A stretch of 48,005 bases of DNA from a virus: positions 1 through 48,005 of IMG/VR virus record IMGVR_UViG_3300036857_000362; one strand, written 5' to 3'. Shown here piece after piece: positions 1 to 48,005 of this stretch. Under the pieces are notes generated by a model. That model saw only the letters and a list, made by a program, of their open reading frames with translations. It made no database searches and was not told where the DNA came from. How positions within the stretch are numbered: position 1 is the first letter of the stretch; each line of letters starts with the position of its first letter. The position numbers were made by a program, and so were the translations under genes.

Positions 1-86
1 CAGCGCGCAATCTTGCTGCACGAAACGGAACAAGCGCGTACCGCCTTCGGGGCGGGATCGTGGCACCCGGACTAGGCAGCAACACA

Positions 87-159
87 CGACGCCCCGCTTC
101 GGCCAGGCGTCGTCGTCACCCACCGCCAACGGGGCGATGGCCGACCGAAAGGAACCTCT
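87..159 (+). promoter_or_regulatory. Hairpin start-associated leader, copy 1
   Basis: A 7-bp stem, CGACGCC (87-93) with GGCGTCG (106-112), runs into GTCGTC, a C-rich stretch and GAAAGGAAC at 147-155, just before a GTG start at 160. In the right-end copy the A105-to-G change extends the stem by one pair, so the hairpin is kept rather than eroded. Confidence 0.6.
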
Positions 160-270
160 GTGCTTCATCTGCTGCTCGACGCCGCGTTCGAGATCGTCAA
201 CGGCGACCCGCATCACCTGACCCACACGCTCCGCGTCCATGTCGAGCACCTTGTGCTCAGGCTCGCCTAG
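160..270 (+). CDS. 36-residue leucine/histidine-rich micro-protein
   Basis: A GTG start 6 nt after a GAAAGGAAC ribosome site opens a 36-codon frame beginning VLHLLLDAAFEIVNGD and ending in LVLRLA, with a TAG inside a perfect 16-bp palindrome. It has no recognisable family. An amphipathic helix is likely from the spacing of Leu, Val and His. The gene lies between two copies of the early-gene leader, like every other gene here, and is precisely missing from the right-end copy of this region, so it is dispensable in part of the population. It is short, so coding status rests on the leader and the deletion boundaries. Confidence 0.5.
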   Translation: MLHLLLDAAFEIVNGDPHHLTHTLRVHVEHLVLRLA

Positions 271-330
271 GCGAGCGTCGTCACCCTCCGCCATCGGGGC
301 GGACGGGGACACCCCACGATCGGAGACACC
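261..330 (+). promoter_or_regulatory. Hairpin start-associated leader, copy 2
   Basis: GCTCGCCTAGGCGAGC (261-276) is a perfect palindrome holding the TAG stop of the preceding micro-gene. It runs into GTCGTCACCC, a CCGCCATCGGGGCG element and GGAGACACC before the ATG at 331. CCGCCATCGGGGCG (288-301) is the right boundary of the 165-bp deletion seen at the other end. Confidence 0.65.
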
Positions 331-534
331 ATGTCCCGCAAGGACTACAACCTGATCGCCGCCTCGATCCGCGAGGCCCGCGACGATCGCAAGTGCGACG
401 AGCGCGACTCCTGGGGCATCGACATCGCCTCGACGCTCAGCCGCAACCTCGGCGATGAGAACCCGCGCTTCGACGGCCTGCGCTTCCTGCGCGCCTGCGG
501 CTTCTCCGACGACGTGATCGGCGGCCCCCGCTAG
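331..534 (+). CDS. Small conserved early phage protein (67 aa)
   Basis: ATG with GGAG 8 nt upstream. The protein starts MSRKDYNLIAASIREARDDR and is charged and probably helical, with a single Cys in the first half and one near the C-terminus. Proteins beginning this way recur as small hypothetical proteins in phages of high-GC and other hosts (from memory); their function is unknown. It is the first gene of the early block common to both genome ends. The partial right-end copy differs by Ile9Val. Confidence 0.85.
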   Translation: MSRKDYNLIAASIREARDDRKCDERDSWGIDIASTLSRNLGDENPRFDGLRFLRACGFSDDVIGGPR

Positions 535-542
535 ACCGCCTG

Positions 543-610
543 GCCCGAGCGTATCGGGCGTCGTCACTCCCGCCAACGGGGCGGGAGGGCACCCCACCGA
601 AGGGAGCACC
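543..610 (+). promoter_or_regulatory. Hairpin start-associated leader, copy 3
   Basis: There are two stems in tandem: GCCCGA (543-548) with TCGGGC (554-559), and TCCCGCC (568-574) with GGCGGGA (580-586). GTCGTCACTCCC lies between them, and GAAGGGAGC precedes the ATG at 611. Confidence 0.65.
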
Positions 611-841
611 ATGCCCGCCACCACCGTCACCCTGCTGAACCACGCCATCGTCGGCGGCTTCATCGCCAGCGTTCACCGCACCGGCTGCCGCGACATCGCA
701 CGCGAGAGCCTGGCACACGCCAGCAAGTCCTACGGCCCGTACGCGACCGCCTCTGACGCGATCGAGGACTACCTCGACGAGGAGATGCGGGAGATGGGCT
801 ACCACGAGGGCGACATCAAGGTTCACGCCTGCTGCCGCTGA
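611..841 (+). CDS. Hypothetical early protein (76 aa)
   Basis: ATG follows the leader with GAAGGGAG 6-7 nt upstream. The protein starts MPATTVTLLNHAIVGGF, has an acidic helical C-terminal half (DAIEDYLDEEMREMGY) and ends in HACCR with a Cys pair. No family was recognised. It is monocistronic in layout, since its own hairpin leader precedes it and another follows its stop. Its small size, acidity and early position fit a host-takeover protein, but that is inference. Confidence 0.75.
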   Translation: MPATTVTLLNHAIVGGFIASVHRTGCRDIARESLAHASKSYGPYATASDAIEDYLDEEMREMGYHEGDIKVHACCR

Positions 842-844
842 GAC

Positions 845-896
845 AGCGCCCCCTGACGGGGGCGCTCGTCGTCCATCCCCGAGCGAAAGGAACACC
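845..896 (+). promoter_or_regulatory. Hairpin start-associated leader, copy 4
   Basis: AGCGCCCCC (845-853), loop TGAC, GGGGGCGCT (858-866) form a 9-bp perfect stem. CGTCGTCCATCCCC and GCGAAAGGAACACC then lead to the ATG at 897. Confidence 0.7.
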
Positions 897-1106
897 ATGG
901 GCAAGAGGGTCACGTTGCAGTACGGCCGCGTCTGCGTCGACGTCGGCCCGGCCGTCGTGAACGGCCGCGAGGACGAGGGCGTGCGCCTGATGCGCGACGA
1001 GCGCACCGGCCACGTCTTCCGCGTCCTGGCACGGGTGGTCGACGCGAAGCCGGTCACGCTGCGGCGTGACAGCTTCCGCTGGCACCCGGACGAGTTGGCG
1101 GCCTAG
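897..1106 (+). CDS. Hypothetical early protein (69 aa)
   Basis: ATG at 897, AAAGGA 6 nt upstream. The protein begins MGKRVTLQYGRVCVDVGPAV and has alternating hydrophobic and charged residues that suggest a small beta-barrel. It ends DSFRWHPDELAA. The TAG stop (1104-1106) sits in a 12-bp palindrome, CGGCCTAGGCCG. No family was recognised. It is flanked by leader copies on both sides. Confidence 0.75.
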   Translation: MGKRVTLQYGRVCVDVGPAVVNGREDEGVRLMRDERTGHVFRVLARVVDAKPVTLRRDSFRWHPDELAA

Positions 1107-1145
1107 GCCGTCAGCCGTCGTCAACCCCCGAACGGAAGGCACACC
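1099..1145 (+). promoter_or_regulatory. Start-associated leader, copy 5 (stop codon in palindrome)
   Basis: CGGCCTAGGCCG (1099-1110) is a perfect palindrome containing the upstream TAG. CCGTCGTCAACCCCCGAACGG and GGAAGGC then precede the ATG at 1146. Confidence 0.6.
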
Positions 1146-1493
1146 ATGACCAAGACGTACAGCGAGCAGCGCGCGGCCATCTTCTTCAAGGCCGCCCGCG
1201 ACCTCCGCAAGGTCGCCTGCGAAGTCCTCGACGACGTCCAGACGGACGCCGAGTTCGCGAACCTGGACACGCTCAAGTGGGCGAAGGGCACGGCCGCGAA
1301 GATCTCGCAGGAGGCGAACGACCTGGAACTACAAGGGCACGACCTGGTGCAGGCGACGCCCCGCCAGGAGGCCGACCTGAGCCGCTCCCGCGCCCTGTAC
1401 CGGCGGGCGGTCGACGGGTTCCAGCACCGCGTGCTCGCCTCCGCCGGTGAGCCGAGGCTCGCCCAGATCAACGCGTACCGGCCGCTCGGCTGA
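1146..1493 (+). CDS. Helical hypothetical early protein (115 aa)
   Basis: ATG at 1146 after GGAAGGC. The sequence is rich in Lys, Arg, Glu and Ala, with no Pro until about residue 78, so it is probably an all-helical protein. It contains FFKAARDLRKVACEVLDDV near the N-terminus. No catalytic motif or known family was seen. It stands alone between two leader copies. Confidence 0.8.
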   Translation: MTKTYSEQRAAIFFKAARDLRKVACEVLDDVQTDAEFANLDTLKWAKGTAAKISQEANDLELQGHDLVQATPRQEADLSRSRALYRRAVDGFQHRVLASAGEPRLAQINAYRPLG

Positions 1494-1503
1494 ACGGCCA
1501 AGA

Positions 1504-1552
1504 CCCCGGCATCCCGCCGGGGCGTCGTACCCCCAACCTGAAAGGAGCTTCG
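1504..1552 (+). promoter_or_regulatory. Hairpin start-associated leader, copy 6
   Basis: CCCCGGC (1504-1510), loop ATCCC, GCCGGGG (1516-1522), then CGTCGTACCCCCAACC and TGAAAGGAGC before the ATG at 1553. Confidence 0.72.
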
Positions 1553-2191
1553 ATGCCACGCGTGCATACGAAGACGCGCAGCACCCGGGCAACCAAGCGC
1601 CCGTACCGCTGCACCGGCTGCGGCGAAGAGATCGTCGCGGGCGAGCGCTACTACGAGTGGGAGAAGCGCTACGGCGGCCCGCAGCGGCGCCACGTCGCCT
1701 GCGGCTACCCGCGGCCGACGCAACTGTCGAACCGCAAGACGGCCCAGATCGAGGAGGCCGTGCAGGACATGAGCCTGCCCTACGGCGAACTATCGATCGT
1801 CGTGGACGGCTGGGACGGCGCCACCGAGCAGTTCAACTCGGAGGCGGAAGGCTACGTAGCCGACCTGACGTCGGCGCTGGCGGACGTCGCCCAGGTTGTC
1901 CGCGACGTCGGCCAGGAGTACCAGGACAGCTTCGACAACCTGCCGGAGAACTTCCAGTACGGCTCGACCGGCGAGGCGTTGCAGACGATCGCCGAGGAGC
2001 TTGAGTCGAAGGCGGATGACCTGGAGTCGTGGGAGCCGTCGAGCACCGAGCCGGACTGGCCGGAGCGCGACGACGACGAGTCCCTGGAGGACTTCGCGTC
2101 GCGCGTCGAGCAGGCGTTCAGCGACTGGGCATCCGACGCCCAGTCGGAGGCTGAGGACGCGTGCTCGGACATGCCCGAGTACCAGGGCTAG
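1553..2191 (+). CDS. Zinc-finger protein with long acidic tail (212 aa)
   Basis: ATG at 1553, AAAGGAG 7 nt upstream. Residues about 17-55 hold YRCTGCGEEI and, after a basic/aromatic stretch, RRHVACGYP, a plausible Cys3His or Cys4 zinc site. Residues 60-212 are strongly acidic and probably helical (repeated D, E, S, with little Lys). A basic zinc head joined to a DNA-like acidic tail could be a DNA mimic or a nucleic-acid-binding adaptor; neither is demonstrated. Single-gene unit with its own leader. Confidence 0.82.
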   Translation: MPRVHTKTRSTRATKRPYRCTGCGEEIVAGERYYEWEKRYGGPQRRHVACGYPRPTQLSNRKTAQIEEAVQDMSLPYGELSIVVDGWDGATEQFNSEAEGYVADLTSALADVAQVVRDVGQEYQDSFDNLPENFQYGSTGEALQTIAEELESKADDLESWEPSSTEPDWPERDDDESLEDFASRVEQAFSDWASDAQSEAEDACSDMPEYQG

Positions 2192-2197
2192 CAGCAG

Positions 2198-2241
2198 GCC
2201 CGCCGTAAGGCGGGCGTCGTACCCCAACGAAAGGAATCCCG
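2198..2241 (+). promoter_or_regulatory. Hairpin start-associated leader, copy 7
   Basis: GCCCGCC (2198-2204), loop GTAA, GGCGGGC (2209-2215), followed directly by GTCGTACCCCAACG and AAAGGAATCCCG before the ATG at 2242. This is the most compact copy. Confidence 0.72.
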
Positions 2242-2514
2242 ATGGATCCCAAGTTCGACACCGAGGCCCGCCTGGAGCGGATCATCGAGGTGGGGCGGGT
2301 TCGCTCCGCGCTCCACGTCACGCCGACCGGCCACGTCGTCGGCGCCGTCTACCACTCCAGCTACTGGGGCGGCACCTACAAGGTGATCGCCCCCTACGGC
2401 GAGTACGGCGTGCTCGTCGAGTGCGTCACGCCCGGCGGCGGCGCCCACCAGACGCCCGGCGAGCGCTGGTCGCACATGACCCGCCTCGACCGCAGGGACA
2501 GGCGACTGTCCTGA
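2242..2514 (+). CDS. Small beta-rich early protein (90 aa)
   Basis: ATG at 2242. Residues 18-75 alternate small and aromatic residues (HVTPTGHVVGAVYHSSYWGG), which suggests an SH3-like barrel, and the C-terminus is basic (RLDRRDRRLS). The YWGG motif also occurs in the next gene (residues about 23-26), so the two may be distant paralogs. Function unknown. Confidence 0.8.
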   Translation: MDPKFDTEARLERIIEVGRVRSALHVTPTGHVVGAVYHSSYWGGTYKVIAPYGEYGVLVECVTPGGGAHQTPGERWSHMTRLDRRDRRLS

Positions 2515-2560
2515 ACGCCCTCCGGGGCGTCGTCTTACCCCACAACCGGAAGGAGGCGCC
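2514..2560 (+). promoter_or_regulatory. Hairpin start-associated leader, copy 8
   Basis: ACGCCC (2514-2519), loop TCCG, GGGCGT (2524-2529), overlapping the upstream stop codon. CGTCTTACCCC and GGAAGGAGG follow, then ATG at 2561. Confidence 0.68.
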
Positions 2561-3058
2561 ATGGGCGCCATCAAGATCAGCGTGACCCGGATCCGCAAAG
2601 GCGACCGGTTCACGAACGAATACTGGGGCGGCCGGACGGTCATCGCGACCACCGACGCCTACCGGCTCGACGGCACCGTCGACCCGGAGCACTACCACCC
2701 GACGAAGCCGAAGCCGTGCGTCGCCGAGTGCGAGCGCACCCCGGACGGCGTCTGGCGCCCGTCCTGGTGGCGCTGGGAGGTCGGCATCACCGACGGCAAC
2801 GGCGCCGGGGGCGGCTGGAGCGCACGCGAGGACGAGCGGATCGTCGTCGAGCGCGAGAAGATCGACCCGGCCGACTGGCTGGCCTCGACGCCGTCGCCGC
2901 GGGAGGCGTGCCGCCAGGCGCGCGAATGGCTGCTCGACCTGGAGTGGGAGGGCGAGTCCGACCGCGAGACGATCGAACTACTGAACCAGGTCGGCCTGGT
3001 GGCGGCGATCGAGCGCTACTACGACGGCGGCTGGGGCGAGTTCGTCCGCTCCATCTAG
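2561..3058 (+). CDS. Tryptophan-rich hypothetical early protein (165 aa)
   Basis: ATG at 2561 after AAGGAGG. The N-terminal part has GDRFTNEYWGGRTVIATTD and a Trp-rich beta region (WRPSWWRWEVG). The last 60 residues are acidic and helical (PREACRQAREWLLDLEWEG). No known family was recognised. The shared YWGG element links it to the preceding gene. A leader copy follows its TAG stop. Confidence 0.8.
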   Translation: MGAIKISVTRIRKGDRFTNEYWGGRTVIATTDAYRLDGTVDPEHYHPTKPKPCVAECERTPDGVWRPSWWRWEVGITDGNGAGGGWSAREDERIVVEREKIDPADWLASTPSPREACRQAREWLLDLEWEGESDRETIELLNQVGLVAAIERYYDGGWGEFVRSI

Positions 3059-3062
3059 CAGG

Positions 3063-3118
3063 CGCCCTCCGGGGCGTCGTCACCCCCTGCCCGATACGCG
3101 TGCGGTTCCGGCAGGGGG
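3063..3118 (+). terminator. Double hairpin upstream of the DUF932 gene
   Basis: CGCCC/GGGCG with a TCCG loop (3063-3076), then a 9-bp perfect stem CCCCCTGCC (3083-3091) with GGCAGGGGG (3110-3118). There is no T-tract, so it is either a GC-driven terminator or a processing hairpin. It lies upstream of the promoter-like element at 3135 and would insulate the next gene. Confidence 0.5.
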
Positions 3119-3134
3119 TGGCATCTGATCGCCC

Positions 3135-3143
3135 TGATACAAT
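3135..3143 (+). promoter_or_regulatory. Extended -10 promoter for the DUF932 gene
   Basis: TGATACAAT matches the extended -10 consensus TGnTATAAT with one mismatch. No convincing -35 lies 16-18 nt upstream, which is usual for extended -10 promoters. A start near 3150 would give a roughly 60-nt leader containing a 7-bp hairpin, GCCCTCC (3168-3174) with GGAGGGC (3179-3185), just before the ribosome site. Confidence 0.55.
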
Positions 3144-3209
3144 TGTGGGCGTGAAGCACAGTTGTCGGCCCTCCAAGTGGAGGGCACCCCAACCAGAAAG
3201 GAGCAGGAA

Positions 3210-4187
3210 ATGCCTGCTTTCTTCGATCAAGGCTTCTTCATCCGCGAGCCTGCGTGGCACGGCGAGGGCATCGTCCTCGACGACTACCCGGGACGCGAGG
3301 AGGCCCAGCGGCTCGCCGGTCACGACTTCACCGTGATCGAGCGGCCGATCCAAGTGGTCGGCAACCACTCGGCGCTGGACGCGCCCGCCTGGAAGGCGCT
3401 CGTCAAGAGCGGCTCCACCCAGGTGCTGAACATCACCCGCGACACCTACGAGGTGATCCAGAACGACACCGCGTACGACATCGCGGAACTGCTGTTCGAC
3501 CAGGGGTTCCAGTACGAGACTGGGATCACCATCTGCGACGGCGTCGGCTGCGCGCTGACGCTGAAGCTCGACGAGCCGATCGTGCTCCCCGGCGACGACT
3601 CGCCGGTCGCGCCGTTCGGCTGCCTGTCCTGGTGGCATGACGGCACGGGCGCCCTGCGCGTCCGCTCCGGCGCGATCCGCCAGGTGTGCGCGAACACCGT
3701 CTCCGCCAGCGAGGCGGAGGGCAAGCGGCTCGGCACCGACTTCACGTTCCGCCACACCAAGAACGTGAAGGCCCGCATCGAGGACGCGAAGGACGCCGTG
3801 AAGGGCGTGCGGCAGGACTTCGACGTGTACCGCAAGGCGATGCTGGAGTTGCAGGCGATCCAGGTGACGCCCGCCCAGCGCGACCTGTTCGTGTCCGAGA
3901 TCATCGGTGACCGCGGCGGCGTCGTGTCGCTGTCGGCGACCGTGTCCGACCGGGTGAAGGAGAACCTGGAGGAGGAGCGCACGAAGATCCTGTCGCTCTT
4001 CATGGGCAGCACGATCCCGGAGGCGCACGCGCTGACCGGGTACGGCCTGCACCTGGCCGGGGTCGAGTATTTCGACCACCTTCGCGCATACCGCTCGAAG
4101 GACAGCTACGTGAAGCGGACGCTGCTCCAGAGCAACCCCGCGAAGGCGTCCCTGACGAAGACGATCAAGCAGTTGGTCGCCGCGTAG
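3210..4187 (+). CDS. DUF932 family phage/plasmid protein (325 aa)
   Basis: ATG at 3210 follows AGAAAGGAGC by 6 nt; an in-frame TTG at 3162 lacks a ribosome site. The protein begins MPAFFDQGFFIREPAWHGEG, and the pattern of an early AWH, VIERP and TYEVIQN, then VCANT and an R-HT-N motif, is typical of DUF932 (TIGR03299), a family common in phages and plasmids with no settled function. About 325 residues is normal for the family. It has its own promoter and a structured 5' leader, unlike its neighbours, which suggests high or separately timed expression. Confidence 0.9.
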   Translation: MPAFFDQGFFIREPAWHGEGIVLDDYPGREEAQRLAGHDFTVIERPIQVVGNHSALDAPAWKALVKSGSTQVLNITRDTYEVIQNDTAYDIAELLFDQGFQYETGITICDGVGCALTLKLDEPIVLPGDDSPVAPFGCLSWWHDGTGALRVRSGAIRQVCANTVSASEAEGKRLGTDFTFRHTKNVKARIEDAKDAVKGVRQDFDVYRKAMLELQAIQVTPAQRDLFVSEIIGDRGGVVSLSATVSDRVKENLEEERTKILSLFMGSTIPEAHALTGYGLHLAGVEYFDHLRAYRSKDSYVKRTLLQSNPAKASLTKTIKQLVAA

Positions 4188-4199
4188 GACGCAGCAGAC

Positions 4200-4246
4200 G
4201 AGGGGGCTTCGGCCCCCTCCGTCGTCCCCCAACGAAAGGAGAAGTG
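4200..4246 (+). promoter_or_regulatory. Hairpin start-associated leader, copy 9
   Basis: GAGGGGGC (4200-4207), TTCG tetraloop, GCCCCCTC (4212-4219): a very stable UUCG-capped hairpin downstream of the DUF932 gene. It is followed by CGTCGTCCCCCAACG and AAAGGAG before the ATG at 4247. It could both end the upstream transcript and form the next leader. Confidence 0.72.
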
Positions 4247-4378
4247 ATGACCGTCCTGATCGTGATCGGCATCTGCGTCGCGATCACCGCAAAGGCCGTA
4301 TGGGACGACATCCGCGAGGATCGACGCATAGACGCCAAGCTCGCCGAGCTTGAACGCCTCTACCCGAGGAAGAAGTGA
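4247..4378 (+). CDS. Single-membrane-segment micro-protein (43 aa)
   Basis: ATG at 4247, AAAGGAG 6 nt upstream. The protein starts MTVLIVIGICVAITAKAVW, a hydrophobic helix of about 16 residues, and continues with a highly charged helix ending LYPRKK. A small inner-membrane protein facing the cytoplasm is likely. Its TGA shares one base with the ATG of the next gene (TGATG), so the two are translationally coupled. Confidence 0.72.
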   Translation: MTVLIVIGICVAITAKAVWDDIREDRRIDAKLAELERLYPRKK

Positions 4379-4575
4379 TGGAGCGGTTCACCATCCAACG
4401 CTGCCTCCAGGGCGGCCGCGCGATCGAGCAGTGGGCCGACGACACCGCCCGCGACATCGGCCGCGGCGACCTCGACACCGCGCTGGAGCGGCTCCGCCGC
4501 ATCGGCGACGAGGCGCGCGCAGTGAAGACCAACGCCGAAGTGGTTCAGCACCGGCTGCGGGACGTCCTCGACTGA
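4378..4575 (+). CDS. Helical hypothetical protein (65 aa)
   Basis: ATG at 4378 overlaps the preceding stop as TGATG; an upstream in-frame GTG at 4375 is less likely. The protein begins MERFTIQRCLQGGRAIEQW and is amphipathic and probably a two-helix hairpin. Its stop lies in the loop of a 9-bp stem (4561-4582). No family was recognised. Coupling to the membrane micro-protein suggests they act together. Confidence 0.72.
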   Translation: MERFTIQRCLQGGRAIEQWADDTARDIGRGDLDTALERLRRIGDEARAVKTNAEVVQHRLRDVLD

Positions 4576-4611
4576 GGGCGTCGTCAACCCCCAACCTGAA
4601 AGGAGTCAGCG
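4561..4611 (+). promoter_or_regulatory. Start-associated leader, copy 10 (stem includes coding end)
   Basis: GACGTCCTC (4561-4569) pairs with GAGGGCGTC (4574-4582) over 9 bp with one G-U. The last codons and TGA of the upstream gene form the stem and loop. GTCGTCAACCCCC and TGAAAGGAGTC then precede the ATG at 4612. Confidence 0.6.
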
Positions 4612-4920
4612 ATGGCTGACACAGACGAGCGCACCACCCTCGAACACGAGGGTGAGACGCTGGAGTACCGGCTCAAGTGCCTGAACTGCGGGCTGCACTA
4701 CAGCGTGTACTCGTGGGTGCGCTGGGCCGACAAGAACGAGCTTGGCGGCTTCTGCCCCGAGTGCGGCATCCGCGGCCACAAGCTCGTACACGGGCCGGTG
4801 ATCCGCAGCGAGTTCATCTTCCAACTCGTGCCCGGCGAGGCGGAACTGACCGCCATGACGCGGCCGGAGGACGTCTCGCCGTTCGGCCTCGGCAACATGA
4901 GCCTGCCCGAGGAGGAGTGA
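4612..4920 (+). CDS. Zinc-ribbon protein (102 aa)
   Basis: ATG at 4612, AAAGGAG 8 nt upstream. CLNCG (about residues 23-27) and CPECG (about 48-52) form a four-Cys zinc ribbon inside a beta-rich domain. The C-terminus is acidic (SLPEEE). It probably binds a nucleic acid or a protein partner; no family was named. The TGA overlaps the next ATG by one base (TGATG), and the GAGGAGGAG in its last codons acts as the ribosome site for that gene. Confidence 0.8.
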   Translation: MADTDERTTLEHEGETLEYRLKCLNCGLHYSVYSWVRWADKNELGGFCPECGIRGHKLVHGPVIRSEFIFQLVPGEAELTAMTRPEDVSPFGLGNMSLPEEE

Positions 4921-5900
4921 TGGCGACCGCAGCCGCACGCCAGGATTGGCGTGACGCCTACGACACGCAACTCGAACTGCTGCGCTGGGTTCGCTCCGAC
5001 ACGGGGCGGGCCTGGATGCAGCACGACGCCGCGCGCGTCGTACGCGAGTACGGGAAGCGGACGCAGTTCCTGATCCGCTCGATGTACGACATGGAGGAGG
5101 CGCGGCTGGAATCGGCGTCGCCGTACTTCGTGTCCGCGGACATGTGCAGCCTGGTCGAGGCGGCGGCGCCGAGCTTCGCGCCGGAGCCGATCTTCCCGAC
5201 CGACGTGCTCACCCTGAGCGGCTTCGTGTACTTCGCGAAGCCGCTCGTGATCCCTGACCGGTTCGACCGGCCGACCCGCTACCGGGCGTTCTCGTGGCAC
5301 CCGTGCATGACCGGCGACTTCGACCCGGGACGGGTACTGACCCGTGACGACGAGTTCCGCGAGTACCTGGAGGAGCGCCACCAGCGCGGCCACCAGGACG
5401 GGCTGTCCCTGTGCCTGTACCAGGCGGAGCCGGACGAGTGGCCGGAAGGGCTGCTGCGGCCGCCGGTGCTGGCCGCCCATGTCACGCCGTGGTGGTGGGG
5501 CATGAGCTTCGAAGGGAACGAGGTCACCGAGGCGGGCCGCCCGACCGGGGCGTCGCACTGGTGGGCGGTCGTGCAGACGACGCTGCGGCTGATGCAGCAG
5601 AAGATCAGCGTCCACCATCAGGAGCGGCCGGACAGGGCGGCACGCCGGTTCGCGAAGCGGCTCGACCTCATCGACCGCGGCGTGACCGTGGTGACGCTGC
5701 GCCGGGAGCGGACGCCGGAGCACGGCGAGCCGGTGGAGGAGCACCACTACTCGCACCGGTTCATCGTCGGCGGCCACTGGCGCAACCAGTGGTACCCGTC
5801 GGCGGGCGTTCACCGGCAGATCTGGATCGCCCCGTACGAGAAGGGGCCGCAGGATGCCCCGTTGATCATCAAGCCGCGCGTCTACCGATGGACGCGCTGA
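4920..5900 (+). CDS. Conserved hypothetical protein (326 aa)
   Basis: ATG at 4920 is coupled to the upstream stop (TGATG) and preceded by GAGGAGGAG. Residues 1-90 are helical. Residues 95-326 form a beta-rich, Trp/His-rich domain with HPCMTGDF, TPWWWGMSF and a basic end. The tail region HYSHRFIVGGHWRNQW and RQIWIAPYEKGP is a pattern I remember from many actinobacterial and actinophage hypothetical proteins. Conserved His and Trp hint at an enzyme or nucleic-acid binder, but none is established. A short AAAGGAGC leader links it to the next gene. Confidence 0.85.
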   Translation: MATAAARQDWRDAYDTQLELLRWVRSDTGRAWMQHDAARVVREYGKRTQFLIRSMYDMEEARLESASPYFVSADMCSLVEAAAPSFAPEPIFPTDVLTLSGFVYFAKPLVIPDRFDRPTRYRAFSWHPCMTGDFDPGRVLTRDDEFREYLEERHQRGHQDGLSLCLYQAEPDEWPEGLLRPPVLAAHVTPWWWGMSFEGNEVTEAGRPTGASHWWAVVQTTLRLMQQKISVHHQERPDRAARRFAKRLDLIDRGVTVVTLRRERTPEHGEPVEEHHYSHRFIVGGHWRNQWYPSAGVHRQIWIAPYEKGPQDAPLIIKPRVYRWTR

Positions 5901-5911
5901 AAGGAGCAGTG

Positions 5912-6211
5912 ATGGAAGACCAGACCACAGAGGTCAGGAAGTTCAACCACAAGGAGCGCGGCCATCTGATGACGCTCCAGCGCCGCCTCGACTACCTGCG
6001 CGAAGAGGGCAGCCGCGACAGGAGCGAAGGGGCGCTCGGCTTCATCGCCGGTGAGGCGAACGCGCTCGCCTGGGTGCTGTCGCTTCTCACCAACCACGAC
6101 GAGATGACGCCGGAGGCGATCCGCATGGAACGGATCGAGCACGCGCAGCGGACGATCTTCAGCCGCCTCGGACGGCTGGAGGCGCTGATGGAGACACCGT
6201 TCGATGAGTGA
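5912..6211 (+). CDS. Helical hypothetical protein (99 aa)
   Basis: ATG at 5912 follows AAAGGAGC by 6 nt. The sequence has a central heptad-like segment (ERGHLMTLQRRLDYLREEG) and a second helix (RMERIEHAQRTIFSRLGRLE), so it is a likely coiled-coil or helical-bundle dimer. No family was recognised. Its last 8 nt overlap the start of the next gene. Confidence 0.75.
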   Translation: MEDQTTEVRKFNHKERGHLMTLQRRLDYLREEGSRDRSEGALGFIAGEANALAWVLSLLTNHDEMTPEAIRMERIEHAQRTIFSRLGRLEALMETPFDE

Positions 6212-6350
6212 CCCGTTCGACAACTTCGAGGAGCGCGACGAGCGCCGGGAAGACCAGGCGGTCGAGACGGGTGATCTGTCCACCTACCCGGACGAGGCGT
6301 GGATCGGCTGGCCCGAGCCGGAACTACCCGCCAACAACGAAGGGAGGTGA
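6204..6350 (+). CDS. Acidic micro-protein (48 aa)
   Basis: ATG at 6204 lies inside the end of the upstream gene (8-nt overlap). The peptide starts MSDPFDNFEERDERREDQAV and is rich in Asp and Glu, with a short Trp/Pro C-terminal half (AWIGWPEPELP). A DNA-mimic or adaptor role is possible but unproven. It is followed by a 104-nt leader with two hairpins. Confidence 0.6.
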   Translation: MSDPFDNFEERDERREDQAVETGDLSTYPDEAWIGWPEPELPANNEGR

Positions 6351-6366
6351 TGGCGCCAGAGCCGAC

Positions 6367-6454
6367 GCACCTGCGTGCAGGTGCAACAGCGACAGAGCAC
6401 GGGGGCCGCCAACCCACGGCGGCCCCCCGTTGTCCCCCAACAGGAAGGAGCCTC
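6367..6454 (+). promoter_or_regulatory. Double-hairpin leader, copy 11
   Basis: GCACCTG (6367-6373), CGTG loop, CAGGTGC (6378-6384) is followed by GGGGGCCGCC (6401-6410) with GGCGGCCCCC (6418-6427), a 10-bp stem. GTTGTCCCCCAACAGG and AAGGAGC then precede the ATG at 6455. It is the longest early leader apart from that of the DUF932 gene. The core reads GTTGTC instead of GTCGTC. Confidence 0.65.
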
Positions 6455-6745
6455 ATGTCAGCCGAATGGCTTGACAGGTCGCAGTTCCACGAGGTCGCCG
6501 AGGCGATCAAGATCTCGACCGACCAGGTGATCAGCGTCGCACCGGCGCTGCTCGTCACCTATTCGGCCGGGTTCAGCCCGGACGATCGCGTGTTCGCTGC
6601 CACGCTCTCCCGCAATCCCGCCGACGGCGTGTTCGCGGTGCTGACCCGGCGCGTGCTCTGCACGGTCGGCGAGTGGGAGCGCGACATGCGCCAGTCGCTC
6701 GACGAACTACTCGGCGAGCCGCTGGAGGACGACGACGATGCCTGA
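6455..6745 (+). CDS. Hypothetical protein (96 aa)
   Basis: ATG at 6455, GGAAGGAGC 6 nt upstream; an in-frame ATG at 6350 would read through the double hairpin and is unlikely. The protein starts MSAEWLDRSQFHEVAEAIK, has a mixed alpha/beta middle and ends in an acidic run (LEDDDDA). No family was recognised. Its end overlaps the next start by 8 nt. Confidence 0.75.
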   Translation: MSAEWLDRSQFHEVAEAIKISTDQVISVAPALLVTYSAGFSPDDRVFAATLSRNPADGVFAVLTRRVLCTVGEWERDMRQSLDELLGEPLEDDDDA

Positions 6746-6977
6746 CCGTTTCGGGTTCACCTGGCCGTTCCGGGACGGTACGATCGTGTGCCTGACCTGC
6801 AACGAGCGCATGCTCGGCGCGTCCGAGAGCGTGCGGGAGCGCCACTTCCGCCAGCACGTCAAGGACGCCGAGCAGGCCCGCCGCAAGCAGCAGGCGGCAC
6901 AGCTACGCGAGGCGCGACGCCTGAAGGCGATGGCGGAGCGGGAGAACCGAACACTGGAGGAGCGCGGCCTGTACTGA
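6738..6977 (+). CDS. C2H2-type zinc-finger protein (79 aa)
   Basis: ATG at 6738 overlaps the upstream gene. Residues about 18-42 read CLTC, then 14 residues, then HFRQH: a C-x2-C-x14-H-x3-H arrangement like classical C2H2 fingers. The remainder is a basic helix rich in Arg, Lys, Gln and Ala. This looks like a small DNA- or RNA-binding protein. Translation is probably coupled to the preceding gene. Confidence 0.75.
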   Translation: MPDRFGFTWPFRDGTIVCLTCNERMLGASESVRERHFRQHVKDAEQARRKQQAAQLREARRLKAMAERENRTLEERGLY

Positions 6978-7002
6978 CCAGTCCCGACCGCGCCCCACCG
7001 AT

Positions 7003-7050
7003 GCCCCCGCGAGGGGGCGTCGTAACCCCCACCCGAACGGAAGGAGCATC
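7003..7050 (+). promoter_or_regulatory. Hairpin start-associated leader, copy 12
   Basis: GCCCCC (7003-7008), loop GCGA, GGGGGC (7013-7018), extendable to 8 bp, then GTCGTAACCCCCACCCGAACGG and AAGGAGCATC before the ATG at 7051. It is the last member of the family in this direction. Confidence 0.72.
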
Positions 7051-7275
7051 ATGGCACTGGTAGGCGTATCCGAGATCCACGAGCGCTTCGGGATCGACCG
7101 GATGCAGATCTCGCGACTGGTCAGAGCGGGCGACTTCCCGCCGCCGCTGGAAACGCTGTCGGCCGGGCGCATCTGGGATCTGACCGAGGTGCAGGAGGCG
7201 ATAGCCCGGCTGCGCCGGGAGCGTCGCGTCACGAAGGACGGCCGGATCATCCCGCGCCGGTTCATTGCAGCGTGA
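7051..7275 (+). CDS. Excisionase/AlpA-like HTH DNA-binding protein (74 aa)
   Basis: ATG at 7051 with AAGGAG 7 nt upstream. VGVSEIHERFGIDRMQISRL (residues 4-23) is a winged helix-turn-helix of the MerR/AlpA/excisionase type. GDFPPPLETLSAGRIWDL then forms the wing, where this family usually has FP.P...GR.W. Length is normal. No integrase was found in the window, so it is more likely a transcription regulator, perhaps of the divergent region just downstream, than a recombination directionality factor. Confidence 0.82.
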   Translation: MALVGVSEIHERFGIDRMQISRLVRAGDFPPPLETLSAGRIWDLTEVQEAIARLRRERRVTKDGRIIPRRFIAA

Positions 7276-7289
7276 GGAGTCTCTCTCCC

Positions 7290-7334
7290 CGTGGCCCCCG
7301 GGGGCGGTCGCTGTGCCGCCCCTAGGGGGCCACG
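7290..7334. terminator. Bidirectional terminator between convergent genes
   Basis: CGTGGCCCCC (7290-7299) pairs perfectly with GGGGGCCACG (7325-7334), and inside it GGGGCGG (7301-7307) pairs with CCGCCCC (7316-7322). The 17-bp composite stem sits between the stop of the rightward HTH gene and the stop of the leftward gene. There is no T-tract on either side. Confidence 0.75.
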
Positions 7335-7338
7335 AGCC

Positions 7339-7782
<444 letters not shown>

Positions 7783-8082
7783 CGGTTCTCCTCCCGATGC
7801 GTAGGTTCCGGGAGCGTACCGCGTCTATCGGATAGGGGAAGGCGGACGGGCTGGCGGCCCAGCCCGGGCCTCCCCCGGGACAAGTGTGCGCCGATCGCCG
7901 CCTGGTCGTGGGAACAGAACGAGGGCCGTAGCGGAGGCGTCAACCACGCTACGACCCTCGGTTCAGTTTTCGCCATCCGCCGGGATGAACACCGGTTGAC
8001 CGGCGCCGCCCGAGGTGCGAAGATGGCCGCTCGCAATTACGACCAGGAGAGATCGTTGCAGGTCTAAAAGGAGGCGTCAACC
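7783..8082. promoter_or_regulatory. Divergent intergenic control region
   Basis: About 300 nt without a gene lie between the leftward Pro/Glu-rich gene and the rightward replication block. It contains GGGCT/AGCCC and CCCGGG/CCCGGG hairpins near 7848-7880, a two-part terminator-like hairpin at 7920-7960, a possible rightward promoter TTGACC (7996-8001) with GAAGAT (8019-8024) 17 nt apart, and AAAGGAGG at 8067-8074. A leftward promoter must also lie here but I could not fix it. Confidence 0.5.
7920..7970 (+). terminator. Rho-independent terminator-like hairpin with T-tract
   Basis: CGAGGG (7920-7925) pairs with CCCTCG (7955-7960), and GTAGCG (7928-7933) with CGCTAC (7947-7952), followed by GTTCAGTTTT. 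No rightward gene precedes it within 640 nt. It may therefore end a short rightward transcript or attenuate transcription into the replication block. Confidence 0.55.
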
Positions 8083-8400
8083 GTGACCAGCAGTGACCAG
8101 CGTGCCCCAGCGTACGGGCCGTCCTACCGCGAGGTGTCGCGGCTGATCGGGATGGACTGGGAGGAGTACCTGGCGGGCTTAGACCAGTATGCCCAGAAGG
8201 TCGCCGACGATTCGGCCCGCCGGGTCGGCAAGGCGATGGCTCTCTCCCCGAACGTGTGGGTCTGTGACGCGCTGCTGCGCGGCGAGAGGGTGCCGTGGCA
8301 GGCGCTCGACTACTTCGCCGGGGAACGCTACGGGCTGCGTGAGCGCCATCCTGACGGCCGCTACACGCTCGACAGCTTCAACGACATCCCGGCGCCCTGA
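8083..8400 (+). CDS. Hypothetical protein before the RepA-like ATPase (105 aa)
   Basis: GTG at 8083, AAAGGAGG 8 nt upstream. The N-terminal half (YREVSRLIGMDWEEYLAGLD) is helical and the C-terminal half is basic/aromatic. The TGA overlaps the ATG of the ATPase by one base, so the two are coupled, and its small size and place suggest a DNA-binding or loader partner of that protein. No family was recognised. Confidence 0.78.
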   Translation: MTSSDQRAPAYGPSYREVSRLIGMDWEEYLAGLDQYAQKVADDSARRVGKAMALSPNVWVCDALLRGERVPWQALDYFAGERYGLRERHPDGRYTLDSFNDIPAP

Positions 8401-9668
8401 TGGACGCCCCTCCGAACTGGGGCGGCTTCCAGCAGTCACCGAACGGAAAGCTCGAAAGCTTCGACGGCTTCGCCCCGATCCAACCGAAGTTCGTAGAACG
8501 ACCGCTGCTCCAGGCGGGAACGTTCCACCTGCTCGCCGGGCGCCCCTCAGTCGGCAAAGGCGCCCTGTGCGCCCGCTGGCTCGCCCGCTGCACGAACGGG
8601 AGCCTGTACGGGGAGCCGCGCAGAGGATTCTGGCTGTCGAGCGAGGAGGATCCGAGCATGGATCTCCGGCCCCGGCTCGACGTCGCCGGAGCCGACCCGC
8701 ACGAGGTCATCCAGATCCCGAACAGCTTCCAGCTACCCAGAGACATCCCCTGGCTGAAAGACGCGATCGGCCGGATCGGGAACGTGGGGCTGGTGGTGCT
8801 CGACCCGCTCGCCAACCACATCGGCGGCACCAACTCGAACGCCGACGAGGAGGTGCGCGCGATACTCCAACCGCTCGCCGAGCTAGCCGGGACGCTGAAC
8901 ATCCCGATCGTCGGCGTCCGCCACGTCTCGACGAAGGAGGCGCGCGGCGCGTTCCTGGCGCGCGTGCTCGGCTCGACGGCCTGGATCGGCGTGCCGCGCG
9001 TCGTGCTCGGCGCGGCCAAGGACGCCGAGGGGGACGTCCATGTGCGCGCGATCAAGGGGAACCGCGTCCGGGACGAGGACGCCGGGGTGCGGTTCGAGTT
9101 GCAGGGCATGCCATACCTGGACTGGGACGAGACGGTGGTGGCCGCGGTCGAATCCGGCGAGTCGCTCGTAGACATCGACGGGCTGCTCGCGTACGAGAAG
9201 GAGAAGACCCCTCCCGGCCTGAAGCGGAAGACGCTGGCGACGCTCGTGCGGGTGCTGCGCGAGCATGGCGGCGAGATGGAGTCGGACGCGCTGCACACCG
9301 AGGTGGCGCTGCGGGTGGGCCTGAAGGCGTCGACCGTGAAGGACTACCGCTTCGAGCTTGTGAAGTGGGGGTGGGTTGTGGCGTTCCCGGAGCGCGACAG
9401 CGTGATCAAGAAGTGGAAGGTGCGCCTCGCGAACTCCGCCCCGTACAACCACGATCTCGAAGCCGCCATCGAGAACGCCCTCGCGCGCGCGCGCGCGCGG
9501 GAAGACACCCCTACTACCTCTCTTGCTGAAATCTACTCAGATGTGAGTCTGAGTGACTCAAGAGAGGTAGAGGAGGTGTCTACGCGCGCGCGCGAGGACG
9601 AAGCAGTGCTCGACATGCTCACGCTCGACTTCGCCCCCAACCCCATCGACCGACAGGAGGACGAATGA
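8400..9668 (+). CDS. RepA-like replicative ATPase/helicase, AAA_25 type (422 aa)
   Basis: ATG at 8400 is coupled to the upstream TGA. Residues 44-53 read AGRPSVGKGA, a Walker A loop with Gly in place of the usual Ser/Thr after Lys. SSEEDP (about 80) and LVVLDPL (about 130) match the sensor and Walker B strands of RecA-fold RepA/AAA_25 proteins. Residues 265-345 look like a winged helix. The family contains plasmid and phage hexameric helicases and replication initiators. The last 60 codons contain a large inverted repeat, and the protein there is low-complexity (LARARARED). With no phage polymerase present, this is probably the main replication protein. Confidence 0.85.
   Translation: MDAPPNWGGFQQSPNGKLESFDGFAPIQPKFVERPLLQAGTFHLLAGRPSVGKGALCARWLARCTNGSLYGEPRRGFWLSSEEDPSMDLRPRLDVAGADPHEVIQIPNSFQLPRDIPWLKDAIGRIGNVGLVVLDPLANHIGGTNSNADEEVRAILQPLAELAGTLNIPIVGVRHVSTKEARGAFLARVLGSTAWIGVPRVVLGAAKDAEGDVHVRAIKGNRVRDEDAGVRFELQGMPYLDWDETVVAAVESGESLVDIDGLLAYEKEKTPPGLKRKTLATLVRVLREHGGEMESDALHTEVALRVGLKASTVKDYRFELVKWGWVVAFPERDSVIKKWKVRLANSAPYNHDLEAAIENALARARAREDTPTTSLAEIYSDVSLSDSREVEEVSTRAREDEAVLDMLTLDFAPNPIDRQEDE
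9482..9594. repeat. Large inverted repeat inside the ATPase gene; replication-origin candidate
   Basis: The left arm holds (CG)9 at 9482-9499, GACACC (9504-9509) and TACCTCTCTTG (9515-9525). The right arm holds the complements CAAGAGAGGTA (9559-9569), GGTGTC (9575-9580) and (CG)6 at 9583-9594. The loop is AT-richer and carries four TGAGT/ACTCA pentamers (9535, 9544, 9550, 9556), including the palindrome TGAGTGACTCA (9550-9560). The arrangement of cruciform arms, iteron-like pentamers and a position inside the initiator gene resembles lambda-type origins inside gene O. Confidence 0.6.
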
Positions 9669-9982
9669 CCCATCACGACGGCCACGACCACAACGACTTC
9701 CTCTTCGTCAACATCGACCGCATCCGAGCCGTCCAACTCCCGGACGGATGGCACAAGGTCGGTGGGGTCGGACTCACCCCCGTCCGGGTGGGATGCCACT
9801 GCGAGCACGGAGACTTCACCACCGAGAAGGACGGCGTCGTGCTGTTGATCTGGGACGAGGACGCCGACGACGAGATGGAGATCTACGTCAGCCTCCAAGA
9901 CGTGATCGCCGTCAAGGCGTACAAGGCGGACGATCCTCGCGGCCAGAGATGGGTGCCGGACGAGAGCGAGGCCACCGAATGA
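9665..9982 (+). CDS. Hypothetical acidic protein (105 aa)
   Basis: ATG at 9665 overlaps the ATPase stop (ATGA); ACAGGAGGACGA upstream is a good ribosome site. After a His/Asp-rich start (MTHHDGHDHNDF) the protein is beta-rich, with GCHCEHGDFTTEKDGVVLL near the middle, and its C-terminal half is acidic. No family was recognised. Its stop overlaps the next ATG, so it belongs to the replication operon. Confidence 0.78.
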   Translation: MTHHDGHDHNDFLFVNIDRIRAVQLPDGWHKVGGVGLTPVRVGCHCEHGDFTTEKDGVVLLIWDEDADDEMEIYVSLQDVIAVKAYKADDPRGQRWVPDESEATE

Positions 9983-10401
9983 TCTGCCACGTCTGCAACG
10001 AGACGCTCGACGAGAAGGAGCCGTACTGGCGCCAGGTGATCGGCTGGGAGGAGCCGCGCCAGGGCGGCGGCGCCAACCAGATCCACGAGCGGAAGCTCAC
10101 CGGCCCGCGCGCACACCCCGCCTGCATCAAAGGCCTCTCGGTGACCCCGCAGACGATCCAGGAGCGCCGCTACCGGGAGATGATGGGCGCCGAGGCTGCC
10201 GAACGCCAGGTTCAGGCGGCGAAGCTGGAGCGGGGCGCCTGCGTCTGCCCGTCCGGGAAAGGCAGGACGGTGAAGCTCCGCGGCGTCTTCCGCACCGTCC
10301 ACCCGCGCGGCTGCCCGAAATGGAAGCCGTGGCACGACGAGGTCTGGGCTGAGGTCGCCGAGCGCGAGCAGGCGACGAAGGCGTTCACGTCCGGTGGGTA
10401 A
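9979..10401 (+). CDS. Zinc-binding hypothetical protein (140 aa)
   Basis: ATG at 9979 overlaps the previous stop (ATGA). It opens with MICHVCNETLDEKEPYW, a CxxC knuckle, has HPAC around residue 47 that could complete the first site, and a second Cys set, ACVC, near residue 89 with RGCPKW near 112. The fold resembles a double zinc-binding protein that could bind nucleic acid. No family was named. A GTG-started gene overlaps its last 8 nt. Confidence 0.78.
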   Translation: MICHVCNETLDEKEPYWRQVIGWEEPRQGGGANQIHERKLTGPRAHPACIKGLSVTPQTIQERRYREMMGAEAAERQVQAAKLERGACVCPSGKGRTVKLRGVFRTVHPRGCPKWKPWHDEVWAEVAEREQATKAFTSGG

Positions 10402-10663
10402 GCGGATCGAGTGGCCGCGCCGGAGCGGCCGCTTCGCCGACTACGACGACTACGAGCTTGCGATGGTGCGAGAGCTTCTCAACTCCGGCAAGCGGGGCGT
10501 CCACCTGGAGGTCGAGTTGATCCACGCGTTCAAGGTCGAGTTCCCCGGGGCGCGCTTCGTTCCGCCCGAGAGGTTGGCTCGACGCCATCCGGCCGGTGGC
10601 ATAGAATCACCACAACCGTTCCCGGCCGACACGGCCGGTACCCAAACCTTGGAGGACACATGA
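10394..10663 (+). CDS. Basic hypothetical protein (89 aa)
   Basis: GTG at 10394 overlaps the end of the previous gene by 8 nt; the TGA overlaps the next ATG (ATGA). The N-terminal 55 residues are basic and helical (GRFADYDDYELAMVRELLNS). The last 25 residues look disordered and are encoded across a promoter-like element and a hairpin for the following gene, so the true C-terminus could be under regulatory rather than protein constraint. Confidence 0.65.
   Translation: MGKRIEWPRRSGRFADYDDYELAMVRELLNSGKRGVHLEVELIHAFKVEFPGARFVPPERLARRHPAGGIESPQPFPADTAGTQTLEDT
10578..10638 (+). promoter_or_regulatory. Candidate internal promoter and leader hairpin
   Basis: TCGACG, a 17-nt spacer and TAGAAT (in GGTGGCATAGAATC) make a plausible sigma-70-type promoter within the end of the preceding gene. 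The hairpin CCGGCC (10622-10627), GACAC loop, GGCCGG (10633-10638) lies just before the GGAGG of the gene at 10660. Confidence 0.45.
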
Positions 10664-11373
10664 GCATGATGGGTGGTTACCCGCAACCGTCTGCGCCCAC
10701 TGACCGCGAGATCGTCGGACAACTGGTTGGCTACGAGTCGCGCAACAACGGCTGGATGCGCTTCGCGATCATGGAGCCTGGCCGCCAATATGCCGTCAAG
10801 GTCGACACGAAAAAAACCGATGTCATCAACGCCGCAATGGCGCTCGGCGGCCAGACGGTGGTAGCGCAGATCCGCGAGCAGCAGTCGGACACGATCAACC
10901 CGCACACCAACCAGCCGTACACGAACCGCTACTTGAACCAGATCGCGATGGCGGGGATGCAGCCTCAGCCTCAGACGCAGCCCCAGCAGCCGCAGCAGCA
11001 GACGTGGGGGCAGCCGACGCCGCAGCCGACCCCGCAGCCGCAGCCGCAGCAGGAGGCGAACTGGGGGCTTACAGGGGCCGAGAAGGACTTGGACATTCAC
11101 CGGCAGGTGGCGTGGAAGTGCGCCTGCTTCCTCGCCGCCGGAGGGGTGATCGAGACGAACCCTGTCTCGCTCGTCGAGGCGGCCGAGGTGGCGATGGCCT
11201 ACTTCACCTACGGGCCGCTCCGGTTCGGGGTGACCGCGTTCGACGTCGGCTCGCCCGCCGGGAACGGCGCCGCCCCCCAGCAGCCGCAGCAGCAGGACGG
11301 GGCGGCGTGCCCGGACTGCGGCTACCCGTACCCGCAGCACGCGTACGGGTGCCCGCGCGGCGACCAGACATGA
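10660..11373 (+). CDS. Gln/Pro-linker protein with zinc tail; ssDNA-binding-like candidate (237 aa)
   Basis: ATG at 10660, GGAGG 5-9 nt upstream. Residues 10-85 are a small beta-rich domain (REIVGQLVGYESRNNGWMRF, then TVVAQIRE) that could be an OB fold. Residues 93-130 are a Gln/Pro linker. Residues 135-195 are a helical domain (ECG-free, with WKCACFLAAGG), and the C-terminus CPDCGYPYPQHAYGC is a zinc knuckle. An OB-like head plus flexible linker near the helicase suggests a single-strand-binding or recombination-mediator role; this is inference. It has its own promoter-like element and leader hairpin. Confidence 0.7.
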   Translation: MSMMGGYPQPSAPTDREIVGQLVGYESRNNGWMRFAIMEPGRQYAVKVDTKKTDVINAAMALGGQTVVAQIREQQSDTINPHTNQPYTNRYLNQIAMAGMQPQPQTQPQQPQQQTWGQPTPQPTPQPQPQQEANWGLTGAEKDLDIHRQVAWKCACFLAAGGVIETNPVSLVEAAEVAMAYFTYGPLRFGVTAFDVGSPAGNGAAPQQPQQQDGAACPDCGYPYPQHAYGCPRGDQT

Positions 11374-11576
11374 CCTCGATCTGGGTGGTTGTTCGTTCGC
11401 GCCGGGACAAGCGGACGATCCGCGGCTGGTGGACGGTCGACGTCGAGTTGTTCAAGACCCGGGACGAGGCGTTCGACCGGGCCGACGCGCTTCGCGAGTC
11501 GAGGCCGAAGGACTGGGTGGACGTCCAGCAGGCGGACTCGAAGGACTGGGTGGAAGTTCAGCGGGCGGCCTCGTGA
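11370..11576 (+). CDS. Small protein with a C-terminal tandem repeat (68 aa)
   Basis: ATG at 11370 overlaps the previous stop (ATGA). A basic beta-strand N-terminus (MTSIWVVVRSRRDKRTIRGW) is followed by two near-identical 11-residue units, KDWVDVQQADS and KDWVEVQRAAS. The repeat suggests recent duplication at the DNA level. Its stop TGA (11574-11576) is the first codon of an 11-bp direct repeat that flanks the HNH insertion. Confidence 0.75.
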   Translation: MTSIWVVVRSRRDKRTIRGWWTVDVELFKTRDEAFDRADALRESRPKDWVDVQQADSKDWVEVQRAAS

Positions 11577-11970
11577 GCGGCTTCACCGCGCTCAGAGATG
11601 CGCTGTGCTCGATCGAGGGCGAATGCTGGATCTGGAAAGGCCCGTACACGGGCGCCTACCCGCGCCTGACATTGAGCGGGGGCGATCCCGCCTATGTTCA
11701 CCGGCTGGTCTACGAGGCGGCGAAAGGGTCGATCCCGGAATGGCACGACATCCACCACGCCTGCGAGAACAAGGGCTGCGTAAACCCGGCACATCTTGTC
11801 GCCCTGACGCGACAGATTCACGCATCGCAACACCCGGGCACGCAGACGTATTGCCGTCGCGGACACCCCTTCACCGCCGAGAACAGCTATCTCAGTGGCG
11901 GTCGCCGCTGGTGCCGTCAGTGCAAACGCGAACGCGACCGGAAATACAGGGCGGCAGCATGAGCGGCTTC
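11563..11970. mobile_element. HNH insertion unit with direct repeats
   Basis: GGGCGGC-nnnn-TGAGCGGCTTC occurs at 11563-11584 and again at 11949-11970, 386 bp apart; 19 of 22 positions match, and the last 11 are identical. The interval holds only the HNH gene. The repeat recreates the start of the downstream nuclease gene, so the insertion would be silent. Confidence 0.6.
11573..11962 (+). CDS. HNH endonuclease, probable inserted homing-type gene (129 aa)
   Basis: GTG at 11573 (GTGA overlap). The protein has EGECWIWKG, then IHHACENKGCVNPAHLVALT (the HNH core: His-His, Asn, His with two structural Cys) and a C-terminal knuckle, CRRGHPFTAEN with CRQCKRERDRKYR. This is the HNH_3 layout common in free-standing phage homing endonucleases. 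The gene is bracketed by a 22-bp near-repeat (11563-11584 and 11949-11970), and both it and the next gene start with the codons for SGF, indicating insertion at the start of the downstream nuclease gene. Confidence 0.88.
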   Translation: MSGFTALRDALCSIEGECWIWKGPYTGAYPRLTLSGGDPAYVHRLVYEAAKGSIPEWHDIHHACENKGCVNPAHLVALTRQIHASQHPGTQTYCRRGHPFTAENSYLSGGRRWCRQCKRERDRKYRAAA

Positions 11971-12936
11971 GTTCTTCCTCCGCCCCCGCCCGAATTCAAA
12001 GTAATTCATCCGGCGAAATCCGAAGCATGGCTCGACGGATATATCGATCATTTCTCTGCAAGCAGCCTGCGAATGCTGAAGGTTTGTCCTGAACAATACC
12101 GTCAAAGATATATCCTCGGCCGCAAGGAGCGTCCCGGCGAGGCGCTCGTGCTCGGCTCCGCCGTCCACTCCGCGGTCGGGTTCAACCTGACCCAGAAGAT
12201 CGACTCGCACGAGGACTTGCCGTCAGCCGAGGTGGTCAGCTACTTCAACGACCACGCCTGGCCGGTCGCGGTCGAGCGCGACGGCGGCGAGGACGAGATC
12301 CGCTGGGACTCGAAGCCGGACACTGTCCGCTCCGACGGGGAACGCGTCACGGTCGGCTACCACGCTGTCGTCTGCCCGACGATCCAGCCGCTCGCGGTCG
12401 AGCGCCGCCTCGACTTCGTCGTCCCCGGCGTCCCCGTCCCGTTCATCGGCTACATCGACTTCGAGGAGCTAACCCACCAGGTCGACCTGAAGACGGGCAA
12501 GCAGGTGCAGCGGAAGCCGGACGCGAACTGGCGCTTCCAGGGAACGATCTACGCGGCATTCACCGGCAAGCCGACCCACTTCCATTCGATCTCGCGTGCG
12601 AAGACGCCGTCGATCGCGACCCCGCTGGACGCGCCGGAGATGGTCGTGTCGCCGCACTCCACCCAGGTGGCCGTCGTGGAACGGGTGCTCCGCGATTACG
12701 CCGCCCAGGTGGAGTGGTACTTCAACCGGTACGGGCCTGATGAGCCGTGGCCGACGAGCGGCCTGTACATGGACTACAAGGGCGGGGCGGCGTGCGGCTT
12801 CTGCGGCTACCGGAAATGGTGTGTCGCCTGGGAGCACGAGCGGGCGGTCGACACCGGCCTGCCCGACATTGACGGCAGCCCGATCGAGTGGCTGCCGCCC
12901 GTCCCGACAAACTTCAAGCCGGAGGAGACATCGTGA
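11959..12936 (+). CDS. Cas4-like PD-(D/E)XK nuclease with Fe-S cysteines (325 aa)
   Basis: ATG at 11959, overlapping the HNH stop. The nuclease core is visible as IGYIDFEE followed by HQVDLKTGK (about residues 155-180: D...DLK), with a downstream Gln-Tyr-type helix (FQGTIYAAFTG). Cys43 (LKVCPEQYR) plus CGFCGYRKWC (about 278-287) form the four-Cys Fe-S cluster typical of Cas4/AddB-type exonucleases. The role is probably DNA end-processing or recombination in replication. The first 50 codons use AAA, ATT, TAT, CAT and AGA far more than the rest, consistent with a foreign co-conversion tract next to the HNH gene. Confidence 0.88.
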   Translation: MSGFVLPPPPPEFKVIHPAKSEAWLDGYIDHFSASSLRMLKVCPEQYRQRYILGRKERPGEALVLGSAVHSAVGFNLTQKIDSHEDLPSAEVVSYFNDHAWPVAVERDGGEDEIRWDSKPDTVRSDGERVTVGYHAVVCPTIQPLAVERRLDFVVPGVPVPFIGYIDFEELTHQVDLKTGKQVQRKPDANWRFQGTIYAAFTGKPTHFHSISRAKTPSIATPLDAPEMVVSPHSTQVAVVERVLRDYAAQVEWYFNRYGPDEPWPTSGLYMDYKGGAACGFCGYRKWCVAWEHERAVDTGLPDIDGSPIEWLPPVPTNFKPEETS

Positions 12937-13085
12937 CCCAGCCTGTGTACATCACCGAGGACAGCCGCAACTACCGCGTGGTCGTCGACGGAACAGTCAT
13001 CCGCCGATTCATGAAGAAGACGTGGACGAAGCGCGAGGTGATCGCGTTCAGGCTCGGCTTCATACGAGGACTGAACGGCAAGTGA
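12933..13085 (+). CDS. Small basic protein (50 aa)
   Basis: GTG at 12933 overlaps the nuclease stop (GTGA). GGAGGAGAC upstream is the ribosome site. The protein reads VTQPVYITEDSRNYRVVVDG and then a basic helix with TKREVIAFRLGFIRGLNGK, perhaps a beta-hairpin plus helix that binds DNA. No family was recognised. It starts a run of seven overlapping small genes. Confidence 0.7.
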   Translation: MTQPVYITEDSRNYRVVVDGTVIRRFMKKTWTKREVIAFRLGFIRGLNGK

Positions 13086-13285
13086 GCGGCCACAAGGAAC
13101 TACGTGCCGCGCTGCCGCCCGGCTACCGGTTCCGCCCGGCGCGCAAGCATCTGCTCGTCGAAGACCCGGACGGGAACCTTGTCCGTTTCCCGGACGGGCG
13201 CCCGCTCGCCGTCTGCAAGGGCGGCAGGCCGAAACGGACGACGGTCGCGCATGTGCTCGGCCAGATCAAGGAACTGACCGGGTGA
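13082..13285 (+). CDS. Small basic protein (67 aa)
   Basis: GTG at 13082 overlaps the previous stop (GTGA). The sequence is Arg/Lys/Pro-rich (LPPGYRFRPARKHLLVEDPD, then GGRPKRTTVAHVL). It suggests a small beta-sheet or winged DNA-binding module, since PDGNLVRFPDGRPL alternates turns and strands. Its stop overlaps a 10-codon micro-ORF that leads to the next gene. Confidence 0.7.
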   Translation: MSGHKELRAALPPGYRFRPARKHLLVEDPDGNLVRFPDGRPLAVCKGGRPKRTTVAHVLGQIKELTG

Positions 13286-13314
13286 CGGATCAGAACCCCA
13301 GAAAACGGCCGTGA
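13282..13314 (+). CDS. Ten-codon coupling micro-ORF
   Basis: GTG at 13282 overlaps the preceding TGA (GTGA); after ten codons (VTDQNPRKRP) its TGA overlaps the GTG of the next gene, again as GTGA. The peptide is probably not functional in itself. The arrangement would let ribosomes hand over between two genes separated by 25 nt without a Shine-Dalgarno site. Confidence 0.35.
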   Translation: MTDQNPRKRP

Positions 13315-13544
13315 GCCATTGGGACGGACACCGGATCGTACGCTGGCCCTCCGAGCCTGTCGAGGGCTACCCCGGCTGGACGCGGATCGACTGTGGCTGC
13401 TGCGCCGGGATCGAATGGGGCGGTGAGCAGCCGCGTGAATGCAACCGCTGCGGCGAGAGCGGGACGCTGGTGCGACACGACGCCTCGGGAGTGCTCGCGC
13501 TCTGGCCCGGAGGGCCGCTCAGAGGACGGGAGTTGATCGCTTGA
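13311..13544 (+). CDS. Zinc-ribbon protein (77 aa)
   Basis: GTG at 13311. CGCC (about residues 28-31) and CNRCGESG (about 44-51) make a four-Cys ribbon. The flanks are aromatic (WPSEPVEGYPGW) and the C-terminus is basic. No family was named. The stop TGA overlaps a TTG start (TTGA), continuing the coupled chain. Confidence 0.72.
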   Translation: MSHWDGHRIVRWPSEPVEGYPGWTRIDCGCCAGIEWGGEQPRECNRCGESGTLVRHDASGVLALWPGGPLRGRELIA

Positions 13545-13783
13545 CGGAGTCGAACCCCAGTTTCAGGCGTGTCGAGGAGATCGAGGAGGCGTACGCCTAC
13601 TGCGTCGAGCACGACCGCTGGCCCGACAACTTCTTCCCGTTCAACGCGATCCGCGACCTGCTCGCCGACATCCACGGCTACCGCCGCGCGCTCGTCGCGC
13701 ACCATGACATCGGCACGCTGTCGGACGACGTGCTGCACGAGTACGACTTCCGCGAATGCCCCGTCTGCAAGAAGGCGCGGTAA
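13541..13783 (+). CDS. Helical protein ending in CxxC (80 aa)
   Basis: TTG at 13541, coupled to the previous stop. Residues 10-65 are helical and acidic (RVEEIEEAYAYCVEHDRWPD), and the last residues are ECPVCKKAR. A CxxC at the very end, with the next gene starting MLRCRTC, could be half of a zinc site shared by two subunits or a remnant of a split gene. Initiation at TTG rests on the overlap. Confidence 0.68.
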   Translation: MTESNPSFRRVEEIEEAYAYCVEHDRWPDNFFPFNAIRDLLADIHGYRRALVAHHDIGTLSDDVLHEYDFRECPVCKKAR

Positions 13784-14013
13784 TGCTGCGCTGCCGAACC
13801 TGTAAGGCGGAGATCGAGATGGTCAGAACCAGCCACGGCCGCTGGATGCCGGTCGACGTCGAGCCGACCTTGAAAGGGAACATGCTCGTCCATGACGGGC
13901 ACGCGGTCGTACTCACCGGCGCCCCATTGGAAGAGGCTCACGCCCGCGAGGATCCGCTGCTGCGCATCTCTCATTTCGCCACCTGCCCGTACGCGGACGA
14001 GCACCGCCGATGA
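13783..14013 (+). CDS. Zinc-ribbon protein (76 aa)
   Basis: ATG at 13783 overlaps the previous TAA (TAATG). It opens MLRCRTCKAEIEMVRTSHGR, with HFATCPYADEH near the end completing a CxxC plus His/Cys site. The middle is beta-rich with WMPVDVEPTLKGNML. This type of small CxxC protein with WMPVD is common in actinobacterial phages (from memory), with unknown function. Confidence 0.76.
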   Translation: MLRCRTCKAEIEMVRTSHGRWMPVDVEPTLKGNMLVHDGHAVVLTGAPLEEAHAREDPLLRISHFATCPYADEHRR

Positions 14014-14198
14014 CTCTTCGCGGCTGCTGGTCATGTGGCGCGCACGGCCCCTGTTACGCGGACTGCGAATGCGCGAAATGCCTCGACCCTGCGGGCTATG
14101 ACGATTGGCGGTCGAACAATCCTGAGGAGTACGACGAGTGGCTCGAATCGCAGAGACTTGACCATGGCGAGCAGTGCGACTGTCCTAGCTGCCTATGA
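14010..14198 (+). CDS. Cysteine-rich micro-protein, nine Cys (62 aa)
   Basis: ATG at 14010 overlaps the previous stop (ATGA). The peptide reads MTLRGCWSCGAHGPCYADCE with further Cys pairs ECAKC and CDCPSC: nine Cys in 62 residues, enough for two zinc sites. The middle is acidic and aromatic. No family was recognised. Confidence 0.72.
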   Translation: MTLRGCWSCGAHGPCYADCECAKCLDPAGYDDWRSNNPEEYDEWLESQRLDHGEQCDCPSCL

Positions 14199-14881
14199 CC
14201 CTGATTCCAAGTTCCGACTTCGGCATCACCGGCCACCCGGGCAAGCCTTACAGCGTCAACGAGGTGTGCGCGCACCCTGAATGCGCCCAGCGCTCCCGGC
14301 ACGCCCACCACCTCTGGAGTCGATCCCACTTGCGCGGCCAGCCGTATGAGTGGATTCGTTTGCCTGACGGCACCGTAATCGGGAACCGGGTCGGCCTCTG
14401 CGTCCCCCACCACGACAACGTCACCGGCGAGATCGGCGGCTACAAGGCCAGGGTCGCCTTCGACGGCGGCCTGTTCTGGTGGGAAGACAAGATCCGCTAC
14501 CCGGCGGAAGGGCAGAACATGTGGTGGCGCGTCGGCCCGCTCGACCCGCAGCCGCCCGGGGCCGCGCTCGACGTCGTCGTGCCGCGCGCGGCAGCGGAAG
14601 CGGAGCCGTGCCCAACCTGCGGCCACACGAAGCGCAAGCCGCGCCAGGCGCCGCCGGGCGAGCGGCGCAAGTCGCAGACCTGGTCGATGGACGTCCCCGA
14701 CGACGCGGAGATCGGCGCGGACGTCCTCGACGAGTGGATCGACTCGTTCGCCGAGGTGCTCGGCTACACGGACGAGCGCTCCCGTCTCCGCCGCTACCAC
14801 ACGCTCGCCGTCGTGCTCGCCTGGGCCTCCGTGAACCAGTCCGTGTTCCAGCAGGACTGGGCCGAGGCGATGGCCGAGTAA
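14195..14881 (+). CDS. HNH-like zinc protein (228 aa)
   Basis: ATG at 14195 overlaps the previous stop (ATGA). VCAHPECAQRSRHAHHLWSR and GLCVPHHDNVTGEIGG have the Cys-Cys, His-His and Cys-x2-His-His spacing of HNH nucleases. A second CPTCGHTKRK zinc knuckle lies near residue 147, and the C-terminal 70 residues are helical with ALVLAWASVNQSVFQQDW-like packing. It may be a packaging or recombination nuclease or a structural zinc protein. It is the last gene of the rightward block, and its stop abuts the stop of the leftward block. Confidence 0.72.
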   Translation: MTLIPSSDFGITGHPGKPYSVNEVCAHPECAQRSRHAHHLWSRSHLRGQPYEWIRLPDGTVIGNRVGLCVPHHDNVTGEIGGYKARVAFDGGLFWWEDKIRYPAEGQNMWWRVGPLDPQPPGAALDVVVPRAAAEAEPCPTCGHTKRKPRQAPPGERRKSQTWSMDVPDDAEIGADVLDEWIDSFAEVLGYTDERSRLRRYHTLAVVLAWASVNQSVFQQDWAEAMAE

Positions 14882-15121
14882 CTACCCCTCGTCTTCCCCG
14901 TCGAGCGCGTCCTGTGACTCTTCCACGGCGCCGACAAGCTCGGAGGTGACGCCCTGGAGCGCCCGGTGCAGGTTGTCGATCTGCTCGTCGGTGATCTCCC
15001 CTGCCTGGAGCGCGAGCACCTGATCGGTCAGCGCGGCGATCTGGTCGGCGGCCGCGGCGGAGGCGGCCTGCAACGCGGCGACGTCCTCTTTGATCTGGTC
15101 GACGGAAGCCTGGTCGGTCAT
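14882..15121 (-). CDS. Coiled-coil protein at the end of the virion block (79 aa)
   Basis: Leftward ATG at 15121, GAGGAGGAG 6 nt upstream. Residues 8-45 are a continuous Ala/Gln/Asp heptad pattern (DVAALQAASAAAADQIAALT), and the C-terminus is acidic (EDEG). It is probably a trimeric or dimeric coiled coil. Its position after the lytic enzyme suggests a structural or accessory tail part. Its TAG (14882-14884) directly abuts the TAA of the convergent gene. Confidence 0.75.
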   Translation of the reverse strand: MTDQASVDQIKEDVAALQAASAAAADQIAALTDQVLALQAGEITDEQIDNLHRALQGVTSELVGAVEESQDALDGEDEG

Positions 15122-15130
15122 GTCTCCTCC

Positions 15131-16117
15131 TCAGTCGTAGCGTCGCGCCCCAACATAGTCGTTGCGTTTCGAGAAGTCCGAGATCCGCACGACCGAGCCG
15201 GTGTGCGGATCCTCGATCATCTTCCCGTTCCCCATGTAGATGCCGACATGCTCAGGGCCGCGCGCCCCCATGTTGAAGAACACCGCGTCTCCCGGCGCAA
15301 GCTTGTCACGGGACACCGGGCGCCCAGCCCTGTACTGCTCGTAGGTGACGCGTGGGATCGAGACGCCGTTCGCGGCGGCGGCCGCCTGGAGCAGGCCGGA
15401 GCAGTCCGTCCTCGACCCGAGCTTCGCCTGCCCGCCCCACTGGTAGGGGATCCCGAGTTGCGTCTTCGCCGTCGCGACGATCGCCTTCCCCGTCGAGGTC
15501 GGAGCCTCCTCCGGCGCCGCGAGCGCGTCGCTCAGGCTCTCCGGTTTCCCCGCGCGCGGCGCCGCCGCGATAGCCTCGTTCAGCCCGGTCAGCGACTCCA
15601 GCGGGGACGTCGTCCCCATCGCGATGTCGCCCAGGTTCTGCGTGATCAGCGACGCCACGTCCACACCGGACGAGGAGGGCGCCCCCACGGTCGCGGGCGG
15701 CGCCAGCAACGACGGCGGCCCCGACGACGTCTTCCGTTGCTTCGACGAGCCGAGCACGTTCCGCACGTACGCCTGCGTCTCCGCGTACGGGGGCACGCCA
15801 CCGTACTTCTCGACCGCGCCCGGCCCCGCGTTGTACGCCGCCAGCGCAAGCTCCGGGTCGCCGAACCTGCTCAACTGCTCCTTCAGGTAGTGGGCGCCGC
15901 CGAGCAGGTTCCCGTACGGCGTCCGCGTGTTGATCCCGTACCGGCGCGCAAGCGACGCCGCCGTGCCCGGCATCAACTGGGTGAGTCCGCGCGCGCCCGC
16001 CGGTGACCCGGCGCCCGGCCGGAACCCCGACTCGTGCTGCACCAGCGACGCGAACAGGCCCGGGTCGACGCCGACCTGGCGGGCAGCCTTCCGGGCGAGC
16101 GACCGGTAGTCGGCCAC
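15131..16117 (-). CDS. Bifunctional virion peptidoglycan hydrolase: SLT transglycosylase + NlpC/P60 (328 aa)
   Basis: GTG at 16117 shares its G with the upstream TAG; GGGAGG lies 5-10 nt before. Residues about 10-115 are a soluble lytic transglycosylase domain: SLVQHESGF (catalytic Glu), RGLTQLMPGTA and AAYNAGPGAV. Residues about 205-328 are NlpC/P60: RTDCSGLL (catalytic Cys near 239), PEHVGIYMG (His near 288) and a third residue in EDPHTG. The first cuts glycan strands and the second stem peptides. Its place after the giant internal protein fits a virion-borne enzyme that opens the wall during DNA ejection. Confidence 0.92.
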   Translation of the reverse strand: MADYRSLARKAARQVGVDPGLFASLVQHESGFRPGAGSPAGARGLTQLMPGTAASLARRYGINTRTPYGNLLGGAHYLKEQLSRFGDPELALAAYNAGPGAVEKYGGVPPYAETQAYVRNVLGSSKQRKTSSGPPSLLAPPATVGAPSSSGVDVASLITQNLGDIAMGTTSPLESLTGLNEAIAAAPRAGKPESLSDALAAPEEAPTSTGKAIVATAKTQLGIPYQWGGQAKLGSRTDCSGLLQAAAAANGVSIPRVTYEQYRAGRPVSRDKLAPGDAVFFNMGARGPEHVGIYMGNGKMIEDPHTGSVVRISDFSKRNDYVGARRYD

Positions 16118-19100
16118 TACGGGCCTCCCAGGTCGATCGAGCCGCCGCCGGTCAGGTCGAGTCCGCCGCCGTAGCCGCCGGTCAGGTCGATCGTGTTGGT
16201 CGCCCCGCCGCCGGTTTGCTTGTCCGGGTAGGTCTGCGTGCCGACACCCCACATGCCGATCCCGTACAGGCCGACCATCTTCGCGATGTCACCGCCGCTG
16301 TCGTTGTACAGGTCGACCGCGTCCTGCACCAGCAGCGGGGTGAGACGCGTGTACAACTGGCTGGTCGTCCACGGCGCGCCTACCCAGTGGAACTTCTCGC
16401 CGATCATGTTCTGCGCGTCCGCCCAGTCCGCGATCAGCGACGGGGTTGGGGCGAGCTTCGAGCGAAGGAAGTTCTGCGCGATGTCGAGCCGCGTCGACTC
16501 TCCGTAGCCACCGCTTGACAGGCTGAACTTCTGGTTCGACGTCGAGGAGATGTAGACGCCGGTCGCGATCTGCGCCACGTAACGGGCGATCGGCTGGAAG
16601 CCGCCCCAGATGTCGAGGCGAGTGTTGCCGAACCTGATCTTGCCGAAGTTCGAGCTTCGCGGATCCAGGCCGACACGGGCGCCCGCCAGGTGCATCAGGT
16701 AGAGGAACGTTGCGCCGGTGCCGACCGTCTGGAACATCGCCCTGAGCGCCTGCCTGCGAACGTACGGCGTCTGCGTGTAATACCAGTGCGGGTTGATCAG
16801 CAGGTTGAACCGTGACGCGAGCAGACGCGGCGAGAACAGGAGCGCGTTCGCGACCTCGGCCGAACGGTGCAGCTTCCCCAGTCCGCCGCGCCCGGTCGCG
16901 TTGTTGACGAAGTCGGCGAGGCTTCGCAGCGCCTCCTCCTCGCTGATCGGCTCCTGCTGCAACCAGCCGGACTCGCTCTTGATCCTGCGCGCCGACACCT
17001 CGCCGAGCGCCCCCGGCTTCACCCGCCCGAACTTGCCGGGGAGCGGGACAAAGCTGACGTCGCCTTTCGCGAGCCGGGAGGCCCACCCGGCCATGCCGAC
17101 ATGGGCGCCCTCGATCGCGTCGGTGCGCAGCAACTCGTACGCGTCCATCCGCGTCTTGTTCAGGAAGTACGTGTACGCGCGCGCCGACGACTTGATCCCC
17201 GGGATCTTCCCGACCCACCTGGTCGCGTACGCCTCCTCCCGGTTCCCCGCCTTGCCAAGCTCGGTCAGCGCAAGACCCATCGAGTCCGCCTCGTCCGCGT
17301 ACGGGCGCGCGTGAAGCGCGTCCATGCCCGCGTCGTAGAACTTCTGGCTCGCGAACGCCCTCACCATCGCCGGGACGTTCTTCGCCGCGATGACCGGGTG
17401 CCGCATCGTCGCGATCAGCGCCTGCCGGAGGAGTGCGCTCATGTCGAACGACGACTGGAAGGCCCGCGGGATGTTGCTGATATCCGCAACCTGCGCCCAG
17501 AAGCCGCCCTTCTTCCCGATCTCCTCGACCGAGGCGACCGTCTCCTCCGGGAACACCTTGCGCAGCAACGCGATCTGGTTGCGCTGCAACGGGATCCCGT
17601 TCCGGGCGTTGCGCAGCCCCGCGGTCGCGCGCTTCCGCTCCGGCGTCGACAGATCCGGATGGTCGTGGATGTCCCGGGTCATGTCGTCGACCGCCGCCTC
17701 GTTCAACTCGGTGAACCCCTTGTGGCTGAGCGTCGGCAGCTTGCCGCGGAGCGCCTCGCTCGCGGAGAGGTAGCCGAGCGTGCCGCCACCGGCCCGCTCG
17801 TACTCCTGCTCGTACTCGGTGAACCGCTTCCCTCGCTCCAACGAGCGGGCAGTCTCCAGCCCTCCTAGCTCCTGCTCGGCCTCGCTGAGCATTCCCGGCA
17901 TCTGCTCTTGCGGTGTCGGCGGCGGAGGCTCCGGCGGCTCCGACGGAGGAGCGGGCGGGGGAGGCTCTTCGGGCGGCTTCACTGGCGGTGGCCCCGGTGA
18001 CGGCGGAGGCGGGGGAGAGGGAGGCTCTGGCGGAGCCTCTGGGGCCGCCTCCGCCGCCGGTGCGGCTTCCCCGGCCGTCTCCGGCGCTACGATCGGCTCA
18101 TGGATTCCAAGCGCCTCATCGGCCCGCCGCGAAAGCTCACCAGTTACCGCGTCCCACCGGTCGAAGAACGCCCGAAGGTCGATCGAAGCCTGGAGGAGCG
18201 GATGCTGCTCAAGCGCGCGCATCAGGCGTTCCTCGACCATCGCGATGGCCTCCTGCTTGGCGGTGGGGTTCCTGATCCCCTTCCGAGCGAGCCTCCGGGC
18301 GGCAAGGTTGCGTAGCGCCGTGTCCGCCTTCGCGATCGTGTAGCCCTTCCGCGCCTCCTCCAGGACTGCGTCCCAGTGGCGCCTGGTGGCAGCCAACTCG
18401 GCGTGAAGCTGCTCATCCGACAGGCTCCCGACGGGCGGCCTGGCAGGCTCGCCGCCGAGCGGCTCCTCCGGTGGGAACCTTCCCGCCCCCGGCTCCAACT
18501 CCGGTTGAGGGCGAATCCCGCCTAGGCGTGAAGGTCGGAGCCTTGGGCCGCTGCCCGAGTGTCGGGCGATGGCGTCTTCTGTGGCGGCTCGTGCTTCGGT
18601 CGCAAGTGGATCTCCCACACCTGCTCGTCTTCCGGCACTACTAGGTGGCCTTCGTACGTCACCTTTACGCCGTCGACCAGCCCGCTCAACCGCTCCCTGC
18701 GCGTCTCTGACTTCGACATTGGTCAGATTGTAGTTCACTTCGTCGAGTCCGCTAGCTTTCGCAGCACGGCCGACAAGGTCTTTCAAGCCGACGCTTTCGG
18801 CCCACGCTTCGAGCTTCGCCGTGCCGAGCGGGCCGTTCCCCGTGATGATGCGAAGACCGACACGACCGTCCGGCTCCGCGAAAGTTGTGTAACCGGCGAA
18901 CAGCTTCTGATGCTTCCCCGGCACCAGCTTCATCAGGTTGTTCCAGAACGTGTTCGCCGTCGACGACTTCGCGAAGTCGTGGCTCAGAATCTGAATGGTG
19001 CGCGCACCGCGACCCTCCCGGCTTACATACGGCGACAGCTTCTCCGGGTCGCGCTTCGAGATCTGCACGCCGACACGCACAGCCTGCGGGTCGAACTGAT

Positions 19101-21396
19101 CGAAGATCTGCGCAAGCCGGGACACGATCCTGTCCACCTGCTCCGGCGTGGCGATCACATGCGCGACCAGATTCGGAACCTGTTGTCCGCCGTAACGTCC
19201 GGCCGCGCCGCGCTCGATCTTCTGCACGTACACGTTCTCCTCGGCGAACAGCTTCGGCAGGATCTGTGAAGCGACGTCGTTGGTGACGCGCTGCTGAACC
19301 ACGAATGGCAGCCCGTCGCCGAGTCCGCGCGTCCCGTTCAACACCTGGATGCCGATCTCGGCGGTGTTCCGCTTCAACGCGAACGCGAAGTCCTCCGGGT
19401 CGGCGCCATGAACCCTCTGGATCGCGCCCCAGCCGAGCGCCTGCACCTCGGCGGGCGTCCAGTCGTTGTACCCGTCGAAGCCTTTGCCGCCGTCCATCTG
19501 ATTCAGGTGGTCGGTGATCTCCTGGTAGAACTCGGCAGCGCGCTCGTACTGGTACTTGTCCGGCACGCCGGACGAGTCGACGACAAAGTCCTCGCCCGGC
19601 TTCAACCCGTGCAGCGACTGCAACCTGGCGACCAGCTTCTCGTCGACGTGGCCGAAGTCGCGGCCCGAATGGACGTCGATCGCCGACGGGGAGCCGCCCT
19701 TCTCGTCGTGGCCCATGATCGTGCGCGTCGACCGCTGCTGCACCGAGTCGATGAAGTCGGACAGCTTCTTCGCCACCCCGGACTCGACCGGTGTCCCCTG
19801 CACCGCGTCCATGATCGAATGCGCGACCGCCGAATAACGAGCGGCGTCCTCCGCCGACAACGGGATGCCGCGCTTCAGGTCGTCCATCATCCTGAGCACT
19901 GCTGTCAGCCCCATCGCCGGTGACGCGTTCGCCTGTGACGCGCCGAAGCCGCGCAGAATCCAGATCGCGTCGTCACCGAAATGCTCTTGCAGCTTCGGCC
20001 AGATCTCCCGGTACCAGTTCTTCCACTTCAGCCGCTCCGCCGCGTCCGGGATCGCAGCCACGACACGCTTCACCCATTCGCTCTTCGTCGGGCGGCCGAC
20101 AACGACGACACGCTTCCCGTTAACGGTGCCGAACCGCTTCGGGCTGAGCGGGAACCCCTTACTCGCGTGATCCGGGTTCAGCTTGTCGTCCAGATGCTTT
20201 CCGGTCACCTCCGGCTGGAACGTGTGGAACGGATCCTCCGGGCCGACACTCTTTGTGTGCATGTCCCGGTACAGCTTCCGCGCCGCATCCAGTCTGGCCT
20301 CGCCGCGCAAGCCTTTCGTCTCGTGATGCACAGCCGCGTCCACATGCGCGATCACCGACTGCGCCTCCTTCCGCGGCCCCGAGGCGAGGATCGCGTTCAC
20401 GAACGCCGTCCGCTCCGGTGACGAGCGCAACCCCGGGTCGCGCGTGGCCGCACGGGCTGCCGCCTTGATCGACGGCTTGATCACGCCCTGCCCGGCGCGG
20501 AAGCTCTGCATCCCGGCGTCGACCGCCGCAGCCGCATCCCGGGTCGCGGACGCAGCCCTGGCCGCCTCCAGCGCAGCACGGGTCGCGCGCAACGGCCGGA
20601 ACACCGGCAGCACAGACGCGACACCGATCCCGCCCGCCAGGTAGTGGCCGCGGCTGATGTCGATGCCGCCCTGGATCCCCGCCTTCAGCCACTCCAGCGG
20701 ATCCGCCGCCTGGTTCACCATCTGGACGCTGAACGGGTCGACCTTGATCCCTGTCCCCGGGATCGGTACGCGCACCGGGCTGGCCCCTGACGCCGCGACC
20801 GCCTGCATCGTCTTCTGGTGGACGGCCTCGTTCAGGTCGTCCTGGTAGGACGGGTCGGAGCGGGTGCGCCGCTTCGCAAGCGACATGCTTTGCGGGCTGA
20901 GACGGTCGTTGAACGTGATCTCGTTCGCGAGCCGGTCGATCTCCTTGTCGCGTCTTCTGCGCGCGGCAGCGGTGTCGATCGCCGCCGCGTTCTGGAACCC
21001 GAACACGTCCAGCTTCTCCTTCGGCGTCGCCGCCTCAGGGTGCGCGAGGATCCGGGTCGCCCGCTGCTCGGTCTGCCGTCGCCCGTACCTGTCCAGGATG
21101 TTCGAGTAGTGCCCCCACGCCTGCTCGCTCTGCGGCCCCCAGACGCCGTCGACCGCGATGTTGTAGCCCTGGTTGCGAAGCTCCTGCTGGAGCGCCGCCA
21201 CATGCTGGCTGTCCGGGTTCGCGACGGCGACCCTGACAGCGGCCGACGCGCGCGCGACGTCGCGCGGGTTCACGCGGCGCCCTGACGGCGCAGCCACCGG
21301 CAGCGGCGGCGGAGGCTTCAGCCCGGGCGTGACAGTGGTGCCGGGCGGAAGCAGCACCTTCTTCTTCGGCAGCGTGCTGCCACCGATATGAGCCAT
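16117..21396 (-). CDS. Giant internal virion/polyvalent protein (1759 aa)
   Basis: ATG at 21396 directly follows the upstream TAG. Residues about 58-100 match a peptidoglycan-binding-1 domain (VAALQQELRNQGYNI, DGVWGPQS). Residues 110-1100 are large and mostly helical with no clear enzyme motif. Residues about 1105-1165 are a Pro-rich linker. Residues about 1490-1720 (NNATGRGGLG, LLASRFNLL, LDIWGGFQPIARY, and a hydrophobic stretch TGATFLYLMHLAG) resemble the C-terminal domain of phage large polyvalent proteins (LPD38-like, from memory). This suits a T7 gp16-like ejection protein that crosses the wall and membrane. It is by far the longest gene. Confidence 0.8.
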   Translation of the reverse strand: MAHIGGSTLPKKKVLLPPGTTVTPGLKPPPPLPVAAPSGRRVNPRDVARASAAVRVAVANPDSQHVAALQQELRNQGYNIAVDGVWGPQSEQAWGHYSNILDRYGRRQTEQRATRILAHPEAATPKEKLDVFGFQNAAAIDTAAARRRRDKEIDRLANEITFNDRLSPQSMSLAKRRTRSDPSYQDDLNEAVHQKTMQAVAASGASPVRVPIPGTGIKVDPFSVQMVNQAADPLEWLKAGIQGGIDISRGHYLAGGIGVASVLPVFRPLRATRAALEAARAASATRDAAAAVDAGMQSFRAGQGVIKPSIKAAARAATRDPGLRSSPERTAFVNAILASGPRKEAQSVIAHVDAAVHHETKGLRGEARLDAARKLYRDMHTKSVGPEDPFHTFQPEVTGKHLDDKLNPDHASKGFPLSPKRFGTVNGKRVVVVGRPTKSEWVKRVVAAIPDAAERLKWKNWYREIWPKLQEHFGDDAIWILRGFGASQANASPAMGLTAVLRMMDDLKRGIPLSAEDAARYSAVAHSIMDAVQGTPVESGVAKKLSDFIDSVQQRSTRTIMGHDEKGGSPSAIDVHSGRDFGHVDEKLVARLQSLHGLKPGEDFVVDSSGVPDKYQYERAAEFYQEITDHLNQMDGGKGFDGYNDWTPAEVQALGWGAIQRVHGADPEDFAFALKRNTAEIGIQVLNGTRGLGDGLPFVVQQRVTNDVASQILPKLFAEENVYVQKIERGAAGRYGGQQVPNLVAHVIATPEQVDRIVSRLAQIFDQFDPQAVRVGVQISKRDPEKLSPYVSREGRGARTIQILSHDFAKSSTANTFWNNLMKLVPGKHQKLFAGYTTFAEPDGRVGLRIITGNGPLGTAKLEAWAESVGLKDLVGRAAKASGLDEVNYNLTNVEVRDAQGAVERAGRRRKGDVRRPPSSAGRRAGVGDPLATEARAATEDAIARHSGSGPRLRPSRLGGIRPQPELEPGAGRFPPEEPLGGEPARPPVGSLSDEQLHAELAATRRHWDAVLEEARKGYTIAKADTALRNLAARRLARKGIRNPTAKQEAIAMVEERLMRALEQHPLLQASIDLRAFFDRWDAVTGELSRRADEALGIHEPIVAPETAGEAAPAAEAAPEAPPEPPSPPPPPSPGPPPVKPPEEPPPPAPPSEPPEPPPPTPQEQMPGMLSEAEQELGGLETARSLERGKRFTEYEQEYERAGGGTLGYLSASEALRGKLPTLSHKGFTELNEAAVDDMTRDIHDHPDLSTPERKRATAGLRNARNGIPLQRNQIALLRKVFPEETVASVEEIGKKGGFWAQVADISNIPRAFQSSFDMSALLRQALIATMRHPVIAAKNVPAMVRAFASQKFYDAGMDALHARPYADEADSMGLALTELGKAGNREEAYATRWVGKIPGIKSSARAYTYFLNKTRMDAYELLRTDAIEGAHVGMAGWASRLAKGDVSFVPLPGKFGRVKPGALGEVSARRIKSESGWLQQEPISEEEALRSLADFVNNATGRGGLGKLHRSAEVANALLFSPRLLASRFNLLINPHWYYTQTPYVRRQALRAMFQTVGTGATFLYLMHLAGARVGLDPRSSNFGKIRFGNTRLDIWGGFQPIARYVAQIATGVYISSTSNQKFSLSSGGYGESTRLDIAQNFLRSKLAPTPSLIADWADAQNMIGEKFHWVGAPWTTSQLYTRLTPLLVQDAVDLYNDSGGDIAKMVGLYGIGMWGVGTQTYPDKQTGGGATNTIDLTGGYGGGLDLTGGGSIDLGGP

Positions 21397-22869
21397 CTAG
21401 CGGCCCCAGTTCTTCTGGAAGTTCTCCCAGGCCACCTGGCCCTTGTGGTTCGGAGCTTCCGCCAGCAGCGCCTGCACCGCGATCCAGTTCGGCACCCCCT
21501 GCGCGACGAGCAGCCGGAGAATGTCCTCCGGCTTCGCCTTCGGCTGCGCCTTGATCTTCGCTGTCCCCTGAAGCACTGTCGCGATCCCCGTCCGTGCTTG
21601 CGCCCGCGACTGCTGGATCGCCGCCGGACTCGTGTTCTTCAACTTCTTCAACTCGTCCGAGGAGAGCGGGTGCCGCATGTCCCCGGCCAGGTACGTGTTG
21701 CCGGTGTTCGGGTCGAACACGACCGAGACGCCGTTGATCGTCGAATGCTGGAACCCCTTCTGACTTCCGCCGCTGGCAGCGGCAGCCTTCGCCTCCTTCA
21801 GCCATTTGTCGATCGTCGCCTGCGGGATCGTCGCCTGCGTCGACGGGTCGGTGTAGGCGCCCGTGTTCGGGTTGAACGTCACCGGATGCTTGCCGATCGT
21901 GGTGTGCTGGAACGGCGACGGCGTCTGCGTCGACCCCGGATGCAGCGCCTTGTAGCCGGTCGTCCCAGGTGCCGCCTTTCCCGTGTCGACAGCCCGGCCG
22001 TTGCGGACAACCCAGACGGTGCCGGTGATGTCCGACATCGCCGCAGCCTGATCCTGCGCCGTCTTCGCCTGCGACAGCCGAAGCTGTCCCTGCTGCACAC
22101 GAAGCGCCGACTGCTGAATGTCGACCGACTGCTGCTGGCGAGCCTCGTCGTGCAACGCGAGAAGCTGCTTCGCCACCTCGCCCGCCCTGGTTCCCTCCAG
22201 GTCGACCGCCTTCTGGCGAAGCTCCGCCACCGCCGCCGAATCCGTCTGGGCCTGCTTCTGCGCGGCCTGCGCCATCGCCAGCCCGGACGCGGTACGCAGC
22301 CCGGACATCTCCGTGAACGCCGACGCCGCGCTCCCGGCAAGCTCCCGCGCCGGGATCAGCCCGCCCGTGTACGCGACCGTGTTCTCGTAGTTCGGATCCG
22401 CGGTAGGAGAAGGCAGCCCAGGCGAGCCGATCTGGGCGATGCGGGCGGCAGCCTCGGCCGCTGCCGCCCGCGAGTTCTCGCCAGCCGCACCTGTGATCCC
22501 TTGCGCGTACCCGGACACGTCGTTCGCCGCCGTCTGGTAGGCGGAACGGACAGCCTCCGGCAGCCCTTTCGTGTACTCGCCGAGCGCCGAGGTGACCCCG
22601 GCGTACGCTTGCGCGCGGGCGAGCGAGTCGCGCTGGGCCTGCTCGGCCGCGCGGTTCGCCGCCGACACCTGCGGATCCAGGAGCGCTGAGGCCATCAGTC
22701 TCGCCTGCGCCAGGTACGGATCCTCCGGCGCCACCTTCGGCGTCACCGCTCTCGGCGCCACTCTCGGCGGCAGCGGCCGTACCGGCGGCATGTAGTTCAC
22801 CGCCAGGTTCGTCCGCGATGTCCGATGCGGACGCAGACCCGGCGAATGCGGGTAGTACATGATCGTCAT
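21397..22869 (-). CDS. Internal virion protein candidate (490 aa)
   Basis: ATG at 22869 directly follows the upstream TAG. It begins MTIMYYPHSPGLRPHR and NLAVNYMPP, an N-terminal tag shared with the next gene upstream. Residues 60-280 are Ala/Gln-rich helix with coiled-coil character. Residues 290-400 hold two repeats of the type PFQHTTIGKHPVTFNPNTG and GFQHSTINGVSVVFDPNTG. No enzymatic motif was seen. Composition and position between nozzle and giant protein match internal ejection proteins of short-tailed phages. Confidence 0.72.
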   Translation of the reverse strand: MTIMYYPHSPGLRPHRTSRTNLAVNYMPPVRPLPPRVAPRAVTPKVAPEDPYLAQARLMASALLDPQVSAANRAAEQAQRDSLARAQAYAGVTSALGEYTKGLPEAVRSAYQTAANDVSGYAQGITGAAGENSRAAAAEAAARIAQIGSPGLPSPTADPNYENTVAYTGGLIPARELAGSAASAFTEMSGLRTASGLAMAQAAQKQAQTDSAAVAELRQKAVDLEGTRAGEVAKQLLALHDEARQQQSVDIQQSALRVQQGQLRLSQAKTAQDQAAAMSDITGTVWVVRNGRAVDTGKAAPGTTGYKALHPGSTQTPSPFQHTTIGKHPVTFNPNTGAYTDPSTQATIPQATIDKWLKEAKAAAASGGSQKGFQHSTINGVSVVFDPNTGNTYLAGDMRHPLSSDELKKLKNTSPAAIQQSRAQARTGIATVLQGTAKIKAQPKAKPEDILRLLVAQGVPNWIAVQALLAEAPNHKGQVAWENFQKNWGR

Positions 22870-23748
22870 CTAGACCGCCCAGATGCCGCCACCGGCGGGC
22901 TTCCCCGGCTGATAAGTGCCGGTTGACGGGTTCCAGTAGATGTCGCCCGGATAGCTGGGCGGAATGTCGGCGGGCGCGATCGGCCCCGGCGGCAGAGGCG
23001 TGTAGCCGCCACTGTTGTCCGGGTAGGTGGTCGTCGTCACGTCGGTCGGATCCACCCAGGTCGGCGGGTTCATCTGCGCCGCCAGCAGCGCCGCGTCCCG
23101 GGCCGCCTGGAGCCGCTTCTGCTCCAAATCCGACATCGTCGACCCGTACGTGGCCTCGTACCCGTTCAGCGCGTCCAGTAGCTGCTGCGCCGCCGTCGAC
23201 TGCGCCTTCTGGAAGTCCGTGAGCAGCATGTTCTCGCCACCGGTCAGCGCCCCCGACCGGACGATGCCGCGCCCGGCAAGCTCCGCTTCCAAGTCGGCGC
23301 TGCCACGCTGGCGGGCCTGTGTTAGCTGGGCGAGCGTCGACTGCGGGTTCGCCAGGGCGGCCTGGAGCGTCGCCGCGTCGATGTCGCCGAACTGGTTGCC
23401 CCACGCCCCCGGCGTGAAGCCGTACTTGACCACCTGCTGCTGCGCCTGCGCGCGGCGCGCGGCGGCGGCGTTCTCCCCGGACGCCTGGATCTGCGCGTTC
23501 TGCGCGGCCAGGTTCGGGTCGGCCGCGATGATCGCCTGATAGTCGGGCATGTCCCAGCGGCCCGGCGTGTGCGTCGTTGTCGTCACACCGCCCGCGTCCC
23601 AGTTCGCCGGGGGCGGCGCCCCCGAAGCGGAAGGCGGAGCGACCATCGCCTTTACGAGCTTCGGCATGTAGTTGGCCGCCAGGTTCGTCGACGACACCTG
23701 CGACGGGCGGGCGCCTGGCGAATGCGGGTAAACCAGCCGGGACGGCAT
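22870..23748 (-). CDS. Internal virion protein candidate (292 aa)
   Basis: ATG at 23748, GGAGGAGT 5-12 nt upstream. The N-terminus MPSRLVYPHSPGARPSQ and NLAANYMPK matches that of the next gene. Residues 65-230 are Ala/Gln-rich helices; the C-terminal 60 residues are Pro/Thr/Gly-rich (TTTTYPDNSGGYTPLPPG). It is probably an ejection or internal scaffold protein. The shared N-terminal tag suggests a common docking or targeting signal. Confidence 0.7.
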   Translation of the reverse strand: MPSRLVYPHSPGARPSQVSSTNLAANYMPKLVKAMVAPPSASGAPPPANWDAGGVTTTTHTPGRWDMPDYQAIIAADPNLAAQNAQIQASGENAAAARRAQAQQQVVKYGFTPGAWGNQFGDIDAATLQAALANPQSTLAQLTQARQRGSADLEAELAGRGIVRSGALTGGENMLLTDFQKAQSTAAQQLLDALNGYEATYGSTMSDLEQKRLQAARDAALLAAQMNPPTWVDPTDVTTTTYPDNSGGYTPLPPGPIAPADIPPSYPGDIYWNPSTGTYQPGKPAGGGIWAV

Positions 23749-23767
23749 CAGTTACTCCTCCGTTTCC

Positions 23768-24139
23768 TCAGTCGACCCAGAGCACGCGCCCTTGGCCTCC
23801 AGGGCCAGACCCGGCTTGCCCGACCCGCACCTGCAACAGGTTGCCGTTGATGTTGACATACAAGGAGGTCGCCGCCTCGGACTGCGCGTTGGCGTTCACC
23901 GCGAACCCTTCGCTCACGCCCAGCCTGCCGTCGGCGTCGCGCACGATCGCGTCCATCAGCGTCGTCGGGCTGCCGAGGGCGGTCGGCCCGAGCACCGGCG
24001 GATCCGACTCCAGGTAGGAGCGCAGCGACCCCTTCCATTCGCCCGGCACCTCCATCCAGTCCGAGAAGATCCGTCTGACCAGGTCGCGTTCCCGCTGGGT
24101 GAGCGGCTTCGGCGCGTCCGAATAGGAGATGTCGCTCAC
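23768..24139 (-). CDS. Virion-block hypothetical protein (123 aa)
   Basis: GTG at 24139 overlaps the nozzle gene stop (GTGA), with GGAGGAG 10-12 nt upstream. The N-terminal half is helical and charged (SDAPKPLTQRERDLVRRIFS, with WMEVPGEWK). The C-terminal half is beta-rich (ATSLYVNINGNLLQVRV). No family was recognised. It lies between nozzle and internal proteins, so a small tail or collar part is likely. Confidence 0.74.
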   Translation of the reverse strand: MSDISYSDAPKPLTQRERDLVRRIFSDWMEVPGEWKGSLRSYLESDPPVLGPTALGSPTTLMDAIVRDADGRLGVSEGFAVNANAQSEAATSLYVNINGNLLQVRVGQAGSGPGGQGRVLWVD

Positions 24140-25602
24140 AGGCGGGACGGCTCCTCCGGGTAGGCACGCAACGAGATCTCGTACAGGCGGGAATCCTTCG
24201 TCGGCACAAGCTGGGTTAGCGTCGTCGCGAACCCGGGCAGCCGCCTCCGCACCGCGATCTTCGAGCGGCCGTACTGGTTCTTCGTGCGGAACTCGCCGAG
24301 CGCTTGATCTATCCCCGAGGGGGCGTTCGTGTAGAACGCCCGCCACACTTCGACGTCGTCGTCACGGTGCGCCTCGTAGGCGACGTGCATGTCGTGGATC
24401 CGCTTGAACCCTTCCGCTTTCGTCAGACGCGACCAGCCGGTCGAGATCGTCGGCAGCACAGGTGTCGAGTTGTCGTCGATCTGCAACACGGTCGAGTCGG
24501 GGACGAACATGTTCGTCAGGTACGTGACCCGTTTGGTTGCCGTGTCGCAACTGTAAAGCTCCTCTGTTGTCCCGATTGAGAACGCGAAGCAGGTGGCGTC
24601 GATGTTCGACAGCTTGAACATGCGCCGCGACGGAAGATCGGTGACGAACGTGACCGGCGGGTAGCCGCTGTTACGGACGCAGCACAGGTAGTAGTCCTGG
24701 TGAACGACACCGGCGACAGACAAGGGCGGATTGCCGCCACGCTTGAACGTGAGCCGCCACTCGTTCATCATCCCGGCCTGGTCTGTGACGTTGCGGACGA
24801 CGGCGCCGTCGGTGAGGAAGATGCCGCGCGCGTCACAGAACAGGATGTTGTCGTTCCAGGCGGCGATCGAGCGTGCGTCGTAGCAGCCCGCACGGTCAAA
24901 GAGGACGTCCAGGGTCATGTCACCCTTCTGGTTGGTCAGCGTCGAATCCGGCGGTGTCGTGCCGCGCAAACGCTCAACCGAGGACGCGTGGAAGCAGAGC
25001 ACTTGTGTCCTCTGGGCGGCCAGCCCGGTCAGGTCGTACGCGGTGTCGAACAGCGAGATCGCATCCCACGCCCCCGCCGGGTTCCCGACCTTCGAGAACG
25101 CGAGCCGTGACGGCTGCCCCGCCGAGCCTCCGAGCACGAGCCTGTCCTTGAACACGCACGCGTAGCGCCCGGTCAGCGCGGACGCGTCCTCGTCGGCGAA
25201 CCCGAACGTCGTCCCGTCAAACGTGACGCGTTTCGCCGGGGAGGAGCCGGACGCCGCCGGGATGATCACCGTGTTCCGGTGGAACACCGGGTTCTGCTTC
25301 GTCGCCGGGATCGTGCCGACCGCGGTGCCGCCGACCGACGCGAGAGGAATGTTGTACAGGCTCGCCCCGCAGGCGGAGAGCAGCCGGGAGCCGGTCGAGT
25401 AGGGCGCGTAGATCATCCCGTCCGGCCCGGCGGAGAGCGCGACCGACTGCCACGTCCAACGGCCCCGCATCCGCACCCCCGCCTGAAGCGACTCCGGCAC
25501 CCAGTCGGTCATCTGCCACACCGACCCGTCCGGCAGCCTGTCCCGGGCACGGTCGACGTAGATCCCGGCGACCTCTTTCAGCAGTGGCGTCAGATCAGCC
25601 AT
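24136..25602 (-). CDS. Tail nozzle protein candidate (488 aa)
   Basis: ATG at 25602 overlaps the adaptor stop (TGATG). The protein is beta-rich with repeated propeller-like strands, for example YAPYSTGSRLLSAC, YACVFKDRLVLGGS and ILFCDARGIFLTDGAV. Size and place directly after the adaptor match the nozzle (T7 gp12 / P22 gp10-like) of short-tailed phages. Sequence similarity cannot be judged by eye, so the call rests on fold pattern and synteny. Confidence 0.74.
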   Translation of the reverse strand: MADLTPLLKEVAGIYVDRARDRLPDGSVWQMTDWVPESLQAGVRMRGRWTWQSVALSAGPDGMIYAPYSTGSRLLSACGASLYNIPLASVGGTAVGTIPATKQNPVFHRNTVIIPAASGSSPAKRVTFDGTTFGFADEDASALTGRYACVFKDRLVLGGSAGQPSRLAFSKVGNPAGAWDAISLFDTAYDLTGLAAQRTQVLCFHASSVERLRGTTPPDSTLTNQKGDMTLDVLFDRAGCYDARSIAAWNDNILFCDARGIFLTDGAVVRNVTDQAGMMNEWRLTFKRGGNPPLSVAGVVHQDYYLCCVRNSGYPPVTFVTDLPSRRMFKLSNIDATCFAFSIGTTEELYSCDTATKRVTYLTNMFVPDSTVLQIDDNSTPVLPTISTGWSRLTKAEGFKRIHDMHVAYEAHRDDDVEVWRAFYTNAPSGIDQALGEFRTKNQYGRSKIAVRRRLPGFATTLTQLVPTKDSRLYEISLRAYPEEPSRL

Positions 25603-26276
25603 CAGACGTAGTAGCGGCTGTCCTGGTCGGAGGCGAGACTGTCACGGTACCGTCGGACACGGACGCCGCCGGAGCGCTTGTTCGTCTCCGACTTCAGGCG
25701 GCCCAGGTCTGAGCCGGGGCCGCCGAGGCCGTCCTGGCCCTCGTAGTAGACCCGGTAGCGCTCGCCCCTGCCCACCTGTTCGTCCCCGGCCTTGTCGGCG
25801 GCGTGCCAGCACATGTAGTTGAGGATCCCCCGGTGATGGTTCACCGGGATGCGGCCGAAGTTCGGCAGGGACGGGTCGTCCGTGTCGGTCGCCAGCGGAT
25901 CCGGCGTCGGCGTGTACCAGACGTGAAGCTCTTCACCGGCTGCCCCGGCCAGGCCAAGCTGGAACCGGTTGTAGCCGACCCAGGCGTACCCGTACTCGTC
26001 GAGCATGTCGAGGGGCTGCTCCTGCAACCAGGTCGTGCCGCGCTGCATCCGGTGCATGCGCAGGATCAGCGAGTCGTCGACGTCGAACTCGACAGTCCCC
26101 TGGGTGAGCGGGATCAGCGCGTCCCGGACGTTCACGCGGGTGCGCGAGCACAGGTCTACGACAGCCTCGTTGGCAAGCTCGGAGAGGAGGTTGTCCTCGT
26201 CGATCGCGTCGTCCGAGGTTCCGAGCGCGATCCCGAGGGTGCGGGACACGCGCGTCTTCAACTGCGCGAGGTTCAC
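25602..26276 (-). CDS. Head-to-tail adaptor candidate (224 aa)
   Basis: GTG at 26276 with AGAGGAGG 6 nt upstream. The N-terminal helical region (NLAQLKTRVSRTLGIALG, then LANEAVVDLCSRTRVNV) and later WLQEQPLDMLDEYGY and HHRGILNYMCWHAADKAGDE match the general pattern of ring-forming adaptors that start with a helical hook. Its place immediately before the nozzle gene supports this. A basic, Tyr-rich C-terminal tail may insert into the portal. Confidence 0.75.
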   Translation of the reverse strand: MNLAQLKTRVSRTLGIALGTSDDAIDEDNLLSELANEAVVDLCSRTRVNVRDALIPLTQGTVEFDVDDSLILRMHRMQRGTTWLQEQPLDMLDEYGYAWVGYNRFQLGLAGAAGEELHVWYTPTPDPLATDTDDPSLPNFGRIPVNHHRGILNYMCWHAADKAGDEQVGRGERYRVYYEGQDGLGGPGSDLGRLKSETNKRSGGVRVRRYRDSLASDQDSRYYV

Positions 26277-26287
26277 GGATCCTCCTC

Positions 26288-27157
26288 TCAGTCGTCCAGT
26301 TTCACGATGTACGGGACGAACGTCGCCGTCGGCAGATTCTCGTGCGCGCCGCCGCCACCGGCGCTGTTCGTGCCGGTGATCCCGGTCGCGGCCCCGTAGA
26401 TGGCGACCCCGGTTGCCTCCCCGCTCGTCCTGAAGTAGGGGGCGCCGACACCGAAGTTGTCGCCACCGCCGCCCGAGTACAGGCCACCCTGGCCCTGGCC
26501 GAACCAGTCGTTGCGGCCGTTGTCGATGTAGGCGCTGAGGTGGGAATGCGGCGGGTCGTACACGGAATGGGCGTGCGTCGGGTCGCTGATCGAGTGTCCG
26601 TGCGACGCCATCTCGGCGAGCGAGAGCGTGTGGTACTCCTCGCCGGTGACAGCCGCGAGCGTCGCCCCGGATGCCCTGGTGACACGGTTCGCCCGCGACC
26701 CGCCCGGCATCCCGTCCATCCCGATCGGCGTCTGCCCGCGCAGATCCGGCACCCGGAACCTGCCCGCGCCGGGATCCGCTTTACCGCCGTGCGTCTTCCA
26801 GTTCGGATGGATCGCCTGCGCCGCCTTCGGAAACGACGCCGCGTCGTAGGCCGCCCCGTCCGCCCACACCCAGCGGCCGTAGTCGCTGATCAGCGGCAAC
26901 GCCCCTCCAGGCCACATCTTGATCTCGCCCGGGATCGTGCCGCCGCCGCCGGTTCCCCCGCCGATCACGTCCGCCGCCGTGATGTCCGACCAGACGGCGA
27001 CACCGCCCACACCTTTCAACCATTTCCCGTTCACCACCGGTGGGATCGCAGCAGCCAGGGCGGCGTCGAGGGCGACGAGGCCGTCCTCGATGTGGTTCAT
27101 GTGGGCGGCGTCCGCGTCCGTGACGTCGTCCTGCCAGATCTGCTTGACGTACGTCAC
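26288..27157 (-). CDS. Tail-collar-domain fibre (289 aa)
   Basis: GTG at 27157. Residues 1-40 (MTYVKQIWQDDVTDADAAHM, NHIEDGLVALD) form an N-terminal module shared with the 722-residue fibre. Residues about 80-165 are a phage tail collar domain: EIKMWPGGALP, WADGAAYD and FRVPDLRGQTPIGMDG. Residues 190-290 carry HxH pairs (HGHS, HAHS, HSH), as in metal-binding fibre tips. It is probably a short receptor-binding fibre attached to the tail. Confidence 0.85.
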   Translation of the reverse strand: MTYVKQIWQDDVTDADAAHMNHIEDGLVALDAALAAAIPPVVNGKWLKGVGGVAVWSDITAADVIGGGTGGGGTIPGEIKMWPGGALPLISDYGRWVWADGAAYDAASFPKAAQAIHPNWKTHGGKADPGAGRFRVPDLRGQTPIGMDGMPGGSRANRVTRASGATLAAVTGEEYHTLSLAEMASHGHSISDPTHAHSVYDPPHSHLSAYIDNGRNDWFGQGQGGLYSGGGGDNFGVGAPYFRTSGEATGVAIYGAATGITGTNSAGGGGAHENLPTATFVPYIVKLDD

Positions 27158-27161
27158 AGGG

Positions 27162-27251
27162 TCAGGACACCCAGTTGTTCCCGAAGAGCAGGAAGAGCAC
27201 GAAGCAGACCGCGATCGTGATCAGCGCGATCTCCGATTTCGTGAGAACCAT
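27162..27251 (-). CDS. Single-membrane-segment micro-protein (29 aa)
   Basis: ATG at 27251 shares its A with the TGA of the upstream gene (TGATG). The peptide MVLTKSEIALITIAVCFVLF is one hydrophobic helix with a short polar end (GNNWVS). The TGA lies 5 nt before the GTG of the collar fibre. It could act in lysis timing or membrane docking; it is unusual inside a tail-fibre operon. Confidence 0.6.
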   Translation of the reverse strand: MVLTKSEIALITIAVCFVLFLLFGNNWVS

Positions 27252-27541
27252 CACCCACCCCCTTCTTGTTCGATCCAGAGCGTCACTTCGCGCGAACGAA
27301 ACTCCGGCGTCGGGCCGGGGCCGTGAACCGTCTCCCAGCGCAGCGTCCCCGTGTTCTCCAGCGGGAACGCCTCGCTGCCAAGCTGGACGCGTTGCGTCCC
27401 GTTCTGCTGCACAACCGCGTGCAGGAAGTGCCGGATCATCGAGTCCAACTCGCTGCCCGGCCCCAGCTTCGCGACCACCTCTTCGACCTCGCGGCCGGGC
27501 GTCCAGATGCGGCGCAGCCTCTCAACCGGGTGAACCAACAT
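27251..27541 (-). CDS. Hypothetical virion-block protein (96 aa)
   Basis: ATG at 27541 directly follows the upstream TGA. It starts MLVHPVERLRRIWTPGREVE; a helical first half is followed by a beta-rich second half (TGTLRWETVHGPG, REVTLWIEQEGGG). No family was recognised. Its last codons supply GAAGGGGGTG as the ribosome site for the 29-residue membrane peptide. Confidence 0.74.
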   Translation of the reverse strand: MLVHPVERLRRIWTPGREVEEVVAKLGPGSELDSMIRHFLHAVVQQNGTQRVQLGSEAFPLENTGTLRWETVHGPGPTPEFRSREVTLWIEQEGGG

Positions 27542-27811
27542 TCAGCCCGCTTCCTCCCAGAACTCTCCCGGCCCGATCTCGGCCGGGTTGATCACGAGCG
27601 TGCCGCCCTGCTCGTCGTAGCCGTAGAACATGCCCGGCATCACCGCCGCCTTGCCGTGCATGATCGGCTCCGCGTCGACGGCAAGCTGCTCAAGCTCAAT
27701 CGGGACAGGCTTGCGCGTCTCAAGCTCCGCGAGCGCCGCATGGTGGCGCTCGTCCAGGCGCACAAGCTCCGCCTCGTAGGCTTCACGCGCCTGCCTGTTC
27801 ACGATCCGCAT
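27542..27811 (-). CDS. Hypothetical virion-block protein (89 aa)
   Basis: ATG at 27811, GGAGG 3-8 nt upstream (spacing short). The N-terminal 40 residues form a charged helix (NRQAREAYEAELVRLDERHH); the C-terminal half is small and Gly/Pro-rich with MPGMFYGYDEQGGTLVI. It could be a fibre-assembly chaperone, as its position among fibre genes suggests, but no motif proves it. Confidence 0.72.
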   Translation of the reverse strand: MRIVNRQAREAYEAELVRLDERHHAALAELETRKPVPIELEQLAVDAEPIMHGKAAVMPGMFYGYDEQGGTLVINPAEIGPGEFWEEAG

Positions 27812-27820
27812 CCGGGCCTC

Positions 27821-28582
27821 CTAGGCTGCTCGCAGGAACTGGTTGACGACGATCGACGGCTGCGTGTTCTGATGCGCAGAACCGGAGCCGATGGTCGCTG
27901 TCGTGAACGTGTGCGTGTGTCCGGCTGAACGCCCCGCCGTCTGGCCTACCACGCCGTGGTAGTGGTTCGCGGAGATGCCGCTGGTCGCCCAGGTGTTCGA
28001 CGTGTCGATGTCCGACGCCTTGCCCGGCTCCGTGCGGTCGATGTTGCCGCTCGACCGGTAGTAGGTGACGTTGTGGGAGTGATCGGCTGACACGGTGCCG
28101 GTGTTGATGTTGACGCCGTGCGAATGGTCGACGTTCTCGCCGTCGGTCGTGCCCGTGTGGTTGTGCGCGGGAAGCTGCCCCGTCGTCAACGTGATCCCCT
28201 CCGCCCCGAACACCGCCCCCAGCAGCTTCCCGTCCGCCCCTGAGATCGCGGCCGTGATCCTGTTCGCCGCCGTACCGCCCATGTCGTCTTTGCCGACACC
28301 GATGCGGCCCCGGTAGTCGGGAAGGTTGAAGTTCGTCCCGGCGGCGCCGCCGTACGGCCTGCCTGACGCGTCCGCGATCACCTGCAAGTCCGGGTAGGCG
28401 GAAGCGAGGAGAAGCTGCCCGTACGGGAGCAGCATCCCGGCGGGAAGCTGCGCGGCAGCCCACGGCCAGCTTGCGACCGCGCCGAGCGGGATCCCTGCGC
28501 CTCCGCCGGAGCCGACGATCCCGGCGACGGGCACCCATTTCGTGGTGGCCGGGTTCGGGACGGCGAGCGGATCGACGCTCAC
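27821..28582 (-). CDS. Collar-type tail fibre with HxH motifs (253 aa)
   Basis: GTG at 28582 overlaps the previous stop (GTGA). It starts VSVDPLAVPNPATTKWVPV, a variant of the short N-terminus shared by the neighbouring fibres (P-P/N-P-A--x-WVP). Residues about 28-105 are a tail collar domain (PLGAVASWPWAAAQLPAG, FNLPDYRGRIGVG). Residues 130-235 hold a series of His pairs, HNH, HSHG, HSHN, HYHG and HTHT, characteristic of iron- or zinc-coordinating trimeric fibre tips. It is likely receptor-binding. Confidence 0.85.
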   Translation of the reverse strand: MSVDPLAVPNPATTKWVPVAGIVGSGGGAGIPLGAVASWPWAAAQLPAGMLLPYGQLLLASAYPDLQVIADASGRPYGGAAGTNFNLPDYRGRIGVGKDDMGGTAANRITAAISGADGKLLGAVFGAEGITLTTGQLPAHNHTGTTDGENVDHSHGVNINTGTVSADHSHNVTYYRSSGNIDRTEPGKASDIDTSNTWATSGISANHYHGVVGQTAGRSAGHTHTFTTATIGSGSAHQNTQPSIVVNQFLRAA

Positions 28583-29637
28583 GACACACGCGCCGGATAG
28601 ATCTGGCAGACCATGTTCGCCAACTGCGAGATACTCTGGTTCGCCCATACCGCCGGTTGCAACGCCTGCCCTGCGCCGATACCGGTGATCTTCTGGTGGA
28701 ACATCGCGGACATGTTCGAGTTGGCGACCTGGGTCGGTGTCATCGCCTGCTGTACTCCGACCGCCGCGCCGCCGACACCCGCCCCCATCTGCATAAGGGT
28801 GTTGGTCTGATTCGAGTTGAATTGGGCGCTCCAGTTGATCCAGTAGTCGCCCGCTCGCGGAACGGCCAGCCCCGGATTCGCGACCACCCAGTTCGAGCTA
28901 CCGGAGAACTGCTGCCAGGTGCCGACGTAGGCGGTCGCGAACCACGGGTTACCGCCGATGTACTCCCACTTGTACGCCGACGAGGATCCAGCGTTGTAGC
29001 GGAAGCGCCACTGGTAGGACGGATTGGTCAGCGAGTCCACGAGGATCGCCTCCTGCCCGTCAGCCGGGGACGCGGGCAGGCTCGTGCCGTAGCTGGGCGT
29101 GCCCGGGCCTGCCGGGCCTTGCATCCCGCCCACGAGCGCCATCGCAAGCTCGCACGCGTGCTGACTGGTACCCGCATCGCTGACGTTCGTGTTCAGGGCC
29201 GCGCCGCTGTCCTGGTAGGCCGCGATCTCGATGTAATCACCGACAGCGAGTTGCACCAGCGTCGGCGTGTTCGCCATTGGGTAGCCGCCAGTGGCCGGGA
29301 TCGTGATCCCCTGTATGCCGCCGGTCGCGATGTAGTTCCCGTTCTTCCAGATGGCGGCCGCCCTGGTCGCGCCGCCTGTGGACGGGACGAACTGCACCGC
29401 GCCCCAGACCGCGTAAGTGCCCGCGACCTGGCAGGTGAGCCGTGTCGGCTGGCCCGCTGCCCACTGTCCACCATTGTCGTAGCGGACGGTGCTGAACTGG
29501 ATCGGCGTCCAGGTGGTGTTCGGGATCGACTGCGCCGTCGCGCGGTACACGCGCGTCGAAGGGTTGGCTGGCGGGACAACACCGCCGGTCGGCCAGATCG
29601 GCACCCAGTCGACGGCTGCGGGATCGGGAACGCTCAC
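28579..29637 (-). CDS. Tail fibre paralog A (352 aa)
   Basis: GTG at 29637 overlaps the previous stop (GTGA). It begins VSVPDPAAVDWVPIWPTGG, then has a C1q-like beta domain (residues about 40-170, with GTYAVWGAVQFVPS), a 48-residue shared module (YGTSLPASPADGQEAILVDS, then NPSYQWRFRYNAGSSSAYKW) and a second beta-sandwich tip ending QIYPARVS. The same module occurs in the next two fibre genes. Structural tail tip, probably receptor-binding. Confidence 0.82.
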   Translation of the reverse strand: MSVPDPAAVDWVPIWPTGGVVPPANPSTRVYRATAQSIPNTTWTPIQFSTVRYDNGGQWAAGQPTRLTCQVAGTYAVWGAVQFVPSTGGATRAAAIWKNGNYIATGGIQGITIPATGGYPMANTPTLVQLAVGDYIEIAAYQDSGAALNTNVSDAGTSQHACELAMALVGGMQGPAGPGTPSYGTSLPASPADGQEAILVDSLTNPSYQWRFRYNAGSSSAYKWEYIGGNPWFATAYVGTWQQFSGSSNWVVANPGLAVPRAGDYWINWSAQFNSNQTNTLMQMGAGVGGAAVGVQQAMTPTQVANSNMSAMFHQKITGIGAGQALQPAVWANQSISQLANMVCQIYPARVS

Positions 29638-30326
29638 GACACCCGCACCGGCAGGATCGACATCGTGCGGGAGCCGAACACCGACAGCGCCGACGAGCAG
29701 TAGAAGGCGTTCTGCACCTGCTGACCTGCGGTGTACGTGTAGAACCGCTGAAGAAAGACGAACCCCTCGGACGTGCTTGTCACCCACGTTCCCATTCGGT
29801 CAGATGGGCTAAAGCCCATGTATTGCCCGCTATTGACCGCCGCCCCGACTTGCGTGTATGCCTCGGCGACGTAGTAGCCCGCCCGAGGAACAGTGATCGT
29901 CGCGCCTGCCGCCGCGTCGGTGTAGTACGCCCCGGTGGCGGGCGGCGTGTAGTTAGCGGGGAAGATGACGAGCCGCGAACCGCCGACGAACTCCCACTTG
30001 TACGCCGACGTGGACTGCGCGTTGTAACGAAACCGCCACTGATACGACGGGTTCGTCACGCTGTCGACCAGCACCGCCTCCTGCCCGTCGTACGGCGACG
30101 CCGGGAGTGTCGTCCCGTAGGCGGACGTGCCCGGTGCCATCGGCCAGACGGCGGGCGGGTTCTGCGTCGGCCTGACGCACATGTAGGCGACGCCGTTGTA
30201 GACGACGATGTCGCCGTCGGCGTACTGTGTCGCGGCCGCGTACGCGCCGCGGTACTGCATCCCTGATGCGCCATTCAGGTTCCAGAGCGGCACCCACGGC
30301 GTCGTCGCAGGATTCGGAGTGCTCAT
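29634..30326 (-). CDS. Tail fibre paralog B (230 aa)
   Basis: ATG at 30326 overlaps the stop of the 722-residue fibre (ATGA). It starts MSTPNPATTPWVPLWNLNG. Residues 28-65 (QYADGDIVVYNGVAYMC, then PPAVWP) resemble a CBM5/12 carbohydrate-binding strand pair. The shared module follows (YGTTLPASPYDGQEAVLVDS, NPSYQWRFRYNAQSTSAYKW), then a beta tip ending MSILPVRVS. It lacks the collagen shaft of its larger paralog, so it may form a short fibre or bind another fibre. Confidence 0.82.
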   Translation of the reverse strand: MSTPNPATTPWVPLWNLNGASGMQYRGAYAAATQYADGDIVVYNGVAYMCVRPTQNPPAVWPMAPGTSAYGTTLPASPYDGQEAVLVDSVTNPSYQWRFRYNAQSTSAYKWEFVGGSRLVIFPANYTPPATGAYYTDAAAGATITVPRAGYYVAEAYTQVGAAVNSGQYMGFSPSDRMGTWVTSTSEGFVFLQRFYTYTAGQQVQNAFYCSSALSVFGSRTMSILPVRVS

Positions 30327-32491
30327 GCGACCCGCTTCGGCGTGACTGTCATCGTTGTCTGCCCGCAGTTCGCCTGCCCGGCGAGCGTCTTGAGCCAGAA
30401 CGCATTGAGAGCCTGCCCTGCCGTCGCAACGGTGACGAGAACCGGGTAGCCGGACGCCATGCCCCAGAGATTCAGTTGCGCCGCAGTGACGCCGCTCTGA
30501 ACCTGGAATGTCCCATTGACGCCAACACCCGAATACATAGATCCAGGCGTCCCGCTTGGAGCGCCTGCGTCCTGCATCGTTGTGGCAACCCAGTATTCGC
30601 CTGCTCGCGGCGGCGTCCATGAGTGGCCCAGCACCCAGGAACTCAGCGTGGACACTGTGAACGCTGCCGACGCAGAAGTCAGAGAGGGGCCGCCAACGAA
30701 TTCCCACTTGTACGCGCTCGAAGAGCCAGCGTTGTAGCGGAAGCGCCACTGATAGGTCGGGTTCGTGAGCGAGTCGACAAGCACTGCCTCTTGCCCGTCG
30801 ACCGGACTCGTCGGCAGCGACGTGCCGTAGGTGGGCTTCGGCCACGGCGCGAGCGTCGGCCCGCCAGGCCACGCAGACGGCGGACTCGTGGTCGGCGTCA
30901 CACAGATGTACGCGACACCGCCTGACACCACGATCTCGCCGTCCTTATACGTCGGGCCTGCCGCGAAGTCGCCGTCGTAGATCAGGTCGGCACCGGCCGC
31001 CGCCCACTGCAAGTCGTAGTCGGACGCCGACCTCTTCACGAGCGCCTGGCCGTTCGTACCGCCCGGCGGCACGGCCCCGCCGACGACACCGAACCCTGTC
31101 GGTGACGGTGGCACGCCGACGGTGCCCTTCGAGACGCACACGTACGTCGCCCCGTCCGGACCGATCACATAGTCGCCGTCGTCGTAGACGTGCGCGTTGT
31201 CGTAGGTGCCGATGTAGTCGAGCACGTCGGCGCCGCCGATCGGCTCCCACGTCGGCGCGCCACCGTCCGTCGTGACCGTCAACACCTCGCCAAGCTGCCC
31301 CGTCGTCGACGGGTACCCGGGCGGCCCCTGCGGCCCCGCGACCCCCTGCGCACCGGCGGGGCCGATCGGCCCCTTGATGTTCGACCGCAACGTCCAGACC
31401 GTGTCGGCGGTCTTCTCGTACACGTCCCCGGACGTGTAGTCGAGATACCAGTCGCCGACCTTGCCGCTCGACCCGGTGGGAGCACCCGGGTTCCCCATCC
31501 ACTCTTCGACCTGGGCGCCCTGAGTGAGGAAGGAGACGGCGACGTCGGCGTTTCCGTTCGGGAGATTGCCGCCGCCTTCGAGGAAGGTGACCGGCCATGA
31601 CCACCACGTGCCCTGATCGGTAGGCGGAGAAGTGATCTGGTACCTGCCCCAGCGCGAGGAGTCGGTCTTCTGCTGTAGATAGATCGAGTCGCCGACCTTG
31701 ACCCTGCCAAGAAAGTTCGTGACGTCAGCGTTGTTCGTCGTCTTCTCGTTGAGATTGATCTGAGTGACGATCGAGCCGAAGCCCTGATTGACGCCGACCT
31801 GGCCTGCGGTCGCGGCGTCCGCGGTCTTCGTCGTCCATGTCCAGGTGTCCGTGTAGGCGGCGTTCGCGGCACCCGGCGGGCCTTGCGCACCGGTCGCGCC
31901 GGTGTCGCCCTTGACACCCTGCGCCCCCTGCGGGCCGGTCGCCCCTGTGGCGCCAGGCACCCCCTGCGCGCCGGTCGCGCCGGTCGCGCCGGTCGGGCCT
32001 TGCGGCCCCTGCGGGCCTGTCGCGCCGGTCGACCCGGGCGGCCCCTGGATCGAGCCGCCGCCGACCCAGCCTGTCCCGTCCCAGATCCAAAGCGAGTCGT
32101 CCGCCTGGACGATGTACGCGTCACCCTGCTGGTTCCCGGTCGCCGGAAGCGACCCTGTGTTCGGGACGCTGCCTTTCATCGTGATCCCGGTGCCGGTCGC
32201 GCCCTGCGGGCCTGTCGGCCCCTGCGGGCCGATCGGCCCCTGCAACCCTGTCGCCCCCTGCGGGCCTGTCGGCCCTGTAGGCCCGGCCGGGCCTACTGGC
32301 CCCGGCGTCTGCAACGGCAGGTTGACCGACGGGACGATCCCGTCCGGGCCGAGCGGCGCGTACCCGTTCGGCTGCCCCTTCGCTGTTGCGTTGCCGGTGT
32401 CGAGAGAGCCGATCCCGTCCTCGATGTGCGTCATGTGGTCGGCGTCGACGTCTGTGACCTCGTCCGTCCACGTCTGCTTCGTGTAGGTCAC
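30323..32491 (-). CDS. Collagen-shaft tail fibre, paralog C (722 aa)
   Basis: GTG at 32491. Residues 1-35 (MTYTKQTWTDEVTDVDADHM, THIEDG) match the start of the collar fibre at 26288-27157, a virion-attachment module. Three Gly-X-Y collagen tracts follow, of about 13, 20 and 7 triplets, separated by beta domains. Two CBM5/12-like units (VYDDGDYVIGPDGATYVC and YKDGEIVVSGGVAYIC) follow, then the shared fibre module (YGTSLPTSPVDGQEAVLVDS) and a beta tip ending TVTPKRVA. This is probably the main trimeric receptor-binding fibre. Confidence 0.88.
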   Translation of the reverse strand: MTYTKQTWTDEVTDVDADHMTHIEDGIGSLDTGNATAKGQPNGYAPLGPDGIVPSVNLPLQTPGPVGPAGPTGPTGPQGATGLQGPIGPQGPTGPQGATGTGITMKGSVPNTGSLPATGNQQGDAYIVQADDSLWIWDGTGWVGGGSIQGPPGSTGATGPQGPQGPTGATGATGAQGVPGATGATGPQGAQGVKGDTGATGAQGPPGAANAAYTDTWTWTTKTADAATAGQVGVNQGFGSIVTQINLNEKTTNNADVTNFLGRVKVGDSIYLQQKTDSSRWGRYQITSPPTDQGTWWSWPVTFLEGGGNLPNGNADVAVSFLTQGAQVEEWMGNPGAPTGSSGKVGDWYLDYTSGDVYEKTADTVWTLRSNIKGPIGPAGAQGVAGPQGPPGYPSTTGQLGEVLTVTTDGGAPTWEPIGGADVLDYIGTYDNAHVYDDGDYVIGPDGATYVCVSKGTVGVPPSPTGFGVVGGAVPPGGTNGQALVKRSASDYDLQWAAAGADLIYDGDFAAGPTYKDGEIVVSGGVAYICVTPTTSPPSAWPGGPTLAPWPKPTYGTSLPTSPVDGQEAVLVDSLTNPTYQWRFRYNAGSSSAYKWEFVGGPSLTSASAAFTVSTLSSWVLGHSWTPPRAGEYWVATTMQDAGAPSGTPGSMYSGVGVNGTFQVQSGVTAAQLNLWGMASGYPVLVTVATAGQALNAFWLKTLAGQANCGQTTMTVTPKRVA

Positions 32492-32844
32492 GGCAGCACG
32501 TCCGGGGTCACAGGGGTGAAGCCGGTGCCGTCATCAGGGACGGCGGTGAACAGCGGCCCCGTCTTGATCACATGGCCGACCTTGTACGTGCCGACCTTCC
32601 GCCACGGCTGCACCTCCGACACCGTCACTTCGGTTTGCGTGAAAAGCTCGTCCGGCGTTCTCCCCCACACCGTCGACGCATCCGGGGAGGCCGGGTCGAA
32701 CGGGGAATGCGCGGTCGCCTGGCCGATCTTGAAGAGGCCGATCTTCGTGACACCGATCTTGATCGACGACGTCGAGATGATCGCGTCCGGTGCAGCCGCG
32801 TCGACCGTGAGCGCGTCCGGCGTCGACGGCGCGAACGTGCTCAC
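32488..32844 (-). CDS. Hypothetical head/fibre-junction protein (118 aa)
   Basis: GTG at 32844 overlaps the upstream stop (GTGA). The sequence is Thr/Asp/Pro-rich with two approximate repeats, PSTPDALTVDAAAPDAI and PASPDASTVWGRTPDEL, and a hydrophobic SSIKIGVTKIGLFKIGQ segment. No family was recognised. Located between a zinc-knuckle protein and the main fibre, it may be a capsid decoration or tail-joining part. Confidence 0.7.
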   Translation of the reverse strand: MSTFAPSTPDALTVDAAAPDAIISTSSIKIGVTKIGLFKIGQATAHSPFDPASPDASTVWGRTPDELFTQTEVTVSEVQPWRKVGTYKVGHVIKTGPLFTAVPDDGTGFTPVTPDVLP

Positions 32845-33296
32845 CCGATCTCCTTGCTCCTGCCCTCGACTCTCGTGCTCGGAAACTTCACGCTGTCCGG
32901 CAGCCGCAACCCTGTCCGCTCCTCCCACGCGTCAAGCTCGGCGAGCCGCTCAAGCTCCTCCCGCTTGTTCACGCGCGGGCCGATCAGCACCATCTGCCCG
33001 GCGTCCAGACGCATCGACATGTCGCGAAGCTGGCTCTTCCTGACCGTGTAGAAGCAGCCGACGACGGTGCCGTCCGGCAGCTTCAGCGCCCGGCACACCT
33101 CCGGGAACGCCTCCTCCAACGGCTCGAAGCAGTTCGCGCAGATGCGGCCCTGGCTGAGCCGCTCCCACGTCTCCTCGTCCACCGACACCGTGTAGTCGCC
33201 CATCACGCGGCCGTCCGGCATCTGCACGAGCGCCTCCGACTCCTGCACGTCGAGCAGGTTCGCAGGCTTCGCCCAGCGCTCGTCGATCCCGCTCAC
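32841..33296 (-). CDS. Head-block protein with repeated PDG strands (151 aa)
   Basis: GTG at 33296 overlaps the previous stop (GTGA). MPDGRVMGDYTVSVD and LPDGTVVGCFYTVR are two copies of a short beta unit; CANCFEPLEE lies between them. The C-terminal third is helical (VNKREELERLAELDAWEERT). The protein looks like a duplicated small domain with a possible CxxC zinc site. Function unknown; the position suggests a head-completion role. Confidence 0.74.
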   Translation of the reverse strand: MSGIDERWAKPANLLDVQESEALVQMPDGRVMGDYTVSVDEETWERLSQGRICANCFEPLEEAFPEVCRALKLPDGTVVGCFYTVRKSQLRDMSMRLDAGQMVLIGPRVNKREELERLAELDAWEERTGLRLPDSVKFPSTRVEGRSKEIG

Positions 33297-33868
33297 GCCT
33301 CCACCTTCGGCGCGTCCTCCACCTCGGCCTCCTGGGAGGCGATCTCCACCTCCAACGCGGAGATGACCTCGGCCCGGTTCTGGTTCTGCCGCTCGTAGGT
33401 GAGCACCACCTCCGGCCGGTAGCCGTCGGCGGCGATCTTCTCGACGAGCTTCGCCGGGGTGCCGCGGAAGCTGTCATAGGTCGGCCACGGCGGCTCCACG
33501 CGCGCCTCCTCGATCGGGCGGAAGTCGGGATGGTTGACCGACCGTTCCAGCAGGAACTCCTCCACCATCTCCTTGAACTTCGGATCCCACTTCTCCCGGA
33601 GCGCCTCCTCGTCGGTGTCGTACACGGACACGCGCGAGATGATCGGCGTCAGGGTCACCTCGTCGAGCAGAGTGGTGCGGCCGTTGATGAAGCCGCCCTC
33701 CTCGAACACGCGGCGGGCGAAGTCGAGGTCGTCGTTCGTGATCAGGTCGCCGCTGAACTGGGCGATGTACATCTCCCGGTCGACGATCCTGTCCCCGTAG
33801 TTCGAGTAGCGGACAGCCGGTTGCACCACCTGGACGCTGAACCCTCGAATGTGGCTGACGAAACGCAT
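33293..33868 (-). CDS. Head-block hypothetical protein (191 aa)
   Basis: ATG at 33868 with GGGAGAC 7 nt upstream. It begins MRFVSHIRGFSVQVVQPAVR; the first 70 residues are beta-rich and the rest helical and acidic, ending in a Glu/Val/Ala tail (EVEIASQEAEVEDAPKVEA). It is the first gene after the major-capsid terminator, so it needs either readthrough or its own promoter. Possibly a head-completion or decoration protein. Confidence 0.76.
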   Translation of the reverse strand: MRFVSHIRGFSVQVVQPAVRYSNYGDRIVDREMYIAQFSGDLITNDDLDFARRVFEEGGFINGRTTLLDEVTLTPIISRVSVYDTDEEALREKWDPKFKEMVEEFLLERSVNHPDFRPIEEARVEPPWPTYDSFRGTPAKLVEKIAADGYRPEVVLTYERQNQNRAEVISALEVEIASQEAEVEDAPKVEA

Positions 33869-33901
33869 GCCTGTCTCCCTTCCCGGCTGCCCGGCTATGT
33901 C

Positions 33902-33936
33902 CTGGGGCTGCCGCTAGCCGGTAACGGCAGCCCCAG
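33902..33936 (-). terminator. Strong hairpin after the major capsid gene
   Basis: CTGGGGCTGCCG (33902-33913), an 11-nt loop and CGGCAGCCCCAG (33925-33936) form a 12-bp perfect stem 13 nt downstream of the leftward capsid stop. There is no long T-tract, so it is probably a partial terminator or RNA-stabilising 3' end that raises capsid output over downstream genes. Confidence 0.75.
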
Positions 33937-33948
33937 AGTGTTGCCTGT

Positions 33949-35142
33949 TCAGACGATCCCGAAGAGCAGCGCGTGCGCGGCGGCACCGGACACGTTCGAC
34001 TGGGAGGCGTTGCGGATCTCCCAGGTGAACTCGGTCAGGTACTCCTCCGAGACGCGGTCGCCGCCGGGATGCTGGCGGTTCGTCAGCAGCGCGGTGTCCG
34101 CCCCGGTCAGCGTCCGGTAGCCGACCCGGTCATGGTCGACCAGGAACAGCCAGCCGCCGAACTGCTTCAGCGTCGTCGGGAAGTCGTTCCAGTCCTTCTT
34201 CACGACGATCGGGATCTCGTAGCCGTACACGCCGGACATGAACGCGTCGACCTTCAGACCGGCGACGTTCTCCCGTGACGGCCGCCACGCCGTCCCCTGG
34301 CCGCCCCGGTTGAACTTCGACATCTGCAACGCCGCGATCGGCGCCAGGTACATGGCGACGTTCCGGCTCGTGTACTGGAGCGCGTTCTTCAACCAGCTAT
34401 CGACGTAGTCGACGGTCAGCGACCCGGCCACGTCGGCCCGGTAGGTGACGAACTCGGTCAGGCCGCCCGCGAACCCGACAGGCTCGCCGGTGTTCGGGTC
34501 GGTCTTCAAGTCGCGGGCGCCCCAGAAGCCGGTGTACTCGATCGCCCGCTTGTGCTCGACGCCCTTCACCGCGGACTCCTGATCCGGCTCCGACTGCCCG
34601 TAGTAGTTCACCGAACGGGCCGTGCGACTGAAGGAGTACCCCGTCCTCAGGATCTCCGTGTAGTTGTATCCGAGCGTCGCGGTCAGGATCGCCGTCTGCG
34701 GGAAGTCGGCGCCCTGCGGGGACGCGTTCCCGGCGATCAGCAGCGTGTCGCCGACCGCCAGGTTGCCGGACACCTTCGAGCCGATCTGGGCGATCACGGT
34801 CGCCGTGTCCGTCGCGACCGCGGTCACGTACATCATCGCGCCCGACGTCATCGCGCGCAGCGTGTCGCCGACCTTCACCCGGTTGCCGTGCGTCGCGGTC
34901 AGGACGAGCGAGGTGGCACCGGCCGTATACGCGGTGCCGACCGTGACCAGACGCGGGAAATACTCCTTCTCGCGCCAATTGATCTTCTCCCGGGTCGCCG
35001 TCCCCTTCCTCGACTTCATCGTGTACGTCGAGAACTGAGACTCGTCCTCGTCGAGCATCGACACCTCGTCGCGCATGTCGATGACCATCGAGTCGGGCAG
35101 AACCTCCGTCGTCGCGACGACGCCCTTCTGAATAGAGGACAT
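33949..35142 (-). CDS. Major capsid protein, DUF5309/SU10 type (397 aa)
   Basis: ATG at 35142 with GAGGAG 7 nt upstream. The N-terminal MSSIQKGVVATTEVLPDSMV, the long central HK97-like spine (ENVAGLKVDAFMSGVYGYE, then VKKDWNDFPTTLKQFGGWLF) and the VEHKRAIEYTGFWGARDL region match the pattern of DUF5309/SU10 major capsid proteins. Residues about 65-135 are a beta-rich insertion (TAGATSLVLTATHGNRVKVG). Position after portal and scaffold and a strong terminator after it support the assignment. It forms the capsid shell. Confidence 0.85.
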   Translation of the reverse strand: MSSIQKGVVATTEVLPDSMVIDMRDEVSMLDEDESQFSTYTMKSRKGTATREKINWREKEYFPRLVTVGTAYTAGATSLVLTATHGNRVKVGDTLRAMTSGAMMYVTAVATDTATVIAQIGSKVSGNLAVGDTLLIAGNASPQGADFPQTAILTATLGYNYTEILRTGYSFSRTARSVNYYGQSEPDQESAVKGVEHKRAIEYTGFWGARDLKTDPNTGEPVGFAGGLTEFVTYRADVAGSLTVDYVDSWLKNALQYTSRNVAMYLAPIAALQMSKFNRGGQGTAWRPSRENVAGLKVDAFMSGVYGYEIPIVVKKDWNDFPTTLKQFGGWLFLVDHDRVGYRTLTGADTALLTNRQHPGGDRVSEEYLTEFTWEIRNASQSNVSGAAAHALLFGIV

Positions 35143-35217
35143 GCTGTGGCTCCTCTCAAGCTGAGACGGTGGTGATGGGGGGTGTTTCTGTCTCCCGCTT
35201 AGAGGGGAGGTGCTGCC

Positions 35218-36309
35218 CTACTCCTCAGGGAGCAACGGCAAGTCCCACTCCTTGCGCAACTCGTTCTTCCGACGGATCACCGCAAGCTCGGCCGCTGAGA
35301 GCGGGGTGCGAGCGGCGGCTCCCTCCGCCGTTGAAACCATCGCCTGAACCTTAGCCTGGTCGGCGGACGTACGTCTACGGCCCGCCTCGGCCGTCGCCGC
35401 TTTCGCCCGGCGGGGCGCCCGGTTGCGGGCGGCGGCCATGTATAGGTACTCCCAGGCTTGAACCTTCCCTTGCAGCCCGGTGGAGGCGACGGTGGCGAGG
35501 AACACCTTCGTCTCCTCCGGCAGCGCCCCCTCCTCCTCGATCAGGCGATCCATCTCGTCCTTGTACTCGTCGAAGTCGGGGTAGCGCTCGGCGACGCGCT
35601 CCTTCGCGGCGACCGCCTCCGCCTGCCGGGTGCGCGCCTGCATGTCCTCGGTGAACGGCATGATCGCCTGCCGTGCCCGCTGCTCCGCAAGCTCCAGCAT
35701 CACCTGGTTGTTGAACGCGAGCGCGTCCGCGCGCTGCTCGTCGTCGTCCATCCAGGCGCGCAGGTACACGTTGTAGCCCTGCTGGCCGCCGGTGCGGAGC
35801 GCCTGGATCGCCCCGTCCGGCCCGGCGCGCGCCTCCACCGCCGTCTCCGCCCACTCCTGCCAGGCGGCCGCGTCAAGCTGGGCAGGCTCCGCCTCCTCCT
35901 GGAGCGCCTGCTCGATCTGCTGGCGCTGCTCGTGAAGCTCCCGGAAGATCCGGTTGATTGTCTCGTCTTTCTCCCGCAGCCCCTCCTCGGCCGCCTCCCT
36001 GGTCTTGTAGCGGCCGACGTAGAAGTCCGGCTCCTCGCCCTCCTCAGTCTCCGGCGCAGGCTCCGTCTCCTCCGGCGCAAGCTCAGGCTCCGGCTCCTCG
36101 GCCTCGCCTTCCTCGTCCTCGATCGGCTCCAGCGCCTCCGGGTCGCCTTCGGCGCCGGGCGGCACCGTCCATCCGGCGTCCTGGTATGCCTGCTCCCGTT
36201 TCGCGTTCACTCGTAACGCGAACTGCTCCACGCTCAGCGAGCCGTTGTCCGGCTCGAACGCCTCGTCGGGGAACTCGACCGGCGCCTCGATCTGCTCGTC
36301 GCTACCCAT
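35218..36309 (-). CDS. Scaffold protein candidate (363 aa)
   Basis: ATG at 36309 overlaps the upstream gene by 8 nt. Residues 50-100 are a Glu/Pro run (EGEAEEPEPELAPEETEPAP). Residues 105-310 are long charged helices (INRIFRELHEQRQQIEQALQ, AERYPDFDEYKDEMDRLIEE), and the C-terminal 40 residues are basic. An acidic disordered start, a helical rod and a basic capsid-binding tail, directly upstream of the capsid gene, are classical for scaffold proteins. Confidence 0.82.
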   Translation of the reverse strand: MGSDEQIEAPVEFPDEAFEPDNGSLSVEQFALRVNAKREQAYQDAGWTVPPGAEGDPEALEPIEDEEGEAEEPEPELAPEETEPAPETEEGEEPDFYVGRYKTREAAEEGLREKDETINRIFRELHEQRQQIEQALQEEAEPAQLDAAAWQEWAETAVEARAGPDGAIQALRTGGQQGYNVYLRAWMDDDEQRADALAFNNQVMLELAEQRARQAIMPFTEDMQARTRQAEAVAAKERVAERYPDFDEYKDEMDRLIEEEGALPEETKVFLATVASTGLQGKVQAWEYLYMAAARNRAPRRAKAATAEAGRRRTSADQAKVQAMVSTAEGAAARTPLSAAELAVIRRKNELRKEWDLPLLPEE

Positions 36310-36631
36310 AGTTTTTCCACATGTCTTCCGTCTCCTCCGGCTCCGAAGATTCGCGGCTCTCGTCCAGTTCGGCGAGCTTCTGCGTCGCGCCGCGCACCAC
36401 CTTGAACGGGTACATCATCCCGTCGACGAAGCCGCGGTCGTAGTCAACCTGGCGTTGCAACGCCTCTATTGACTCGCCGCCCATCACGCGCGCGGCGAGC
36501 GCCTGCCGCATCCTGTCCTGCTTCTCGACGATCTCGTGGCGGAGGAACTCGAACTCCTCCAGGCGCCCGAGACGGGAGATCGTCTCGGCGGCGTGCAGCA
36601 GCACGCGCTCCGGGTCGACAGGCTCGCTCAC
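36302..36631 (-). CDS. Small helical head protein (109 aa)
   Basis: GTG at 36631 overlaps the portal stop (GTGA). The protein is helical, starting MSEPVDPERVLLHAAETISR, with GGESIEALQRQVDYDRGFVD and an acidic C-terminus. It lies between portal and scaffold, so a head-assembly or portal-binding function is likely. No family was recognised. Confidence 0.74.
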   Translation of the reverse strand: MSEPVDPERVLLHAAETISRLGRLEEFEFLRHEIVEKQDRMRQALAARVMGGESIEALQRQVDYDRGFVDGMMYPFKVVRGATQKLAELDESRESSEPEETEDMWKNYG

Positions 36632-38577
36632 ACCGACCGTCCGGCGCCGACACGGGCCAGCGACTGCTGCATCGGTGCGACCGGCGACATAGAAACAGGA
36701 GAAGACGGCGACGACGGCCCGGCGGCGAGCGCCTCGTTCGTGATCCCCCCGGCCGGTACCGACCCGTTCGTCATCTGGTCGAGGATCGAGGACGCCTGCG
36801 GCGGCGTCCCCGGCGCCCCGTTCTGGGCGCCCGGAGGTAGTGCAGCCGGGGCGGCTGCGGTGCCTTGCCCCGGCGGCGCAGCGAAGTATGTCGCCTTGTC
36901 GGCGATCCCGTACGAGTCGAGCAGCCGCTCCCAGAAGCGGCGGATGTTCAGGGTGGCGCCGAACTGGGCGCTCATCCCCGCCCCCTGGAGCGCCATCGTC
37001 AGCAGGGCGCTGTTCTCGGCGCGGCGCTCCTGCCGCATCAGCGACTCGCCCTGCACCTCCAACTGGACGTCGTAGACGCCCTGGACGTCGTGCCAGCCGA
37101 CCTCCAGGTAGCGGCGGGCGCCGCCCTCGCCGAGGATCTCGACCACCCTGTCCTCGCGCAGGAACTGCTGGTCAAGCTCCAGGAACATCTGCCCGGCCCG
37201 GCCGAACATGCGCTGGTATTGCGACTTCCGGCGGGCGAGGATCGCCTGGGCGATGTTGGTGATGATCGACATGCCGGTGGCGGTGTCGACCGGGATCGTC
37301 TGGTTCTGGGCGCTACCGGTGAACGGCAGCCCGCCCATCATGTTCTGGATGTCGCCGCGCAGCAGCCCTTCCGCCTGCAAGGTCGCGTTCGCGGCGGCGA
37401 TCACCGGCGTCATGTCCATGACGTGGACGGCGTTCGGGTCGGGGACGATCCACTGCTCCTCCGGCGCGAACTCGTACTGCTCCGGGTTGTCGACGTCGCC
37501 GCGGATGATCGTGATCACGTTCGCGGCGATCCGTGTCGCATCGAGGCGCATGTTGGTGAGCGTCCACAGCATCTCCTGCATCGACGCGAGTCCCTCCACG
37601 ACCGAGACGCCGGGGATCTGGAACAGGTCGGGGATCGCCGAGCAGACGAGGAACGGTTTGCGGCCGTGCCAGAACGGGTTCGGCGCGTTGCGCAGCAGCA
37701 CCTCGCCGTTCGCGATCGTCACGACTTTCTCGGACGTCCACAGTTCGACGATCTCGACGAGGCCGCGCGTCCTGTCCGCGTTGCGGAGACGCTTCTCCCG
37801 CTCCGACACGACCTCCGGCCCGGCGTTCGACTCGTCCATCTTGGTGCGCTCCACGTACTTCACGTTCTTGTACACGCCGAGCGCTTCCATCCTCACGAGC
37901 GTCGAGTAGGTGACGTAGGTGCGGTCGATCACCCACGGGGACGACTCGATCGACGTCGCGGACTCCGGGTACATGAAGTCGCGCACGTCGCGAACCTCAA
38001 GGGTCGGGTCGTCACGGGTCACGACCGACTGCTCGTACTCGTCCATCCTGTTCGCGATGTCGATCGTCCCACCAGCCTGGTCGTAGATAAGCTCCGGCGT
38101 CTCGTCGAGCGACTTGCGCGTCACCTCCTGCTTCATCCAGAACACTTTCGCGACAGTCATCCCGGCGATCAGATCCTGGTGTGCGAGCGGCCCCGCCTTC
38201 GACGAGAACTCGTCGATGCGCATCTGGTGGTCGAGCAGGTAGCCGCACACGTCCGCGCCCTCGGTCGCCTGCAACGCCTCATCGATGTCCATGCCGGGCA
38301 GCGCCCGCGGGAACACCTTCCAGGACGGGTTCTCCTCCTCCAGGGAGGCGAGCATGCCTTCGATGATGTTGATCAGGTGCGGCGGGTGCTGGTTCGAGCG
38401 CCACCCTTTCGGCTTCTCGTCGTTCGCCTGGAGGCCGCGCCACGCGTTGTAGCGGCGCTCCACCTTGCGCGCGTACTCGTTGTGCCAGCGGCGGCCCTCG
38501 GCGATGCAGTCGCGAACCTCCTGGATCGCCTGCTTGTCCTTCTCGTTCGGCCTGTAGTCGGGCTTCTCTTTCGCCAT
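36628..38577 (-). CDS. Portal protein (649 aa)
   Basis: ATG at 38577, 3 nt after the upstream TAG. The layout (N-terminal helical AIQEVRDCIAEGRRWHNEYA with NAWRGLQ; a central RSNQHPPHLINIIEGMLASL and LLDHQMRIDEFSSKAGPLAH; and PNPFWHGRKPFLVCSAIPDL) is typical of large portals of short-tailed phages. The C-terminal 60 residues are Pro/Gly/Ala-rich. Twelve copies would form the DNA channel and docking site for the terminase and adaptor. Confidence 0.9.
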   Translation of the reverse strand: MAKEKPDYRPNEKDKQAIQEVRDCIAEGRRWHNEYARKVERRYNAWRGLQANDEKPKGWRSNQHPPHLINIIEGMLASLEEENPSWKVFPRALPGMDIDEALQATEGADVCGYLLDHQMRIDEFSSKAGPLAHQDLIAGMTVAKVFWMKQEVTRKSLDETPELIYDQAGGTIDIANRMDEYEQSVVTRDDPTLEVRDVRDFMYPESATSIESSPWVIDRTYVTYSTLVRMEALGVYKNVKYVERTKMDESNAGPEVVSEREKRLRNADRTRGLVEIVELWTSEKVVTIANGEVLLRNAPNPFWHGRKPFLVCSAIPDLFQIPGVSVVEGLASMQEMLWTLTNMRLDATRIAANVITIIRGDVDNPEQYEFAPEEQWIVPDPNAVHVMDMTPVIAAANATLQAEGLLRGDIQNMMGGLPFTGSAQNQTIPVDTATGMSIITNIAQAILARRKSQYQRMFGRAGQMFLELDQQFLREDRVVEILGEGGARRYLEVGWHDVQGVYDVQLEVQGESLMRQERRAENSALLTMALQGAGMSAQFGATLNIRRFWERLLDSYGIADKATYFAAPPGQGTAAAPAALPPGAQNGAPGTPPQASSILDQMTNGSVPAGGITNEALAAGPSSPSSPVSMSPVAPMQQSLARVGAGRSV

Positions 38578-38580
38578 GTC

Positions 38581-38931
38581 CTACCCGCCGAGAGCGGCCC
38601 GTAGCGCGCGCGGCGTCACCGTGCCTTGCGTCAGCTTGTCCGCGTCCTGCTGGTCTTTCGCGCGCACCTTCTGCAACTGGGCGATGCACGTCGCGACGAT
38701 CTGCTTGTCCTCCTCGTCCGGCTCGATCTGCATGTACTGGGTCGCCAGGTCGAGCATCTGGCCGAGGATGTCGGCGGCCATCGAGTTCGGGTCGCCGCCT
38801 GACGGCGCCTGCTGCTGGCCCGGATCGACGCCTGGGCCGGGGCCGCCCGGCCCAGCGCCGTAGCCGGGGTCAGGGCCACCCGCCCCGGTCATGCCGGGCG
38901 CCGCAGCACCCGCGATCATGTCGAGCGCCAT
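38581..38931 (-). CDS. Gly/Pro-rich hypothetical protein between terminase and portal (116 aa)
   Basis: ATG at 38931 with GGAGAAGG 8-15 nt upstream. Residues 10-48 are a Gly/Pro run (GAGGPDPGYGAGPGGPGPGV), and the rest is helical and acidic (ADILGQMLDLATQYMQIEPD), ending in RALRAALGG. A flexible tether plus a helical domain could contact the portal or terminase; no evidence beyond position. Confidence 0.74.
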   Translation of the reverse strand: MALDMIAGAAAPGMTGAGGPDPGYGAGPGGPGPGVDPGQQQAPSGGDPNSMAADILGQMLDLATQYMQIEPDEEDKQIVATCIAQLQKVRAKDQQDADKLTQGTVTPRALRAALGG

Positions 38932-38945
38932 CTTCTCACCTTCTC

Positions 38946-40670
38946 CTATCCGTTGGCCGGGTAACGGGCAAGGTTGAACTCGCGTTCGGCCCCGTCCCGC
39001 TCCCACGAGTACTGGGAATTCTTCCAGCGGCCCCGGCTGGTCTTCTGTTTGCGCCGCTTCGGATGTGAACCGTACTGCCGGTAAAGCTCCAGCGACCCGG
39101 CGGCCGACATGACACGGTCGTCGTTGCAGCCTTCCAGGGCGCGCGGCGACGGGCGCGTGTTGCGGCGAGAGAACGTGCGAAGCTCGCCGTCCAGGTCGGG
39201 GGTGATCCACGGGCAGAGGCCGTCCCGGATCCACTGCTCCAACTGGTTGATCAACTGCGGCCTGGTCGCCTGGTTGACCGGGTAGCCGAACGCGTCCCGT
39301 TCGGCCGGGTCGATCGTCTCCTCGACGCCGACATGGTGGCGGTACAGCTTCGAGTACGGTCTGCGCCCCTGCCGCGGGTTGCGAAGCTCCATCACGACGG
39401 CGCGCCCGTAGCCGCCCTGCGTCTCGACGGCGATGATCGCGTCGAAGTACCAGCGGCCCATGTAGTACAGGTCTTTCGCGAACACGTCCTCGTGGACGCG
39501 CGCGTGATACTCGGCGACCCAGCGCCCGTTCGTCAGGTCGATCAGGTGCGCCGAGGAGAAGTCGTCGCCGGAGCCGGTCGCGACGTCGCAGGCGATCCCA
39601 TAATGGTGGCCGTCGACGGGATCCTCGTAGACGCGCCACTCGCCGTCGCGACGGACAACCCGGGCCGCCTCCTTGAATAGCTCCCGGAACGACATCCGGT
39701 AGCCGGTGCGGCCCGATTCGCGCCACTTGTCCTGGTAGGCGTTCAGGACGTCCAGGTCGAACCAGCAGCGGCCGGTGAGGATGAACCCTTCCTCCGGTGT
39801 GCGCGGGTACGACTCGGCGCGATCCGACGGCGGCAGCGACCTGGCCTTCAGCGCGTACCAATCCTCGTCCCTGTCCGGGTGCGTGAAGACGCCGAGGAAG
39901 CGGCGGGCGATCCCCATCGAGGACGCGTTCGCCCACAGGTAGTGGAAGAATGACCCGGCGGCCTCGCCTTCACCGTCGACGGTGGAGACGCCGTTCGCCG
40001 TCGAGACGATGATCGCGCGGCCGCCTCCGTCGATGATCGGGAAGCACGCCTTCCAGGTCTGCCGGGCGAAGTCCTCGTAGGCGAACTCGTCCAGGATCAC
40101 GAGGGCGGCCGTCTCGCCGTGACCGGCTTTCGGCGTCGACGGGAGCGCGATGATCGCCGAGCGCTTCCCTTCCCTGTCCATGAACTCGATCTCCTGAGAG
40201 GGGAGGCCGCCGCGCGCCGGTTTCGTCAGCGTCATGTGGTCGCGCATGTAGGAGGGGAGCGCCTGGTACATGCCCCAGATGCGGCCGATCACCTTCACCG
40301 CCTCGTCCTGGTTGATCGAGACGATCAGGACACGCGAGCCGGGACGGGCGAGCACGATCCAGAGGCCGTAGGCGGCGGCCAGCCAGGTGATGCCTAGCTG
40401 GCGGGCCTTGTACTCCAGCGAGATCGTCTGGGTCATCCAGGAGTCGAGAAGGTCGCGGTGCCAGTGCCACGGCCCCGGCTCCCCGTCCAGGTCGATCGTC
40501 TCGCGCTCCCCGGCGGTGAGCAGGTCGAAGTCGAAGTCCTCGCCGGTTTTCGCGTCGACGCAGTGGGTGAATTGGAGCATGAACGCGGGATGTTCCAGCG
40601 CTTTCGCCTTGCGCAGCCTGCGCAGGGCTAGCTCGTACTCGGCCTGTTCGAGAAGGTCGACGGCCGCCAT
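38946..40670 (-). CDS. terL: Terminase large subunit (574 aa)
   Basis: ATG at 40670. The deviant Walker A region is KARQLGITWLAAAY (about residues 88-100), a form seen in many large terminases. LVILDEFAYE (about 187-196) gives Walker B with the catalytic Glu; the coupling motif follows (IIVSTANGVST). The C-terminal RuvC-like nuclease starts with YGIACDVATGSGDDFS (about 355) and has further acidic residues. It pumps DNA into the prohead and cuts it. It is the first gene of the leftward virion block. Confidence 0.95.
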   Translation of the reverse strand: MAAVDLLEQAEYELALRRLRKAKALEHPAFMLQFTHCVDAKTGEDFDFDLLTAGERETIDLDGEPGPWHWHRDLLDSWMTQTISLEYKARQLGITWLAAAYGLWIVLARPGSRVLIVSINQDEAVKVIGRIWGMYQALPSYMRDHMTLTKPARGGLPSQEIEFMDREGKRSAIIALPSTPKAGHGETAALVILDEFAYEDFARQTWKACFPIIDGGGRAIIVSTANGVSTVDGEGEAAGSFFHYLWANASSMGIARRFLGVFTHPDRDEDWYALKARSLPPSDRAESYPRTPEEGFILTGRCWFDLDVLNAYQDKWRESGRTGYRMSFRELFKEAARVVRRDGEWRVYEDPVDGHHYGIACDVATGSGDDFSSAHLIDLTNGRWVAEYHARVHEDVFAKDLYYMGRWYFDAIIAVETQGGYGRAVVMELRNPRQGRRPYSKLYRHHVGVEETIDPAERDAFGYPVNQATRPQLINQLEQWIRDGLCPWITPDLDGELRTFSRRNTRPSPRALEGCNDDRVMSAAGSLELYRQYGSHPKRRKQKTSRGRWKNSQYSWERDGAEREFNLARYPANG

Positions 40671-40693
40671 GGGGGTTAGTCTCTCATCCGCCT

Positions 40694-40990
40694 GTGAAAG
40701 CCACGCCGCCGTTCGACCGCCTCATGCGGAAAGTATGCGCCCAGCCAGACGGGTGTCTCCTCTTCACGGGCTACCTCACCGAGGATGGGTACGGACGCGT
40801 GAAAGCGCAAGGCGAAGCCGTGTACGTCCATCGGGTGGTCTACGAGAAGACCATCGGGCCGATCCCGCCCGGCATGGAGGTAGATCACGTTTGCCGCACC
40901 CGCAACTGCGTGAAGCCCGAACACCTCGCCCTCATCTCGCGCTCAGATCATGGAAAACAGGGCATGGCGACACGCTGGGGAACTCACTAA
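40694..40990 (+). CDS. HNH endonuclease beside the terminase (98 aa)
   Basis: GTG at 40694, only 23 nt from the divergent terminase ATG, with no clear ribosome site. CLLFTGYLTEDGYGRV precedes VDHVCRTRNCVKPEHLALIS, the HNH core with His, Asn and His and two structural Cys, as in free-standing homing HNH genes. HNH genes next to terminases can help cut at packaging sites, but its orientation opposite the operon and its island position favour a homing-type insertion. Confidence 0.85.
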   Translation: MKATPPFDRLMRKVCAQPDGCLLFTGYLTEDGYGRVKAQGEAVYVHRVVYEKTIGPIPPGMEVDHVCRTRNCVKPEHLALISRSDHGKQGMATRWGTH

Positions 40991-41071
40991 TCGCCGAGAG
41001 GGGGTAGCCAGACGGATCCAGGCTGACCAGCCGGTGGCTCGCGCCGCCGGGGACGCCGACTTGGAGGCGAG

Positions 41072-41398
41072 ATGCGACTGATGACGGTAACCGTCCTGGC
41101 CGCGGGGGCGCTCTGCGCCGCGGCACCTATTCACGCAGCATCCGAGAGCGGCGAAGCACACGCGATCTGCGCAACCTTTGGCCGCTACTGCTCGCAGGCG
41201 ATCAGGGTCGCCTCGTGCGAGTCACACCTATCTATATGGGCGCGAAACGGCCAGTATCTCGGCCTGTTCCAGATGGGCGCCTACGCTCGTGCCCGGTACG
41301 GGCACGCCTGGAACGCGTGGGCGCAAGCCCGGGCCGCCTACCAGTACTTCCGCGACTCCGGCTATAGCTGGGGGCCGTGGGCGTGCAGGCCGTGGTAG
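41072..41398 (+). CDS. Secreted lysozyme/transglycosylase-like protein (108 aa)
   Basis: ATG at 41072, GGAGG 5-9 nt upstream. Residues 1-23 are a signal peptide (MRLMTVTVLAAGALCAAAP, then IHAAS). The remainder contains VASCESHLSIWARNGQYLGL and FQMGAYARARYGHAWNAW, matching the compact lysozyme-like fold with a catalytic Glu in CESH and the following G-FQM. Export by the host system would let it act outside the membrane without a holin. It sits on the strand opposite to its operon neighbours, with a terminator 30 nt downstream. Confidence 0.8.
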   Translation: MRLMTVTVLAAGALCAAAPIHAASESGEAHAICATFGRYCSQAIRVASCESHLSIWARNGQYLGLFQMGAYARARYGHAWNAWAQARAAYQYFRDSGYSWGPWACRPW

Positions 41399-41427
41399 GC
41401 TCGAATTCCTCCAGGGTTCTTGTTCAA

Positions 41428-41453
41428 AGGGGCGCCTTCCGCGGGGCGCCCCT
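41428..41453. terminator. Bidirectional terminator
   Basis: AGGGGCGCC (41428-41436), an 8-nt loop and GGCGCCCCT (41445-41453) form a 9-bp perfect stem between the rightward lysozyme-like gene and the leftward gene ending at 41458. Rightward reading is followed by CCTGTTA. Confidence 0.78.
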
Positions 41454-41457
41454 CCTG

Positions 41458-41583
41458 TTACTTGCGCGGCTTCCGCTTCTTCGCCGCCTGCGCGTTCGTG
41501 ATCCGCGCAGCCGACTCCTTCGACATGCCCTGCTTGCGCAACGCCTCGTACTGTTTCCAGTTCTTCACCTGCTTGCCGGGCAT
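41458..41583 (-). CDS. DUF7218-like small protein (41 aa)
   Basis: ATG at 41583 with AAAGGAGGAG 3-12 nt upstream. The peptide MPGKQVKNWKQYEALRKQGM, then SKESAARITNAQAAKKRKPR, is the short family pattern Y--LR--G-SKE-AARI-NA, common in bacteria and phages and annotated as DUF7218 (from memory). It is basic and helical, probably nucleic-acid-associated. Last gene of this leftward operon. Confidence 0.8.
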   Translation of the reverse strand: MPGKQVKNWKQYEALRKQGMSKESAARITNAQAAKKRKPRK

Positions 41584-41633
41584 GGCTCCTCCTTTGTGCC
41601 GTTGTCGAACAAGACGCGACGGGCGTCCGACGC

Positions 41634-42095
41634 TCAGATGCCTCCGACGACGATCGTGACACGCGGCCGGTCGCCGTACCTGCGAATCGCGAGTTGCATC
41701 GCGATCTGCGCGTCGTCGCGGTAGACGACACCGGTCAGCGCGTCCTCGATCGCCCTGGTCAGCTTCAACGTGTCCGGCCTCGTGGACGGGTAGAAGGGCG
41801 CGCTCGCCTTCAGCCTGCCCGCGTTACGCCCGCTGCCGTAGTGCGACTTGGGGCGGCGCAGATAGAAGGTGACGAGCATCGCGAGCGGGCCTTCCAGGGG
41901 CGGCTGCCCGCGCATCGTCTCGGCCGCCTTGTCGGCGACCAGGTTCTTCCATTCGCGCGCGTTGTCGTTCGCGTCACGGACGCCGAGCGAGCCGTCCTTG
42001 CGCTGGAACGGGCGCTTCGACCCGGCCGGTTGCGGCGTGCCGAGCACCTCGAAGCGGACGTTCTCGTCGACCGGGAGCGGCAGCGGGATGCTCAC
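41634..42095 (-). CDS. rusA: RusA-like Holliday junction resolvase (153 aa)
   Basis: GTG at 42095 overlaps the upstream stop (GTGA). PQPAGSKRPFQRKDGSLG near the N-terminus, LAMLVTFYLRRPKSHYGSGR in the centre, and PDTLKLTRAIEDALTGVVYR with DDAQI (catalytic Asp residues) are hallmarks of the RusA family. RusA dimers cut four-way junctions, so it would resolve replicated concatemers or recombination intermediates. It lies downstream of the lysis genes, a common phage site for resolvases. Confidence 0.9.
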   Translation of the reverse strand: MSIPLPLPVDENVRFEVLGTPQPAGSKRPFQRKDGSLGVRDANDNAREWKNLVADKAAETMRGQPPLEGPLAMLVTFYLRRPKSHYGSGRNAGRLKASAPFYPSTRPDTLKLTRAIEDALTGVVYRDDAQIAMQLAIRRYGDRPRVTIVVGGI

Positions 42096-42331
42096 GCGGG
42101 CACCAGCTTGAGAATGTCGCCTTTGCGCAGGTACGGATGCGACGACTCTACGACCTCGCCGGTGTCGGTAATCAGTGTCGCCGGGAGCGCCTGGAAGAAC
42201 TCGATCGCCTGGTAGGTCTGCGGCGAGCAGTCGACCCAGCGCCACTCGCCCCACAACCGTCCGTCAGGTAGCTCGCCCCACATGTCGAGCGCGGGCGTGC
42301 CGGAGATGACAACTGTATATGAGGAGGTCAT
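42092..42331 (-). CDS. Hypothetical protein (79 aa)
   Basis: ATG at 42331 overlaps the upstream stop (ATGA). It is beta-rich with many aromatics (MTSSYTVVISGTPALDMWGE, then LWGEWRWVDCSPQTYQAIEF) and ends in RKGDILKLVPA. It has a small barrel-like look and no family was recognised. The stop is coupled to the RusA start. Confidence 0.72.
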   Translation of the reverse strand: MTSSYTVVISGTPALDMWGELPDGRLWGEWRWVDCSPQTYQAIEFFQALPATLITDTGEVVESSHPYLRKGDILKLVPA

Positions 42332-42450
42332 TTGTATCCCAACCTTAACCTCTCTAGCGCGACCGCGATACGTTCCAGCGCGTTCGCGCACCGCTCCAGG
42401 GCGGTGAGAAGCTCGTTGACGCGCGCCTCCAGGTCGTCGAGCCAACTCAT
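42328..42450 (-). CDS. Coiled-coil micro-protein (40 aa)
   Basis: ATG at 42450 overlaps the upstream stop (ATGA), and its own TGA overlaps the next ATG. The peptide MSWLDDLEARVNELLTALER with CANALERIAVALERLRLGYK is a near-perfect heptad coiled coil. It may be a dimerising partner or antagonist. Supported mainly by the two stop-start overlaps. Confidence 0.6.
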   Translation of the reverse strand: MSWLDDLEARVNELLTALERCANALERIAVALERLRLGYK

Positions 42451-42584
42451 CCGTCGACTCGGTAGAACTGGCGGCAGCAGCCCGTCGAGCAGAACGGGTC
42501 GTCGTGCAGCTTCGCGACCGGCGGCCTGGCCCTGTCACAGACGCGACAGCGGCCGTTCCCTTTGACCGGCGGGTCGGTGCTCAC
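42447..42584 (-). CDS. Zinc-knuckle micro-protein (45 aa)
   Basis: GTG at 42584 overlaps the upstream stop (GTGA), with GGGAGG 8-13 nt upstream. CRVCD (residues 13-17) and FCSTGCCRQFY (about 31-41) form a compact zinc site, like small cysteine-rich DNA-binding or treble-clef peptides. Coupled on both sides. Confidence 0.62.
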   Translation of the reverse strand: MSTDPPVKGNGRCRVCDRARPPVAKLHDDPFCSTGCCRQFYRVDG

Positions 42585-42652
42585 GCGTCCCTCCCGTTGA
42601 ACACTTTTCGCAGCAGCCATATCAGCAGGCCAGCGACGATCGCTTCGGGCAC
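42581..42652 (-). CDS. Membrane micro-peptide (23 aa)
   Basis: GTG at 42652, 1 nt after the upstream stop, TGA overlapping the next GTG. VPEAIVAGLLIWLLRKVFNG is a short hydrophobic helix with a positive C-terminus. It is as small as known pinholin fragments or regulators but not proven to be made. It lies directly downstream of the collagen-like membrane protein. Confidence 0.45.
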   Translation of the reverse strand: MPEAIVAGLLIWLLRKVFNGRDA

Positions 42653-42653
42653 G

Positions 42654-42977
42654 TCAGTTCTTCACGCAGGCCCAGATCTCAACGGGCGGCCCGGACGACA
42701 CGATTCGCACCGCCTTGAACGTGGAGCCGACCGGGCACGCCTCTGCCCCTGGCGCACCCGGCGGCCCCTGCGCACCGGTGTCGCCTTTCAGGCCGGTGTC
42801 GCCTTTCGGGCCAGGCGGGCCTACCGGGCCGGGCGGCCCCGTCTCCCCGGTCGCGGTGACCGTAATCGTCTCGGAGGGCGCCTGCTGGGAGGCGCCGAGG
42901 ACGGTGGCTGCGAGGAAGCCGGTGGTCGCGGCCAGGCCGAGGCTTACCGCGCCGAGCGCGAACACGCGCCACCTCAC
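42654..42977 (-). CDS. Membrane-anchored collagen-like protein in the lysis block (107 aa)
   Basis: GTG at 42977 overlaps the upstream stop (GTGA). Residues 1-27 are a basic start and a transmembrane helix ([20 protein letters not shown]). Residues 43-78 are twelve Gly-X-Y triplets ([19 protein letters not shown]). The C-terminal domain has two Cys (ACPVGSTF and EIWACVKN). A trimeric shaft fixed in the membrane and reaching the wall could act as a spanin-like linker in a one-membrane host; this is inference from position next to endolysin and holin candidates. Confidence 0.75.
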
Positions 42978-43174
42978 GGCTTGTCCTCCTCCTCGATCGT
43001 CTTGCGCACGCGCAAACCTTCCCTCATCGCCTCGAAGCGTTTCGCGCACTCCGCTTCGCCGCGTTTGCGCTCGTAGTGGAACGCGCCGAAGGCGGTCAAG
43101 AGCGTCCCCGCGCCGGAGAGGAACACGCCGACGGTGCCGAGAATGTCACCGGAGACGTCGACGCCGACGAGCAC
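42974..43174 (-). CDS. Holin candidate (66 aa)
   Basis: GTG at 43174, 1 nt after the endolysin stop, with GGAG 7 nt upstream; an upstream GTG at 43192 lacks a ribosome site. A hydrophobic segment of about 22 residues ([20 protein letters not shown]) is followed by a highly charged tail ([20 protein letters not shown]). Size, one or two membrane segments and position after the CHAP endolysin fit a small holin. Confidence 0.68.
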
Positions 43175-43175
43175 A

Positions 43176-44108
43176 TCACGGCTCCGCGACACGCACGAAC
43201 GTCGTCCCCTGCTGCGAGGCGTTGCGCTGCCTGCGCATCACCTGTCCGCCGTTCGAGTTGTTCGACGTAGAAGTGTTGCCTTCGATCGCTTGGAAGTCGG
43301 AGGCACCCATGATCCACTTCTCGAAGATGCCGATATGGTCGTAGGTGCCGTCGCGCGACCAGTCGTAACAGACGAGGTCGCCAGGGATCACCTGGTCTGC
43401 GCCGACGGTCTTCAGCCCGTACTTGCCGTTGCGAGCGTCGGATACCAGATAGGGCACGTAGCTGTAGCGCGACCCCTTCAGGAACGACGGCGACTCGCGC
43501 TTCTTATTCGTCTCGAAACACCACGTCACGAACATCGCGCACCACGGGCCGACCATGCCATACCAACTCGTGTACTTCACCTGATTCGTGTCCGGCGGCG
43601 ACTCCTTGACGCCGATCTGCGAGACGGCGAGCGACAGCGCCGCCTGTCGCACGGTGCCGCTGCTTGAGTCCGGCTCGTGGCCGCCGAACTTCGCGTACGC
43701 CTTGTTCAGGTTCTGCACGCACACCGAGTCGAGGATCGGCTGCTTGTAGTTCGGCGAGGACGGGTCGCTGATCAGCGCGTAGCGCATCGCGTCGAACGTG
43801 TTCTTGCCGATCCAACCGGTGTCGTCCAAGTCCATCTGCCGCTGGAACCCGGCCACACCTGTGTCCTTCACGTTTCCGGACTTGCCGTGCGAGAAGCCGT
43901 TCGAGAACGTGTCGTCCCACAGCGACGGATCCCAGTCGCCCCAGCGTCCGGCGCGGCAGACAGCCCGCTTGTAGGCGAGCACGTCGGGGCCGTCGACGGA
44001 CGGCTTCTTCCCCTGCTTGGACGCGTCAGCCGGGTAGAGCGGCCGCGGGAAGCCGTCAACCTTGACGGGGCCGCCGCCAAGGTACGCCTTCTCGTACCAC
44101 TCGCTCAT
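43176..44108 (-). CDS. CHAP-domain endolysin (310 aa)
   Basis: ATG at 44108 overlaps the upstream stop (ATGA). Residues 55-130 (NGFSHGKSGNVKDTGVAGFQ, then DDTGWIGKNTFDAMRYAL) look like a peptidoglycan-binding-type repeat. Residues about 165-290 are the CHAP amidase/endopeptidase: GPWCAMFVTWCF (catalytic Cys near 190), GDLVCYDWSRDGTYDHIGIF (His near 257) and AIEGNTS. It cleaves peptidoglycan amide bonds at lysis. Two membrane micro-proteins flank it, so this is the lysis cassette. Confidence 0.9.
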   Translation of the reverse strand: MSEWYEKAYLGGGPVKVDGFPRPLYPADASKQGKKPSVDGPDVLAYKRAVCRAGRWGDWDPSLWDDTFSNGFSHGKSGNVKDTGVAGFQRQMDLDDTGWIGKNTFDAMRYALISDPSSPNYKQPILDSVCVQNLNKAYAKFGGHEPDSSSGTVRQAALSLAVSQIGVKESPPDTNQVKYTSWYGMVGPWCAMFVTWCFETNKKRESPSFLKGSRYSYVPYLVSDARNGKYGLKTVGADQVIPGDLVCYDWSRDGTYDHIGIFEKWIMGASDFQAIEGNTSTSNNSNGGQVMRRQRNASQQGTTFVRVAEP

Positions 44109-44356
44109 GGCCTGAGGATACGGATGACGGCGGACAAGTCCCGGGCGGCAGACTCGACCAGCCGGACTCCGGCGGGCGTCCAGGCGTGGTCGGCGGTGAC
44201 CTCCCGCATCAGGGCCGTCGCCTCCTCGATGTGCCTGACCGGCCCCATGTTCGTGAAGCTGACGATCGGGCGCCCGTAGTGGGCGTGCGCCACCCCGATC
44301 TTCGAGGAGGCGTCGTGGTGGACGCCGCGGCAGCGCGTGCATTCGTAGCGGGTCAC
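44105..44356 (-). CDS. Zinc-binding hypothetical protein (83 aa)
   Basis: GTG at 44356 overlaps the upstream micro-protein stop (GTGA). It starts VTRYECTRCRGVHHDASSKI, a CxxC followed by HH, then basic/His-rich residues (VAHAHYGRPIVSF) and a C-terminal helix. This resembles an incomplete zinc knuckle. No family was recognised. Confidence 0.68.
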   Translation of the reverse strand: MTRYECTRCRGVHHDASSKIGVAHAHYGRPIVSFTNMGPVRHIEEATALMREVTADHAWTPAGVRLVESAARDLSAVIRILRP

Positions 44357-44442
44357 CAGAGCGGGCGAACGATCAGGTAGACGACGGTGACGGCGAGGGC
44401 GAGCACGGCCAGCCAGAGCATGCGCAGCCCGAACGCTTTCAC
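44353..44442 (-). CDS. Single-membrane-segment micro-protein (29 aa)
   Basis: GTG at 44442, TGA overlapping the next GTG. VKAFGLRMLWLAVLALAVTV, then VYLIVRPLW, is one long membrane helix with positive ends. It sits two genes upstream of the endolysin, where a holin or antiholin would be expected. The ribosome site is weak (GAGAG). Confidence 0.58.
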   Translation of the reverse strand: MKAFGLRMLWLAVLALAVTVVYLIVRPLW

Positions 44443-44454
44443 TCGCAGCGGCTC

Positions 44455-44796
44455 TCAGCGGACACGGAACACCCATTTCCCCAGCCAGGTCAGGTGCGCG
44501 TCGTGCGGGCCGGTGTTGGCGCATCCTCGGCAACGGCGCGTCCAGAAGCGCACTGGAACCACGCGGCGTCTCCAAGCGGCAGCGGGTACGGGAGTCTCCG
44601 GGGCCGCGTTCGGGCATGAGGGCCAGGTGCAGCCTTCGGGGCCGTAGCCATGCTCACATCTATCAGCGGCGTGATCTTCGCCACGAACGCGTTCCGGCCC
44701 GTGCGATTCGCCGGGGAGACGCCCCGCCCCACTCTCCCCTCCCGGGGTGAACACCCCTTCCGGCCCCCGGCCCACCAGGTCGTCGCGTCCGCTCAC
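44455..44796 (-). CDS. Zinc-type hypothetical protein (113 aa)
   Basis: GTG at 44796 overlaps the upstream stop (GTGA). The Gly-rich N-terminus is followed by CEHGYGPEGCTWPSCP (about residues 48-63) and CRGCANTGPHDAHL (about 89-102): a Cys/His-rich protein able to hold two zinc ions. No family was recognised. The frame overlaps other open frames, so the start relies on coupling. Confidence 0.6.
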   Translation of the reverse strand: MSGRDDLVGRGPEGVFTPGGESGAGRLPGESHGPERVRGEDHAADRCEHGYGPEGCTWPSCPNAAPETPVPAAAWRRRVVPVRFWTRRCRGCANTGPHDAHLTWLGKWVFRVR

Positions 44797-44957
44797 CGGC
44801 GCTCACCTGTTTTAACGTTCCATTCGCGAACGTAACGGGTGCCGCCGCGGGCGAAATAGCCGCCCCGCCAGCCTTGCAGGTGGCGGACAAGCGTGTGCAG
44901 GAAGCTGCACCCGATGAACGCGAACCAGCCTGCGAGCAGCCAGAGGCCGACGCTCAC
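44793..44957 (-). CDS. N-terminally anchored small membrane protein (54 aa)
   Basis: GTG at 44957 overlaps the stop of the 196-residue gene (GTGA) and its TGA overlaps the next GTG. VSVGLWLLAGWFAFIGCSFL is a membrane helix, followed by a basic/aromatic cytoplasmic tail (LQGWRGGYFARGGTRYV). Holin or membrane-adaptor roles are possible. It is below the length usually called by gene finders. Confidence 0.6.
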   Translation of the reverse strand: MSVGLWLLAGWFAFIGCSFLHTLVRHLQGWRGGYFARGGTRYVREWNVKTGERR

Positions 44958-45544
44958 TTCTTCCCTTTCTGCTCCCGGAACGCTTTCACGTAGGCGGCGC
45001 GCACCAGGGCGAGCCGTCCCCGCCGGTCGTGCTCGTCGCAGGCGGCCTGGTGGGCGGCGGAGCCGAGGAACCCTTGCAGCCCCCAGGCTTCGATCGCCTG
45101 GGCGGGGAACGGCGAGTCGCCCCAGACCTGGCGGATCCCCGCCATGGCGGGCACATCGGGAAGCGGGGCGGCGTCGAGGAGCGCGCGGGCGGCGGCGGCG
45201 TCGCGTTCGGCGAGCGTCCTTGTCTCGGAGCGCTGGTAGCCGTAGAAGTCGCGGATCCGCTGCTCGTCGGCGTCGGTGAGCGCGCGCCCGGCGCGGGCCT
45301 CCGCGACGAGACGCTCGACCGGTGCGGCGGCGGGACTGGGAGTCCCAGCCTCGACGCCTGACGTTTCCGGGTTTGTGGGAACAGGGCTGCTAGCGTGCCC
45401 CGTAGCGTCAGCGGGGTTCGGAGCCTCAGACTCCGCTGACCCGACCGCGTCGCTCGTGGCATCAGGCGCAACCTCGCTGCCGGACGCGGGGCTGGGCGGC
45501 TGCGGCTGCGGGTTCACGTCGTCGAACACGCTCTCATCTGGCAT
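44954..45544 (-). CDS. Hypothetical protein with disordered N-terminus (196 aa)
   Basis: ATG at 45544, AGAGGAGCGAG 7-17 nt upstream, overlapping the end of the RHH gene. Residues 1-75 are Pro/Ala/Ser/Glu-rich; residues 78-196 are helical and charged (LTDADEQRIRDFYGYQRSET, ALVRAAYVKAFREQKGKK). It looks like a flexible head plus a small helical domain. No family was named; co-transcription with a regulator suggests an early-late switch or packaging-linked role. Confidence 0.72.
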   Translation of the reverse strand: MPDESVFDDVNPQPQPPSPASGSEVAPDATSDAVGSAESEAPNPADATGHASSPVPTNPETSGVEAGTPSPAAAPVERLVAEARAGRALTDADEQRIRDFYGYQRSETRTLAERDAAAARALLDAAPLPDVPAMAGIRQVWGDSPFPAQAIEAWGLQGFLGSAAHQAACDEHDRRGRLALVRAAYVKAFREQKGKK

Positions 45545-45692
45545 GCAACTCGCTCCTCTCGACTACCAACGTGACCGCCTCCCGCACCCACTGGGCCGCC
45601 GACTTGTCCTCGGCCGCCGCCAGCACGCGAATCCGGCGCCACAAGGAACGCGGCAGAACCACAGTGGTGCGAACATCATCAGTGGTGTTCAT
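45534..45692 (-). CDS. Ribbon-helix-helix (Arc/CopG-like) regulator (52 aa)
   Basis: ATG at 45692. After MNTTDDVR the sequence TTVVLPRSLWRRIRVLAAAE and DKSAAQWVREAVTLVVER has the strand-helix-helix pattern of RHH repressors (beta TTVVL, first helix SLWRRIRVLAAAE, turn DKS, second helix AAQWVREAVTLVVE). RHH dimers bind palindromic DNA through the strand. A palindrome with core TGGTACCA lies 9-16 nt upstream of its start, as expected for autoregulation. Its stop overlaps the start of the 196-residue gene. Confidence 0.78.
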   Translation of the reverse strand: MNTTDDVRTTVVLPRSLWRRIRVLAAAEDKSAAQWVREAVTLVVERSELHAR

Positions 45693-45696
45693 GGCG

Positions 45697-45712
45697 GTGA
45701 TGGTACCACAAC
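45697..45712. promoter_or_regulatory. Palindromic operator candidate for the RHH regulator
   Basis: GTGATGGTACCACAAC has an 8-bp perfect core, TGGTACCA (45701-45708), with symmetric GT/AC ends. It lies 5-20 nt upstream of the RHH start where a ribosome site would be, and no Shine-Dalgarno is visible, so the mRNA may be nearly leaderless or translation low. A leftward -10 (TACCAT) overlaps the palindrome. Confidence 0.5.
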
Positions 45713-45726
45713 CAAAGCCACCAGAA

Positions 45727-45742
45727 ACGGGGGCGACCCCGT
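45727..45742 (-). terminator. Leftward rho-independent terminator
   Basis: Read leftward: ACGGGG, TCGC loop, CCCCGT, then TTTCTGG. This 6-bp stem with a short T-run lies between the terminase-small-candidate operon and the RHH gene, so the RHH gene must start from a promoter in the 35 nt between them. Confidence 0.6.
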
Positions 45743-45886
45743 AGCCGCAGAGAGGCTCCCCGGCGGGTTACTGTCGGGGCCGTCGCGGGCGCGGAGGGGT
45801 GCCCCCCGGCCCCCTCTTTCGCGCGCGATACGCGGCCGCGACACGGCCGTGCGATCCGCGATCGTGTCCTTGCCCCGGAGGCCCTC

Positions 45887-46543
45887 TCAGCCGGTCTGAG
45901 CCTGGCCCGGCTCAGCCTGGGGCGTGCTCTCCGCCCTCATCCGTTCCCTGCGCTTCAACGCGACCAGTTCCTGCAATTCGTCTGTCGAGAGCGACGCGAG
46001 GTCGGCCGCGTCCAGGGTCGTGCTCTGCTGGATCCGCTCCGTCGGCATGCCGAGTCCCTGGTTCAGCCAGGGGATCAGAGCCTGGGCTGATTTCACGTCC
46101 CCGGAGGCCGCCGCTGTTGCCAGAACATGCAACGCCCGGCGGATCTCGTCGTGCTTCTCCGCGAGCGCCGCAGCGACGACTGCGCGCGTGCCGAGTTGCG
46201 CCAGGGCGGCTTGTTGTTCTGCTGCTTGTTTGCGTTCGGCTGCGAGTCTGGCTTTTGCGTGCCCTCCGGCCGCGGGGCTGGCGCGTCCGTCGTGGACTGA
46301 GCAGATCAGTCGGCCCTGGATGGCGGGCGCTCCGCATCGGCCGCCTGCCGTCGTGGCGGCGACGCAGCGCCGGTACACGGTGTCTTCGGGGCGGGCCGGG
46401 TCGGGCTGGTCGAGGTCGACGCTGTCGTGCGCTCGGACGCCGTCCGGGAAGGCGGGCCAGCCGGGCGGAGCTTGCGTCCTGGTATCCGCACCGTTTTGGT
46501 CGAGATTCGCGTCCTGGCGCTCGTCCTCCGCCCCGTCAGCCAT
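45887..46543 (-). CDS. Terminase small subunit candidate (218 aa)
   Basis: ATG at 46543, overlapping the upstream gene by 8 nt. Residues 58-84 read RRCVAATTAGGRCGAPAIQG, then LICSVHDG: the Cys-x-Thr-Gly-x-Cys...Cys-x2-His knuckle that opens many small terminase subunits of actinobacterial phages (from memory). The rest is helical (residues 95-165) with a C-terminal charged helix (SLSTDELQELVALKRRERMR). It is about 5.2 kb upstream of the large subunit in the same leftward direction, so the assignment is tentative; it could also be a regulator. Confidence 0.55.
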   Translation of the reverse strand: MADGAEDERQDANLDQNGADTRTQAPPGWPAFPDGVRAHDSVDLDQPDPARPEDTVYRRCVAATTAGGRCGAPAIQGRLICSVHDGRASPAAGGHAKARLAAERKQAAEQQAALAQLGTRAVVAAALAEKHDEIRRALHVLATAAASGDVKSAQALIPWLNQGLGMPTERIQQSTTLDAADLASLSTDELQELVALKRRERMRAESTPQAEPGQAQTG

Positions 46544-46862
46544 GCCGGTGGACGTCTGCCCGGTAACGGTTCAGGCCGACCTGGACGGCCGCCTGACGCC
46601 GCTCCGAAGTGTTGATGTCGAGCGAGTGGGCGAGGTCGAGCGCGAGCGCCCTGGCGGCCGCCTCCGGGACGCCGCGGTCGCGCAAGTCCTTGGCGAGGAA
46701 GTCGGCCTGCCAGTCGACGTTCGAGCGGTGCGAGAGGCCGCCGAGGAACGCCCCGGCCCGGGCGGGCTGCTGCAACGCCTCGTGCCCCATCCATCCGAGG
46801 CCGGAGCCTGCAACGTCGGCTGCGGCCCCGACGCCGTTCAGGGCGCCTCGAAGGTCGACCAT
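46536..46862 (-). CDS. Hypothetical protein (108 aa)
   Basis: ATG at 46862, 11 nt after the upstream TAG; CTGGGG is a weak ribosome site. Gly/Ala-rich N-terminal half (LNGVGAAADVAGSGLGWMGH) and helical C-terminal half with DLAHSLDINTSERRQAAVQV and NRYRADVHRHG. No family was recognised. Its last 8 nt overlap the small-terminase-candidate start, so the genes are coupled. Confidence 0.7.
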   Translation of the reverse strand: MVDLRGALNGVGAAADVAGSGLGWMGHEALQQPARAGAFLGGLSHRSNVDWQADFLAKDLRDRGVPEAAARALALDLAHSLDINTSERRQAAVQVGLNRYRADVHRHG

Positions 46863-46873
46863 CCCCAGGGATT

Positions 46874-47173
46874 CTACTGCGTTCGAGCGCCGCAGACAGG
46901 GCAGCGAGGGCCGTCGACGAAGTCGCCGCAGCCTCCGCACACGGGGGCGATGAACGGGTCTGTGAACCGCGGCCTCCCGCCTTGGCGGCGCCCGTGCTCG
47001 GCGCCGTGGCAGTCGAGGCAGAGCCACCTGACGTAGAACGGCCGCGAGTAGTCGGGATGGTGCGCCTGGACGCCCTCGACGCCGCAGTTCTCGCACGCCT
47101 CCGGCGGCTTGACGTCGCCGCTGCGAACAGCGGCGTTCAGGAGCCGCACCGCCTCATCCTGGAGCGATCCCAC
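46874..47173 (-). CDS. Zinc-binding HNH-like protein (99 aa)
   Basis: GTG at 47173. CENCGVEGVQAHHPDYSRPF and WLCLDCHGAEH form a Cys4/His site like HNH or zinc-beta-ribbon proteins (C-x2-C...HH-DY...C-x2-C-H), a pattern I remember from many phage small proteins. A second ribbon, CGGCGDFVDGPRCPVCG, ends the protein. Possibly a nucleic-acid-binding regulator. First gene of the leftward region after the non-coding control region. Confidence 0.78.
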   Translation of the reverse strand: MGSLQDEAVRLLNAAVRSGDVKPPEACENCGVEGVQAHHPDYSRPFYVRWLCLDCHGAEHGRRQGGRPRFTDPFIAPVCGGCGDFVDGPRCPVCGARTQ

Positions 47174-47863
47174 CCGCCCAGCCTAAAAGTTTCGGCCGCA
47201 AATTGCGAACTTTTCCGTTCCCGGGTACGAGCGTTCCCCTTGCGACGGCCGTGCTCTGTAGGCACAGTGGGATCGCACTCGCCAACCACGCGGATCTGGA
47301 GCCACCAGGCTCCCCCGGCTCCCTCATATCCCGGAGCTTCATGTACCCGCCGAAGTCCCGAGTACGCGGCAGGCCCGATCGGTTGATCGCGGAAGCCGTC
47401 CTACGAGCCAGCCTCCGTCATGAGGCCCGCATGCAGTCCGGTGCGGGATCCCACCCTCAGGCGTCGATGAGAGCCACCCGGGCCGTCAGTGTCCGGGAGA
47501 GAGACTCCACATTGATTCAACCTGTGAGGACTGGCTTGACCTGAAGACCGCGACAGCGGGACGCGCTTCGGCGCGTCGAGTGCGCCCGTCCGAGCTTTCA
47601 CAGGTGGGGAGATAAGGCGCCGTCCGCGGCGCCGAAGACACTCGAAACGGAGGCAGTACGCGCCGCCTTCACCAAGCTCCGGCCGGATGCGGCCGGGGCA
47701 GCGCGCAATCTTGCTGCACGAAACGGAACAAGCGCGTACCGCCTTCGGGGCGGGATCGTGGCACCCGGACTAGGCAGCAACACACGACGCCCCGCTTCGG
47801 CCGGGCGTCGTCGTCACCCACCGCCAACGGGGCGGACGGGGGCACCCCACGATCGGAGACACC
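47174..47863. promoter_or_regulatory. About 690-nt non-coding divergent control region with hairpins
   Basis: It lies between leftward and rightward early genes. Contents: a nested AT-rich inverted repeat at 47185-47214; GGAGCC/GGCTCC (47298-47313); a UUCG-capped stem GACGCGC/GCGCGTC (47560-47577); GGCGCC/GGCGCC (47616-47633); CCGGCC/GGCCGG (47679-47696); and the terminal-repeat leader from 47699. A rightward open frame at 47203-47544 has no ribosome site and an unnatural composition. Promoters for both directions should lie here, but none has a clear -35/-10 pair. Confidence 0.6.
47185..47214. promoter_or_regulatory. Nested AT-rich inverted repeat, operator or leftward promoter site
   Basis: AAAAGTT (47185-47191) pairs with AACTTTT (47208-47214), and inside it CGCAAATTGCG (47197-47207) is an 11-bp palindrome. 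It lies 12-41 nt upstream of the leftward GTG at 47173 and is the most AT-rich stretch of the region, so it is a likely regulator-binding or promoter site for the leftward genes. Confidence 0.5.
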
Positions 47864-48005
47864 ATGTCCCGCAAGGACTACAACCTGGTCGCCGCCTCGA
47901 TCCGCGAGGCCCGCGACGATCGCAAGTGCGACGAGCGCGACTCCTGGGGCATCGACATCGCCTCGACGCTCAGCCGCAACCTCGGCGATGAGAACCCGCG
48001 CTTCG
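47699..48005. repeat. Right copy of the terminal repeat, with 165-bp deletion
   Basis: Matches 1-472 from the first base, except that bases equivalent to 137-301 are missing. The junction lies in CCGCCAnCGGGGCG, which is present twice (123-136 and 288-301) in the left copy and once here, exactly as expected for deletion by recombination between short direct repeats. The lost segment holds the 36-residue gene and one leader. Confidence 0.9.
47864..48005 (+). CDS. Partial second copy of the 67-aa early gene
   Basis: ATG at 47864 with GGAGACACC upstream. The first 47 codons match the gene at 331-534 apart from Ile9Val; the window ends before its stop. It is the same gene seen across the contig junction, preceded here by only one leader because of the 165-bp deletion. 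Confidence 0.88.
   Translation, partial: MSRKDYNLVAASIREARDDRKCDERDSWGIDIASTLSRNLGDENPRF

Follow-up and report, generated by a model that had tools for sequence, protein, structure and literature searches.

Both ends of the uncultured phage contig analyzed here carry the same locus, in two versions of different length. Do these versions represent two alleles of one place in a genome whose ends join, and are the leaders repeated between the small early genes of this locus the seams at which such genes are gained, lost or moved?

Two versions of one locus at the contig ends

Self-BLAST of the window, that is, the whole stretch of DNA analyzed (one IMG/VR virus record of 48,005 bp; features in Table 1), revealed that its right end repeats its left end minus 165 bp: positions 1-136 match 47699-47834 with one mismatch, and positions 276-472 match 47809-48005 with four mismatches. 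This bears out the sequence-only reading, which had taken the two ends for alleles of one locus 165 bp apart in length. Letter-by-letter comparison of the end copies placed their differences at 105 (A/G), 287 (T/A), 294 (T/A), 309 (A/G) and 355 (A/G). Positions 287 and 294 lie within a direct repeat; the other three lie outside it, indicating that the end copies come from different haplotypes and that the right end is not plainly the left end minus 165 bp.

Table 1. Coordinates of the features discussed, in window numbering
Feature	Position	Strand	Basis
Allele A: locus at the left end, 165-bp unit present	1..472	+	self-BLAST and letter-by-letter comparison
Allele B: same locus at the right end, 165-bp unit absent	47699..48005	+	self-BLAST and letter-by-letter comparison
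26-bp direct repeat, leader 1 (CGTCGTCACCCACCGCCAACGGGGCG)	111..136	+	repeat comparison
26-bp direct repeat, leader 2, 24/26 identical to leader 1; holds the right-allele junction at 295-301	276..301	+	
165-bp unit, left end only: ribosome site, 36-codon gene (inferred), hairpin, leader	137..301	+	end-copy comparison
ORF of 36 codons within the unit (MLHLLLDAAFEIVNGDPHHLTHTLRVHVEHLVLRLA), without a family match	160..270	+	
67-aa gene past the junction, in both end copies (right end: from 47864)	331..534	+	weak similarities
Small early genes in an array bounded by leaders, located at 108, 276, 559, 867, 1116, 1523, 2215, 2528, 3075, 4220, 4579, 7018	108..7053	+	
DUF932 gene, array landmark, common to G003, G005 and G010	3210..4187	+	
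RecE/Cas4-type PD-(D/E)XK exonuclease, candidate recombination function	11389..12936	+	
Conserved structured RNA at the array head	47512..47710	+	covariation
Stretch of 75 bp for which G001 has 3 bp (third arrangement)	47708..47782	+	

The element CCGCCA[A/T]CGGGGCG, proposed earlier as the breakpoint, occurs at 123-136 and 288-301 as claimed and does contain the breakpoint; the true direct repeat extends further, over 26 bp (leaders 1 and 2), and the best match to this 26-mer elsewhere in the window reaches 19/26. At 287 and 294, where the two repeats differ, the right allele reads as leader 1, so that the junction falls within the 7 bp at 295-301 (CGGGGCG). The indel amounts to exactly one repeat period, with both of its ends in leaders.

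Within the 165-bp unit, the 36-codon ORF has a GTG start with GAAAGGA just 5' of it and a coding-like base periodicity (GC1/2/3 of 0.81/0.24/0.86), and a hairpin spans its stop codon. As a family search returned no known relative, we can only infer that this ORF is a gene; a search of IMG/VR with the DNA of the 165-bp cassette gave no match. When the unit is missing, leader 1 abuts the ribosome site of the 67-aa gene, the visible coding sequence of which is the same in both alleles except for one residue (I to V). The 67-aa protein had no match in IMG/VR and is weakly similar to gp44 of Mycobacterium phage Predator and, by pairwise comparison alone (E 1e-4), to one of the unit genes in the related uncultured phage G005. 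Megablast and distant blastn of the window against 50,697 phage genomes retrieved no DNA relatives.

The proposal that the ends join, the genome being circular or terminally redundant, is upheld by related phages. The syntenic relative G003 shares the gene order of the window (terminase 71%, portal 71% and DUF932 77% identical), and its ends overlap exactly over 127 bp, so that it closes as a circle. In addition, the G003 homologue of the right-arm gene at 45887-46543 lies ∼4 kb before the G003 DUF932 gene, as expected if the window ends are joined. The locus is internal to the contig in G005, G009 and G010; with G003, four relatives thus rule out a physical genome end at this place. Given the same locus at both ends, the best explanation is that the contig spans a single turn of a phage genome that is circular or circularly permuted. 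Formally, the contig alone would also allow a diverged terminal duplication, in which a single linear genome carries the locus twice instead of two alleles of one place. We regard this as exceedingly improbable, because the relatives have one copy, internal to the contig, because G003 closes as a circle, and because the match extends exactly to both contig ends, as an overlap would give.

A second IMG/VR contig, G001, is identical to window positions 18,997-47,707 (28,711 bp, with only two mismatches, near the other end of G001) and carries the right-end letter at position 105. It departs from the window at 47,708, where 3 bp take the place of 75 bp, after which the first hairpin resumes and the contig stops. 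The left side of this difference is not in a leader; it begins at the end of the conserved head RNA described below. With three arrangements on what is otherwise one genotype, the spot is polymorphic, and the five SNPs and the indel between the ends, together with the third arrangement on an identical backbone, support the earlier suggestion that a mixed population was sampled. Mis-assembly of one end, through a collapsed repeat or a chimeric path, would mean that the 165-bp difference exists in no virus; it would fit a difference situated between two similar repeats, where assemblers err, and at contig ends. We nevertheless consider such an artefact unlikely, since the SNPs at 105, 309 and 355 distinguish the copies outside the repeats, and since G001 independently has the right-end letter at 105 and also breaks at this locus.

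Leaders, hairpins and a structured RNA in the early array

The window contains 12 leaders of the CGTCGTC type, alignment of which yields CGTCGT followed by C or A and then a C-rich stretch before the ribosome site. Units in the array are laid out as gene, hairpin, short leader (CGTCGTC..ACCCC.. in the window), ribosome site and next gene, and a looser leader pattern occurs 14 times in the window versus 2.8 times in shuffles. A sister form of the leader, CGTCAGTCAACCCC, is present in 10-19 copies in each of four related uncultured phages (G003, G005, G009 and G010), and the relatives' CGTCAGTC(AACCCC) follows the coding strand of the early array in nearly all of its copies. In G003, the leaders are confined to this array and to one strand: the 16 copies of CGTCAGTCA all lie on the plus strand between 6.6 and 12.7 kb, with none on the other strand, and matches to the leader plus ribosome-site pattern number 14, compared with a mean of 0.23 in shuffles. 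In most units the hairpin abuts the leader, and the median stem score is ∼2-fold that of random positions in each of the five genomes; the sequence of these hairpins varies from unit to unit and their pairing is kept.

Within window positions 1-7300, a scan covering the sigma-70-like type only detected no promoter, and neither a plus-strand T-tailed terminator nor an enrichment of T-tailed terminators was found, indicating that the leader units are not ordinary terminators or promoters. A role of the leader itself as an intrinsic terminator was ruled out by its lack of T-runs. A search of 84,980 bacterial and archaeal genomes for the extended leader gave no exact match, and the leader is therefore not a common host signal; other DUF932 phages (L009, L011, L012 and L013) are without such a leader. 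The position of the leader points to an expression signal, which could act in mRNA processing, in the translation start of each small gene or in regulator binding.

Two departures from the common layout were observed. Leader pairs that are spaced by 70-130 bp and enclose no ORF, but often a long hairpin, occur in L008 (7690-7763, 5582-5707 and 9341-9414) and L010 (9543-9619); these could be either units from which the gene has gone or another type of structured spacer. At 3075-3135 of the window, a very stable hairpin (13-bp stem, z-score -5) comes after the leader that precedes DUF932, unlike in the other units.

Directly before the array, all five phages share a structured RNA of ∼180 nt (L018:6416-6591, L036:5469-5652 on the minus strand, L031:13142-13327 and L032:16844-17011, besides the window copy). 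Changes on both sides were seen in 16 of its 32 pairs, none of 500 shuffles was as good, and the covariation signal collapses on sliding. A model made from this RNA matches every array-bearing genome, namely the five used to build it and G001, and gave no match in four other DUF932-bearing contigs (L009, L011, L012 and L013). The head RNA had no Rfam match, and a search of the window for tRNAs and Rfam families found none. Its position suggests a 5' leader or regulatory RNA, and it ends where G001 begins to differ.

Gene turnover between leaders and its possible route

We compared the arrays of the window, G003, G005, G009 and G010, which together hold ∼54 small genes besides DUF932. Almost every small gene enclosed by leaders changes from one phage to the next; DUF932 aside, only about six families occur in any two of the five arrays: window gene 1553 has a homologue in G009, genes 4612 and 4920 in G005, and gene 7051 in G003, G005 and G010, one further family is common to G005 and G009, and the 67-aa gene is weakly matched in G005. 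Shared genes also change places. The order in the window is DUF932, 4612, 4920 and 7051, and in G005 DUF932 is followed by the 7051 homologue and then by the 4612 and 4920 homologues; similarly, the 67-aa gene lies before DUF932 in the window and its candidate G005 homologue after it. The DUF932 proteins of the array-bearing relatives are 51-77% identical to that of the window at the amino acid level, which is too distant for base-level breakpoints. As a pattern across genomes, turnover together with reordering is what an exchange of leader-bounded units would be expected to leave.

We consider it somewhat probable that the end copies represent the start of the early array in two haplotypes, and that units of this array are added, dropped or moved by recombination between leaders. 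In this model, leaders repeated in direct orientation would serve as short stretches of homology as well as expression signals, and whole units would be added, dropped or moved when leaders that are neighbours or of foreign origin recombine; single-strand annealing or template switching in the course of phage replication is the most likely route. Because the leader would be both the repeat and, by its position, the expression signal, each leader-to-leader event would always leave a working leader before the next gene, which would still be expressed. The 165-bp difference would be one such unit exchange, with the 26-bp tandem direct repeats as substrate and the exact 7-bp core at the junction. 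In favour of such a route, the phage encodes the RecE/Cas4-type exonuclease listed in Table 1; no annealing protein was recognized next to it.

The claim that leaders are recombination points is supported in part: both breakpoints of the indel lie in leaders, and the leaders persist in five phages whose intervening genes turn over and reorder. Counting against it, a single indel has a resolved junction, and the 75-bp variant of G001 does not fit on its left side, which lies outside a leader. The single mapped event also lends weight to ordinary strain divergence, in which a one-off indel arose between short direct repeats by replication slippage and the leaders are expression signals only. Slippage is commonplace between 26-bp repeats 165 bp apart, and phages, whether or not they possess such leaders, usually show a high turnover of their small early genes. 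We hold this alternative to be the less likely one, though a serious contender, as it sits poorly with three arrangements at this spot on a backbone identical to G001 over 28.7 kb, and with a leader frame that persists in five phages while genes change and reorder.

A site-specific, integron-like capture of cassettes at leaders by a recombinase would account for units composed of a gene and a hairpin-bearing boundary, and for an array with a fixed structured head. The attC/attI core GTTRRRY is, however, missing at the junction, there being no GTT in either repeat (111-136 and 276-301), the junction is a 7-bp identity inside longer homology, and no IntI-type tyrosine recombinase was found among the proteins scanned, a subset of the ORFs. 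Such capture is therefore very improbable.

Beyond the exchange of units between leaders, a further-reaching reading is that this uncultured soil phage lineage possesses a dedicated gene-capture platform, composed of a conserved structured head RNA and a row of small early genes that each have a standard leader, and that whole units are actively exchanged at the start of this row within one population; we put this forward as a rather doubtful possibility. Gain and loss of small early genes in phages have mostly been inferred from distant comparisons. In the present case, viruses of a single population differ by the size of one unit at a repeat that occupies the place of an expression signal, and four relatives show the same architecture. 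Should leaders indeed act as exchange points, read counts for each unit would give a direct measure of gene gain and loss in nature, and such arrays could be found by their leader sequence.

Relation to known repeat systems and further features of the window

In proposed effect, the closest counterparts are the promoter early stem-loops (PeSLs) of T4-type phages (Arbiol 2010 and Comeau 2014, as cited in PMC4503421), which are described there as composite elements with a hairpin that recur between small early genes and through which related phages are proposed to shuffle genes. Of the shuffling at elements, we observed turnover and changed order between arrays and one mapped indel. Compared with PeSLs as summarized in that source, window positions 1-7300 lack a sigma-70-like promoter, in contrast to the PeSL early promoter; the hairpins lack the T-tail of a terminator, in contrast to the PeSL stem-loop terminator; and the elements, ordered here as hairpin, leader and ribosome site, belong to another phage lineage.

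In anatomy, the leaders come closest to the SAS/ESAS of cluster K mycobacteriophages, a short asymmetric repeat present in 11-19 copies, in one orientation, just upstream of start codons of non-structural genes only, about half of them with an upstream inverted repeat, for which a role in translation initiation, not gene exchange, has been proposed (PMC3203893). Departures in the ESAS inverted repeats do not support RNA pairing (PMC3203893), whereas the hairpins reported here vary in sequence and keep their pairing. Like SAS, the leaders are one-directional, found in non-structural genes and next to start codons; their sequence is unrelated, and the 13-bp SAS GGGATAGGAGCCC has no match in the window with up to two mismatches allowed. 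The leader arrays would work like PeSLs and resemble SAS/ESAS, and are members of neither, since the defining features examined (promoter and T-tailed terminator for PeSLs, sequence for SAS) are lacking; the likeness in how they would work stands.

Many short asymmetric intergenic sites in one orientation are also characteristic of the stoperators of cluster A mycobacteriophages, which are DNA sites bound by a repressor. The leaders share this arrangement, but no repressor or lysogeny gene was recognized here among the proteins scanned.

Two further repeat features lie outside the array. An imperfect inverted repeat with (CG)n runs is located at 9490-9594, in the 3' part of the AAA_25 (RepA-like) gene. 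The structural-gene region contains three direct repeats of ∼150 bp (28951-29109, 29979-30138 and 30690-30836), which are 77-80% identical and probably represent a repeated protein domain.
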